DNA of 64,000 nucleotides from Perkinsus chesapeaki (Eukaryota > Perkinsozoa > Perkinsida > Perkinsidae). The notes beneath the pieces are model-generated. The model ran no database searches and was not told the DNA's origin. It saw only the letters and a list, made by a program, of their open reading frames with translations. Below, in pieces: positions 1-64,000 of the stretch. Positions within the stretch are counted from its first letter, which is position 1. The number at the start of each line of letters is the position of its first letter. Position numbers and translations under genes: made by a program. Where the stretch lies: the NCBI GenBank assembly GCA_013115145.1, contig JAAPAO010000058.1:26235-90234 (forward strand). The letters are read 5' to 3'.

Positions 1-17
1 ATTGCACTATGCACGGT

Positions 18-1753
18 TTACAAAATATAATTTATTAGCCAGCCGACTTCCTTATACTGCGGGCACCGGCCACGACACCGCTGCTGGCTCGAGACCACTC
101 TTTCCGTCTGGATGTGACAGGGGTGCCTGATCGTACCCCAGTTAGGTGCGAAGTCGGCACTCCTGTGCTCTGGGCCGGCGGAGGGGCCGAAGACATCTGA
201 GGTGGGGTCGATGTCGCTGAGTAGAATGTCTGGCAAGGCTCACCATGACAGCCTTCTCACGGTCCATGGAACCATCGTAGCTGACGAATGGCAAACTCTG
301 TGTGTTGTGCTCCTTTCGTGATCCATCCGTATCGAGGCCGCCGGCCGCCATGGTGGCACTGTTGCCCATGAAAGTATCTCTGGTGATCATGTTGGTTGAA
401 GAATAATCCTGTGATGAGCTGACCGCGGCCAAGGGCTACTGTCGTGGCTACTTGAGCTCTCGATTCTGTTCCCATCGGGTTCAGAGTATTACCCATCTCT
501 GAGGGAGAACTGAGGAACCGATTGAATTGTTCCTCAGCTTCATTTTCGTCAGCCGGTGGGCCACCTAGAAGACATCTGGATCATCACAGATGGTCACTGT
601 TTGTGCTGCCTCACCCAATAATGACATAGCTTCAAAGTTGAGGGCACATACACCACGCATGAAGACACGCTTTAAGTTATCCTGCATCATGCGTTTGGTC
701 TGCATCTCCTTCTCGAGCTCCGCAGTGAGATCGTCTATCCTAGCAACTAAGGCCGCCTTCTCCTCGTCCCACATGGCAGAATCGTTCGCTCTCTGTGTGG
801 CATTAGCAAGCTCAGTATCAGCCTGCTTGCGCGATGCAGCCCCTCGCAGTGAGCGGACTCGCCAGGCGCTGAAAACTTGGCTTGAAATCTTGACACCATG
901 CAGAGCTCTGGACAGCTTCGACTTGGTCTTTTCGTCGGCCTACAGAGTAAAGTTATCCTCGCCGATGGGTTGATCCGTAAGCGGCCCACCTGCAGTTGCT
1001 TATAAATCTTCCATCTGGCCATCATCCTCCGCAACAGCAGCTGCCTACGATAGCGCTTCTGTTGTTTGTGGTTCAAAAACTGGACTCCTTTCATCTGCTT
1101 ATCGACCGCCGCCACACGCTCATTGGCTTTACTGAGATGAACGTGAGCCTCAGATAGAGCTTCTGCCACCGCGGGACTACTCGAGCTGCTCATTCAGAGC
1201 CTTGACAGTTTCTCTGAGGTTAGACTCGGTGGCCTGTGAATGAAGCCTAGCAGCAGCCGCCTCTGCCTCGTGCCTTCTTGTTATGCGCTGGCGTGAATCC
1301 ACGAAGGCATCCATCGCAGCCGTGCGAAGTTTTGCCACAACCTGTCCAGGTCGCCGTCCAGTTGGTGCTGGTAACCATGAAGGACAGCGGTGGTCCTTAC
1401 TTACCCCATCTAACGCCTTCTGAAAGTCCTGCATATCAGCTCGAGCGAGTGTGGCTTTGGTCTCGGTCCGCGGTGTCTCCTCTGGTGATGGTAGATCAGC
1501 CATGGGGCTTGGCAGAACTATCTCTTCTGGAGGCGATCTTAATGCACCGAATCTCAACTCAACCGCGCTGAGAGACTGCCCACCTTCGTTGGCCTGCCTC
1601 GTGTGTGTCCCTGTCATTAACCTCTGCAGCTAGTCGGATGGCCTCAGCCTCTATCTCGCTCTGCTCGTCGAGCAGCCTGTCCAACACTGAGCTTGCGTTC
1701 CCATCGTCTGCTACGCAGATGTGAGCTTCTTCTGTGCCCTCCGGACCGGACAT
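18..1753 (-). CDS. POC5: POC5-like centriolar coiled-coil protein, spliced
   Basis: Likely a centriole or basal-body protein of the centrin-binding POC5 family. It starts at the ATG ending at 1753 with an acidic N-terminus. A long coiled coil follows (about 1610-780), with Arg-rich stretches such as RRQLLLRRMMARWKIYKQLQ and the segment ISSQVFSAWRV, typical of Sfi1/POC5 centrin-binding repeats. The strongest evidence is FMRGVCALNFEAMSLL near 630, the hallmark of the POC5 family. The C-terminal part is Ser/Thr-rich. I read seven exons. The introns are unusually short: about 16 or 28 nt near 1600, 37 nt near 1200, about 50 nt near 965, then about 23, 31 and 27 nt at roughly 585, 420 and 225. The last exon runs to 18, close to the window edge, so the 3' end may be incomplete. 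Family assignment rests on motif recall; exon borders are inferred. Confidence 0.6.
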
Positions 1754-1886
1754 CTAGCCTGACGAAATCTAAGCTCACTTTCCCTCATGACGTTCTTAAT
1801 TAACTACAACCAAGCAGCAAGCAGCAGCCGTTTTAACAGAGGAACAGTAGCAATACGTATGTGGCTGGTACAATATTAATGGTCCA

Positions 1887-2960
1887 TCACCGCGAGGAGG
1901 AGACGGGAATATCCACCACTTCCTGCTTCGCGGTCTTCACCCATTCTTCTGGCTCGTTCTGCACGGCCACGAACTCCTTAGCATAACCCTTAATCTCACA
2001 GTCGGCACTGCAAGTGTAGACGGCCACCACTCCAAAGTCAAAGTCGCAGGAGGCTTTATATACAAGCTGCGGTTGAATCTGAAATTCAAACTCCCGAGGA
2101 GCCCCGCATCTTTCACAAGGAGTCGGAGTGGCTGGTGCTTTACCCAAGGATGACATCCAGACAGGTTCGCCACCGCGGCAATAGTACACGACATGACCAG
2201 GGTTGGCCTTGGCCAGGATTTCGAACTCTCTATGGGCTTCATCGTCGGCGTCGATCTCCGGGCAGAGCTCGTCAAAGGCCGCCACCTCGGAGTCGTCCAT
2301 AAGCTCGTCCTCATCCTTCTGTTCATACTCCTCGAGTAGATGCCCCTCATCACCGACCAAGTCCGTGGCCAGGACATCGCTGCCGCTCTCTGTCATCTCC
2401 TCATCACATTCCTCTATGAACAAACTGAACTCGTTAACTTTGAGTTTCCAGCGGCTCTCCAGCCTTCTGCGGCACGCCACGTGGACACCCTGTCCATCAC
2501 ATTCAGCAACATCTCGAGGCAGGCCACATAGCGAGCAGCTCCTTGATGACACCAGCTCGTCTGTAACTGTTGTGTCGTCCTCGGAAGCTGGTACGGGAGG
2601 ATAGTAGGCGTTGTCCCTCGGCAGCTGCGACCGGAGGGCAATGAAGGAACCCGGGCAACAAGGGCAAGCAAAGACGTATATGGTGCGATGGAAGGATGCT
2701 GGAGTCTCCCCGGGGGCGTATAGCTGAGCCAAGAAGGTCATCGGCTTGGCACAGGAATCACATGAGAGCTGGTCGGAGGGCAGCAGTTCAGGATCGAGCC
2801 ATGCCGGTGCTCCGCCAATCTTGCTCGGAAAATACCGTCGTTGAAGGAGATGATCCTTCCTGGGCTTTACAATGTAGCCAACGAGTGGGGAAGGACCACC
2901 ATCTTCGGAGTCGCTCGAGCCTCCTGATTGGGATTCTTGGCAAGGAGAGGAGACGTCCAT
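1887..2960 (-). CDS. PDCD2: PDCD2-family protein (programmed cell death 2)
   Basis: A single exon of 357 codons. PDCD2 proteins are conserved eukaryotic factors linked to 40S ribosomal protein (uS5) chaperoning. The family pattern is clear: GGAPAWLDPELLPS, then LSCDSCAKPMTFLAQLYAP, FHRTIYVFACPCC and LRSQLPRDNAYYPP, which form the N-terminal Cys-rich part. An acidic linker follows. The C-terminal PDCD2_C part contains KVNEFSLFIEE, a CERCGAP zinc knuckle and FGVVAVYTCSADCE. I chose the ATG at 2960 (MDVSSPCQES) because the longer open frame upstream overlaps the last exon of the neighbouring cytochrome b561 gene in another frame and shows no family similarity. Same strand as both neighbours. Confidence 0.9.
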   Translation of the reverse strand: MDVSSPCQESQSGGSSDSEDGGPSPLVGYIVKPRKDHLLQRRYFPSKIGGAPAWLDPELLPSDQLSCDSCAKPMTFLAQLYAPGETPASFHRTIYVFACPCCPGSFIALRSQLPRDNAYYPPVPASEDDTTVTDELVSSRSCSLCGLPRDVAECDGQGVHVACRRRLESRWKLKVNEFSLFIEECDEEMTESGSDVLATDLVGDEGHLLEEYEQKDEDELMDDSEVAAFDELCPEIDADDEAHREFEILAKANPGHVVYYCRGGEPVWMSSLGKAPATPTPCERCGAPREFEFQIQPQLVYKASCDFDFGVVAVYTCSADCEIKGYAKEFVAVQNEPEEWVKTAKQEVVDIPVSSSR

Positions 2961-3058
2961 GGTGGGAGAGAGAATCCTGGAGAAGAACGATGGAGCCGAA
3001 GAGGCGGCATGCCCAACAAGACGCCTATGAGTGTCAAGAAAACGACCATATGCATGTA

Positions 3059-4041
3059 CTAGTAGCGTTTGATGAAGGCAACATAAGCAAACACCAACAG
3101 CGGTATCGAAAAAATAACAGTCAAATGTAATTGATTCAATCCAAACACAGAGTCCTCCTTCACCATCCATCGACTGCTCTTGTACCAGCCCGTGATGCAG
3201 GCGACGTATGCCAGCATCAGGGTCACTTTACCAGCGTACCTATGGGGGAGTCTAGTTTATGGCGTGGTTTGGATTGAACAATGACCTGTGGCCCATGCGA
3301 AGGTATGCCTCTGTTGTTAGAGAGGTCCTAATTTTGCAATCAGGATCGAGACCAAGGAAGCCACCACACGCCACACCTACATAGGAGGAGAGATACGAGA
3401 TATCTAGCTGAGGATATGATACTCACCAGCAAGCATCGCAGCTGCTGTAACGCCGATCCAGGAATGCCATGTTTGGAGATGGTGCTTATGGTGCATCTCC
3501 TTATTGGTATAAATAACATAGAGCCCACCAACAACCATGGAAAGGGTAATGAGGAGGAGAAAGCCATGAGTCTTGGTGTTGAAGTAACCTGTCTAACTGT
3601 CATCAATCTTTCATAAACTGCTCGCCGGAAAAAGCATTCTCAAGCGAGGGTCGGTCTCAGAGTAGCATTTCGTACGAAGGTCAATTGTAGATTAGAGAGT
3701 CTTGCATCAGAGTAGTCTGGCATCCCTCACCGACCTCCGATCTTTTTGATGAGCACCGCTGATGTAGCGATGGGAACTGTACCGACAAGCATTAAGAATG
3801 GATGCCAGTAGAACCAGTCAATCGGTGCTAAAAAACAGTCATAAAAGACAACAGGAGGAGTAACCGAATCACTTGGCTTTAGCATTAGCACTGCTACTGT
3901 CGTGAAGACGACCAGAGGCCCGAGCATGATCCTGACATAAATGTGGAGCCCCCGTGTAACAGTCGCTGCGGCTCACTGGAAGTATCGTTTGCGTCGTAGG
4001 GTCTCCTCAGCTTTAATCTTGGCGAGTGACTCCCCACTCAT
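3059..4041 (-). CDS. Cytochrome b561 domain transmembrane protein, spliced
   Basis: A probable transmembrane electron carrier of the cytochrome b561 family, which moves electrons from ascorbate across a membrane and can reduce ferric iron. Four coding exons are visible from the ATG at 4041 (MSGESLAKIKAEE). They contain WHPFLMLVGTVPIATSAVLI (first conserved His), KTHGFLLLITLSMVVGGLYV, MHHKHHLQTWHSWIGVTA (core His residues) and GHRYAGKVTLMLAYVACI. A fifth hydrophobic segment precedes the stop at 3059-3061. Introns of 45 nt (near 3950), about 50 nt (near 3400) and 45 nt (near 3270) restore the frame. The intron after KKIGG is longer, about 160 nt. Haem-ligand assignment is by family pattern. It lies near a ZIP transporter, and a ferroportin gene is elsewhere in the window, so a metal role is possible but not shown. 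Confidence 0.8.
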
Positions 4042-4197
4042 CTCGGTAGTTGAAGCCGTGATGGTACTATAGAAGGAATTCCTAAAGAAGACAATTTGAG
4101 CCAAAGCATTTCCCCATAATTTATAGACACTGACACACAAGGCACACATTGGATGTATTTGACAGTAGTACTACAATAACGTGAGAGCTAGCAAAGA

Positions 4198-5198
4198 CTA
4201 TCCAGAGTCACTGCCACCTGAGGACGAGGAGGAGGAGGACCCAGCGGAGCTACCAGTCATCTTGTCCGAGAACTTGAGCATAGTGTCGATGAAAACCGTG
4301 ATGGTCATGCCCTGGGGACAGTAACCACAAGTAGTGCCGAGCTTGGAGACATCATCGCAGTTGCTGTAGAGGTTGTCGAAGAAAACGCATTCCTCGTAAC
4401 TGAGGCCAGTGGTCGCTCTGATCTCTCGCATATGCTTCTGCTTGTTCTGCCACCCCCAGCCCTCACCGGCTGACACTCTTTTCAGTGACAGCCCGGGTTG
4501 GTCCTGTATAGGGTGGATGAGGTCGAGGACTTGTGTCGCCCACCGTGGCTCGGCCGTCTTCGAAGCGTATGCGATCTCCACGCCGTGCCTCACTAGCCAA
4601 CTCATTATGACCGGGATGTCCTTGAAAAGCGTTAAAGAAGGCGAACCTAAAGACGGTAGTAGGAGATACTACAAGTGGCCATAGGAAACTTTCTATTTCA
4701 TTTTCCTCGAGTGACTTGATTATCAGCATATAGTAGCAGGTTACTACTGTAGAATAATAATAAACCATTACTAATATACGTCTACCCAAATACAGTTCTG
4801 CTGTGATATGTCTTCCAATTCTTCGTAGTAGAGGTTAAATGGCTTTGTGAGGAGTGGTTACCTTTAGAGTAAACAATGCCGCCTTGATATTTAAATGGGG
4901 GACCATAACAGAATTCAACATCGCCCTCCCACACTGTGTCATCCAAATCGAACACCTACATCAGAAGCTTAGTTGCGATCGATAACATCTCTCGTGGGCT
5001 CACAGCATGTGTGGGTAAAACCGCCAACTTCTCTCGGAGATCCTCAAGTCCGGTGAGACCCTCGCTCGAATGATCCGCCTTGGGACCGATTGGCTCGTCG
5101 ACCGTGGTGTCGACACCTCTGTCACGCCGTCGAGCGGCTTTAACTCTCCTCTTAACCATTGATATGAATTGAACGTGCTGTTGTGGTGGAAGATCCAT
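4198..5198 (-). CDS. MDP1: MDP-1-like Mg-dependent acid phosphatase (HAD superfamily), spliced
   Basis: A haloacid-dehalogenase phosphatase of the magnesium-dependent phosphatase-1 family, acting on phosphotyrosine or sugar phosphates. The catalytic motif VFDLDDTVWEGD near 4950 carries the nucleophile Asp and the acid Asp two residues later. The order continues with GSPSLTLFKDIPVIMSWL, the motif II region IAYASKTAEP, ECVFFDNLYSNCDDVSKLG (acidic motif) and GMTITVFIDTM. The tail is Ser/Gly-rich. A 48-nt intron splits the protein just before VFDLDDT, and a longer 215-nt intron occupies 4647-4861. The start at 5198 (MDLPPQQHV) is the first ATG of the exon with a charged leader; an internal start at 5160 is possible. 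The leader of about 45 residues is not typical of the family. Confidence 0.85.
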
Positions 5199-5355
5199 AA
5201 CGATAAAGACATGTGGTGTGAAGGAAACTCTCATAAGAGGCAGAATGGTCGATAAAGAGAAAAAATAATAATACAGTGTATGACCGACAACGATCGAACG
5301 GGCAAATAACCATATTACCAAAAACTGCAGACGGATCGATAGACCCCATCCGACA

Positions 5356-6107
5356 TCAAAGCTTGAGAAGCTCTCGAGGTTCGGCGCGTACTGTTGCCGC
5401 GGCTGTGCGAGTCTTGGAGGACACACCTTCCGCTACCGTATGGAAGCGTTTCGTGCGTCTCTGTAGTAACCGAGAGCCTCCCGCACCTAATGTGAGTTGG
5501 GTTCGGCCCTCGCCCTGGTCGATCAATGACGCCGTTGTTATAATTGTCGATGAGCCGCTGAGGGAGCGATTCTTCGTCCCTCTCGAGGTAAAGCCAGCAC
5601 TAAGACTTCCCATGCTATCAACAACTCTCTCCGAATCTTCAAGAGCCGCGTTAACAAGAATGGTATTGGGCAGTTCGATTGAGCCAGCTCGACGACGTGA
5701 ACCTACCAGAGGTTTGAAGCTAATGCCCTAGAGAGCACTTACCATGTGGGGTTACACACTCTATCCGATCTATTTCGACCTCTAGAAGCTGGCCATCACC
5801 AGCACCATGAAAACTAGAAGGAAATGAGAGCTTGGACTCCATTAAAGCGGTGAGGTCGAATTCCTTTATTGGGGAGCTAACGCTGCGATCTGAATAGATC
5901 GAGTAGGTGACGCGAGGGCGCATGCGTGCTACACAACGATCCCACGGCGTCTTTCGCAGCTGTGTACGTGGCCGCTATTGAACCAGCGACGTTCTCGACG
6001 GCAATGGCGGCCTTTCCACTGCTGTGGCCCGAGGAGGAGGAGCACTCGAAGTTCGCCGAATGCGATGAGCCCGTAGAATCAAATACATGTGGTCGAGGCT
6101 TGGACAT
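5356..6107 (-). CDS. Hypothetical protein, spliced
   Basis: No family recognised. Three exons from the ATG at 6107 (MSKPRPHVFDS) to the stop at 5356. The first exon is Ser- and Ala-rich. The second reads ...IKEFDLTALMESKLSFPSSF..., and the third is basic and Ser/Thr-rich (RRRAGSIELPNTILVNAAL, then QRRTKRFHTVAEGV). A clean 40-nt intron (about 5702-5741) joins exons 2 and 3. The junction of exons 1 and 2 is ambiguous: a 22-nt intron and a 58-nt intron both keep the frame open. A plus-strand open frame across 5276-5731 is judged antisense. The protein is probably soluble, with no obvious signal peptide or membrane span. Confidence 0.55.
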
Positions 6108-6369
6108 CAGTTACGGAGCATTGATTGGTGAAGGACTGGAGTGAGAAGAGGAGGCCACACGATGCTCAAGAACGCAAATCCGCAAGGCCGAGAAAGATCA
6201 CTGTTGTTGCTATTGTTGAAGTTGCTCCTACCGGTGGTAAGGGAAGCCAAGTGTTATAAGAAATGACGTTAAGAGGTCGTCGTCCATGCCCCCAAGCCAT
6301 AGTTTACGAGAGCTGTATCCTGTTGGGCCACTATGGGGCTCTACACACGAAATGGTGTGTAGAGCTTCA

Positions 6370-8124
6370 TTAGATCCAAAGGGCCAAGACTGCCATTGCT
6401 CCAAAGCCGACTAGAACAGCACTTAGTTTGCTGAAGCGCCCCTCAGCTGAGGCGAACACCTGCGGTATTATCTCCATAGAACTGACCTGGTAGCATATCG
6501 CTGCATCACATTTGGCTACAGAAAGATCTTACTTGAAGAAAAGTCCCGGCTGCGAGGGCCTTGCACACAGCGCTGAATACAGCCGCTGTATGCTTGTTGC
6601 CTTCAGCAGAGTAACCGATATCACCAAATAGAGCACCGATAGGCGTACCTAGCCAGTACTACCCAAGTTAAACCTAGCGGGGATCTCGGCTCTCACCGGC
6701 TGCGAAAATGAGGCCAAGTGTCACGAAGCGTTTGTCCGACACGCCAGATTCGACAAAACTGCAGCCCAGAGCGAAAGCAGCCAACGCCTGAGTTAGTGGG
6801 AAGGAATGAGTAGCTTGAAGAACGAGCGGTGCTACTACCTTGTGAGCCAGGATGGCCGTTAGTACTGGAAGGATCTCCCAAGAATGTGTGGCTGATCCTA
6901 TACCCAGGCCCTCCATTACAGAATGAAAACTGAGGATGCATTGATCGATCAATAGCCCTTCTCCGCTTTATTACCTCAATGCGATGAATAATGTAATAGC
7001 GCCTATCTCAGCACACGCTCCCGCTTTAACAGGGGTATGCTCCAGCTCTTTGTGGTGATGATGCGTGAGATGGTGCTCAAGAATATGTCGAATATCTTCG
7101 TCGTGATTGCCCGCCGCCTTCGGTTTGCCATCAGCTGCCGGTGGCTCTGCATGATGCACCGCATCTACGTCGGCCAGGAAGTCTACAAAGAGCTACAGTC
7201 TATCAGGAGAAGGCACCATTACGATCAATATCCGCTTCGCTGATGCTCTGGTCATGTGTGTGACGATGGACATGGTCATGCTCGTGTACGGGGCAGCATT
7301 CGTTATGATACCGGGGTAGGAGGGGATCCGCTAGGCCTTCCCGCTCTTGTGTGTTGCGATGCGCAATAGCCTACCGAACATGACATACCATTTCCAACGG
7401 CGTACCCTACTTCGCAGCAGCTATCCGGATCGGTATCCTCACAGCACCCATGCGGCCCTACGAGCTCCTTCCTGACAATCCAGTGTACAGTGCCATAGAG
7501 CTGTCGACTCACCTCGGAAGGATCGGGAACTGAGCCCTGTATGTAACGCAGGCCGCGTCTGAGTGGGGAACGGCACTATTTGCCGGCAAGAGCGCCGATA
7601 CTATCTCCTCAATAGAGAGTAGCAATAAAAAGGCAATTGCAGCAGATGTGCAGGCGATAAGAGAACCTACGAAGGCCGGCTCGTTCAGTGATAATCCCGA
7701 CCTAGTATTACCAAATCGCGGTGAGTCGTCGAGGTATGCCTCAACAAGATCTCCAGTTGAATCAGGCAACATATGGCAAAGACCAGCAGCAAACAGTACA
7801 CCCGCAGTAAATGCTTGAGAGACCGAGAAGAGTAAAGGCTTCTTAATCTTCCCTATCTGAAGTAGTAGTAGCATCGACCTCACAACAATACACGCGGGGC
7901 TTGAGCAATCTGCATGCACTTCCAAAAGCATCTACGTACATTCCCGTACCAAAAATCTTACTAATTTTTCCAGGAAACAAGCAAAGCAATTCAAGGCTCA
8001 AGGGGTAGCCATCCACCGACTCTTCGCAATATAGTACCTCCTTAGCAGCCCAAAGCCCGAGCAATGCCACCAACATTGCTGCTATTGTAGCGAGCAACTT
8101 AGCTGTACCTAGTGTCAGCGCCAT
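6370..8124 (-). CDS. ZIP-family (SLC39) metal transporter, spliced
   Basis: A zinc/iron-regulated transporter-like membrane protein that would bring Zn2+ or Fe2+ into the cytosol. The ATG at 8124 opens a hydrophobic segment (MALTLGTAKLLATIAAMLVA). Conserved helices follow: AFTAGVLFAAGLCHMLPDS, the TM4 core LSFHSVMEGLGIG with its metal-binding His and Glu, and TM5 ILAHKVVAPLVL with the paired His-Lys. The last exon carries KALAAGTFLQVSSMEIIPQVF and a final hydrophobic helix to the stop at 6370-6372. The cytoplasmic loop is rich in His (HEHDHVHRHTHDQ near 7260 and HHLTHHHHKELEHTPVK near 7050), typical of the TM3-TM4 metal-sensing loop. At least five exons; one intron of 37 nt lies near 7880. 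The 8139 extension has no ATG and was not used. Confidence 0.9.
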
Positions 8125-8303
8125 AGTACGGAAACTCAAACTGACAAGCTGTTATCAATACAGGCCAACACAACAGCCTACAATCGGAAACGGATAATAC
8201 TATGAGGGCCACCGAAAGGAACATATAATGTATAAGCAGTGGCCACAAACAGTGATGGAGGTGCACAAGGTGTCTAAGGGACCCAGTACAGTAGAGCAGC
8301 GAA

Positions 8304-9921
8304 TCAGTTCTGTCCTTTCTTCGACCTAAGATATCCCTTATGTCTGAGCTCCTTGATGACCTTGGGAATGGCATCAGTAAGGGCACCACCAAGGACAAAG
8401 CAGCCACCGACGATAACGTACCAGGTCAGCTTCTGGTGTAGGAATAACGCCTGAACAAAAATGAAAAGTCCACTTTAATATCGCATCTACAAATTTTCCT
8501 CCTCAAGTGCAGGAGCGCGCTCAATGGGCATTCAATCAAGTGTTGATCTCACAGCAAAGAATCCTATATCGAAGTTTTAATACCGAAGTCGAAGCCCCCG
8601 TATGATCCTCCTAGTTGCTACTTACCTGGTAAATGAATGCAAAGATGAGATCAGACTGTCTGACCAAGGAGCTGGTCACTGCAGACTGACACAGCTGCAT
8701 ACCGTAGTTGAACGTGGACTGTCCCACTAGAGCACAGCAACCAACAGATAGTATGACAATATAGGGTACTATGCCATGGGGCCACCTCAGAGGGGCGAAG
8801 TGAGAGAGGAGCGGTATGGTGGCTACACAGGTGCCGATAATGGCAAAGGCGAATACCAGCTGTGCCCAGTGTGCCTGAAAGCTTCTAATAGACAACACTC
8901 AGAGAAGAGCAGAACGGCCATAAACGAGCTCGCAGTAAGATGTATGCGCCGAAGAGCGTCCCACTGTTACTACCCTCTGTCCGATGTTACTAACGGTGAT
9001 GAATACCATAGCAGAGCAGAAGCTACCGCACAAGCACACTATGATAGCCAACCATCTAGGCAATTGGGAATCGACGTTATCCATGGCTTCATAGGTAGCA
9101 GCAGAGGCACCGAATAGCCAGGTAGGATGGGCTATGAAGAACACCTGAAACCAACGAATACATGAGGCTACGCTGAACAAGAGGAATCTATCATTAACGG
9201 ATATGTCTACGAGGCGGTGACGCGACCCTAGAGGCACCACCGGTGTCTCTTTAGGTGTCACCGGTGTCACACCGGTGACGTCGGTGCGATGGTGACGCCA
9301 TTAGCACATTGGACGCCATCGGCGCTTGATATTGGCCGCGGGGAGGAGCCATTCCCATTATTACACCGCAGATAGCAAAGAGAACAGCTAGGACCTGCCT
9401 AGGGGCGATCTTCTCGTGAATCAGTATAGGGGCCAAGGTTAAGGTAAACATAGGCTGGGTGAAGAATAGGCTTGAGGCATCGGCCAGTGGAAGCTGAGAT
9501 AACGAATAGTATCTGAAACGATATATATAAAAGGGCAGAGGAGTGATGATGCAGCAGAGTAGTACAGGATCCAGTTTCCAGCAGCACCGAAGAGCCCTCG
9601 AAGCATAACCCACCAGAACAGGTGGTGAGGCGCATGGATGCTAGGCAGGACCGGGACCTTTGCCGCACGGCAAGCCAACCAGGCAAATATGAGCTGCATT
9701 ATGCAACGGACAAACATGGTCTCAGAAGAGGCAAACCAACGACTAGCGATGGAAGCCAGGAAGCTCATCGTGGAGAAGGCGATGGCCGATATGAATACAA
9801 ACGTAACGCCGAGGCCCATGTGAACTTCCCCACGGCCAGAGTTGGCCCGGGCACGAGAGACTGCGGAGCCTGACTTGGCAAGCAATGGTGACGTTGAATG
9901 GGTTGAGAAATCTGTTGTCAT
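8304..9921 (-). CDS. EamA/DMT-superfamily transporter, copy A, spliced
   Basis: A drug/metabolite-transporter-type membrane protein of about ten helices, the downstream member of a tandem pair. The ATG at 9921 gives MTTDFSTHSTS. Conserved blocks are FVFISAIAFSTMSFLASIAS, FVRCIMQLIFAWLAC, LRGLFGAAGNWILYYSLSQL, DASSLFFTQPMFTLTLAP, IAPRQVLAVLFAICG, AHWAQLVFAFAIIG, FNYGMQLCQSAVTSSLVRQ and LFLHQKLTWYVIVGGCFVLG. The last of these is the final EamA helix, ending with a basic tail at 8304. Introns: 53 nt after NWIL, 220 nt at 9145-9364, about 95 nt near 8930 and about 190 nt near 8540. Exon breaks match copy B exactly, but intron lengths differ. Substrate unknown; nucleotide-sugar, triose-phosphate and amino-acid carriers are all possible. 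Confidence 0.85.
9257..9279. repeat. Perfect inverted repeat inside a long intron
   Basis: Arms GTCACCGGTG (9257-9266) and CACCGGTGAC (9270-9279) are exact reverse complements with a 3-nt spacer. Extra CACCGGTGT copies lie just outside (9237-9246). It sits in the 220-nt intron of DMT copy A, about five times the usual intron length. The corresponding intron of copy B has 44 nt and no such sequence. Confidence 0.85.
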
Positions 9922-10131
9922 AGAAACAAAGAAACACTGCCGACTTCAACTCCGACTCGAGATGCCTTTGCTACAGCTGCCACTGGAGTAGAAACCCAAC
10001 ACTCCGAAGAGCTCGTAACGTGGTGGAAATAACTGGCGACAAATCTAACAAAACCAGCAGTATGTACGAAACTGTCCGAGTCCAGGTAATATGAGAATAA
10101 TAATAACATAACACTTGAATGCATTTAGCGG

Positions 10132-10146
10132 CCCTCATTTTGAGGG
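10132..10146. repeat. Short hairpin downstream of DMT copy B
   Basis: CCCTCA (10132-10137), loop TTT, TGAGGG (10141-10146). It lies 16 nt past the stop codon of DMT copy B, between the two copies, and would fold in the 3' end of the copy B transcript. A role in 3'-end formation is speculation. Confidence 0.5.
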
Positions 10147-10161
10147 TCGCCATCGCGGCAG

Positions 10162-11414
10162 CTACACCCTTTCGCCCAGCGTATTGCCTGATCGGGTCCC
10201 TTTGGCACCCATATAACCTCGAGACTTGAGCTCAGCTAAGAGCTTGGGAACTGCATCCACTAGAGCACCGCAAAAGACAAAGGAGCCTCCTGTTATGGAA
10301 TACAATGTTAAGGGATGATCCAGAAACAGTGCCTGAAAAGGAGCCTCAAGTTTATTGCACTCCGCAGCGTTTACCTGGTAAATGAATGCGAAGACTAAAT
10401 CGGTCTGCCTAACCAAGGAGCTCGTCACTGCCGACTGACACAGCTGCATTCCGTAGTTGAATGTAGACTGGCCGAGCAAGGCGCAGCAGCCAAGCGAGAA
10501 GAGCATTATGAAAGGCCCGGGAGACGATGGCATTCTCATAGGGGACCATTGGAAATACAAGGGTAACATTGCAACTACTGTACCGAACGCCGCGAAAGAG
10601 AACACCAGTTGAGCCCAGTGCACCTGAAGGGGCCATCTAACAGGCGCTGCACTACAGAGTGAAGCTCACCCTTTTGCCTATATGAGTGACGGTTATGAAG
10701 ACAAGTGAAGCTATGAAGCTACCGCTAAGGCATACTATGATGGCCAGCCACCTTGGGATCTGGGCATCGACGTTATGCATTACAACATTACCGGCTGCAG
10801 AGGCGCCAAAAAGCCACGCAGGTCGAGCGATAAAAAATACCTGACAAACGGAAATGCCTCAGAAATGGGTACATCTGGCTTACCCCGCAGATGGCCATAA
10901 GGACCGCCAAGACCTGCCGAGGGGCGATCCTTTCATTGATAACCAGTGGAGCTAATATTAAAGTGAACATGGGCTGTATAAAGAAGAGGCTCGATGAGTC
11001 GGCTAGAGGAAGCTGGCTCAGAGAGTAGTACCTTGACAAGAAAAGTCCCCCAAAGAGATTTCCCCAGATAGATTACAGTATCCAGTTGCTAAGTGCTCCA
11101 AAGACACCTCGAAGCAGGACCCAGCCTAGCAGGTTATCCGGCTCCCTTGGACTAGGCAAAGGGGGTACTCCCGCAACAACGCACGCCATATAGGAGAATA
11201 TCAGTTGCATTAGACAGCGTGTAAACATTATCTCCGAGGACGAGAACCAGCGGCTGACCACCGACGCCAGACAGCTCATTGTTGAGAAGCCAACGGCCGA
11301 TATTAGGAGGAGTCCAATGCCCTTACCGAGCTGGACTTTACCCCGAGGATTCGAGGGTTCATCGAGAAGGGGAACGCTTACAGCAGGCGATCCAACTGCT
11401 GTAGTGCCTTGCAT
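10162..11414 (-). CDS. EamA/DMT-superfamily transporter, copy B, spliced
   Basis: Paralogue of the gene at 8304-9921, with the same exon structure. The ATG at 11414 gives MQGTTAVGSPAV. Conserved blocks include GLLLISAVGFSTMSCLASVV, LRGVFGALSNWILYYSLSQL, DSSSLFFIQPMFTLILAP, ICGVFFIARPAWLFGASAA, IPRWLAIIVCLSGSFIASLV, VHWAQLVFSFAAFG, FNYGMQLCQSAVTSSLVRQ and a terminal helix before the stop at 10162. Introns are 42-46 nt, at the same codon positions as in copy A. The last intron (42 nt after FIYQ) is a multiple of three without a stop, so its retention would add 14 residues in frame. The frame is open upstream of 11414 to 11672, so a longer N-terminus is possible, but the chosen start aligns with copy A. 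Confidence 0.85.
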
Positions 11415-11811
11415 TAGCGGTGAACAAGGTGACTGTAAGAGTAGTGTAGGGAGGATGAACGCAAGAGACGTTGGTCGAAGACCAGAGAAACGTTCCAAGC
11501 ATTTATAATATGTTCTAAAAGGAACACACCATTTAAGGAATAGTAAATGTGATTTGACCGCAGCCTTCACAGAAGGTGCAGCTGACACACAGAGAGAGAT
11601 AGAAACGTAAAAACATACACAATGCCTGGTAGGTACCAAGGCGACTAGACAACACATGAACGAGATAAGCATATAACGCGTACAAAAGGGGATCTCGATT
11701 AAAGGGCAAGCACTGCCGCTAGGACACTTTAGAGTTACTATAGGCTGGCCGATTCTTAGACCGGTCCGACCCAGGGTTTTTAAGGCTCCAAATATATAGG
11801 TTTTTGAGTGA
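11415..11811. other. Intergenic, no gene recognised
   Basis: About 400 bases between DMT copy B and the 3' end of NhaA copy 1. The minus strand stays open from 11672 into the DMT gene, but the translation looks like composition noise. I see no RNA gene or repeat. Confidence 0.5.
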
Positions 11812-13730
11812 CTATTTGGAGTTGTTTCGATCAGCAGTAGCTGCTACGTCTCCTGCTGGGACTTTCTTAATGTGGAACAGCTTACCAGCAATAAGAGCCA
11901 ATGGTGCGCTTATCACCGACAACAACGCACCGAGTTTAGCCTCGGCTAGCAGAGCAGGTTCTCGGTATGCAGACTGGGCCACAAAGAGAGCTACAGTGAG
12001 GCCTGCACCAGAGACTATACCGACAACGAAGAGATGTCGGTATGTCATTCCTTCGGGGAGACCAAACTTCATGAGGTAGCTGGCAATCCAACCGAAGCTG
12101 AAGATACCAATAGTCTTGCCGACTATAAGGGAGGCCGTCACACACAGTGTCACATACCCGACAGAATCACTGGTAAATTTGATACCGGCGTTAGCAAGGG
12201 CAAAGAAGAACAGACCACAATGCACCCAGAAGGCACAGTCGTAGTTGAACTTCTCTAAGGGACCTTCGATAATGCTGCTGTCCAGTGGCGTCTCGATGGT
12301 CTCGTTAGCAGAGTCACACTGAGAAGAGACGTCATCACTATCCGCCTTCCTCTCCTTCCATCGCCTCCACGCTTTAACCACAAAGTTGGGCTCTCTGGTA
12401 TCAATCTCCTTGGGCATAAATGGCACGATTAAACACAGGGCCAAAGAGGCATGTACAGATGCCTTCAACAAGCCATACCATGCCAGAGGGCCACACAGGA
12501 ACACATACCAAGCCCAATGCCTGACCTTCAGCTTCCTTAGTAGGAACGCCAACAAGCACGCAGCCACACACAGGAGCAAGTATATATATTGAGCCTGGTG
12601 GGGTGACGGGTAGAATATAGCGATCACCAGCATACCACCGACATCATCGGCAACTGCTAATAACAATATAAACCGTATGGCTGCGTGGCCGCCTCCGAAT
12701 ACAAAGGAAGCCACTAACCAAGCGATTGATATGTCAGTTGATACTACAATACCCCAGCCATTAAGTATAGCACTGAGATCCTCATCGTAGTTGTCAAAGC
12801 CTCCACAAGCGTTAATGATGTAAACGAGGGAGAAGAATACGAGAATTGGGCCAAGCATGCCACCGAGCGTACCTAAGGCCGAACATAGGCAAAGGCTAGA
12901 GAGGCAGGCACGGGCTCACTCATTAGAGGTACAATTGCCTTCTTTATCGGGGACAATGAGCCTCCTGGAAGTACAGCTTCGACCACTTCAACCATGGCAA
13001 TACCAAAGAAGAAACACATAAAGACGTCATTTAAAAGGAAGTTCAGAGTAACCTGATAACCATCCTCACTCGACGTGATTTCTTAACTCTTCATCGTCTG
13101 CAAAATGGACACCCGGGATTCGAGAGCAGCTGCATTTAGAATGCCCACTGTGTGCCGTCCATCCTCCTGAACCCCTACTACCGGTTCCCCAGCTATAGTA
13201 GCACCGCCAAGATCAAGCGTCTTATCTTCATCCGTGCCCCAAAGATACACATAGCTGTCCTCGTCTAGGTTAGCCCACAGAAGGCCAGCTACCACACCAA
13301 GCTGGAGTGGTATGAAGTATGTTGTTACTATACGGCGGATATACAAGTACCAATGCCTCCATGTGGTCAGGAATCTGATCCCAAACCGATTGGAGCGACC
13401 CCTCCTTCCCACTACTACTTCCTAGGATTCTTAACATCGGCTACTAGTGTCTCATCATGGCCCCTGAAGAATCTATCGTGGGACTCTAATGCAAGCTCAA
13501 CCCTCAGCCTGGTAGCTTCCGTCGCCAGAGCTCCGTCCGTCTCCGCGCGTTTTACGTTCTGCAAGAGTCAGCACGATGATGCCTGACATTGCCCCTTCAG
13601 GTGTTACATCTTCATAGACGTCCCGTGGAATCCTAGTGGGTGATGCATCCCTGAACTCCGAGTCGGTCCTTGGCCTTATAAATCTGTCATGCTGCGGCAC
13701 AATCGTTGTCTTGCTCCTCGGCACGGTCAT
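11812..13730 (-). CDS. NhaA-type Na+/H+ antiporter, copy 1, spliced
   Basis: A membrane antiporter of the bacterial NhaA type. The long last exon holds the functional core: [19 protein letters not shown] (conserved Asp of the TDIAFA motif), then [19 protein letters not shown] with the paired Asp residues that bind Na+ and H+ in Nha[19 protein letters not shown] follows, with the conserved Lys in the GK motif. Upstream exons give [20 protein letters not shown] (basic, pre-helix 1), a TM1 with [10 protein letters not shown], and [20 protein letters not shown], which corresponds to the INDGLMAVFF region. Introns: 44 nt near 13400, about 98 nt near 13080 and 47 nt at 12873-12919. The ATG at 13730 lies inside exon 2 by comparison with copy 2, so at least one 5' exon is missing from this span; candidate exons lie at 13740-14010. 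Confidence 0.88.
12433..12522 (-). repeat. Near-identical tract shared with NhaA copy 2
   Basis: This 90-nt coding tract matches 15157-15246 at 89 of 90 positions, third codon positions included. It encodes the helix beginning [15 protein letters not shown]. Flanking sequence diverges in the usual way at third positions. Either recent gene conversion or unusual nucleotide-level constraint. Confidence 0.85.
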
Positions 13731-14086
13731 CGTCGGTACCTTGGACAGGCCACTTCCAAAGTAACAGAATAAGCGCTTAACAACCGCACGAGATGGGAGC
13801 CGACAGAGATATTCTCAAAGATTGGCTCCCCGACGCTCAAGAGGATGTTCCTCCTCCCTAGACACTGCGGAGATTAGTACATCAGATGCGAAGGTCGCAT
13901 GCTTCTTTGGGGCAACCTCGCTCCTCTTCGGAAGCGTCGTATCGGCACTTGAGCGGCTGTTCTTGGTTCCACCAGTCCTTTCAGATGTCATTAATATTAT
14001 TAATCCTGACCATTTCCATATACCCCATCTGACAGCACAGCAACGCACCATAAGCATTGGTCCAGGATCGGTACTAGCTAGACTAC

Positions 14087-14227
14087 TCAACCCAATGCAG
14101 TGCCAGAAGAGCAAAGAAACTTTTCAAAGGCAACGCCAGCTTCGCCAACCGACACCACAGCGAGGAGCTCAACGACAACTATTAAGACAACTGCTAAGAT
14201 TCGATGAAGATTACGAGGCGAAACCAT
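14087..14227 (-). CDS. Short ORF with signal-peptide-like start, doubtful
   Basis: An ATG at 14227 opens a 46-codon frame starting MVSPRNLHRILAVVLIVVVE, a basic head plus a strong hydrophobic core, ending in VAFEKFLCSSGTALG before a stop. It lies upstream of NhaA copy 1. It could be a small secreted protein, the first exon of a longer gene, or chance. Further minus-strand coding-like sequence lies at 13815-14010 (MTSERTGGTKNSRSSAD...), which may be a 5' exon of NhaA copy 1. No homologue recognised. Confidence 0.25.
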   Translation of the reverse strand: MVSPRNLHRILAVVLIVVVELLAVVSVGEAGVAFEKFLCSSGTALG

Positions 14228-14517
14228 CGAGCGCAACTACATTATTAAGGCTGTAGTGGCACTGTAGGTTATCGCACATTAATATTAACATTAGGGGTTA
14301 CCTATACACATGGGGTTGGTTAGGATGGGGGAGATGAATATAGACGTGCTATGCTTAACATCTTAATGCCACCAACAATAAGGACACTACTATGGATAAG
14401 ATCTACTTTATTGGTAAGACACTTTAACAACCAGCAAGAAGCCCTTTAAGCTGCCATCTGGATATGTAAACACCAATGACGACAAGAACAACAACAACAA
14501 CAAAGCTCAATGCTTCA

Positions 14518-16527
14518 TCACTTGGCTACAGAAGCAGTCGGTTCAACGACAGCGGCTGATGGCGACTCGCCGGCGGGAACCTTAACGATTCTGAAGAGAC
14601 GGCCAGCTACTATCGCCACTGGAGCAACTATAATTGATAGAAGAGCTCCGAGCTTAGCTTGGGCCAACAAACCCGGCTGGGTATAAGCAGACTGTGCCAC
14701 GAAGAGGGCTACAGTAAGACCGGCACCGGAGATAATACCAACCACAAACAAGTGCTTTAGAGTCATACCCTCAGGTAGACCAAACTTGAAGAGGCTGCTT
14801 GCAATCCATCCCAGAGTAAAGATACCAATAGTCTTACCAAAGACAAGTGAGCACGTAATGCTCACTGTTACAAGGCCAACCGATTCCCCACTCAGCTTTA
14901 CACCAGCATTAGCTAAAGCAAAGAAGAACAGGCCAATGTGGACAAAGAAGGCACAGTCGTGGTCGAACTTCTCAAGTGGGCCGGTGACTATACCGCTGCC
15001 CTCCAGCGGTTTCTCGGAGTAATCTATACTTGAGCTCGTCTTAGAACCTTCCTCCACCTCCTCGACAACATCCTTCTTTCTCCATCGCCTCCACGCTTTA
15101 ACGAAGTAGTTGGGCTCTCTGGTATCAATCTCCTTGGGCATGAAGGGCACGATCATACACAGGGCCAAAGAGGCATGTACAGATGCCTTCAGCAAGCCAT
15201 ACCATGCCAGAGGGCCACACAGGAACACATACCAAGCCCAATGCCTAACCTTCATTGTCCTTAAGAAGAGCGCCAAGACACATGCCCCGACACACAGTAG
15301 AAGGTACACGTACTCCGCAGCGTAAGGAGATGGATAGAAGAAAGCGATAATTAGGACGCCACCGACATCATCAGCAACGGCCAGAAGCAAGAGGAATTTG
15401 ATAGCAGCATGGCCACCTCCGAATACAAAGGAAGCTACCAGCCAAGCTATCGAGATATCGGTGGCCACGACAATACCCCAGCCATTGAGTATTGTAGAGA
15501 GCTCTTCTTCGTAGCTGTCAAAGCCTCCAAAAGCGTTCATAGTGAACATAAGGGCAAAGAAGATACTTATAGGCCCGAGGATGCCTCCCAGAGTTCCTAA
15601 TAAAAGAGCTTGCTTCCAGAACACCTCAGCTATTGGCCGCCACCATCACCTTACCCATTAGAGGTACAATTGCCTTCTTCATCGGTGATAATGAGCCTCC
15701 TGGCAATACTGCCACGACAATCTCAACCATAGCAATGCCAAAGAAGAAGCACATAAATATATCATTAATAAGAAAATGTAACGTTACCTGACAACAAGCA
15801 CATGATCCACTATAGGTAGTAGCCTACATGATGGCCGCCAATAGTGAAGCCTAGATCCAATGTCTTATACTTATCAGTCCCCCACAGATATACGTAATTA
15901 TCCTCATCGATATTAGCCCATAACAACGCTGCAAGAACTCCCAATTGCAATGGTACAAAATAGGTTGTCGCTATACGTCGGATATACAAATACCAATGCC
16001 TCCACGTAGTCAGGAACCTACACACAATTGCCGACCCCAATGACGACAGCAGCAGCGCCTTCCCTACTTCCTCGGGTTCTCCACGCTTGCCAGCGTCTGG
16101 TCATGCCCTCGGAAGAACTGGTCATGTGACTCAAGCGCCAACTCTACTCGCAATCGAGTGGCCTCAATCGCCAATGCCCCATCAGTCGCGGCTCGCTGAA
16201 CATTTTTCTGAAAGCCATCAGATTGCAAGACGATCCTCTGCGACAGACTACTACCTCCTCGTAAACATCTCGAGGAATTCTGGTAGGAGATGCAGCCATG
16301 AACTCAGAATCTGTTCGTGGCCGCACAAAGCGGCTCTGCTGCGGCACGCCTTCTGTTGTCTGACTGCGGGACACTACCATGTCCGGCACCTAAGGAGTCA
16401 GTATTTAACGACCAAGCAGCAGGAAGGACGATACCTCCAAGAAGGCCGCCCGCTTCCTCTCGGAATCTGCTTTGAACTCGGCATAGTTCAGAGAGAATGA
16501 AGAGTCGCCAATAGGACGATTATCCAT
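14518..16527 (-). CDS. NhaA-type Na+/H+ antiporter, copy 2, spliced
   Basis: Complete paralogue of copy 1. The ATG at 16527 starts [20 protein letters not shown], a soluble N-terminus also containing [20 protein letters not shown]. Next come [40 protein letters not shown] and [15 protein letters not shown]. The last exon holds [36 protein letters not shown] (paired Asp) and [18 protein letters not shown] (conserved Lys). The C-terminal helix [16 protein letters not shown] matches the NhaA end. Introns: 45 nt (near 16410), 47 nt (near 16230), 50 nt (near 16040), 40 nt (near 15810) and only 25 nt at 15630-15654. The N-terminus of roughly 110 residues is absent from bacterial NhaA. Whether it sits in the plasma membrane or in an organelle is not visible. 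Confidence 0.92.
15630..15654 (-). other. 25-nt spliceosomal intron in NhaA copy 2
   Basis: The minus strand reads GTAAGGTGATGG...GGCCAATAG between an exon ending in VPLM plus one base and an exon starting [11 protein letters not shown]. Removing 25 nt restores the frame through a conserved block. Copy 1 has a 47-nt intron at the same codon. Confidence 0.75.
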
Positions 16528-16856
16528 TAAAGTAAGCTGGCAGCAATAACCATCAGCCTCTATACGCCCCAAAGAGGAAGAAGCCGCTCTACTATACAGC
16601 AATACTGCCGATACTGCCGAGATCTAGCGAAATGTGAAGACAATACCTCCAACATCATAACACAATACTGATGACTGCAAGCTAGTGGACGACTTTCCCA
16701 GCTCGAGACTGTGATTGTTTCTGCGTCACATTTGTAAAAAGCGCTCGCCCAATAAGTTATTGCACATACGCGGCGCCACCGTGATTGTCTATTTTGTTGT
16801 TCCTAATTAGTCAAAGGGATATTAATTAAAAACTCAATGCCCCGTTGATTATAAGG
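16528..16856. other. Intergenic, promoter side of NhaA copy 2
   Basis: About 330 bases between the start of NhaA copy 2 and the stop of the next minus-strand gene. AT-rich around 16800-16850. No RNA gene, repeat or clear promoter motif seen. Confidence 0.5.
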
Positions 16857-18690
16857 TTAAGGCCTTTTAGAGGCGTTCGCTGATAGCTTCCTGCTCTGCT
16901 GTATCATACCGGAAACATTATAAACCGAACGCATAAGGTCAGCTATGCACTCCATCACGGAGCTCTCGTCCACTGTAGGGTCCATGTACTCAATAATCTG
17001 ACAGAGACAACAATCCACTCAATCTTAAGGCAAAGCCATATCCTACTTTAGACTGCTCGCTTCTCCATGGAGCTGGGCTTGCCGCCCCGGCATTCTCATC
17101 CGACTTGGTGCCTCTGGGGCTCTCCTCCAGCTCACCGCCAGCCGAGGTTGACACCACTTCGAACCAGTTGATATGAAGGACACGGCAAGTAACGTATCTA
17201 ATTAAACCCCCTACACTGGGCTTCCTATATGCCTACATCGCCGCTATTGCGAGCACTTCGGGCCGATGCTTCAGACAGAGTGGCGCACGAAAACTAAACA
17301 AAGGTTCGACCCAGGCGAGCACACAAAGGCTCGGCCTTACCAGTCATTGAGAGTAGCCTTAGCCACCCTGGTTATAATAGCTCTGTCAACACCAGCAGGG
17401 AAGAGGGACTCTGCTGGATAGATATGCAGCTCCAGCAAGGACGCCATTGTGTCGTACCTAACCCGTACTGTACACAATAACGTCTTTCTATATCCAATTG
17501 TTAGCGGCGGAAAGGTAGGTCTGTTGTGCTGTCTTATTATCAATGGCGCATTCAGTACAGTGCACGCATACGTACGGTGCGGTACTTGTAGTGGTGCGCA
17601 CGCCGGTAACTATGCCTTCCACGTTCATGCTTTCCCATGTCACTCACGGCAGCTCTGGTTGGAGATTAGAGCCAATAACTCTCAGTAGCACCAAGCTCTC
17701 TATCAACGATACTTTATCCCGCAGTAATCGTCTCTGCTCATGAAGCCTATCAGCATGCACTGTAGTCTGTCCCGACATATGGGCGATGGCCGTGTCCAAT
17801 ACCTACTACGACAACTACGACAATACAACTACCACTGCATGCATATTACCGCACGCATAACCTGAGTGAAGCTGGCTGTCCCCTGCTGCGTCGTCGCTGT
17901 ACTGCCGCCGCCGCCGCCGCTGCGAGGGGCAGCCAAAGACCTAGGCAACTTATCCTCGCACACTTTGCAGGCCAACACAATAGACGCTATTGCTATCAAC
18001 TGATCAAGGAGAAGGTTGGCAACGAGAAGACTTGGGGAGTTCTCACATATCGATCATCCGACAGGTCTTTCACCTTCATCTTTTCCAGCACCGAATGAAG
18101 GTAGAGCATAGCCGTCGCTGTCACCTGCATCAACGCTGCTGCTGCTGTTGCTTACTAGAGGCCAATACCCTAGTGGGGTAGCCTACCTCTTCTGGAAGGT
18201 CCAGCGTAAAGCAGATTTCAAATACGAAGCGTGATAGATTATATAACCGAACACTCTGCTGCCGTTGTCTGATACAAGCCAGTTGTTCAACACGTAGCGG
18301 CCGAATAAGAGCTTACTCGGCAGACTCCCACGAGCCCATCGTGGCTGTCTTTACCGGCCCAGTCGCTCCATCAATTCCCCTTGCACTAGCCCCTGCATCA
18401 CCGGTATCTCCAATTCTAGTGCTTCCAGTAGCTGGAGCTCCATCAGAGGACGCCTAAGAATCCTAATGAAACTAACAGACATCCCTACTGCGTTGTTACA
18501 TCGGGGCTCGGCGCCGCACCGCCAAGATTCTTGTACCGCTCCGCTAGCATGGATGCCGCCATCTTGACGTAAAGATTCCCACCACCTCTCCATTACAGCA
18601 ACTTTACTCAACTCAGCGCCATCAGGGGTCAGACGACTATAGTTCGACTACTGTAAAAAATAAGCTATTGTGCATTTAGACTAATACCGA
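16857..18690 (-). CDS. Hypothetical multi-exon protein
   Basis: No family recognised. Several minus-strand exons with natural-looking translation can be joined. They include a first part with SRLTPDGAELSKVAVMERWW and LRRPLMELQLLEALELEIPV, an exon YVLNNWLVSDNGSRVFGYII (about 18250), and a Gly-rich stretch from the GCC repeat at 17904-17920. Helical exons follow: HMSGQTTVHADRLHEQRRLL (17750) and MASLLELHIYPAESLFPAGV (17430). The end reads IIEYMDPTVDESSVMECIAD...ASKRP before the stop at 16857-16859. Helix-rich and probably soluble. The 5' end and several splice sites are uncertain, and no ATG could be fixed with confidence. Confidence 0.45.
17904..17920. repeat. GCC trinucleotide repeat, coding
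   Basis: Five to six GCC units that encode a Gly run on the minus strand within the hypothetical gene at 16857-18690. Confidence 0.7.
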
Positions 18691-18724
18691 AACATCATCA
18701 ACTTGTTCGACACTACAGGGCCTC

Positions 18725-20650
18725 TCAGTTGGCAGGGTGGCCAGCTCCACGGTGACTCGGCCTCAAATCGATTATACAAACCGAAATATCGTCGTGGAGC
18801 CTCCGGCGCTGATTCCCCTGCGGCAGAGCCTGAAGCTCCGCCAAAGTCTTCGCGCTCTTCTTGGCCGCTCTATTCAACACTTCACTAGTTAATGCCTCGG
18901 CAACTGAAACAACAAGGGTAGCAAGGCTATCGGCACGCTACTCCTAATCGTTAATAAAATATTATCGAGCTGCTACTAATGGACTCTAGAGCACCGAATT
19001 GATGACAAGCCTAGGGTTTGCCCACAGCCCAACTTCCTTACCAGAGTTAGCAGTCCAATTGCTATCATCCGGCAGCAGCAACCGTCGTATAAACCCTACA
19101 GCCTCTTCATCAGTAACATTATCCCACAAGCCGTCACTGCCAAGTACTATAAACCTGTTACATGGCGGCTACCTTAGTGACAGCCTTCCTTCTAAGCTCC
19201 TACTTATCATCCTCATGGCGCGGATATACCATAACTTCGGGCTCACTAGTAATGTATGGAAAGGAGTGATCGAGAGGCTCAGTGCTGCTGCTGTTGTTAT
19301 GAGCTGCTGACACTTTAGCCTCTGGGGGCGGTAGGAAATTCCGGCCCGATGTGTGATTATAGAGGAACTCTGCCGACTGAAAGGAAACAAGACGTTGCTA
19401 AATACTTATTTTTACTGGTGTATGCTACGCACCACAAAAAGGAAATCTTGTAAGACTAGAACGCTGTTACTATAACAACTACTATACTATAACACACTAC
19501 TATATACACTACTATAACAACTAAAAATAATACTATTAACAATATGAAGGATTGATATGACGTATACGTCCACGGTATAGCATCGAGTAAGTGTGAAGAC
19601 AGTGCGTAAGACCGACGTAAGATCTCTTAAGAAGCTGCTCACTTTAAGGTAGAAGTCCCCAAAGCTACGAGTGGGCTGCAGACGGCCTTTAACGTAGCAG
19701 CCAGAATACTTGGTGGAATGCTCCAATCGTTCAAGCTCAACAGGGTAACCAAGCCAGGACTTTACGGCCAGCCAACCACCTATCACATCACCACTCCACC
19801 ACGGCCGCATGGCCTACACAAGTAAGCTCACTCTTAGGGACAGCCACTATAACAGGTTCATGCCATTCCTTCCTGCATCTGCAGCAGCAGCAGTCAACAC
19901 TACTACTATATCACAATAACTGATGTTATTACCGGACAACATTATCCTCAAAGGGATGCTCCATCTCCAGCCTCCTCTGCTCCCGTATATCACTGGCATT
20001 GTGCTGCATATTCAGTGCCAAAGCTGGGCGATCCTCTCTATAAAGAACCTTTAAAGGGGAAGCAGCTGTAAATCCAACCCTCCCAGCGAGACTACCGCCT
20101 TGCAATCTCCAGCATTCGCCACAACTATGCTTGTCTGCGTTATCAGCACCGCCAGTCCACAGGCGCCTGTCTTAACTGGCTGGGAAAATCCCAACCTAAG
20201 GTAGCCTTCAAACCGATTGTTTGGCCGGCTCCTGTTACTTCTGAGCCTCCCTGGCATGCTCCTCTAGCTCTTGGTCTGCTACCCTGAATGCCTCCTTACA
20301 AGCAGACTCTATTACTCTAGCGTCTATGTGACCAGCCTTCTGTGGAAAACGAGTGGCTAGCAGGGATGGCAGGTGGCCACGGAGATACCTGAGAGGGAAT
20401 ACAGTGAAAGGATAACTATCGCATCCAGTTACTCAGCCACTTGCCATCCGCCATGGCCATCGAAAACACAAGCACAAAGGGTGCCACCGGGGAACTGCTT
20501 AAGAGCCAAGCGATCCTCCGACGGGGCGTTTGCTGCGTATTGATGGCAACCCACGCGAATGTTAATCACCGGTCGAGGCGGAGCGGGCTGAGCGGTCTGA
20601 CAGTGGAGGTGCCGCTTGATAGCGTAGACTCGTCATACCGTTATAAGCAT
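18725..20650 (-). CDS. PP2C phosphatase, PDP-like, copy 2, spliced (5' end uncertain)
   Basis: A metal-dependent Ser/Thr phosphatase. Visible motifs, in order: ANAPSEDRLALKQFPGG, CACVFDGHGGWQVAE (metal-binding Asp), TSIVVANAGDCKAVVSLGG, LALNMQHNASDIREQRRLEM, CYVKGRLQPTRSFGDFYLK, PYITSEPEVMVYPRHEDD, FIVLGSDGLWDNVTDEEAV and finally RRLHDDISVCIIDL before the stop at 18725-18727. The insert with HN...E.RRLEMEHP and the sequence GRLQPTRSFGD are characteristic of pyruvate dehydrogenase phosphatase-type PP2C. At least seven exons. The coding start is not fixed; an upstream exon at 20850-21080 (MMELSEGFVSYRPQGF) may belong to it. Tandem neighbour of the PP2C at 21319-23562. Confidence 0.8.
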
Positions 20651-21318
20651 CGGAGGGCCCTCTACTGTGGAGACAGCCCCTTGTGGAGGAGCCTGCTCAC
20701 ACCGCGACCGTCGAGCAACCTACACTGTAGTGGAGCCGGATTGGAGTTGGACAGACTATTACCTCTGCGACCTTAACAGCTGCTACTACTGCCGCAGGCA
20801 TCCATACCAATGCGGGCCGAAGTAGACCCGACATGTTAAACAGTTAATTCAAAGCAAAAGCAAAGAGTTATAAATGACTGATGCAAAAAAGCCGCATATT
20901 AGTACATACCGCAAAGCCCTGGCCAGCATGAAGAAAACTATGTCACGATCCTGATCGGGTAGGTCTCGAACGCAGAAGCCCTGTGGTCGATAGGAGACAA
21001 AGCCCTCGGAAAGTTCCATCATTATGTTTCCTGCAGACACACTGGCATAGGAACCTCCCCCCGTGGGCCGAGAAGAACACAACAGGAATAGAGGGTAGCC
21101 ATAAAGAGACAGAGCTCTGCTAAGCACACATAAGCCTCTAGAGTGACAATCGGTGATGACAATTCACTTGATAGGTCCTCTGCAGATGCAGGGCTATATA
21201 ATAATAACATCCTAATATCCATAGGGTGATGATTCATGGCAATGGTGGCTATGTTGCTGTACTCAATGGTAGTGGTGACAATATAATAATAATAAAGTAC
21301 TTGACAAAAATGGTAGAG

Positions 21319-23562
21319 CTAGAGTCGAACTATAACTACTGTAACATCATCATGGATGTTCCTTCTAGTCCTGCCAGGCTGCATACGCCGGACCGAGCTA
21401 GCGCTTAATTTAGCCGACTGTGCTGCCTGTTCAATGACCTATCATATATCTTCCTATACATTCCACCTTGAGGCCCTACTCTAGAAACTAAGGCCTCTGC
21501 TGCAGCCTGTGGCCCCTCTCGCTCAAATACGTCCACAGCAACGGAGACAATGTCCGGATCGGGAAGGTAGTCCCATAGGCCATCAGATGCCAGTATCAAA
21601 AACCTACTAACTATTAGCCGCCCACCAACAGCAACGCAGTACATGTCCCTAGTTGGATCCCTCTGTTCAGTTCTAACATCGGGGGTGGCTGATATATATG
21701 GCGGTGTGAAGTTTGGTAATGGGTTATCTAATAGACCTCATTCCCTCCACCACAGCAGCAGCAGCCCACGCACTACCATCCTCATCCTTCTGTTCATGTG
21801 GGTAGGGTGCAACTCTGGCTACCCTGGCAATATCCATATCCTAAAGAGCAGCACCAGCAGCTACGGGATAGCTTAGTCCGAGCCGCGAACAAACGCACTA
21901 TCAATGACACAGTGCTTGGCTTATAAAGAAAAGGCCGAGGAATTGCTGCCCAATATTCCACCATATGGTCGGAAGATGTTCGCCATTCTACGGCGACTTT
22001 AACGAGAAAGTAAGTTCTAATCTTTACTCATAACGATTAGAGTCTGTAAATATCCCGACTAACAGCTCACCTCACCAAAGAAACACATTTGTCAGCTGAG
22101 TGCGCGGTGCTAATAACATGGCACACACTGACCTTAAAATAGAAGTCCCCAAAGGCTCGTGTAGGCTGAAGTCTTCCTTTAACATAACATGCTCCCCATC
22201 TCGTACCAACTGTTTTACCCTCACTGTCTGAAAAGCCACCAAGTGAGCAGATCACCAGAGGTGTCTGACTACCTAGCAGACGCTACCTACCACTACAGGG
22301 CGTTCCGACAAAAAAAGGTAACACTGTAAGCCATCGTATCCCGATAGCACATCTCAGCAAATAAGTTACTTATTCTTGCCGGAACACCCTGTACTACCCA
22401 AATTACCTAACTCGATGATCTTCTGCTTACAGTGGACCAGATCTTCCTCTCCGGGATGTTCCGCAATCAGCCTTTCCTGTTCAGTCGGTGAATCTGCATT
22501 ATGCGCCGCGGTCAGCCAATCAACCTCGATGTTATCAGGGATCCCTGCAACCTAAGATTCCCCCAAAATATTCGCCTTTGCCTCACCTCGTAAAGTCAAA
22601 CTCTCCGGGCTTCTCTTGCCGTCAATTTCCCGCCTCACTCGCATTGCTCTGCAATCCCCCAAATTCGCCACACAGTAACTGTCTTCCCCAAGCAGCACCG
22701 TCACCGCACACGCGCCCGCCTGATCCGCGCACACTCCACAACGTCGTCCAGCATGAGCCAGCAGCCCACCTGCATCTTCGTTAGTGTAGATACAGTTATC
22801 TTAGGTGGATGATTCTCCAAATTCCCACCAGCAATAGCTCGCCCATGCGCTAAGGGGCCGTCCACCTATACCAATGCTGCAAGCGGACACTTTGCTCCTA
22901 CTGCTTCACCTCCCGCCTGGTCCAATCCAGTAAATCGGCCTCCAGCTCCTTGTGAGCCTCAAGCATTACACTACTGAGATCGAACTCCTTGGCCTCTTGG
23001 CCAACGATAGAATACATAAATGCTGGCATATACGACGCTACAAAATCAGCTACATGGGACCCGCCATGGCCGTCAAACACTCCGGCCAGGATAACCTTGC
23101 CATCACTCGGCACCTATGCAAAGAACCTCCAACTTTCCCAGATACTAGCATTACCATTGTCCTTATAAATCGATCCTCATTAGGGTTGTTGCTGGCCACA
23201 GAGCACGCCCCAACTATATAATTCATCCTTACAGGATTGTCATAGTGTCTTTGGACTTGTGGGCCCAGTTCGACCTATAGTGTGGTAAGATCCCCAAGAG
23301 GTCCACCTACTCTTACCCGTATCCTCTCAGTGTGTGTCCGTCTAAGACCCCTTCTAATACCTTTCCTCGCCGTTATTATCTCATCCCATTCCTCAGCCAG
23401 TGACGTCTTATTATCACCAGCCAGATATCCCAAAGGCCCAGTGTACACACTAGCAGCCCCTGCTGAGAGCACAGCTGCCACCGGCGTGCTAAACACACGA
23501 GGGAAGGCACTGAATGGCCGACTACCCCACATAGACAGCGATCGAGGAGCTAACGTGGCCAA
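21319..23562 (-). CDS. PP2C phosphatase, PDP-like, copy 1, probable mitochondrial presequence, spliced
   Basis: The second PDP-type PP2C. The ATG at 23562 gives MATLAPRSLSMWGSRPFSAF, an Arg/Ser/Ala-rich, acid-free leader that looks like a mitochondrial presequence. Motifs: VGACSVASNNPNEDRFI, VILAGVFDGHGGSHVADFVA, SYCVANLGDCRAMRV, VDWLTAAHNADSPTEQERLI followed by EHPGEEDLV, CYVKGRLQPTRAFGDFYFK, PPYISATPDV, FLILASDGLWDYLPDPDIV, and RNIHDDVTVVIVRL before the stop at 21319-21321. Introns include 42 nt (23285-23326 region) and 39 nt near 21610; others are longer. Exon breaks only partly match copy 2. The substrate is unknown: a mitochondrial 2-oxoacid dehydrogenase is likely from the family and leader. 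Confidence 0.85.
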
Positions 23563-23713
23563 TAAGATAAAACTATAAAGACTGTATAGACATCGACGAC
23601 GACGACGAGGACAGTATCAGACTAACCCAAGTCAGCTAGCGCTACCTGAACTAGTAACAATATGCGTAAAATGATACGCCTTCAACAGGCTAAGTCAAAT
23701 TGACATTAAATTT

Positions 23714-24892
23714 TCACAAGGCCTTCTCATCAGAGCTCGACTCTCCCCCGTCTCGATCAGCCTTGTTCATCTCTTCTAAAAAACGTTCCTTCGACATATC
23801 GGTTCTCTCGCGCAGATAAACTGGAAATCGAGGACGCCCTGTGACGGCCGAAATCTCAGAGTACTTGTACTGAATAACAGTGCCAACCTAACAAAGCCTT
23901 ACAGTTGCTACACAATGAGGTGCCCTTACCGGTGGTGGATCCTTTCGAACCTCATCAGTCAGCCCCGACCCTAACTTGAATATAGTCCTATCCCTGTCCA
24001 CCGCAACCAAGGAGGATACCCCTCTGTCGGCACCGCGGCCTTCATAGGTTACATGACCAATTACCAATGCTTCCGAATCATCGTGGAGCTTCACTTTAAC
24101 AATACCTGGGTTCCGCTTGCCAGATAGATACTTTCCTTGGGGATCTCGCAATATAAGTCCCTCTCCGCCAGCTTTGACCATATCCTCGCATAGCCTAGTA
24201 ACGTCACTGTGACCCTCTAGTGTACAGAGCGGCGAGTGCAGGAATATGTGTGGATGGGGAAAGGATGGAGACATCAGCCAAGCCGCCGGGATATCTTTGG
24301 GAATCGCACTAGAAAGATTTGTAAGGTCAACTCCGGCCGTAATGGGTTCTAGGAGTTGCCGCAAGATATCTAAACGCTCCGAGTAGGGCAAGTGCGCAGT
24401 TTCGTCCGAGGCCAAGTCGTAGATATGATACTGAACCTGGAAATGACACGGTCAGCGAATCCAAGCTTGAAATATCTTACCTTGGCCCAACCTTCTGGGC
24501 AGTTATGTCGTCGCACAATCCCCGCGGCTTCACAAAAGGTCTGCCTGCCCATCCAGAGCTCACCATCCAAAAAAATATTCGGGCCGAGATGGCGCTCCAA
24601 CGGAGCTCCAAACCATGGTGGCGGCCGGAACCTACACAGGTCGCTTTCAGTCGCAGCCATACCGATGCTGTACATACGTAAGACCATAACGACTATGGAA
24701 CTTTCCTTGGCCCCACATGGCTCTAACACCATCAAGCTTTTCGGCGCAGAGCCAGCCTGCGTAACTGTGCTGATCCTTCAAGGCCTTTGAGCACAAGGTA
24801 AAAGCCGGCCGCGATGGTAGACGACTCCGAAGTACAGGAGCGGTGGCTAGAGTAGTGGATACTACACTTTGGGGTAGGGTAGCAACCGACAT
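23714..24892 (-). CDS. ATP-dependent DNA ligase, small type, spliced
   Basis: A compact nucleotidyltransferase that seals DNA nicks. Motif I is CAEKLDGVRAMWGQGK, with the AMP-accepting Lys after Glu. Motif III is NIFLDGELWMGRQTF, motif IV is AGGEGLILRDPQGKYL and motif V is GIVKVKLHDDSEALVIGH. The C-terminal OB-fold shows GTVIQYKYSEISAVTGRPRF and PVYLRERTDM. Three introns of 43-46 nt interrupt it. About 330 residues, close to the minimal viral/bacterial and kinetoplastid mitochondrial ligases and far shorter than nuclear ligase I. The first 35 residues are Ser/Thr/Arg-rich and could target an organelle. Start at the ATG ending at 24892; a more upstream in-frame exon beginning MARAQKLQG (24947) is possible. 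Stop at 23714-23716. Confidence 0.92.
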
Positions 24893-25009
24893 TCAACTGA
24901 GGACAATGTAATTGCGTTAATCCTTGGAGTTTCTGGGCGCGCGCCATTTTCAAAATTCATTATTTTTATCATTATCGGCACGTGTGCGTGGTAGATTGGT
25001 TGTACTTAA
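24893..25009. promoter_or_regulatory. Divergent intergenic region, ligase / unknown gene
   Basis: Only about 117 bases separate the start of the minus-strand ligase from the plus-strand ATG at 25010, so it probably holds both promoters or 5' UTRs. An AT-rich core lies at 24955-24975. No specific element recognised. Confidence 0.4.
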
Positions 25010-26883
25010 ATGAGTGACCGTCCACAGCAGCAACAACAGCCTGGATGCTTCTCCTGTGTCAAGGAGATGCTCTCCCGTGCTGGCTTACTCCTTAGGAATG
25101 AAGTTAAGGAAACTAGATCAATGCTTAGTAGTGCCGCGCTTCAACCTAAGATTCCCGAATGCTCCACTAGGTGACCGCGAAGGTTTCAGCGGCACTCCTC
25201 AGTTAAGCCCATTTGTGGTTGATCGTAATAGAGTCCGTAGCAGTAGTACTGTCAGTCGACTAGGCCTAGAGTAATACCTCTATCTCTCGTGACTGGTATT
25301 GTTTCCCTCTATCAGTGAGACCGTATCCTGTCGAAGACCCTACGCCAGCTATAGCACAGCCAGTCGACTAGGCAGAAGGTAGCTACTACTTACTCTTAAG
25401 TACTGGTGAACCCTCCCTTCAGTCCCGACGATGTCCCATCCTATAGCAGTAGTGATTCTTGTAGAGCACGCATGCCCGTAGTCGCCACCAAGGTAGCTAC
25501 TATTGGAGGACTTCATAGCAGCTACTTGATCAGGTCAGCATAATTTGTGATGATGTAGTACCGTGCGATTCCCTTATTAAAACCGTGTGCTCGGGCTGCA
25601 AGGCTAGCAGCATGTTCGACGACACCGTGGCGTAATACACCCCTATCGAGTGGACTCGCTAACTAGCTGCACAGGATCTGGTCGTCCTCGTTCCTTTCCT
25701 CGTCATCTTCCTGTGGTTCATTTATTAGCACTAAGAGTAACGAAAGCAATGAGTATCTTACTGAGATGGCCGGTCGAGTGCCCCATGAGGCATGTCTGAT
25801 GGCCGACCTATCTACCGTGGCCAAGTGGGCCGATATAATGGTACTAAGGGGAGGGCGGCTCGGTATTACAGATTCTACATCAGATCCTCGCGGTTTCTTC
25901 TAGAGTTTACGAGCAAGTTCTGGTATCATTAGTAGGAAAAATTAAGCAGGCTTCAGAGAAGGCCCCGTCACTTTGCCTGGTACCTTGGAACTCTGGCGGT
26001 CTTGGCTTTGACTTTTAAATAGTACCTCCGCCCGGGCCAGAATATCCCTATCGATGAGGATGGCTTCATATCCCTCTCTGATATGGCCATCACCACTCTA
26101 CGACCAAGTGGGTTGGCTAGCGCCACTGTGGTAAGTCCGACGCCCGCCGATATCATTACGCTAATAACTCAGATGTTTAACCTCGGCACGAAGAGTCCCC
26201 GATTCGTAATAGGATCTCACGACCCTTCTCAAGGGGAGTTGCTGGCCGCCTTAATAGAGTCGGCCAATGCTTCAGCGGATGCATGGGTGATCGAGCAGCC
26301 GAATGCCGTGGAGGCAATCTTCGCTCTCGGTCCCTTGGTGAAAGCAGCAATAGCCTCTGGCCCGGTAGATGGAAGGAGCTCGCGAGAGTTGACAATAATA
26401 GGAGAAGTGCAGACACTACTTAGGCGATATATGCGGTATAATAAGGTAGCATGAGAGGACCTATGGATGGCTAGGGGGACTTTGGGACACTCAGGAACCA
26501 TCGTGTTGTCGGCTTATACCGCAAATTGTCCACTACATGGCCTCGGAGCCAGCTGGTGGTGATAGTAGTGGTAGCGGTCTATCTACTCTGTGTCTTGCTC
26601 GGGACTTCCTCACTTTTGTGCACCACAAGAATCTCACCAATAAAGTTCCGGAGCTCACCGGTGTGGCCTGCGATATACTTGGTAAGCATCTTCAAGCCGA
26701 ACTACTGGTATGATCTTTCTATTAGAGGAAAAATACGGCCTTAAAGCCATCACCGGGCCAGGTGAAATGTACAGCCCCGCAGCCACACGTGCCGAGGGCT
26801 GCCCTCCTCCTTCATCGGTCGATGCACCTACAGCAGCAGAAGCTATTACAAGCCATCAACCTCTCGCTATTGTTGCCAACTAA
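25010..26883 (+). CDS. Hypothetical protein, many short exons
   Basis: The first exon is clear: ATG at 25010, MSDRPQQQQQPGCFSCVKEM and a Lys/Arg-rich continuation to about 25172. A 19-nt intron then leads into SGTPQLSPFVVDRNRVRSSS. Further coding-like pieces are FSPDDVPSYSSSDSCRARMP (25420), NEYLTEMAGRVPHEACLMAD (25750), and an exon at 26020-26450 starting YLRPGQNIPIDEDGFISLSD and containing FNLGTKSPRFVIGSHDPSQG. The last exons read RDFLTFVHHKNLTNKVPELT and ITGPGEMYSPAATRAEGCPP, with a stop at 26881-26883. The part around 26020 faintly resembles the N-terminus of Tpt1/KptA RNA phosphotransferases, but later motifs of that family are missing. Exon joining is incomplete, and this could be two genes. 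Confidence 0.4.
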
Positions 26884-27230
26884 TCCTATGTCCAAATGAA
26901 GATGATGATGACGCTGTTCGATTCTAACTTAGCTGTATCAGCGTAGTTTTGTAGTAGCCATTACTAGCACTTCAGTATCAATACATATCCTTTCCTTATC
27001 GATATTATCCCTCCTGCAGCAGCTCAGCGATGCTCCGTGCCGAGGTTGCCGCACAGACATTGCTTATTGGGCAGGTTGGAACTCTATAGGTTTTTGACCT
27101 CATCATCATGGCTGCTACTGTCCTACGTATTATTATTGCTATAGGCTGCTAAGTTGTCTGTCATGCTCTATTACGGTCGCCTGGACTCCCTACTGAGAAT
27201 GGCAGTAGTATTATTGCCCACATTATATCG
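26884..27230. other. Intergenic
   Basis: About 350 bases upstream of the ferroportin region. Pyrimidine-rich and AT-rich patches; no gene, RNA or repeat recognised. Confidence 0.4.
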
Positions 27231-27449
27231 ATGTTGACACCGCTTGTGCTCCTGCTTCTCGTTCTCCAACCTTTGGGGTTCTCCGGAGCCATCGCAAGTC
27301 GTTCGATCCATTGGCCGTTTTCCTTCCCTCAGGAACGGCATTCGTCTCGCCTGACCAAGTTGCTGTGCAGGCTCGGCCAGATATACCCCGGCGTAGTTGT
27401 TACCGTCGGAACCGTGGTTTCGTTTCTCTCGTGCGTATTCGTGGAATGA
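27231..27449 (+). CDS. Short signal-peptide-like ORF upstream of ferroportin, doubtful
   Basis: The ATG at 27231 opens 72 codons beginning MLTPLVLLLLVLQPLGFSGA, a textbook hydrophobic leader, then a basic middle and a second hydrophobic stretch (VVVTVGTVVSFLSCVFVE). It ends 75 bases before the ferroportin ATG. It could be a tiny secreted or membrane protein, a leader exon, or chance. No homologue recognised. Confidence 0.25.
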   Translation: MLTPLVLLLLVLQPLGFSGAIASRSIHWPFSFPQERHSSRLTKLLCRLGQIYPGVVVTVGTVVSFLSCVFVE

Positions 27450-27524
27450 TAATCAATTTATGTCACTGTCCCCTTTCTTGTGTTGCTCCTCCTTCTGGAC
27501 TTGGCCTTATTAAGTTACCTTTGA

Positions 27525-29798
27525 ATGTCCAATAGATCACCTTTTCGGAATCTCTATGTCTCCCACGCTCTCTCGACAATCGGCGATAGGATATGGCAGG
27601 TAGCGGCGTCGAGCTTGGCTTGGACGCTGCAGTCTCTTTTGCCTCAGTTTGCAGTGCCACTCCTCCTAGTGGATATATTTCCCTTCACGCTCCTCCCCAC
27701 GGCCATATTCGTATTCTTCACAGGCCTTGCAAAAGCAGCGTTGTTGCCCTTCTTGGGGAGGATAGTGGACAGTAGGAATGGATTGCCTGGGCGAGGCGGG
27801 AAATGGCTACTCTAGTACAGAATTTCAGGGCTGCTAAGTTTTAAGGGTAGTATCTGGAGGCATGGGTAGATGAGCTAGTTCGTGGTATTGTTATAGGGCG
27901 TTCGGGGGGCGAGGCGTTGTTTTAATGTCGTAACCTCCGTAATGTAGAGGAAACTATTGCAAGTAGTGCGATTTGGAGCAAATATGTATCTAGAGTCCTC
28001 GGAGATCCGCTGCCTTTTAGTTGTCGGTCCATCATCGCCGCCCTTTTAAGGTATTTCGCTCCATTCAAGTCCTGCTAACAGGCACTGATCGGTTGCTAGT
28101 GGCCAAGATGGGCTCCTTTGTCCAGAATGCTGCTATTGCTATCTCAATGGTTCTCCTGTTCGTACTGGATATAGTCACAGACTCCCATAGCCATCACCCA
28201 TGGACTGCAAGCTCTATTGCGCTCTACGTGAGCCGATGTTTTCCATTTTCCTGCAAGTTGCTCTTCTTCGTAGGTTGTCTTCCTCATAGTGGGCATTACT
28301 GGTGATGTCATCTCATCGGTAGCGACAATCAACGTGGAGAAGAACTGGGTTATGATAATAGTTGAAGATACTTGGTAGTAGTACCGATGGCCAATCTATC
28401 TTAGCAGTGGCCTTCCAGCTCAGTGGACCCTACAGAGAACCCCATGGACCTTCAGACTCATTTAAATAGCATTCTTCGGAGGATCGATTTGGTGGCTAAA
28501 ATGGCCAGTCCCTTGGTTATCGGTCTTCTCCTGGTAAGGCCTTACCCATATCATCTCATAGTGTAGCGAGCTCTGCTCTTCAGACCGGTGGTCGTAGCAC
28601 TGTTATACGAGGCCTTGTAGCTGTAGGTGGATGGTGTTTGCTTACAGCATGGCCCATCTATGCTACGTGGAAGCGAGTTTATGACACCTATCCAGGCCTC
28701 AGGGTTAAGCCTACCGCAGGGGAGGCTCCCCCGGCAAGGAGTAACATATTAGCTGTGCTTTGGAGCAGCTGGGCATCGTAAGAACCAGACGTGAGTTAGT
28801 CGCCTATTTGAGGGTTTACACAGGATAGCGGGTGTCAGTGCCGGTATAATGAACCCGTCTTAGTGAATGTCTTTAGTATATGTTAACCAACTACAGCGAC
28901 GCTAATTGCTATGATAGCATCACTCCTTTCCGGTGTGAAGGGGTTCCCTTCAGGTACTCTCGTCATCCAGTATTTCTAGCATCGCTCAGTTATTGCTTCC
29001 TACACTTCACAGTCCTATCTGATCATCACCCCCTCAGTACGCCCCTCGCTCTGCACCATCCTCGCCAGATTGTTATTTCTCAGCTACCGCCTTCCTTGCT
29101 GAGGAGAATATGTCGCCGTTCGCCCTCGGTGTCGCCAGAGCTGCTGGTAGCATCTCGGGGATCTTGGCCACGGCAATCTGGCCTAAGATCGTCAAAACTT
29201 GTCACGACGACAGCGTAAGTTATCGTTGCATTGCCGGATTGTACCGCTGCCTACTAGGTACGAGCTGGCGGTTTGGCCTTGTGGGCCTTCTGGGGCTGCA
29301 TCACCCTCATTGCGATTGAGTTTGCGTTTCACACACCGTAGGGACTGGCTTCTGTACAGGAGGCAGAGTATTCCTAGTGTTAGGATCGAGACTGCGTTCA
29401 TGTTGACTATGATTGTCATTTCGAGGATGTTCCTATGGCAATTCGACTTGGCCAATGTCGCCATTATTCAACGTCTAGTCGCCCAGAGTGAACGAGTAGG
29501 TCTACCAGCCTTGCCAACTCAATTCTCTTCCAGTCGGAACTCACAGCCACACAAGTAGCGACATGCCAGCTGTTGGAGATGCTGATGGGCCTCTTTGGTA
29601 TATTCCTCAGCAAGCCAGCCGATTTCAAGGTCACCCGCAACTGCTCAGCCGTTGCTGTATCACTTCGTTATCTTTTAGGATCTCGTATGGCTCTCTACGG
29701 CGGGTATATCAGCCAGCTTGGGGCTCTATCTCATATGGCAGACCTTTGTGTTACCCAGAATACTAGGCACTACTGTCAGGCATCCTTTGCTGCTCTGA
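27525..29798 (+). CDS. SLC40A1: Ferroportin (SLC40) iron exporter, spliced
   Basis: A multi-pass exporter of Fe2+. The ATG at 27525 gives MSNRSPFRNLYVSHALSTIG, then DRIWQ joined across a 48-nt intron to FAVPLLLVDIFPFTLLPTAI; this matches the ferroportin signature LYxxHxLSTxGDRxWxFA. Later exons give LLVAKMGSFVQNAAIAISMV, NVEKNWVMIIVEDT (the RDWIVVV segment), LNSILRRIDLVAKMASPLVI (the NATIRRIDQLTNILAP segment), RHPVFLASLSYCFLHFTVL and ALGVARAAGSISGILATAIW. MFLWQFDLANVAIIQRLV corresponds to the LWSFDL TM7-8 motif, and CQLLEMLMGLFGIFLSKPAD and a final helix precede the stop at 29796-29798. Roughly ten exons; the junctions at 27800-28070 and 28740-28960 are not fully resolved. Location (plasma membrane or vacuole) is not visible. 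Confidence 0.88.
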
Positions 29799-29926
29799 TC
29801 AAACAGTTTCACCGACTCGATACGTCCCGTCTGGCAGGGCCTATTCCGCATTGCGTCGGTTCGCTCGGTTGAGTTCCTTCTCAGGAGCTGTCAAGCTTAT
29901 CAATACTGCCCGTTAGTTTCTTCCAT

Positions 29927-31009
29927 ATGTCCGGTCTTCGTCGGCATTCCTATCCCACTCCTTCCGAGGTTAAAAGCAGCGAATCTAGCTGTCATGCGTG
30001 CACTGAGAACGTTCGCGCTCTACTGGATGCGCGGCGTCGACTTGAAGATCTCACGGCCCAGGTATCTTGTTCATTTTCGCCGATCCCCATGAGCTTCCCC
30101 AACTCAGGTCGCTAACAGTGGTCCGGAGGGGCTGAGCCCATCGCACATGGTCAACGAGCAATTAGGGGTACAGTTGGAGGAGATGAAGGAAAGTCGGTAT
30201 AGCGGCCTTACATGGGATGCAACATTCTGTTCGTTGACAGTTGCCGGGCAGCTTGCAGAGCTATTCCGAGACCTCCTCGCTGTCCTCGAGGCTGGTTATC
30301 ATAACAAAGCTGATGTCGGCACTCTCGGGTGAGCAGACCCTTAAACTTGGTACCGGTTTATTTATTCAGCCTTGATTTGCTCAAGTGTCTGGCACCAGTG
30401 AAAGGGTTCGGGCAAATCCTGACGGATCACTATGACCGTTTCGAGAGTTCCATAGCAGCGGCCGGCTACAAGACGATGGAACGCCCAGCTGTGTATCCTA
30501 CCCCACGGCCACTACCTGACCACGGCAGAGCCCACCAGGAGTTCTCGGACGTGGTCGCCGCGTACCGTTCCGAGCGCTATCCGCTAGAGTCAGATTCTGA
30601 CAGCGCGTCGACGGGTTTTAGTGCCGCAAGACGGCGACTGCCGCCGTCCTCCGCGGCCTCCTCCTCAGAGCACGCCCGTCCTCCTCCTCATATCCCAAGC
30701 CCTTCCCGAGTTGGTGCTGACATAGGGGTGGCCCGGGGCATGCCTTATAGAACTAGAGCGGTAGAGGAGCATGCTGAATCTGATGATGAGGATCTCGGTT
30801 CATTCCTCGACCATTTGCGGCGGAAATCCATGCGGACACCTTTGCCGAGTTCATCGGTCGCGACTGACCGAGACGAGGAAGTCTCCCGATTTCTGGACAG
30901 AGTAATTCCGCAAGGCGCTCCCAGTCGCTCCTCGGTCCCAGCAATACCTTACCACGGCGACGGATGGCGGGCCGGCTCCACAAGGCTCCATCGGCAGACT
31001 TTGGCCTAG
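29927..31009 (+). CDS. Hypothetical Ser/Arg/acid-rich protein, spliced
   Basis: No family recognised. ATG at 29927 (MSGLRRHSYPTPSEVKSSES). Exon 1 ends near 30061 in a helical stretch (ARRRLEDLTAQ). A 46-nt intron leads to exon 2 (LGVQLEEMKESRYSGLTWDA), then a 41-nt intron leads to exon 3. Exon 3 has a short folded-looking part (LAPVKGFGQILTDHYDRFES) followed by a low-complexity tail rich in Ser, Pro, Arg and acidic residues, with two similar blocks: SDDEDLGSFLDHLRRKSMR and TDRDEEVSRFLDRVIPQG. Stop at 31007-31009. The FLDxLRR/FLDRV repeats could be short binding motifs in a disordered region. Confidence 0.6.
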
Positions 31010-31148
31010 CTGTTAGGCGAGCATGCATTTGCGCTTGATAGCTGATGTTGACTTGCTTTTGCTGTTGTGTTAGTGTGCCGCCGCCGCCGAATGAAGTGTC
31101 TCCTTTTCCTTTCCCAGTTTACTTTGTTGTTATCTTTGTGTTTATTGT

Positions 31149-32049
31149 ATGTTGCCCATTCCCAGTAGAACCACAGCAGCCAGTCTATCCACTAACTCTC
31201 AAAAGATCAGCTCGACTGTCTTTTTAGACCACTGTAATGGAACCGAGGTGAGCCTAAGCTGAAGCTGTGTCTTCCACGGTTCATGTTCTCCTAGGCTGGT
31301 CGTCCCCACGCGTGCCCTTCATTATCCATCCCTGCGTGCGCCAGTGCTTTCTCCGAGAATACTATTTTCGATGACGAGACTGCATTGGACACCCGCATCA
31401 TCAAGGCCATGTATAATGCTGAGTTTAATAAACGAAATACCGCCGCTACATGTCACAGCCCCAGTGTCAAATCTGATAACGGTTCGGACTCCACCACGGA
31501 GACTTGGTCGGATTCAGTACCAGCCTCTGGGAAGAGAACAAAAAGTGTCTACTTCAATGAGCAGGTCAGCAACGATACACTCACCCCCTTTATTCGGTAG
31601 CAGTGGTTCCTCTGTAGGTAGAATTCAACTTCCCAAATTCGGTCCAAGTCCAGCGGGGCGGCGTTGGCGACGGCCTCGAAGATCTCCGACTTGTTAGCGA
31701 TGTGAAGTGTTTCGATGGTCGCAGCATCTATTCACTTGCTGGTGGATGTCCCGGTCTATGGAAGGATGCCTCTCATGCCTCCATTCGGAAGATGGTGAGG
31801 TGGATGACAACTTCAGGAGTCGATGTACCATCACATCGTGAACGCGCAAGGTAACCTTACCATCTACCTAACCAGCGATTATTGCCAGCAGCACCCAATG
31901 TTTCAGGTCGTACTATTCTGCCGATGATATGGCCAAGGACGGCTATCTATGTTAATACATCTCTTTTCCCTACACTTCTACGGGAAAGTCGCCCCCCGCT
32001 CAGTAGCATGGGTTTTCCTAGATTTTATATTAGCATTCTTAAACATTAG
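31149..32049 (+). CDS. Hypothetical protein, spliced
   Basis: A continuous reading frame of five exons can be assembled from the ATG at 31149 (MLPIPSRTTAASLSTNSQKI). The intron near 31250 starts GTGAGC and ends TCCTAG, and keeps the frame. Exon 2 contains NTIFDDETALDTRIIKAMYN and a Ser/Thr-rich acidic part ending KSVYFNEQ. An intron of about 53 nt leads to VEFNFPNSVQVQRGGVGDGL and FDGRSIYSLAGGCPGLWKDA. Another of 22 nt leads to ESMYHHIVNAQ, and a last one to RTILPMIWPRTAIYVNTSLF with a stop at 32047-32049. About 260 residues. No family recognised; the block with DGRSIYSLAGGCPGLWKDAS looks folded. Confidence 0.5.
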
Positions 32050-32342
32050 CAACCCTCTCGCGCTTTGTAGTGCCATTGTATCATCACCACTGATCAAACC
32101 TATCGGTCATTCCTCCATGGGTTTGCTGGCGCGATAGTGTGTACATTTGTTTTTCGTGGCCTTAGGCCGCCTACTAAGCAGACTTTGTCTGATTGTATAT
32201 CCAACACCACCATCTAGAAGTTTTTTTCCTTGTTAAACGGATCATTCCGTATCACCACTTTGTGTCCCAGTTGCGTTGGCAGTTCTGTGGCGGGCATGGG
32301 TGGGATGGTAAACGGTAGCCAATACTGCTGGTAATAGAAAAT
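32050..32342. other. Intergenic
   Basis: About 290 bases with AT-rich runs, including a run of eight T near 32220. No gene or RNA recognised. Confidence 0.4.
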
Positions 32343-34118
32343 ATGCGTTTGATCTTTCATAACCCAACACCATCAACCAGCGATAAAGAAACTCCCCAAG
32401 AGGATAACAGTGAAGAGGAGGATTTCGAGGCGGAACTGAAGGCCAGGGACACCGACTTGGACGAGCTTAAAGTAGGTAATACAGGATGACCGAGGTGGAT
32501 GGGCCTCACTTCGGTACAGGCCTCCCTCGCCTCTACTAGAGAGGACCTCAATGCAACGGCGAAGAAGCTAACAGGGGATCTAGGCAAAGCTGAGGGAACT
32601 ATTGAGTCTCAGAAAAGGGAGTTGGTCTGCGCGCAAGACCTCTACAAGTGAGTATCAGGTTTCGCTACTCATTCGGGAAGTATAATGTGGCAGGTTCTCG
32701 TCAGAGCAATGTAAACTAATCGCAGATTATTGGCAAGGGCAGGCCGCGATGAAGGACCAGAATATCGCTTTTTTCAATCAGAAGTTGGCGGATGTACCAC
32801 ACGGTCACAGCACGCCTGAGTGAGTAGAGTATCCATGTTCAGGCAGAAGCGGGGGGTAGCACAGCCAAGGGGACGGTCATTGGTCACTTCAAAGAACCTG
32901 CCACGGCGAAGGACGAACTTGAGTGTCTTCAAGACCGGCATGACAAGTTGCTGGTCACTTGTCTGAAGCTGGAGAGAGAGCTGCATCGTTTGAGGCAGCC
33001 AGATGATGATAGGCGGGAGGTAGTGTACCGAGTAGCGGGTCATGTTGATAGGGACGTAATAATCAGGATCACACCGACGGTAGTTCTGTGGCCAGCCCAA
33101 ATTCAACACCATCGCAGAGCAGCAGCAGAAGCGTGTCACTACGAGCCCAAGACGACAGCGATGAAGATGATGAGGCGAAGTCATCACCATCCCCCTTGAA
33201 GCGGTAAGGCTGGTCGGTTTAATTTCATTGATCACATGGCTGTAGGTCTACATCAGAGCCCTCCTGCCTGGGGGGTACATCGGAATCTAGCTGCGTTCGT
33301 CGGGCATCCTCTGTCGACCTTCAAAGAGCGCCTAGTAGTTTCGCCAGTATAACCTCCGACTCGTCTGAAGAGGAGGATGAGGTTGCAGAGGCAGTGCAGG
33401 TATAATCGATTGTCGCCAGTTGTTGTCATTTCCGGCACCTCTCAGAATTTGCATCACTGCACTTGGCGGGCCCAGCTAGGAGTGAGAGTACAGCAGCTTG
33501 AGAGGCTGTCTAAACAGCTTGATGACACGTAGTGCTCTCTTCAAGGCGCATGGCGCGTCGCTTTATTCATACCGTATTTTGTATTATATTGTGAACTTGT
33601 GATGGCCTAGTAGTCAACTTCTGGCCTTGACCATCCTAGCCAATGTTGATGTTGGAAAATGAAGAGCTGGTAGAGATGCATTCTTACTACTTATCAGATA
33701 CAACACTAGTTTGAATCTTGGCGACCAATTGCGCCAGCAATCTGAGCAAATACTGAAGCTGCAAGGGCGAGTTAATGAGCTAGAGGTGTCAGAAAAGAAG
33801 TGGCAGAAGGTCGGTTCTAAGGTGCTATTATCTCCATCTTCCATTCTTTGAGCTTGCCTCCCAGGCCCAGACACAGTTGGGCATCTGCTTGGCAAGTTTG
33901 ACCCAGCAGACGTCAGAGATGGACCAGCTGGCCTTGAAGCAGAATGATCATCGACTGGCCCGATCTGCGACAGCATGGAAGGCGAAGGTCGAGAGCTACC
34001 GAAAAGAGGTATCCTCCACGGTGACTTTGGGGTGTGAATCAGTGGTCAGATTGAGAACATGCGAACGGAGATAGAGGACGCGGAGCGATCTGCCCCGGAC
34101 GGATCTCGAATTCATTGA
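32343..34118 (+). CDS. Coiled-coil protein, spliced
   Basis: ATG at 32343 (MRLIFHNPTPSTSDKETPQE). The protein is mainly coiled coil: EAELKARDTDLDELK joined by a 48-nt intron to ASLASTREDLNATAKKLTGD, then IESQKRELVCAQDLYK, AKDELECLQDRHDKLLVTCL, LERELHRLRQPDDDRRE, a Ser/acid-rich hinge (RAQDDSDEDDEAKSSPSPLK), VQQLERLSKQLDDT, NLGDQLRQQSEQILKLQGRV, MDQLALKQNDHRLARSATAW and IENMRTEIEDAERSAPDGSR, with a stop at 34116-34118. Around ten exons with introns of 22-55 nt. The join across 33525-33690 is not solved, so two adjacent coiled-coil genes are possible. A cytoskeletal or centrosomal role would be a guess. Confidence 0.6.
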
Positions 34119-34242
34119 TGAGCCCGATCCGCTGGCATTCACCTGTTAACATTTCCCACGGTCGGGTTTCATAAGAGATGTTGTGTTTTTGGAGTGCAAG
34201 CTATGAAGGGACAGCGTGTCAGCGTGCTGCCTGTTTGGTTGT

Positions 34243-37200
34243 TATGACCTCTCCAAAGGCAAGGAAGAGATCTTCCAATGGCATTCAGGAGGGGACAACG
34301 GTGAGTTGTGCAACCGCTAGGCTCTTCGGACTGACCACTTCAGGAAGTTGATGAAGTAGAAGATGCTGCAGCCTGGGCGCTCTCCCACATGAACGATGAT
34401 GATGCGGCTGATGGGCCCGTGCAGGACTCGGCTCTGACTGCGAGTGGTGCCGCCACAGGCACTCAGCAAAAACAGGTGTGTCTGCCTATATGTTGTATAG
34501 TGTATCTATTTCATCAGGTTCATAGGTTCATAGCCGAGCTTCAAGGGAAGGAAGAGGAGGCTTGTGCTGCATTGAAGACAGCAGTCTACCGTTGCCGCCA
34601 GGGGGATTTTTCTGGCCTCAGTACGTCTGCCTTTAACGCTACAGAGCGACAAAGTCTCCAACTCTCAGAACGTTACGTTGTCCTGTCGCCAGCGTGTGGT
34701 GAGCTCTTCACCCTCGCTGAACGAAAGGATCAGTCGGAGGCTGGTCGGACCATCAGCACTACTGCCCTCTTCCTAGTGGAGCTGCTCGGTACGGAAGGGT
34801 ACTCAGCGGAAATTGTCACTCAAGTCCCGAATGTTCAGGTTGGATACTGTTGGGCTGTGTTGAGGGGAGGTTCCCGAGCTCCTCGGTGACCGGCAATGCC
34901 GTCTGCCGTGGCATATTAAACTCCTCTACTATGTTTACTTCGCGCTGTCTATTCGCAGTCTTGAACACCTCCAGGGACTGGGCTCTCATCGGGGCCCTCA
35001 GGCTCCTCAAAGGTGGTGGCATCATCCACTGCCATTAAGGGATAGTTAGACTTTCGCTCAGGCCTCTTCTCGTTTTCCCCTCGAGTGGCTTTACAGACCA
35101 ACACTGCTGTGGCCAATTGGACGGTCACTCGAGATGCCAAAGGCACGGCGGCGAACGACACAACTGAGCATGGTTGGAAGGCGCTTTCCAGGCTGCTTGG
35201 GCGACGCAGGGTTACTGTAATTATAGCGAACGAACTGCTGCTCGAAACGATTGCTCCAGGCCGAGGGCGACACTGTTAGAGAGCACGGCCTCCATCTGGC
35301 CGTGGCCATCTTGAAGGCCGCCGAGACTAACAAGGATCTCGCCGCTCAACTTGTCCTTCATCCGGTAGCAGTACTTCACGCAGTACTGGAAGAAGTGTGA
35401 CCATGTCAATGCTTAGATGTGGCGACCATTCCTCAGCCGAGCGTTGGCTGGTAGCGGCAACGAGACGTGCGTGGCTCCTCAACAACGTGGCGAAAACAAC
35501 GACAATCGCCCACGGGACGTAACTATGGCCTTGGAGAGGATGCGCCAGGCTGAAGTGGCAGTGCTGGAGCAGTTGGGCCACTTCCTTAGGAACGCTAAGG
35601 TGAATCACTCTGCCATCTAGAGCTGTCCATCACAACTTTTATTCAGTCCCGCCGGACCCGCCTATTCACTGACCAGGAGTTCTTCCTTCCCCGTCTGTCC
35701 CGTGTGGTGGTGGAAGCCACTGACGAATCCGTTCTGGATGCGGCCGAGGCACTCTGGACTTCGATAGCCACGGACACTGAGCTCTGGTCTGGAGATATGA
35801 ACAGCCTCGGTATCGCTCTAGCAGCTATAAAGCCACCTTGCGACTCCCAGACTAACATCCTCTCCGAGGCCCTGTCTGCGCACAAGTCACCGGAGCTATG
35901 GCACGCAGTCGCAGAGAAGTCATCCCTCTCCTTATCACCAACGCCATCTTTACGGTGGCTCGCAGCTGTGGCATCGGCCGTCGAATTGCTAGATGACCCA
36001 ACTCCCTGTGAGGCTCCTCTGCTGCCGTCTTGCCTGAACAGATCTGAGCTCACCGCCGGCCTGTTGTTCGCTGGCAAGGACCGAGTACTTGTCCGTACAA
36101 CCACTCTAGGTCTCATTACCGCAGCCCTGAAAAGATTGACTAGTAACCACGTCCAGAATATTGCGGTAAGATCGCGCCTTTTTCGTTGAAGTGTTTTAGG
36201 CTACTTTTCAGGTGCTCAACGAGGTCGCTAGCATCCTCCCCGATATGCAAACGATCCTCAACGTCAAACCACCTTCCACGTCCACGAGCGCTCCCTACCT
36301 CCTGGCCTGGTCCCAGTGCATTTGCGCCTACCAGGAGGCTCTGCCCGGACGCTTCCTACAATGCAAGTTTGACTGGGGCCGATCCCTTATCGAGTGCCAT
36401 GAGCCCGTTCAAAGGGCGGTGCTGCTGCCCATGACCACACGGGTCCTCGCCAGCTTCCCGCTGGGCAAGAGCAAGCTCGCTTGGCTTAGACACCTCGTCG
36501 AGACTGACGCAATCGACGAGTTTTCTGAAAGCCTTTACGCCACTGGTCTATTCAATAGCCAGAAAGAGGCTCGGCACTGGGCGAGCTTGCCCACCAAGCC
36601 CGAGAGGCTTTGGGTCATCTCCGTCCTGCAGCAACTGGCTCAGCATCCTCTATTGCCAGTTGACACCTGGGCATCTGACTTCGTTAAGCAAGCTCTAACA
36701 GGGAAGCCCTCGCCCCCTCCTGGCAGCTGTTGTGTGGCTGATGCCGTGCTGTTGTTGGTACAGTCAGGAGAGGTCCCTATAGAGGAGTGGAGGCGCTTAC
36801 TCGGTCAGTACGGCAACCAGGGAGACCTGCTCAAGGACCTGGACTTGTCAAGTTCCACTAGCGACCTCAACTGCAACGAAACCAAATCCCGTTCACTCGA
36901 TCCCTTAGACAGTTTGATCGCCCGTGCCACCGATGGTAGCACTGACTTGTCAGCTGCCGCCCAGTCCCCGACGCTCTTGGCGGCTGCAGTTGACGAGCTT
37001 TCCTATGAAGGGGAGTTCTCTGCCGCACTCGACATCATCTCGTCGGTGCCCAGTAAAGGGTACGATGTATTCGGCCTCGACGGTGTCCTCGCTAAGAATC
37101 CTGCCCTACTCTCCGCCATTGCCAGTGCCGATCCGGAACAGTTCCGCCACGGTTTGCTCTGGGTCCTATCTCCGAGTGTATTCGTACAAGTTGCTCAGTA

Positions 37201-39731
37201 CCGCAGTGCCATTGCCTTCGAGACCGCTGACTACTTACAGCACAAGCCCAAGAAGCTGAGGAAGAAGTGGGGACCGCAGCGCTTCGATCGCTCCGTGGTT
37301 GGCGCTTGTTGTGCTTTGGTTGCACATGATGGCGATGAGAGGGCCCAAGCCCTGGCCAATGAGTTCGGTCCTATATCGATGGAGCTGGACCAACTACCTC
37401 GAAGGCTCCTCCCTCGTTTGCCCTCACGGCTCATCGACATCAGCTCACTGAGCACCGCTGCTATCATTGCCGAGAACGACTCTGCTCTCTCACAGTGGTG
37501 GGTTGACGGAGGCCATCTAGATCTCGAAGACGGGTCCATGACAGATGATGTGCTCTTGGAGATCTTGGAGACGACCACCCTGCCGGAGGCCAGTCTGTCT
37601 GACCTTGTGAAGTCTGGTAGAATAACTCCATCGAACGCTGTTGCCGCCGGAAAGCAACTCAGTCGGCTGGAAGAGGTCAAAGAGAGCGTCCGCGAGTACT
37701 GGTATAGCAAGGTTGTCCCTTCCCTACCCGACCCAACGCTTCTTGGCGACGCCAGTACCGTCCTTGCTATGGCTTACAGTCCCTGCGAAGGCCACTATGA
37801 GTTGCTACAGCGGCTAGTGGGGCTTTGGGGCCTTAGTCGCTCCGAAAACGACAAGGCCTTACTAAGAATGATACTGGAGATAAGCTGCATGCATGAACTC
37901 TCCCGCAAGGCTGAGTATCGTCCTGACTCTAGGATACCACGTGCCATTGCCAAGGAGTGTCATAGGTTACCCGTACCAGCAATATTGTTGGATAACAAGT
38001 ACGCTCGTGAAGCCACGTCTGATCTATGCTTGGATTCCTTTCAGCTTGTCTATGGTTAGCTCCGAGCCGTCCGAATCCCTCGACATAGACGCCTTCACTG
38101 TTTTCACTGCCGGCCGGATTCGGCGAGCAGATGCCACAACGACTGATGAGGACTGGCAGAACTACACGCCAGCAGCCGAGTTGGACTCGCTCGCCACAGA
38201 GCTTTGCTCCAGTGGCCGTGCGCTTGGAGCCCTACTGGTCGCCACTTCGAGTCGAGATAAGATCGTCAGAGACCTGTCCAGAGATGCGCTTGGTCGGATT
38301 ACCAGCTGCCTGGAATTGAAGGTTCAAGGCCGCGACCAGAGCGGCATCCGACTGGGGTTCCGAGACGCACATGAGGTAACTCTAACCTGCATCTGTGCCA
38401 GGTGTATTGGCATTGTTTCGCCAGGTGCTGTTTCTCCTGCATGCCTACCTCAACTCTTTGCCCGAATCGACGGACCAGCCATCGCCATCAGTGCTGGCCC
38501 ATGCTGTAGCGCAAATGGCCAACGTGGTGGTGCGACCTGAGTCCCCTGAGTACGAGGAGGTCTGTCATTCCCTGCTGGCCAGGTAGGCTCATCATTAGCA
38601 TCTATTCAGGCTAGAATGCTCTATTAGGCCAGCTTTGGACACCACAGATGTGCCCCTTTGGTTTGATCTGTTTTACTCCAAAAGCGTCACCAACTGTACC
38701 CACCATAGACGTTGGATACTGCAAGTGCTCACTACACCTACTCATCCGGACTACATCACACCAGGTCGGCGAAGGGGGCTCGCTGGTAGCTTTAAACCGC
38801 TCTGTTAGATACTGTCACCGGGCCTTTGGGGAAGCGTCGCGTTCCTGAGGCTCTGATGGCTCTTACTGCCGATGTCACCCAGACTGATATCCAATTGGAA
38901 AGCTACTCCCTCGACATTGTAAAGAGACTTTAACCTCACTAGCTTGTCCTTACACACTCCGTCTTTAGATGTACCACATCATTCAGTTTTACTGCTCGAG
39001 GCCAGCAGCACTCGTGAAGTTCGTGAAGAACCACGCTGTTGTAGAGTGGTCTTATAACCTCCTCCGGGACAAGGGCAATGTAAGGCCTCCCGTCCTCTTG
39101 GCTTACCAGAGTACCCCTTCAGGTGGAAGCACTTCGGTCCACGAGTCTGGACATAGCGAGTCTACTTCTTGCCAAGCTGCCTGCGCATCCTAATCTGGTT
39201 GGGTTACTCGATCTCTTCGCGGATCTTGCGGACACATCACGGCTTCACTCACTGGCAGCTACCGTCCTACCGCGGTACATACGATGGGCTACCTCAAAGC
39301 TAGTCGACAAACTAGCTGTGATGCAGTTGCCGCTCACTAGCCTGCTTCGCATGCTCTCCCAAAGGCCCACCGATCCTTGCTTGATGAAGTCGGTTGTTGC
39401 ATCCCTAAAAGCTACCACAACTACCAAGGCTCCTGCGGAATTGGAGACTGCTTTCATCTCCGTCTGCCGCTCGGAAACCCCTGGCGCCATCGACTTAGCA
39501 CGGAGAGCATCTGGGTTGATGGGATTGACGTGGAAGTCTCGAATCGCAATCGCCAACATCCTTCTTCGTGGCAACAAACGAGCCCTCCTAAGTCTGCCCG
39601 TGGATGCACTGGAAGCCATGAGCCGACTGCCCACCGTAGAGGATCTGCCCGACTGGCCTGATGAAGTCGATAGGGATGTTATCGAGGACGCAGAGACCCT
39701 CATGCGAGCTGCTATCAGTGCCTCAGCTTAG
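34243..39731 (+). CDS. URB1: URB1/NPA1-like nucleolar pre-ribosomal protein, spliced
   Basis: A large helical-repeat protein of the URB1/Npa1 family, which helps assemble early pre-60S particles in the nucleolus. The ATG at 34243 (MTSPKARKRSSNGIQEG) is followed by an acidic segment, then HRFIAELQGKEEEACAALKT and PELLGDRQCRLPWHIKLLYY. LNRSELTAGLLFAGKDRVLV and a single 1.85-kb exon (36213-38059) form the HEAT-like middle. The C-terminal signature is strong: TTDVPLWFDLFYSKSVTNCT continuing HHRRWILQVLT (38640-38740), and RPAALVKFVKNHAVVEWSYN (39000-39050). The stop is at 39729-39731. At least eleven exons; boundaries between 35040 and 35640 and between 38780 and 38970 are approximate. Assignment rests mainly on the C-terminal block. 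Confidence 0.8.
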
Positions 39732-40248
39732 ACGTATCTACTAACGTATTTTACCAATGTTACTCTTGAATGGATTTCCCATCCTCGAATGATTCGCGTT
39801 GTCAGTATAACTATTTAACTCAACTCTATCATCACGTGTACGCCTCTAACCTCTACTACTACATCTACACCTACATGACAGATTCAACGATTGTGGAGTG
39901 CTACGGATAAAATAGTGAAAAGACGATGAAATAGTACAAATACGAACATCATTATTCAACAACTGCTGCCGCTGCTGTCGTCTGTTTTTTAACTCTTCCA
40001 ATAAACTACCATTTGGCGCTTTCCCTTCAAAGATAAGTGACATCGCTGTCGACTTTAGCAGCAGCAACAACAGGCAGACCAGAGCATCCATCCAACCACA
40101 GTGTTAAACAAGAATCATGCAGATCACTTGCTTGTGGCTTGTATGTCAAAGACTCTATAGAGCTTCGATCATCATCATCATGGTAGGGGTGTTGTTGATG
40201 TCACTACGACCATCAAGACGTATTTATTCTGACCAACCAGGCGGCGTC
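39732..40248. other. Convergent intergenic region
   Basis: About 520 bases between the 3' ends of URB1 and the RNase gene. AT-rich at 39740-39960. A minus-strand frame 39846-40091 with a hydrophobic start is open but looks like chance. No RNA gene or repeat seen. Confidence 0.5.
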
Positions 40249-42480
40249 TCAAACTGCGGGTTCCTCCCGAGGAGGTGGCATGGTGAAGTCAGGATTGGGC
40301 ATGAATTCATCCTTCACGAAGGTGTAGCTTACAACATGGGTACGCAGCCAATGGATCGATTCGGTCTTCTTCCACGAAGGTTGTTTCTTGACCCAGTCGC
40401 GGTACATGTCGTTGGAAACAATAACACCATCCTTCTTTCTTGCATACTGGAGACAGTAAGAATCATCGTAATCCTAAAAGTGAACATATTGCCCACTTTT
40501 AAAGGAGCGTAAAGCAATCTCACCTTTGAAGGGGTGAGGGCGAGTCTGCCCTGAGTTTGCAGCTTGAGCAAGATGCCTATGTTATCCACCGGTATGTGGG
40601 TTGGTGCGGCCTTAATGCCATGTAAAGTCTGAACCTTCATCTTCTGAGCATTGCGAAGCTTAAACAACTCGTTACGGTCAACCAAGTAGTCCGGGAGAAA
40701 CACCATCACCTAAGCCACAATAATGCACCCTCGACACCATCGGATCATCACACCTCGTGCCCCCGAGATACATAGTAATCGACACAGATCTGCAGTCCCT
40801 TGCAAGTGAACTGTTGTCCGCCATGTCGGTTAGCAACATTAGGCCCATCAATCAGCACTAGTGGCTTGTAGTCATCTTGAGCAGGGCTATCGCGGAATCG
40901 AACTTCTGGTGTATAGCTGTTGGTTGACGTTCCACTTGAACCATCTTCTAGAAGGTTTCCCTGAAGCAGCAGTCTCATTGGCCATATGCCTTCAATGAGA
41001 GCTTACCCATCTATCAGTGCCACTATTTTTGAACGTGCAAGCTCGGCGAACTGCCGTAGTTGGTTTCGCTCTTTCCCGTTCAACACTCCTGGATTTCCTT
41101 ACATAACGCGGCTTTGCCCGCTTCACCTCCACCACCGGCTCCGAGGCCTTCCTGACTCCTATATCCTTCGTTATCGAATACATGCCGCGAGGCTTTGACT
41201 TAGGAGAGATATGTAGACAGATGCTCACCAGCCTGCTAGCCATCGCCGCGCTCGGATTCTCACTGGGTCGACCTGGAGTCATGGCTTTGCGGAATACGTC
41301 GGTTTCAACAGTGGACGCCCAAGGACTGTCGGTAACCGTGGCTGCGTACTTGGCACAATGTGCCTCTACTATACCATCTACATCAGCATCACCATGCCAA
41401 TGAGGTCCCATGAATTCAAGGCTAAGGAGAAGTGAGCACCATAGAGCAGAGGTCGATATCCTATCAGCCTCCAGGACTGGTTCCAGAGCCAATGCTGCTC
41501 CTATCGACGAGATCAACGCCTTAACTGGCCCCCGCTCCTCTTCGGTTGAAGAAAGCGTAAGTGCAGCAGTTAGCAAGACCAACCAATGCCAAGTACCCGT
41601 TGAAGTCTTCGGCGGCTCGTCCACCATCACCAAACCAGCAAGCTTCAATGGCTCAGGAGCTTGTGATTCGCCCCGCATGCACGCCGTACACTGACTTAGG
41701 ATGCCCTTCGCGAATGCCTGCGCTGGCTCCGGCACTTCCTTTTGGCGCCGAGCAGCGCTATCAATTTTAGCAACTAAATGCTCTGTCTGTTCCCCACCAC
41801 CAGCCGAGTCGTAGCGCAGAAGATCGTAGCAGATTTTGACGAGGCGTCTACGCTGGAGACTGGAAGTTATCGATAGGAGGCCGACGGCTGGGGAATGACG
41901 AGGCCCCAAGTAGCGCACACAACGCTCGTAATGCTCCACGGCTAGGTTCAAGTGGCTTGGCTCGACAAAGCTGCCAACATACCTGAAGCATCCAACTCAC
42001 GACCATCGGGTCAGATAAGTACCTCTCGAGATCGCCAAAGACAACCTCGAAGCGGCCGTCCAGGACACGCAGTACAGCAGCGTCACCTTTAGCTCCTTTG
42101 CTTTCCCCAATCCTCCGTCGTAAATCCGTGAAGTACATATTCACAGTCTTGGCCTGCAGTCTAAGCTGCTCCTTTAGTTCCTCACGTTTGCCGCTGCCTG
42201 CCTCTGCTCCCAGAGACCGCAGAGCAGCCATCGTTTCGGATAAAGGATCATACCTGCCCAAGGCCTCATGGCCAACCACAGCGCCGCCGCCCTACACTAT
42301 CTTCCAGATCTTGCCAACTGCCCTCCCCTTCACTGCCTCAACGAACTTGTCCTTATCGGCGCTGGTCAAGGCCGTCTCATAGATGTCGAGCCTCTCCACC
42401 GGGCTGGTGGGGCGCGATCGATTGCTCCGAGGATCTTCGCTGGCCTCCTCACTGGAGGTCGAGCTATTACCGTCATTCAT
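40249..42480 (-). CDS. Regnase/Zc3h12a-type PIN-like endoribonuclease, spliced
   Basis: The C-terminus (40249-40890) is a Zc3h12a-type NYN/PIN RNase domain: PLVLIDGPNVANRHGGQQFT (first catalytic Asp), GLQICVDYYVSRGHEVMVFL, then DYDDSYCLQYARKKDGVIVS, with the acidic pair in DYDD, and NDMYRDWVKKQP. The N-terminal two thirds, from the ATG at 42480 (MNDGNSSTSSEEASED), is helical and unfamiliar. It contains TALTSADKDKFVEAVKGRAV, LKEQLRLQAKTVNMYFTDLR, ERYLSDPMVVSWMLQ, then ERCVRYLGPRHSPAVGLLSI and a Lys/Arg-rich linker. Introns of 44, 41, 46 and 50 nt. No CCCH zinc finger is visible, unlike animal Regnase-1. The protein probably cleaves RNA, but its targets are unknown. Confidence 0.82.
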
Positions 42481-42633
42481 CAACTAACTTAACTGACTGC
42501 ACCTGTTATACTGTAATGACCTATCCCAACGCAAAAGAGGTGGTTTAACAAAGCGACAAATAATAATAGCAAACACCAGCACCACACCGCAGGTTGCTGT
42601 TGTGGATCGGCGGCGGATAAAACTGTATCATTT

Positions 42634-45600
42634 TTAGCGTCTCTGAGAGCTTCTGCGATTGTTGCCTCGACCTCCTGAGCGTCCACCGCCACCTCGATCG
42701 CTAGACCTCCGGGAGTCTCCCCTGAATCTGAACCCAACAAATAGACCGCTGGTTGATGACAGCTAATGAGGGCCTACCGGTCGCGGCTCGCACCACGGTG
42801 ACTCGATGAACGACGGTATCCCTCATCGACCTTCCTATCTCGACTATGGTAATCCCGATCGTCCCGATGTCTGCTGCCCGATCGAGACCGACTGCCACAC
42901 AACCAAAACATCATCACCATACGTACCAATGGTTTTATTACCTTCTGGTGCCAGGCTCCCATCGATCAGGTTCATCCTCATATTGCTCACTTCTCCTATC
43001 CCTTCTATGACTCGACTGCCGGTGACTGCGCTCTCCCTTATCTTCCTCCTCGCCGTGATGACGGTCTGGGGGGCTGCTGGCTCTCCGTCGCCTCTTGCTT
43101 AGTGTCGCCGCATTAACCGATAGTTTACATTCATGTTTACGCCGTGAGCCAACCCTCTCGCATGGTAAAGGATGACGGTCGTAGCTAGGCCTATTGGAAA
43201 TAACCTGCCCCCCGGTCTGAGGCAGCCACTGCAGTGGACTGTCCGCAGTGATGTCAACCAAAGACAATCCCTCTGTGTCCGGACCTAATCGGTACCTCAT
43301 GATGAAACGTGCAGAGTTCACTCGACCACCGGCGCTTTCGACACAATGGGGCCGGATCAAATCAACAGTTCCTTCACTAGAATTCTGCACCATCAACAAA
43401 GGCTCTTGATAATAGGGCAAGTAGATCGGCACCAAAGCACTTGCAGTGGAAGAGACCTTCGTTCGGGACACTTCTGTCCATTTACCATCAGCCAAGGGTA
43501 AATGAGCAATCACCAGATACCCTGGCTGTTCCAACCACGCCATGAAGACCTCCACTGGCCAGGTATTCACCGAAAGCCTTCGAGCAGCGTAGACGTACAG
43601 CGGCACCGGTCGACAAGCCGTTCCGATGTTACCGTTGGCTTTAGCCAGAGCCTTCGGCTTAGATATCTCGACGGTAGCCCTCTGAGGATCCGCAATGACA
43701 CGAATAGAAGTGCCATGGTCAGCCGTGTGGACTATGAAGAATGTGCAGACTTGCTGCTGCTGTCCCGGGGCCTTCGAGTGATGGTAGAGCACCTCCACCT
43801 CACAGGAGCTATCGAAGAACTCCGGCTCTTGAAGCACGTCAACCTCTCTCACGAACTGCCAGGCCGTGGTGGGGTTCTGGACGAAAAAGACACCACCTTT
43901 CTGACTAGATCGGTGCACCGCCATAACGAACAAGTCGGGCTCGGTGGAGGTGCTGGTGACAGGAGAGAACATGAAGGGATAGAAGTGGCATTGAGAGAAG
44001 GGCACAGCTTCATCGCCGAACTCGAGCAGTGTTGTCCATTGGTCGCAGTGCTGGCTGACGTCAGCCGCGCAGACCTTGGTGGATTGATGCTTGGCGTCCT
44101 GTACCACCACAAAGAGGCATTCCCTATTGGGGGCCCATCTCAACGGAGTGACTCTCATACTCTTCGATGAGCTTCGACCAGGAGCTATCACGCTACTTGG
44201 AAGGGCCTTCATGTCCAAGTCCAGGCCCTGCAAAGTTGAAAGGCAGCACGCTGCTCCTTTACGACTGCTATGGGCAGCAGTAGCAGTAACCTTGGTGGGG
44301 CTGCCAGAACTGCCATCAATCGCCGATCCACAGTCTTCTCTGACCCAAAGTATGCTGGTATCGTTTTCCACCGGTCGAGGTGGCGGAATATTAACAGGCA
44401 TAGGTGGCTCGAAGGGGAGCCTCTTGTCGACGAAGCGCCCATCGTAGCGATCTGGAGCAGCCAGGTCGGTGAGGGGCAGATCCATTGTGAGATCTCTGAC
44501 GCTGCATTTGGTGACCCTCGGCACTTGCATCTGTCGGACTACCCGAGGATTCGGGCTCATCACCAGCCGATCGCACGATAGGCCTTCAGATAGGTAAAGC
44601 CTCCACACCTGCATCGTCCCCGCTGCTCCAGCATCACCTGCAGATGTCGCCAACAAAAGAGGCTCCGGCAAGTAAGGAAGATAGACCGGGGCGATCCTCG
44701 TATGCGGAGAGGTGCTCAGCGTGACAGCGGCTACCCTCTGCCAGGAGTCGGTGGCCAAGGCGTTGAACTGGGGCAGCTTTGCTATACGCAGCATGCCACC
44801 AGCTACCCAAGCCACGTAAATGTGGAAGTTGGGCAGCGAAGAGTGGGACTCTCCAGAGGAGGAAGGAGGCAGGACGTAGAGGACCTTAAGCTTGCAAGAT
44901 ACGTCCACGTCACCGTTGGTGATAGAGCTGTTCACCTTGACCCAGGCAGCTGTGGGGTCGCAGATCTCCCTCAATGCACAAGCATCACCGTCCTGGATGA
45001 AGACGAATGTTCTCCCTTGCATATAAACAGGAGTGACTCGAACGTTGCATCTGACTCCAGGGGTCACCGACCATTCCTCTCCAGGAGCTATGTCCCTCAA
45101 AGGCACCCACGGCTGGTTCGGGGCGCTCACTTGGAACACTCTACCCGCACCAGTGGGACGGTGCAGAGCCAGGACGATCATCAGATACTGGCCAGGAGAG
45201 TCTGGGGTCTCTCCGGGGGCCAAAGGAGCCCGAAGCATCATCGGCACCAACTTGGACTCTGCCAGAGCTTGGTCATCTCTGGTCTCGAACATCGTCGGCC
45301 ACATCTCCATTGGACTATCCGACCGCGACACGCACATGCGCAGTCGGCCAGTCTGCTTGTGCTGGAGGATGACGAATGGCTCCTTCTCGTTGGACCATCT
45401 CAGAGGTGTGCACTTCCAGCCCCTCTCGGTAGGCTGGGCTGCATCAGGCTTCGATAAATAAAACTGTTCACCTTCAGACTTCAGCGTCGACAGCTCACTC
45501 ACGTCCAGGCCAGGAGGGTTCTTCAGTGTAACCATCACCGGTGTACTGGCAAGTAGCATATCCCCACTGGGGAGAGCACCACCATTAATGACTCCAACAC

Positions 45601-47578
45601 CCGGCGGCGGTGGCGGCATGCCTCCAATTGGCGGTGGCGGTGGAGGCGGAGGCTGTTGCTGGCCTCCCATTGGTGGCGGTGGTGGGGGAGGGGGAGGCTG
45701 CATTGACCGACCGTAACCTTTACCACTGTTGGTCCTATGAACTGGCTTGGTCTCCTTAGCCCATTGCAGGACATGATCGACCAGCTTAGTGAACTCCTCT
45801 TTGGCTAGGGCAAGGACGTGCTCCTTCGGCTGGGGGCCAGGGCGACCGCTGTCGTAATAGACCATGATATGGACCCTTGGGTCGGTGAAGACAGAGCCAT
45901 AATTCTTCATACTTCGGGCGGCCAAGGTAACCCTTGCCTTGCACACGGACGCGATCTGTTTCACATTCATACCAGACGGGCCCATGAGGCGGCTGAAAAT
46001 GTTGTCGTGGCGGTAGGCGCCCATCGACCCTTGGAGCATCCTCTGGCTGTCGGAGAAGGTGACAACCATCGGCTCATCCATCGCCTGGGCCCCAGGGATG
46101 ATCTCAGAAGCGAACTTGCCATCTATCGCGTCCTTGCAGGCCGAAGCGCCATCGTGGGACTCAAAGAGAACATAGGCCTCGCCTCGGGACTCGGTCGGGG
46201 TGGCACCGCCATCACGGACGATGAAGACCTCCATGATGCTACCGTACTTCGACAGCGACACGCCGATCTCCTGAAACGAGATAAATCAATAAAGAAACAG
46301 CGTAGACGCATAAGACCGAAACCTAACCTATTTGGTATCTTGTTGCGCACGGCGAAGATTTATTGCTGCCCTCAGGAAGGAGACATATCACATTCGCGAG
46401 GAGGGTTCTGGGGGCTTCCACCAAGAGGGTTCTGCTGCCACTGACTGCCAATTTGGGCAACACAAGGCCAGGGGATCATCAATTCAGCCCGAGCTAGAAA
46501 GCCCAGGGCTTGGATCGAAAGAATCATGTAAAGTTGAAGCGATTTGGAGTGAAAGAATTGTTATGAGCTACTGGAGGTTAGTGATGCCAAAGTCGATGAC
46601 GTTACATTATCTGAGATGGACTTGGGCAAGTTGCGGATGAAGAGCTCGTCATCAGACTGCACTCCGGTGGTAGTGTAGGGCTCTCCATCATATCTATTTT
46701 GCAGGTCTAACTCATCCACGTAAATCTGATAGAAAAACCGGATAACATCAACAACTCAAAGCCTTCCTTACCTTTTCAAAAGGCATGTGACTATTATTGA
46801 CCCTTGAATGGTCTAGCTGATGAGGTGGAGGTGCCCCCATAGACATTCCTCCCGGGGGCGGTGGTGGAGGAGGCGGGGGTGTCGCCGGACGAGGATTGGA
46901 TCCTGTCCCTTGACTCCGGGCCGGACTTCTGGACCTTTCGCGCCGTACAGCCTCCTACAGTCAGACCGTAAGGCTCCCCTCTCAGGCGTCCATAGTTTCC
47001 TTACGGCAATTGCCGACTTAATCATCTCCATTGCTCTATCAACCTTCGACTTTGGGCCAGTAACATCGATACGCCTCATGTTCATAGCATCAGGGGCTCT
47101 ATCGATCTGAACGTGAGCTCCACTCTCGTTCTGGATGCCACTGATCCTCTCGCCGTTCCTCCCTAAATGGATAAGGCAAACCTGATTAGTCTATCCCTCC
47201 TGGATGATGCTGGCTGCACCATCATCATCATGGTGGTCTCGCTATGCCCAAGGAGCTTGTGCCGGCAGAACCGTTACTTAAAACTCAAAACAACGCGAAA
47301 GGCCATGCTCGTGGTCTAAGTCATGTTGGCCGCAGCCGGTGCAGCCGATAGCAGTAGCCGCAGTTCGTACGGAAAGAATAATAATGCTCACCAATAATGA
47401 TGCCCGCGAAATCGTTCCTAATCAACTGATGCTCGGAGACCTCAGGCTCGGCAGGGGTCGAGGGGGCTTCAGGCTCAGCCGGCGAAGCGGACGAATTGGC
47501 GGCCCCTTCCACAGCAGCTAACGAAGTTGCTTCTGGTGGGGGAGTTCCTTGAGGAGGAGAAGGAGTCGCTGTTGACAT
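42634..47578 (-). CDS. KH + RRM + poly-Pro + duplicated domain + SR/RGG RNA-binding protein, spliced
   Basis: A large RNA-binding protein. The ATG at 47578 gives MSTATPSPPQGTPPPE. A KH domain follows, with the GxxG loop formed across an intron: FAGIIIG joined to RNGERISGIQNESGAHVQID. Next come an RS/poly-Pro stretch and an RRM (DDELFIRNLPKSIS, later LSKYGSIMEVFIVRDGGAT and RGEAYVLFES). A second conserved region, FSRLMGPSGMNVKQIASVCK, looks like another KH-type GPSG loop. Two long poly-Pro runs follow (45600-45710). Then come two homologous repeats of about 300 residues, starting TPLRWSNEKEPFVILQHKQT and TPLRWAPNRECLFVVVQDAK. The C-terminus is SR-rich and ends in GGGGRSGGRGNNRRSSQRR (stop 42634-42636). 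Most of the protein is one 3.3-kb exon. An SF1-like or splicing role is plausible. Confidence 0.85.
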
Positions 47579-48113
47579 GAACGCAAAGGCGCTTGGAGGT
47601 TGGTAGAAATTGTTCAGCACGAATTCCAGGCGGAGCGAAGCGATTCACGTTCTTGCAGTTTTCTTGCAGAGCCTAATGCCCAAGAGACATCGCAACAGTA
47701 GCACTTTTGGCAGCCGATGGAGTGAGGGGGGTAGGTTCAGTGTTATCGTGTAGCCCGTCCTTGAGTAGTTCATACCAAACACTAAGGGGAATCAAGTCGC
47801 TGTAACAAAATCTTACCCCACTGCTGTTTGTAGGCAGCTGCTGATTTCGTTAGGGGGATTCCCACAGATAATCTTTATGGGACATGCACTTGTCGTTCTA
47901 ATGTGAATCGTTCGAATGGCTCTGCTTAGCAATGGATCCTCGCGTATAGACGGACAATTCCATCTTTTGATGAAGGGTTTTTTTCAATCCTAAGGCAGAG
48001 TCTGCCTTAGCATCATCCGGTAACGAGTGACTCGTTTGCAATAAGGTCATCTCATTTACCTATCTCGACCGTATCTCCTCGACGACGGGTGACTCTATCA
48101 CAACTGGTCTCGT
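47579..48113. promoter_or_regulatory. Divergent region between KH/RRM gene and NCKX
   Basis: About 535 bases with no gene. It should contain promoters or 5' UTRs for both flanking genes. It holds a T-run (47979-47984 region) and the palindrome at 47990-48010. Confidence 0.4.
47990..48010. repeat. Perfect 21-bp palindrome
   Basis: Arms CTAAGGCAGA (47990-47999) and TCTGCCTTAG (48001-48010) around a single G, directly after a T-rich run. It lies 104 bases upstream of the NCKX start. Could be a dimeric-protein site or an RNA hairpin. Confidence 0.85.
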
Positions 48114-49634
48114 ATGAAGTTCCCTCGGTTCAGTTGGATGAGGCTGCTCGTACCACTCCTATCCCATGCCATCCCACTAACCATCGCTTCCCAACAAGTC
48201 CACTCATCAGTGGACTTCTCAGCATGGGAGGCTCTGTCTCACCGTAAGTTGTCGGCTGGCGCTGGCGAATCCAGCTCCATTCTGGCTCTCGTATTTGGAG
48301 AGTGCCTGTGCACCGGAGCCCTCGATTGCAACACCGAGGTTGATGGGTCCAGCGTCATTCCCCCCGCTCTGGACCTCTTAATATCCTTCATCATCATGCT
48401 TTACATGTTCAAGCTCCTTGGGTCCATGTGTGATGAATACTTTGTCCAATCCTTGAGCAGCATCTCAGAGGCCCTCAATCTCTCCCCAGACGTCGCCGGT
48501 GCTACCTTCATGGCAGCTGGCTCCTCCGCGCCAGAGCTCTTCACCTCGGTTATGGCGACGTTTTTAATCGTCAATGAAGGAGGCGTTGGTACCATTATCG
48601 GCTCTGCCATATTCAACATCCTTGTCATTGTCGGGGCCACCTGCTTGTTCGCGGGACAGGCCCTTAAGATTTGCTGGTATCCGTTGGCCCGGGACACTAC
48701 CTTCTATGTGATAGCCATTGTGATGATGACACTGTTCCTCCTAGATGAGGAAATTGTTCTTTGGGAGTCCCTGCTGATGATTATCGGCTACGTCGGTTAC
48801 TGCACCTACATGAAGTACAACGACTGGATTGCCGCCAAGCTCGGCGTTGAGAGGTCGACGCCCGTCCTGGATTTCCACGACAGCGTCCCTCTTCCAGTCC
48901 TCCCTGTCGATGGTGGCACTGGTGGTCTCTCCGACGGACCACGCAGTGCGCCGTCATCACGGAAGTCTTCGTTAGAGGCTCCGGTCGGTCATATGATGCG
49001 CAGAGCAAGCACACATTTCGGGGAGCTCAAGTTCAGGGCGAAGGTTCACACCGAGACCACTCTCATCCAGGAGGCATCAGTCGAGGATAAAGAGGGGGAG
49101 GAGGAGCCGCGGCTGTATGACCCTATACTTGTTCTGTGGAGGAGGACCATGCCATCTGACGACCACTATTGGCTGCTCTTCACTGCCTCTGTGCTTTGGA
49201 TAGGCTTGCTGACCTACCTTATGGTAGATGCATGTAACAGGATAGGTTGCCTGTTGAATCTGCCAGTCCTCGTAATGGGCCTGATATTCCTAGCAGCCGG
49301 CACCAGCGTGCCCGATGCCCTGGGCTCTATTGCGGTAGCACGCCACGGTGAAGGCGATATGGCAGTATCGAATGCGATAGGCTCTAACGTCTTCGATATC
49401 ATGCTTGGCTTGGGGGTGCCTTGGACACTTAAACTGGCGATGGGCAAGGAGGTACTCTTTCCGACCGCTAACGAAGAGCTTCCCCGCTATATTATAATAT
49501 TGGTTATTGTATTGGCATTGTTCCTATTCTCTGTAACAGTTGCCAAATGTGTTTTGAACCGTTTAATGGGGGTCTGCTTATTAGGACTGTACTGTTGCTA
49601 TATCGTGTATGCCTTGGTTATGGCTGCTACCTAG
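48114..49634 (+). CDS. K+-dependent Na+/Ca2+ exchanger (NCKX, SLC24 family)
   Basis: A single exon of 506 residues. The N-terminus MKFPRFSWMRLLVPLLSHAI is a probable signal peptide. The alpha-1 repeat has LSPDVAGATFMAAGSSAPEL (about residues 123-142) followed by GTIIGSAIFNILVIVGATC. A hydrophilic loop with Ser-rich and acidic stretches spans about residues 250-345. The alpha-2 repeat has LVMGLIFLAAGTSVPDALGS and AVSNAIGSNVFDIMLGLGVP, close to the NCKX consensus. Eleven or so membrane segments in total. It would expel Ca2+ using Na+ and K+ gradients. Lack of introns is unusual for this window. ATG at 48114, stop 49632-49634. Confidence 0.95.
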   Translation: MKFPRFSWMRLLVPLLSHAIPLTIASQQVHSSVDFSAWEALSHRKLSAGAGESSSILALVFGECLCTGALDCNTEVDGSSVIPPALDLLISFIIMLYMFKLLGSMCDEYFVQSLSSISEALNLSPDVAGATFMAAGSSAPELFTSVMATFLIVNEGGVGTIIGSAIFNILVIVGATCLFAGQALKICWYPLARDTTFYVIAIVMMTLFLLDEEIVLWESLLMIIGYVGYCTYMKYNDWIAAKLGVERSTPVLDFHDSVPLPVLPVDGGTGGLSDGPRSAPSSRKSSLEAPVGHMMRRASTHFGELKFRAKVHTETTLIQEASVEDKEGEEEPRLYDPILVLWRRTMPSDDHYWLLFTASVLWIGLLTYLMVDACNRIGCLLNLPVLVMGLIFLAAGTSVPDALGSIAVARHGEGDMAVSNAIGSNVFDIMLGLGVPWTLKLAMGKEVLFPTANEELPRYIIILVIVLALFLFSVTVAKCVLNRLMGVCLLGLYCCYIVYALVMAAT

Positions 49635-49764
49635 ATTCGTATCCAGTTCATCATGTCATTATTATCATGTCACTACCAGTGTGTTGTTGAGGGCCATGGC
49701 AGTTGCGTTAGTATCCTTTGGGGAGTGGAGGGGCATCATCAGGGTTGGAAGTCGAGAACCGAAA

Positions 49765-52124
49765 ATGGAGGCAATGTTCAACATGGTTAACATGATCCCT
49801 AAACCGGGTTAAGATTCTTGAGAGGTTGATACGCTAACCTCTGGAATTTCAGCAATTCCTCATCTACCAACTATCGACCTCCACCACCTACCCAAGGAGC
49901 ACACAAGCACGTGGAACGCTGATGGAGGTATACAACTGCCTACGCCGGTCCCGAAGCCCTCAGTGGGATCACCATACTGTGTAGGGTTCGATGATGAACT
50001 CGAGGATCACAGAGTTCACAGGTGTCAGATTCCCAGTAAGATCATCTGTAAACTTGGGCCGGCCGGTGAGATCCTCTTCTGTGCCAAGCACTGCATTGGC
50101 CGCTATGTCTATTCCCCTAAGCCATGTAAGCTTATCGACCTCAGAGGTGGCACTTGTCCCCCCTACAGGTCATTACGTGATGTCCCTGAGTCGAGTTTGC
50201 TGCCCGGGCCGAGGTGGGAAGCCTTCGTGCCTGCCAATAGCTGATCCACGCGTTAAGTTTGAAGGCACCAGCTCATGTGCTCCTCTGTTATATGATTCCA
50301 TGTCTAAACATAGACCATCACTGCAACGTTGTCGTATCATCTTTCTATGGCTCTGACACAGTTGCGTTGCTTAGTAGAGTTGGTCAGGCTAGCGGCTGTC
50401 GTTGAATCTTCAGCAATGCCAACTCGTACTATCCGTCAACAAAGCGTTGACTTCTCTGACTATCCCTTCAAGGCTGGTGAGATAGTTTTCTGCAAAGACC
50501 GAGAAGAGTGAGCCATAATCGCTTGGGCATCCTTTACGTTGCCATGTATCAGTGTACTTGACGCCGATGGAAGAGTTATCGAGATGTATCCAGCTCGACC
50601 AGTTGTTCTCGTTAAAGAAGGTCACCGACGTGCCAACTCGTGGGAGGTGAGGCCTTCGCCGATTCATTTTGGACCGGTTGTGCCGAAGTCTACTTGTCTT
50701 AGTCAGTGATGACTGGCGTGCTGCCTGATTTCGTTGTCTAAGTCATGGTCGCTGTTTGTTCAAGGTGATGTTCTTCTCCCCTCATGAGAAGGCTGCCACT
50801 GAGGAAGTCCCCGCATCTTCTCTACTTCCATACGATGATGGTTACTCCAAGTTCGAGTCAGTGAGAGTGTGCAGTAACCCACGACCAGGGCACGAGAAAG
50901 TATGCATTGGAAAACTCTGCCACACCAGAACAGTCGTTGTTCAGATGTACATGGAAGCTGTCGGGTGCCAGGTCGATACGGCCTCAAGAGTTCACAAACA
51001 CAAACAGCCCTTGCCAGCGGGGATGCAGAGTGTGCTTGATGCAGCCGCCACAGCTACTAGCGTACAGCAATTGCCTACATCTATGAAAGGACTCATCGAC
51101 CGTAGGTCAAAGCGGAGGCTTCGAGCTCTCGAACACGTGTGAGAACGAGAAGTCGCAGCTCATCTCGCCGGACGGCCTCAGTCGGCAGTCCTGCCTCTCT
51201 TAAGGTAGGTCATGTTTTCCTTGCCCTCATGCTCACTCAAACCAATAGGGACGGGCTCGAAGTCCGGGAAGGCCAGCGGCTGGTAGTCGAGTTCAAACCC
51301 ATGCACCTCCACTCGAACATCCGACAAGGCATTCCAGACGAACACATGAGAACCTCTCCCCTGGAGGCTTTTATAGAGCAACAATCACACGCATGCTGCC
51401 CGAGTCGGAAGTCTACATGCCAGAAGCGGGCTCAAAAGCGGTGAGTGAAATCTAATACTCTTGTAAGTGAGCAGCACCGTTTGCTTTCAGTTGCCAATCG
51501 ATTCGAGCCCGAGTAGCTCCAGTGCTGTGGAGGAGTCGATAAAAAGTACCACCGAGGAGGGTACGTTGAGCCCTTCTCCGATGTGGAACGTGCGTTTATG
51601 AACATCAGTTACTTCCTCGCCACCTCCGGAGGACGTTGGAGCTCTCCAAGCCAAGGAGGCAGCACAGCTTGCTCAGTTGGCCCTGTACGAGCAGGCTGAT
51701 CGTGTATGCAGTTAAACGTGTTATCCTGTCTTGCAAGTTGCTTTATCAGGCATATAACTTTTTGATAGAGGGCAGCGACCCAGAAGAATTCATCCAGAGA
51801 CTTTTCGAAAGCGCCGCATTCGTGTTTGGAGGAGACGAGTCTGATGTGAACGACATGGGGTAGGCCGCAGTTTCCCCGCTTCCGTGATTAATCAATTCGC
51901 TATTTAGGATGATTTTGGCGGGCATAAGATTGGCCTTGAAAAGGATTGAGAAGTCCGAAGAGAAGTTTGATGTAGCCAACCTGCGACGGTTGAATCTCGC
52001 CTTATATCAAATCCTGCGGCCAGCTGGATTCGGCGACCTTCGAGGAGCCCCCAAGCTCTACACTTGCGCAAATCTTTTACGGAGCATTATTAAAGATATG
52101 ATTGCCGATGCCGACATGGGCTGA
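49765..52124 (+). CDS. PWWP-like chromatin-type protein with Cys-rich N-terminus, spliced
   Basis: From the ATG at 49765 (MEAMFNMVNMIPKP), an intron of about 45 nt leads to a Cys/His-rich segment: SPYCVGFDDELEDHRVHRCQ, IICKLGPAGEILFCAKHCIG, then KPCKLIDLRGGTCPP. Next, around 50420-50840, comes a PWWP-like barrel: VDFSDYPFKAGEIVFCKDRE, DADGRVIEMYPARPVVLVKE, NSWEVMFFSPHEKAATEEVP and SSLLPYDD. After a basic stretch (IDRRSKRRLRALEH), helical exons follow: EEFIQRLFESAAFVF and LALKRIEKSEEKFDVANLRR...LYTCANLLRSIIKD. The last part could be a TFIIS-N/IBD-like bundle. Stop 52122-52124. The junction at 50240-50340 is uncertain, so the Cys-rich part may be a separate gene. Confidence 0.55.
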
Positions 52125-52363
52125 AGCTACAGTCTCGAGATCTCGCTGGGACTTGGGTTGAAAGTGTTCAGACACACGCTCGTGCAATCCTAATAAATTA
52201 CGCGTTCGGAGTTCAGTTAATACAGAAGTCCAGGAACTGCTAAACTAAAGGCAGAGTATGATGTCAAAGTACAGAAATGTTTTCCTGGGCCACAAGACAC
52301 ACAAAATTTTAGTCGACCTGTCATGTCAGTATTCATCGCTCTCTTCGCTACTGCTGCCGCTGC

Positions 52364-53665
52364 TCACTTGAGGAACCTATAGTCTATTACAAGCTCAATT
52401 CCCGTATGCAAGACCTCACCTTTTGCCTTGCCCTCGCAACAGCCGCACTTGCCTCGTCGCCGGTCAATAGGGGGAGCGGCGTGCTCTTCGTATATTTCTG
52501 CGCATTCTCGCTGAAACCTAAGGATAACAGAGTTCACGCAGCGGGAATGCAGCAAGATCGACTGACCTCCGATCTTGTGCACGCTGCGGCTCTCATCATC
52601 CGAGTTCACAAGAGGATCGAAGCTGAGAGGCTCCTTTCTGCTGGGCGAGTCAAGGCCGCCTATCAGTGGGCCGTCGACCATTAACTGTGCCACAGGAACC
52701 TGTGGACGAAGTATAGCTCAGCGACGCCTCTGGTGAAATCCGTCGAGCAGCAGTCTTTGAGGCAATACAACATTACTGGAACTTAGTTGGTAAACTTGAA
52801 TTGGTGACAAGTAATGTAGTTTACCCTCGGTGCGTCCGTAGTAGCGCTGTTATGCGCCGGCGCGCTGAGCTGCAGGAGGTCGTCATCCGAGCCAGAATTG
52901 TCGCTCCGTTCATGGAAATCCTTAAAGTCGAGGGGCGGGCCTCGAAGGGCTGGCTCCTGCATTTCCAAGAGATCACCAAAGTCAGGTATCTGCTCGAAGA
53001 GAGCTTCACCAACAAGTCAGCCCTGCTTAACCCACGTTGTTGTTGGCGTCTGTATGTTCAGCTCTCCGAGAACCGTGCTTGTGGTGATGGCCCCGACCGT
53101 TAGACCGTCTTGCGCTTTCGGACGAGGAGCTACTTGGCGTCCGAGATGAACCAGATCGGTATCGATTCGTCTCACGGTGCGACGACTGAGAAGAGATAGA
53201 GCTCCTCATGAACAAGCAACTCCTCCGCCTAGACCACCGAGCACTCTGTGAAATAAAGCCGGGAATCTTTCCCTGGGGGTCCTCGAATCCACATGGTGCA
53301 GGCGCACCCTTCTTAACTTGGTACGTACATGTTTGGAGGATCGCTCGGATTCATCACTAGACCCATCATTCTTATCCTCTGACCTACGCCTCCTATGTCG
53401 TCTTCGACGCCGCCGACTATGTGAGCTTTTCTCCTAGCAAGGATACCATGAGCCTGTCAGTTACGCAGGGCAATGACGCATACCTTCCGCTTTTCCTTCA
53501 TGGCGGCATTCATCTCATCCTTCAATCGCCGTCGTTCCTCTCGCTTTTCCATAACTCGTTTCTTGGTCTCCTTTAGTTTCTCAATACGCCTTAAATAGAC
53601 AACCTTAACTCTTCACAACAAATAGTGCTCAAAATCCTTCGTGGGCTTTCCCTAGGCAATACCAT
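52364..53665 (-). CDS. RS-domain protein, spliced
   Basis: Starts at the ATG ending at 53665 (MVLPRESPRRILSTICCEE). A 20-nt intron leads to a basic coiled coil (RIEKLKETKKRVMEKREERR, LKDEMNAAMKEKRK), then an Arg-rich tract EKSSHSRRRRRRHRRRRSED and Ser-rich SDESERSSKH. The next exon is again RS-like (SGSSRTPSSSSSESARRSNG) with a His cluster (RGHHHKHGS). Acidic exons follow: ALFEQIPDFGDLLEMQEPAL and SDNSGSDDDLLQLSAPAH, and last VDGPLIGGLDSPSRKEPLSF. It ends at 52364. Probably an mRNA-processing factor by composition. Splice sites at 53210 and 52700-52800 are approximate. Plus-strand frames over the same stretch look less natural but are not fully excluded. Confidence 0.5.
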
Positions 53666-53746
53666 CCAGAGCAGAAAATGCGCGATATAAGTTGTATCAC
53701 GTACAACGCTCAAAAGTGGGTAAGCATTGACGCATCTCATCCTATA

Positions 53747-54770
53747 TTACTTAGTCGTGGTTGGCATCCGAACCTCCGTATGAGGCACGCCCTCCTCATC
53801 CTCCCCAGCAACATCACCTACACTCCGCCTCTTCTAGGTATCACCATTTAACTGGCCTACTTTGGGAGCTAGCCTTACGACCTGCCCTTCCCATGGAGCT
53901 ATGCTGTTGACCGATAAGGTAGTCCAATGCTGCCTGAGTATCGTTATTACAATGCCGCAGAGCCTTCCTTGCCGAGCTCTCTTCAAACCCTGAGCAACAT
54001 GCAGTCGAGGACCGGCGAAAAGGTCGGTATACCTTGGCTCATCAGCGAGCACAGCGAGAGAGGGTCCACAGCTACAGCTGGTTCGGATGTGGGTGCCGAT
54101 CCCTAAGAACGCTACTTCAATCTAGATGCTGTTAACAGTCATCGCACTGCATCGGTATCAGACTTATTCGTAATATCGGGCAACACGTTTCGACAAAGAG
54201 GATCGCTGCTGCCAGTAGCATGTACCGTAGTCGATATAGGAAGGGTCGAAAAATAGCCATAAAACTCGACGAAGCCGAGTTGCTTTTCAAGTTCCCACGG
54301 CATCGTCTCCTCCGGGCGGGAAAAGTACGCAGGCATCCAATGGCTTACGTCCTTCTGCATTTTATCCAGCAGGCGATCAGAAAATTTGCTCAGCGGACCG
54401 TGACGGCCACCACCGATGCCTGAAGGTGCTCCTACCAACGAGCTTGGGACACAGGGGCCCTCTCACCCCGGAGCTCATTCTCTGATGAGGTATTCTCATC
54501 ACTGTCCTTATCACCCTCATCCAGATCCTCCTCCTAATAATCGATACAAATGGACATGTCACTCCACCCATAGAAAGCATACCTCCATTGAGAGCTGGAT
54601 CTGTCGTTCTAAAAACTGAGGGGTCATCTCCACCATTGGCCGGAATTCCATCCTAATAAGAACGTCGGAGTAATAGGATAGTCCGAAAGTCATCACCTGG
54701 TAGGCAGGACGTTCGCCACAGCATGGGCTGAAGAGGCAAAGAACTCGTACTGTAAATACCTGACAGTTCG
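53747..54770 (-). CDS. Hypothetical protein, spliced (5' end uncertain)
   Basis: Minus-strand exons with plausible coding sequence: MTFGLSYYSDVLIRMEFRPM and VEMTPQFLERQIQLSME, then a 49-nt intron to an acidic exon (EEDLDEGDKDSDENTSSENE). Next come FSDRLLDKMQKDVSHWMPAY and QLGFVEFYGYFSTLP, then VAFLGIGTHIRTSCSCGPSL, YTDLFAGPRLHVAQGLKRAR and GRLCGIVITILRQHWTTLSV. The end is a basic/acidic tail KRRSVGDVAGEDEEGVPHTE before the stop at 53747-53749. Family not recognised. The first exon is not fixed; a short upstream exon (LFSPCCGERPAYQ, near 54720) may be coding. Confidence 0.45.
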
Positions 54771-54880
54771 AAGAGACATCACAAGATCTCCTATAGCCTA
54801 GAGCTGCTTCGAGTACTTGTACTTCCCTGCCTACTTTAGTGTTTGCAATGCGCTATCAAGGACGTCTCCTTTATACTCCT

Positions 54881-55780
54881 CTAATGTATACAGCCATTCA
54901 AAAACCTGCCCAACACTCCCAGAAGGCTCCCCTCTCCTCGTAGTACTTCTCTATCTATCTCCAAAAATTCCCTTTTAGAAATATCTCTAGCAGACTTGCA
55001 ATCGTCATACTTCCTATCGCCTTGTCGTAGCCTTTTCGACTTACATTCGTCGAAGGCCTTATCAGCAGCTGTGAACTCCAGCAGCTTTCGCCTAAGCATA
55101 CCGCGGTCCGCCCACTGCCAGCAACCTGGCCTACCTCCGAAGCTCTAAGGTCCCCTTTAAAGAGCGATTATTGATAAGATGAAGCCTGAGAGGATTCACT
55201 ACGTTATACTCTATGTCCCTCTTCAGCTTGGCTAGACTGGAATGGGGGGCATCAGCTCTGAACAACTGTTGTTTAATACTGCTCGCAGCCCTATGCTTGG
55301 CTACCGTGCTATACTATTGGCAGCTTCCCGCATCTTCAATGTATCGGACGCTATCAATGGATCTTCCTGAAATGCAAGCGTCCTGCGGCAATCCGCTGTT
55401 CCTCTGGCCGTGCTGGGCTACTATGCGCAAAACCTGGTTCCGGTAACGCCTTTCTTGAGCCCTTCCAGCAGCAGGCGGCCACCCTGTATATCCCCTTTAC
55501 TACCATTTTCCCCATCCCATTCACCATTGTCTCCGACAGCTGCATTATACCGGCACACATGTTCTCACTCGAACGGATAAATACGTCCACTGACCGATAA
55601 ATTTCCTGAGAGCAATGGCCACGAATGCTTAACGTACCGAGGCCTTACTTGCAAGGTGTTATCGAACTGAAGGAACTGACGAACTGTTCCCTCGAAAACG
55701 GGATCGACTGACTCCCCGAAAACGTATTTCTCCTTGAGAAGATTGAGTTCATTCTTGAGAGACGCTAGGGAATCCTCCAT
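54881..55780 (-). CDS. BAR-domain-like protein, spliced
   Basis: ATG at 55780 (MEDSLASLKNELNLLKEKYV). The pattern looks like a small BAR domain: a helical N-terminus, VFEGTVRQFLQFDNTLQ, then NMCAGIMQLSETMVNGMGKM, PLIASDTLKMREAANSIAR, EYNVVNPLRLHLINNRSLKG, and RRRKLLEFTAADKAFDECKS with KRLRQGDRKYDDCKSARDIS and KREFLEIDREVL. Heptad spacing and the RRKLLEF...AF...CKSKRL pattern match the curved helices that bind membranes. Four introns, one of 43 nt near 55110; others are longer (about 80-130 nt). About 185 residues, short for the family. It ends at 54881. Confidence 0.55.
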
Positions 55781-55885
55781 ATCAAATCAAGCGCTATTCT
55801 GACACCTCTAGCTGATTGATGACTTCCGAACCAAAGGCAGGTTGATGACAGTATCCAAGTAGGAACGCTACTAATACGTTGTATA

Positions 55886-56566
55886 TTACACATAGTGTGG
55901 CATAACGGCCCTAACGACCGTATGGACTACTGCTAATTCAATTAATAGGATACACAATGGTGTTATGAGATCCATTGGTCTACTGTTAACCTTCCCTGAG
56001 GAGGAGGAGGACACATCCCTGCTATCGGCGGTTTCGTGAACGTATTCGGTATCTTCATAACGTGGAGGAGGATTCCGCCTCGCGTACTGACTGGTGTAAA
56101 AGTTATAGAAGTCCTCTGGATCGGATGAGTAAAACTCATAGTACTGGTCTGGCCCCTCAGACCTATACACATAGGTGTGTCTGTTCCGTCCGCCATTATA
56201 AGCGAATCCGTTCTTGGCTTTATTAGCATTTCTACGTTGAGTGAGCTGCCGTATCCCGGCGTTCCTCGCAGAGTCATAGTCGGAACGCGTTTGATGATTG
56301 CTTAGCACTTCATAGGCCTCGTTGATCTGGGCGATCCTCTCCGTAGCGTGAGGCTCTGAGCTGACATCGGGATGATGCTTCTTCGCCAAGGCCTTGTATG
56401 AGTGCTTAATTTCAGCGGTACTGGCAAGTTGGTCCACGCCCAGTATCTGGTAGTAGTCGACCATTGGGTTGAATTTGGTGTTGGGGGCGACAGCTGATAC
56501 AAAATACTGTGATGGCGTGAGGGTAAGGGATATCAGAAATGCAAGAATACCATTCATAAGTGACAT
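55886..56566 (-). CDS. DnaJ (J-domain) protein, probable ER membrane
   Basis: A single exon of 226 residues. An N-terminal hydrophobic leader (MSLMNGILAFLISLTLTPSQ) suggests ER entry. The J domain follows at about residues 36-100: DYYQILGVDQLASTAEIKHS, then YKALAKKHHPDVSSEPH with the HPD motif that stimulates Hsp70, and INEAYEVLSNHQTRSDYDSA. A linker rich in Tyr, Asn and Arg (DQYYEFYSSDPEDFYNFYTS) ends in a C-terminal membrane segment (LITPLCILLIELAVVHTVV). No Gly/Phe or zinc-finger region, so a type C J protein. The ATG at 56566 is 132 bases from the divergent kinase start. Confidence 0.92.
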   Translation of the reverse strand: MSLMNGILAFLISLTLTPSQYFVSAVAPNTKFNPMVDYYQILGVDQLASTAEIKHSYKALAKKHHPDVSSEPHATERIAQINEAYEVLSNHQTRSDYDSARNAGIRQLTQRRNANKAKNGFAYNGGRNRHTYVYRSEGPDQYYEFYSSDPEDFYNFYTSQYARRNPPPRYEDTEYVHETADSRDVSSSSSGKVNSRPMDLITPLCILLIELAVVHTVVRAVMPHYV

Positions 56567-56698
56567 TAAGATGAGAAAAGTCGATTGATGATGCTGATCG
56601 TAGGTCGGATGATTCCGTTGAGGAATCTCAAGAGAAGCAAGTTGAGCAAGGTTCAGCGCACTTTGCTACTGACACGAGACGCAGGTTGAATTTGGAGA
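56567..56698. promoter_or_regulatory. 132-bp divergent promoter region
   Basis: Separates the starts of the DnaJ (minus) and NEK-like kinase (plus) genes. Probably a shared bidirectional promoter. No TATA box or other element could be assigned. Confidence 0.45.
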
Positions 56699-58631
56699 AT
56701 GCCGCATGATAACGAAGGCCAGGCAGGCACCAACCCGGAGGATGCCGGCTTATCGGTCGATATGGCACCTTATGGATATGAGTCAGTGAAATACATTGGG
56801 AAGTAAGAGCGTTTTAGTTGGCTTTTGACGTGTTATATTGTGCTGCTCTTTATGCCATGTATGCCATGTCAGGGGCCAGTATGCAAGCGCCTGTCTAGTT
56901 CACCCAGTTGGCAGTGACACACCGCTGCTTGTGGCCAAGTTGGTTAACCTTGACGTCTTAAACGAGCCTGATCGGCGACTAGCTGAGCAAGAGGTTGCAC
57001 TTCTCCAACAGTTATCTCATCCTAATATAGTATCTTATCATACTCACTTCATAGTGGATACCCCTCACTCTATTCTGGGCATAATAATGGACTTTTGCGA
57101 CATGGGAGACCTTCGCACTGCAGTAAAGCACAAACAGAAGGCCGGTGGACACTTCTCCGAGCGACATGTGATGACCTGGTTCACCCAATGCGCTCAAGCT
57201 CTAGACTATATCCATAGCAGAAAGATTCTTCACAGAGACCTCAAAACAAGCAATATCTTTCTCACACAAGAAGAGAGCAATGAGTTCCCCACTGTCAAAC
57301 TAGGAGACTTCGGTATTAGCAGAGTCCTCGAGGGTACCATGGAGGCTTGCCTAACTGTTGTCGGCACCCCGTACTACATGAGCCCCGAGCTCTGCCGTAA
57401 CGAGCCTTACAGCTTCAAATCGGACGTGTGGGCACTCGGGTGTGTGCTTTATGAGCTATGTATGCTACAGCACGCGTTCCGAGCTGACTCCCTGTGGGGG
57501 CTCGTGTACAAAGTAGTTAGCGACAACTACGAGCCTATACCACCTGACGTCTACTCAGCGAGCCTCAACGATCTTATCAGACGTCTCCTATGCAAATCAG
57601 CTGATGAGAGGCCGTCAACTTCCGAGATACTAAGCGATTCGTATGTCCGTAGATTCATTGGGAACTCCCTTCAGCAGTCTGAGCCACCAACAGCAACTGA
57701 AGTACCTGTGGTGAAGGTGAGCTCACTCGGAGGCAAGGCTCGGCCTTTGAATAGTACACCTTCTAGCCCGACCAAGAGCAGCAGCTCTATACCACCGCCA
57801 CCGCCACCTCGAAGGTCTCTGGGTTTAGGAAAGACAATTCCTCCTCCTCCATCGCCTCAGCGTAGGGAAGGATCTCTCGGCTTGTCCAATACGTCAAGTA
57901 TTGATGAATACTACAATATATGTATGATGCGAATTCGACGAGAGTTTATTGTGCGGAAGTTCAACTGGGTCCAGGCGTTCGCCAAGTTCGATAAGGATGG
58001 ACAGGGAGCGCTCGAACCGAACGACTTCATGCAGGCCCTCCTCACCATGAATCTCAGCATATCGATATCAGAGGCGGAGGTTGTGGCGACCGTCCTCGCC
58101 AAGTGTCAGGAAAGTTGCAGCTCATCTTCGCCTGTGACCGCCGGTCTGATACCTCTCCATCGATTTCAAGCAGGCCTTCAGTCAGTGTCCCAAAGCAAAG
58201 TCATGGGACTAGAGCAGTGGGCCCGAGAGAGGCTCGCCGGGGTCTCAACTGAAGACCTATTTGAGCGGTTTAAGGCGCTTGGGGCGCACAAGATGGGCGG
58301 CATTGTTGACCAGCAAGGCTTCGAGGAAGTTCTTATGAACGCATGCCCGGGCTTAAGCACAACCGAGGCATCTAGGATCTACTGGCTGGCGCAGAAAAAC
58401 CAAGCTGGGCAAGTAGACGTTAGTGACTTTGTGCAGCGCTATACACGGACGACCGCGGCGTCCGAGCCTATTCTACCGGCATCTCCGACAAGTCGGCAGT
58501 CTCAATTGGGGGCACCGCTGGTCCCTACGGGAGCTCCTCCCCTGCCGCCACCGATGCCCTCTGGTAAGACCTTAGACATGTCACGAACGGCATTTATAAC
58601 GGCGAGGAGCGGAGGCTTCAATGCAACATGA
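56699..58631 (+). CDS. NEK-like protein kinase with C-terminal EF-hand-like region, spliced
   Basis: Exon 1 starts at the ATG at 56699 (MPHDNEGQAGTNPEDAGLSV). A 70-nt intron splits the Gly-rich loop: YIGK joined to GQYASACLV. The kinase domain shows the VAIK-type Lys (LLVAKLVNLD), the HRD loop LHRDLKTSNIFLTQEE, DFG in KLGDFGISRVLEG, activation-loop VVGTPYYMSPELC and DVWALGCVLYELCML. This is NEK-family style. A Pro/Ser linker follows (PPPPPPRRSLGLGKTIPPPP). The C-terminal part has calmodulin-like repeats: AFAKFDKDGQGALEPNDFMQ is a recognisable EF loop, and FKALGAHKMGGIVDQQGFEE plus LAQKNQAGQVDVSDFVQRYT are degenerate ones. A second large exon covers nearly all of the protein. Total about 630 residues. 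Ca2+ control of the kinase is inference. Confidence 0.92.
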
Positions 58632-58762
58632 TACCGCGCCGATTCCGTTGGTATGGGACCAGTTTGAACCATTGAACATGAAGATGTTACATTTGCTGTT
58701 CTTTTCTGTGAAAGGTTGTGTTCCGCATCAGTATGTAACCTCTAACGCAAAACACGATACTT

Positions 58763-60588
58763 TTACGTTAAACCATTTTCCTCCTCTGAGCTCTCTGGAG
58801 TTGTGGCTTGAGATGCCTGGGCACTCCGTATAGAAGCCTCGTGAATGTAACAGGCTAAACTCCTGGCACGCGACACCACATACTCGTGGACTTCATTTGC
58901 TCGTCTGGAGAAGTTGGTTAGCGGCATTATTGCAGGCAGCAGCCTTACTTGGTGTAATCGCTGTCACGACCATTATAGGTTACGCAGTTGTCCCGCATGA
59001 GATCTATGTCCTCTATAAACTCCTCTCGAGTTCGATACTGTCCCTGATACCAATTGACAATGTAGCTAGTCCAATAGAAATAGTGAGTTGTACCGTATCA
59101 CACTTATTTTTCATGGTCTGTAGGTCCATGGGGAATTTGATAATATCATGGTAGTTCGGGGCTTCCTTGATTCTCACTGGTTCTCGGAAGGGCCAGGCTG
59201 AATACAGAACAGGTATTTCCGTATATGCGTTGCTATAATATACCGTATGGCTTCTTTGACACAGCTGCTATGATGCTGGACATCTGCCCTTGTAATGTAC
59301 CTATCCGGATATAAGGCCTACAAGGAGGACTGCATCTGCTTACTCTGCCGGCTGTTTTGATGCACTTCATCCAGTTCTGGCGTCCAACCACACTCCATCA
59401 CACCAGGTATTGCCATTGGATCTGATGAGGGGTCACCGGACAGAGCCCAGAGGTGTCTGATACCTTTGGCCTTTCCATCCCCGAAATCGAGTCCTTCGAA
59501 AGCTTCCTCTGGCAGTCTGCTATACCTGACATCGCTCCAGCTTCACAACCGTGGCCTTCTGGTAAGTCTTTTACATCAAGTCATCCCAAACCTTTTGAGC
59601 GAGCTCTTCAAGGCAAGGGCCGAGATCTAAATAGTTTATCTACCATAAAGCATCACTATTGTACAAGGGTAATATCTTTTACATTCTCAAACAGCTTGCA
59701 ACCCATCAGACTCCCTCCATCATAGTCTTTGATGAACCTACCCCAGTTGTGGCAAAACTAAGTTCATTTTCCCAAACATACCCGTTCCACTGGGCCTTAG
59801 GGAACGACAGGTGCTTAGTGAACCCTTGCCGTTTAAAGTAGCCGATGGCTGAGAAAAGACGTATGTCATCAAAGACAGACAGGATGGGCTACCATGGTTA
59901 TCAGCATATGTGAGGAAGTAGTGGACACCAATGGACTTAGCATACCTTAAGGACCGCAAGGTAAAGGAGGAACAAGTGATCCTCGCTGGCTTACTCTTTC
60001 ATGTGGTTCATCAATCGTGTACCATTGCCTTGGATCTGACCAACAGGGCTTCCTTTGAATGCCGACTCAAGAGGCTGCTTACCTGGTGGAATGACCGCAC
60101 TGCTAGGAATGCTATCTCTATGAAGTGGGTCTGAAACTGTCGAAAGCAGCAACCTCCAAGGATGGAGCTGAAACAAGAACATCCCCGTTCACGGCGGCAG
60201 GGTCCAAGGCGGGCATTACTCTCCTCGTATCATTACCATGGTCTCGTGCTTGCTGTCGAACATAAGCCTTGAGAGATAGGCTTTGGGCATCTGCCAAAGA
60301 GATGACAGATCGATCCGAGGCCCTAGGGACAGCTCACCCGCGGCAGCTGCCGTGAGAATATATTCTTCACCACCAGAAGCTTCAGCATCTTCTCCTCTGT
60401 TGCGTTCGCATGAGATACCAACTCGAAGGTGATGCCCAGATCTGCTGGGGTGCTGGACAGCGGCGTCTCGTACGCATCTGACCGCAGAGGACCGTGCCTT
60501 CTCAGCCTTAGGTCACTTGAGGCCCACCGTGACTAGACCCTTCACTCCCCTCACTGGCTTCAGTAGCCCGCCCAGGAGTAACCTTCAT
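58763..60588 (-). CDS. GCN5: GCN5/KAT2-type histone acetyltransferase with bromodomain, spliced
   Basis: Starts with the two-codon exon ATG AAG at 60583-60588, spliced over 50 nt to [16 protein letters not shown]. The HAT domain is clear: [74 protein letters not shown] (acetyl-CoA loop Q/RxxGxG/A as QGNGT), [40 protein letters not shown] and [14 protein letters not shown]. The bromodomain has [20 protein letters not shown] and [14 protein letters not shown] (acetyl-lysine Asn). It ends in a Ser/Glu-rich tail at 58763-58765. Roughly eleven exons, with introns of 44-52 nt. The exon between 59660 and 59230, linking the HAT and bromodomain, is not resolved. Compact, lacking the long N-terminal part of animal PCAF. 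It would acetylate histone H3. Confidence 0.93.
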
Positions 60589-60636
60589 AAAATATAACTA
60601 GACAGGATTTCCGTGCCATCGAACGGGTGAGACACT

Positions 60637-60774
60637 TCACCAAGGAGGTTCAGAATTAGGGCTCCGGCGATCCAAGAGTTGGTTCAGTTCCCATACTATG
60701 CAACGCAAAACAACTCCAATGGAGACAATAAGAATTAGTGTGGCGTCTACGAGAGACATGGTGCATGACTTCAT
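60637..60774 (-). CDS. Short transmembrane ORF in GCN5 upstream region, doubtful
   Basis: The ATG at 60774 opens 45 codons (MKSCTMSLVDATLILIVSIG, then VVLRCIVWELNQLLDRRSP) with one clear hydrophobic span. It lies between the 3' end of the next gene and GCN5, so it may sit in a UTR. It could be a microprotein or chance. Confidence 0.2.
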   Translation of the reverse strand: MKSCTMSLVDATLILIVSIGVVLRCIVWELNQLLDRRSPNSEPPW

Positions 60775-61661
60775 GCTCTCTTAAAGCCAAGCGACAGTCC
60801 CAACAGCCCCGGCAATATTGGCTTGCTCTGCGTTGGGATATCCGACACCACAGCAGCTGTTTCAGCTTCCTCCACCAGCGTGGTGCCTGCAATCGGGAAC
60901 TGACCAGATAAAGAAAGCGCAAACCCGCGATCACTCTGTTCGATAATCCTTGCCAGACTCCCCAAGTCCTTCGCTTTCCCTATCATAGAGAGCTTCCTTG
61001 CAATCTCATAGTCCCCTGCGCCGACTGCCCTTCTCCTAGGCTCTTGTCAAGACATTAGCACCGGCGGTCTGCCTTACCCAGCAGCGGCATTCTTCTTGGA
61101 TGAGCTCTCAAGCCGCGGTAACGGAACCCCCGACGTCTCCGCAGTGCCTGAGAGCGTTTGTCACTCAGGGGCCTGAAGGACTTGGGTGGTTCTTCTTACT
61201 GTAGGCCTTCCTTCGGCGAGCATCAGACCGTGACTGACATCACAAATGCTTGCCAAAGTGATTCCTTTTTTTTCAGGAAATCAGGTAAGGGACGATCGAC
61301 ATAGTAGCCTGTTGTCGTTCACGACATTGAGAGCAGACGAAACTCGAAACCGCGTCCCATCTCGACCTCGGCTTACTCGGGCCTTCATACCAAAGGGGGA
61401 GAACTTCACCACTTGCTCGTACAAGGCATTCGGATCGGATTCCTCGAGCTGCTTGTGGAACTGAACAATGTCATCCTTGTACTGCCTCATTCGCATACGT
61501 ATCTGTTGAGCTTTTAAATTTCTTGTCGATTCAGCCGACTGTACGTAATCATCATCTGTGTACAACCAGCGCCGTTTCTGAGCTCGCAGCTGGCCTAGAT
61601 CCTCGTAATGTACGAAAGGATTTCTGTCCTCAATTTTCCGCGGCTTCACTCTGGGCGCCAC
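60771..61661 (-). CDS. Hypothetical basic protein, spliced (5' end uncertain)
   Basis: Minus-strand exons: the main one (61281-61661) reads APRVKPRKIEDRNPFVHYED, RRWLYTDDDYVQSAESTRNL, RMRMRQYKDDIVQFHKQLEE and YEQVVKFSPFGMKARVSRGR. Later exons are Arg/Lys-rich (SDARRRKAYSKKNHP; QALRRRRGFRYRGLRAHPRR). The last exon has MIGKAKDLGSLARIIEQSDR and GQFPIAGTTLVEEAETAAVV with a stop at 60771. The frame enters at 61661 through a splice acceptor (ACAATAG), so the true start is upstream and not identified. A mitochondrial ribosomal protein would fit the composition but is a guess. Confidence 0.4.
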
Positions 61662-61698
61662 TCCTATTGTCTGGAAGCCTCCAATGTGGCACCGAGTT

Positions 61699-61717
61699 CA
61701 ACAACAACAACAACAAC
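61699..61717. repeat. CAA trinucleotide microsatellite
   Basis: About six uninterrupted CAA/ACA units, probably inside the intron upstream of the 61281-61661 exon. Confidence 0.8.
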
Positions 61718-61848
61718 TACCAGCTGCTCCTTTGGACCGGTGTGGTGGCGGACCATCTCAGGCAGTATCACATGGGAAGCTATGTCCGTTGCCACTGAGG
61801 GGAGGTGCCTGCGATGACGCTACGCTGGCCCACAACGGGAAGACTTGG

Positions 61849-62793
61849 TTACCCCCGTTTCGGACGAGAATATGACTTAGGCCTGTTTTTGCTTTCCCCA
61901 GAGCTTAAAGTCACTGAGGAAAAAGCGTTCGTGGAATAGAAGGTCGTGCCTTGGGACTCTTCAGCGACTCTTCTCGCCAGTGAGTCTACCAGGCATAATG
62001 TGCATGATTATCGTTACTGACCCTACCAGGCTCCAAGAGGGGTCGGCCATCAGCATCCTTCAGGACACGACAGAGCAACAAGGCGTGCTTACGAAGTCGC
62101 CTGCTTTCTATTGTCTCCCTACCCGACATAGTGCACAGGAAATCGGCGTATTCTACTCTGATTAGAGTAGCTCGCTGACCGACCGTCTAACTAGCAAAGT
62201 TCACCTAGTTAGAACCGCTAATTCGGCTGCTTCCCTTAGGAGTGCCACCGCCTGGAATGCGGATACGGTTAGATTAGGACAATAATGACTGACTGTCTGC
62301 GAGCCATCGGTGTTGCCCTCCCTCATTCTTTTCAAAGCCTCATCGGCGTCTGCAACTGCCCACGTAAATTCCTACAGTCCCACACGATTCGCGTAAGATC
62401 CACAGCATGGCCGCCGCACCGTCAAGGCCAATGCGATGTCTTTGTCACTAGAGTGTGGATCGTCAACGATGAAGCGTGCAATTGCTAAAGCAGCACGACC
62501 TCGCTGGAGGATCGTACCGGGACCATCGTCCAGCCCACTGGCCCGGAGCCTATGAAGGCACCTATTGAAGACCGGTGCGTAAATTATCTGTCCTGGCCAG
62601 ATCTACCCTACAACTTTGCCCTCTGTAGCAAACCATCCCCAGTAGGTGGTTGAGGCTGTTCCGCTGCCATTTCGGAGTTGTCTAGGATGATGTCCTTCAA
62701 TTCGGACAGGCTCAAAGCCTCCTTATTCGATACTCCACCACTGGAAGCTGAGACTATGCCTGCTTTTGGTCCGTGTATGTCCCAACCAACCAT
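61849..62793 (-). CDS. Hypothetical protein, spliced
   Basis: ATG at 62793 (MVGWDIHGPKAGIVSASSGG). Continuous coding sequence can be assembled: SLSELKDIILDNSEMAAEQP, a 51-nt intron, CLHRLRASGLDDGPGTILQR and AALAIARFIVDDPHS, then an exon DADEALKRMREGNTDGSQTV and SAFQAVALLREAAELAVLTR. Next is RVEYADFLCTMSGRETIESR with LRKHALLLCRVLKDADGRPL. A 41-nt intron precedes the last exon (ESQGTTFYSTNAFSSVTLSS, stop 61849-61851). Helical and probably soluble. Family not recognised. The exon borders near 62170 and 62380 are approximate. Confidence 0.5.
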
Positions 62794-63195
62794 CTATAAA
62801 GCCTCCGCTAGGGTCACTGCAAAGGCCGTGGAGGGATATCAAATATGGTCGCTTCTGTTTCGATTGCTTCTTTCCGCCGTATCTATTTTTGCCCAAGTTG
62901 AAAACTCAGTACGGTACAAGTCTGACATTTCCCATGGCCCTCCCAGCCCACCTTTCCCGTATTCTCTCCTTTAGTAGGGTATGACAGCTTGCACTAAGGC
63001 CTTGTACATAGGATTTAGCCTGTAGAAGGAATGCTATGAATAAAAGACCATCGAACCGCCCTTAACGTCTATTAGTGAGCTACTGCTCCCACCACTGATG
63101 AGGGAAGTCCTGCTATCCCAGCCGGTAGAGCCTGTCTGAGCTCGTGGGAGGGGATGAAGGGAGGGAAGGGACATTGAAGGGGAAGTTACAATAAA
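62794..63195. other. Intergenic, divergent
   Basis: About 400 bases between the hypothetical gene and the tRNA-like element. Open frames here look like chance. No repeat or RNA gene recognised besides the element at 63196. Confidence 0.4.
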
Positions 63196-63295
63196 CGACG
63201 CAGGTTTTAGGTGCTCATTCAATTCACGGACGGTCCGTTTGCCGATTCTCCGCCTGCACGCAGGCCCGGCCAGGGTTCGATCCCCGGCAGGTCGC
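63196..63295 (+). tRNA. tRNA-like Pol III element, possible degenerate Ser-type tRNA
   Basis: A perfect B box GGTTCGATCCC (63274-63284) is followed 11 bases later by a T-run (63296-63300), as in a Pol III gene. Just upstream is a long-variable-arm-like hairpin, GCCTG-CACG-CAGGC (63252-63265), as in tRNA-Ser/Leu/Tyr. A 13-bp palindrome, ACGGAC-G-GTCCGT (63226-63238), lies where an anticodon arm would be. The 3' acceptor strand CAGGTCG would need CGACCTG at the 5' end; only CGAC (63196-63199) pairs. The T stem has one mismatch, and no standard anticodon loop can be drawn. So it is a tRNA pseudogene, a tRNA with an intron, or a tRNA-derived SINE head. Confidence 0.4.
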
Positions 63296-63377
63296 TTTTT
63301 CTTTCCGTAATTGTCGCGAAGTCGGGCTCCCGACCACCTGCTGTTCTTCTGTGCATTGTCAGTCTGTCGCCATTACA

Positions 63378-63880
63378 ATGTCCACCGATCAACGGTACAA
63401 GAACGTCTCGGAAAATACTGTATACGTAGAAGGTACTCAGAAGGCTTCGATTGGACCGATTCACCACTTGACCAGGAGCTTCTCTTGGAAATTATTATGA
63501 CCCGCCCGACTGCACCCGAATTGTGCCGTAATCTCTGTTTCCCTCAGGCCTGCCCTTCAGCTGGACAGAGGAGGATATCTATAACCATTTCAAGGAGTGC
63601 GGTCAGATCCTTAGTGTTAGGGCTCCTAAATGGGAGGACAGTGGTCGACTGGTGGGAAGCCCGGCCCGTGGTGTCGTTAATGCGTGTGTTGTAGAGAGGA
63701 TACGCTCACGTAACATTGGCCGATGAGAATGCTTTCGGTGAAGCTCTGAAGCTAGATGGTTCAAAAGCATGGGCAGGAGGCAGTGGTAGACAACGGTGGC
63801 TGAAGGTTACTGAGGCGAAGGCTGGCGGACAGGATAGTGGTAATAGGGGGTTCAGGCTTATAAGGGAGGGCCAACACTAG
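63378..63880 (+). CDS. Single-RRM RNA-binding protein, spliced
   Basis: ATG at 63378 (MSTDQRYKNVSE). One RRM spans three exons: RNP2 is TVYVEGLPFSWTEEDIYNHF, split by an intron of about 115 nt. FKECGQILSVRAPKWEDSGR follows, and after a 43-nt intron RNP1 is LRGYAHVTLADENAF. ALKLDGS closes the fold. A short basic Gly-rich tail (WLKVTEAKAGGQDSGNRGFR) ends at 63878-63880. About 120 residues, similar in layout to the RRMs of nucleolin/Nsr1-type proteins. The tRNA-like element lies 83 bases upstream. A role in rRNA or mRNA handling is likely but not specific. Confidence 0.85.
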
Positions 63881-64000
63881 TTTAATAAGCTATCTAGTAG
63901 ATAGTATCTACCCCGTATGAAAGTAATCTGGAAAAACGTCTGATACCAGGGCCAATGTACAATCAGTTCCAGACAGATGGCCGGTGAGAATTAGGGTTTA

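What the first reader, a model, noticed from the sequence alone, without database searches (positions are those of the whole stretch)
42938..46261. Novel-looking KH/RRM protein with an internally duplicated 300-residue domain
After KH and RRM domains and two poly-Pro runs, the large exon encodes two long homologous repeats. They align at TPLRWSNEKEPFVI / TPLRWAPNRECLFVV, and again at VAWVAGGMLRIAKLP...APVYLPYLPEPLLL / MAWLEQPGYLVIAHLP...VPIYLPYYQEPLLM. I know no RNA-binding family with this duplicated beta-rich region, which may be a pair of beta-propellers. With an SR/RGG tail it could be a lineage-specific splicing or mRNA scaffold factor.
Basis: partly seen in the sequence, partly recalled or inferred. 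Interest (0 to 1): 0.8.

Follow-up and report, generated by a model that had tools for sequence, protein, structure and literature searches.

The report
Perkinsus RNA-binding protein with double propeller
A gene of a Perkinsus-like protist joins RNA-binding domains to two related beta-propellers of an unnamed protein family, which looks like an adaptor between RNA and partner proteins whose role has not been tested.

Summary
One exon (46270-42938, minus strand) encodes two homologous ~340-residue stretches: 25% identity over 344 aa, E 3e-24; profiles E 2.5e-41 over 309 columns. The five-exon, 1,326-aa model reads KH, RRM, a probable second KH (23.4 bits, under the cut-off of 30), poly-proline runs, the duplicated region and a basic tail. 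The tail has no RGG and hardly any RS.

Sixteen relatives of unknown taxon (15 of 684-805 aa, one fragment) carry the double propeller with no room for KH or RRM in the ORF. Three Perkinsus-type sequences carry the fusion. Pfam and PDB sequence searches found nothing for the propellers.

Best reading: an RNA-protein adaptor made by fusing an RNA-binding module to an old double-propeller scaffold. Fold well supported, function inferred.

The parts
47392..47578 (-). exon 1: start codon, Pro/Ala-rich N-terminus, first part of KH1
   Evidence: gene model; the P. olseni protein P0002 continues through the same junction
47005..47162 (-). exon 2: rest of KH1 with the GRNG loop
   Evidence: joining exons 1 and 2 raises KH_1 from 41.8 to 63.1 bits
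46772..46954 (-). exon 3: short RSRSP stretch and first poly-Pro run (46853-46879)
46606..46725 (-). exon 4: first part of the RRM
   Evidence: joining exons 4 and 5 raises RRM_1 from 26.6 to 45.2 bits
42938..46270 (-). exon 5: rest of the RRM, probable KH2, poly-Pro, both propellers, tail, stop
45749..46006 (-). probable KH2 with a GPSG loop (end approximate)
   Evidence: PF22675 23.4 bits, E 5.3e-5, below the cut-off of 30, profile positions 4-39 of 76; no PDB sequence match
45602..45697 (-). poly-Pro runs between KH2 and propeller A
44462..45553 (-). propeller A, about residues 456-819 of 1,326
43169..44371 (-). propeller B, about residues 850-1250; its first part (to about residue 918) is low in confidence in the window model
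   Evidence: fold by way of P0004 and strand agreement
42941..43153 (-). basic mixed-charge tail, last 71 residues; 23% Arg, no RGG

Best explanation
An RNA-protein adaptor. KH1, the RRM and a probable KH2 grip single-stranded RNA. The poly-proline linkers add flexibility and may dock proline-binding domains. The two tandem propellers, a family older than the fusion, form a rigid platform for partner proteins. Shown here: the duplication, the domain order, the propeller fold by prediction, no second copy found, and the age of the duplication. Inferred: RNA binding, partner binding and any place in mRNA processing.
Against: No expression, localisation or binding data. KH2 is below its Pfam cut-off here and in P0001. 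The window's own model is only fair (pLDDT 63.4, pTM 0.48), and its half B appears only within two-propeller rows of rmsd 18-25 A. The N-terminal 450 residues are net -5, unusual for an RNA binder. P0002 ends after propeller A and its RRM is under the cut-off (15.7 bits), perhaps through gene-model error. An ungapped test for blade-to-blade repeats was not significant: best 20.3 against a 95% null of 24.1.
Confidence: 0.58

Rival explanations
1. A spliceosome-type factor: the KH and RRM domains bind pre-mRNA, and the double propeller plays the scaffold part that SF3B3 plays in the U2 snRNP, perhaps in the spliced-leader trans-splicing of Perkinsozoa.
For: The best Pfam match of KH2 is the KHDC4/BBP class, though below cut-off. 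Spliceosomal chains are among the fold matches: 7onb_A, 5hy7_B, 9k1y_A, 7dvq_3, 7b0i_A. Exon 3 encodes a short RSRSP stretch. Perkinsozoa use spliced leaders, and the authors suggest that their spliceosome parts may have diverged (passages of PMC9399869).
Against: Fold matches of propellers show no function; ROS1, LRP6, DDB1 and sialidases match as well or better. KH1 matches the same BBP class almost as well (20.9 bits), so the class says little. The tail is not an RS domain. A CPSF_A match and seven above-cut-off BBP-class KH matches lie elsewhere in the genome. Nothing links the standalone relatives to RNA.
Confidence: 0.12
2. An adaptor for protein turnover or another large complex, in the manner of DDB1: the propellers hold a ligase or other machine, and the KH-RRM-KH part brings it to mRNAs.
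For: DDB1 entries fill most of the 50 Foldseek rows listed for each model. The B halves are acidic.
Against: No CPSF_A or other DDB1-family domain; two propellers in tandem, not three. Over both domains rmsd is about 15-36 A and TM-scores 0.11-0.27, so the arrangement differs.
Confidence: 0.1
3. The fusion is an artefact: two neighbouring genes, a KH-RRM-KH gene and a standalone double-propeller gene, read as one.
For: Fourteen of 16 relatives begin 0-35 residues before the propeller (P0016 and P0018 begin inside it). P0007 and P0009 share the start MDHQRQ, which suggests true start codons.
Against: Part of the RRM, KH2 and both propellers lie in one open frame without an intron. P0001, of another assembly, has the same frame at 90% identity. 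P0002 of P. olseni joins them too.
Confidence: 0.04

Closest known systems
Multi-propeller scaffolds DDB1 / CPSF160 / SF3B3 (RSE1)
   Same: several propellers in one chain, platform for complexes, roles in RNA processing for two of them (recalled); among the fold matches
   Different: two propellers, no CPSF_A domain, no sequence match; relative placing of the propellers does not match (rmsd about 15-36 A)
Gemin5 (tandem WD40 propellers that bind snRNA; recalled, no call)
   Same: two propellers in a protein linked to RNA work
   Different: no WD40 signature here; six blades by strand count instead of seven (Gemin5 count recalled); RNA binding expected from KH/RRM domains
SF1/BBP and KHDC4
   Same: KH2's best Pfam match is their class, PF22675, below cut-off; proline-rich stretches
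   Different: no CCHC zinc knuckle; adds KH1, RRM and two propellers
Unnamed double-propeller proteins P0003-P0018
   Same: same family as the propeller part: 35-42% identity per half to the window
   Different: no KH/RRM in the ORF; 14 of 16 start close before the propeller, P0016 and P0018 inside it

Membership tests
beta-propeller fold | closed ring of four-stranded blades | tested here: met
   AlphaFold2 models and PDB matches; predicted, not solved; blade number is my count from the strand lists
WD40 proteins | WD40 repeat signature (GH...WD) | tested here: not met
   no Pfam family at E <= 10 for the 4 members of A1; WD dipeptide in 2 of 19 sequences, once each, none in the window
DDB1/CPSF160/SF3B3 | CPSF_A and related family domains | tested here: not met
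   no Pfam match to them; CPSF_A found in this genome at another place, contig C1
sialidases | Asp-box motifs and family domain | tested here: not met
   Asp-box pattern (recalled) 0 in 19 sequences; no Pfam match
SF1/BBP | KHDC4/BBP-class KH domain | tested here: inconclusive
   KH2 alone 23.4 bits, cut-off 30; the 37.6 bits add up two stretches, and KH1 alone matches with 20.9
SF1/BBP | CCHC zinc knuckle | tested here: not met
   pattern absent in the 1,326-residue protein
SR proteins | RRM plus long RS domain | tested here: not met
   RRM present; only 2 RS and 1 SR in the last 71 residues
KH-RRM-KH double-propeller fusion | both modules in one protein | tested here: met
   window, P0001 (part of the RRM and KH2, both below Pfam cut-offs, with both propellers) and P0002 (propeller A only)
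RNA-binding protein | binds RNA | not testable with these tools
   domains only

The most novel reading that the evidence does not exclude
A Perkinsozoa-specific core RNP factor in which a KH-RRM-KH module is covalently tied to a double-propeller scaffold and works in cis- or spliced-leader trans-splicing, with the free double propellers of other organisms as its unfused counterparts.
Probability: 0.08. Interest if true: 0.8.

Novelty: new variant of a known kind. Interest (0 to 1): 0.45.

Why it matters
It points to a protein family with no match in Pfam or NCBIfam and none by sequence in the PDB: a tandem pair of propellers whose duplication is older than the split of its members. It also shows a domain fusion that links the family to RNA in one lineage. 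Fusions of this kind can hint at what the free proteins do elsewhere, here that the standalone double propellers may work next to KH/RRM proteins.

Tried and rejected
Chance similarity of the two stretches: rejected. One single known domain over the whole region: none found by sequence; the single-sequence PDB search gave in the propeller region only an antibody chain at E 0.29. PHROGs and PADLOC were not searched. Paralogues in the genome: none found. Prokaryotic or viral relatives: scans of the prokaryote genome and IMG/VR collections found none (two peptide patterns each, so not exhaustive). Close relatives of the KH-RRM-KH module elsewhere: only P0019 and P0020, 36-38% over about a quarter of the query, not followed; that search took candidates of about 193-614 aa only. 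BFVD gave weak two-domain matches to phage and other viral proteins. Blade periodicity by ungapped profile lag: not significant; hhalign off-register matches were weak (probability 71.7 at best between halves, 33.2 within A, 0.1 within B). Fold families not listed are not excluded.

Scored alone it has 23.4 bits against a cut-off of 30 and no PDB sequence relative (one match at E 0.51).

Papers: searches listed no paper whose title or abstract start concerns this protein or a KH plus tandem-propeller protein. I saw passages of PMC12787238 and PMC9399869, and listings only for the rest.

Full report
Gene. The window lies on contig C534 of a 35.4 Mb, 884-contig assembly. The closest named relative is Perkinsus olseni FOZ60_003276, 84% identical over 45% of the query; P0001, of an unnamed source, is 90% identical over all of it. 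So this is most likely a Perkinsus other than those two. The minus-strand gene model has five exons (47578-47392, 47162-47005, 46954-46772, 46725-46606, 46270-42938), GT-AG introns and 1,326 codons before the stop. The junctions complete two domains: KH_1 rises from 41.8 to 63.1 bits and RRM_1 from 26.6 to 45.2. The P. olseni protein runs through the same four junctions. A second KH is probable: PF22675 23.4 bits, E 5.3e-5, below the cut-off of 30 and over the first half of the profile only.

Duplication. Half A (about 451-849) and half B (850-1264) align at E 3e-24, and their profiles at E 2.5e-41. In a tree of 35 half-sequences (17 A, 18 B; both halves of P0002 and the partial A half of P0018 left out) the A halves and the B halves fall on two sides of one branch with support 1.0. 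Identity of the window to the other carriers, P0001 aside, is 35-39% A to A and 36-42% B to B; A to B it is 22-32% over the whole set. The duplication therefore predates the split of Perkinsus from the other carriers.

Family. The search with the exon gave 5 proteins. The search with a four-sequence profile gave 17, the weakest at E 3e-197, with nothing weaker up to E 1. Both searches scored only the roughly 8,000 candidates sharing most words. Sixteen of the 17 (P0003-P0018) are distant from the Perkinsus forms: 15 carry both halves (P0016 lacks the first strands), P0018 is a 468-residue fragment. Fourteen of the 16 ORFs begin 0-35 residues before the propeller; P0016 and P0018 begin inside it. 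P0007 and P0009 share the start MDHQRQ. This favours standalone proteins, but upstream exons cannot be excluded. Taxa are unknown. Scans of viral contigs and prokaryote genomes found none, which fits eukaryotes. Pfam, NCBIfam and the PDB profile search give no relative for the propellers.

Function. The RNA-binding module has no close relative outside Perkinsus in our one search, which was limited to proteins of about 193-614 aa. KH1 has a GRNG loop and the probable KH2 a GPSG loop, so both keep the GXXG form that RNA binding needs (PMC12787238, passages). Propeller B is acidic in 18 of 18 sequences and A near neutral in 17, which argues for protein contacts. I therefore favour an adaptor between RNA and partner proteins. 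Splicing is one possible site of action; the scaffold parallel with SF3B3 and the weak BBP-class match of KH2 speak for it, but the evidence is indirect, and KH1 matches the same class nearly as well. The genome has a CPSF_A match and seven above-cut-off BBP-class KH matches at other places, so this protein is not a plain replacement.

Verdict. It is an unnamed protein family with a known fold, in a domain combination new to our searches, of moderate interest until a partner or an RNA is known.

Noticed in passing
11812-12915 and 14518-15645 (-): Two neighbouring ORFs match Pfam Na_H_antiport_1, 158 and 162 bits, the bacterial NhaA type as I recall: a tandem pair in a protist, possibly from horizontal transfer.
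   Followed up: partly
40748-41002 (-): ORF piece matching the Zc3h12a-like NYN ribonuclease family, 36.6 bits, some 2 kb downstream of the finding's gene on the same strand.
   Followed up: partly
56829-58631 (+): Protein kinase domain (171.6 bits) with a weak EF-hand-like stretch behind it, below cut-off.
   Followed up: partly
36200-38059 (+): 619-residue ORF with no Pfam match at 0.001; identity unknown.
   Followed up: partly
48093-49634 (+): Sodium/calcium exchanger, 182.9 bits.
   Followed up: partly
1887-3227 (-): PDCD2 C-terminal domain protein, 76.3 bits.
   Followed up: partly
55886-56665 (-): DnaJ domain protein, 77.5 bits.
   Followed up: partly
L016 and L017, contig C534:3634-3864 and 1342-1581, outside the window: Two KHDC4/BBP-class KH matches (67.9 and 64.3 bits, with stops inside, so probably crossing introns) on the same contig, about 65 kb from the finding's gene.
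   Followed up: no
44594-45457 (+): A 287-codon open frame opposite the large exon; taken as mechanical, not tested.
   Followed up: no
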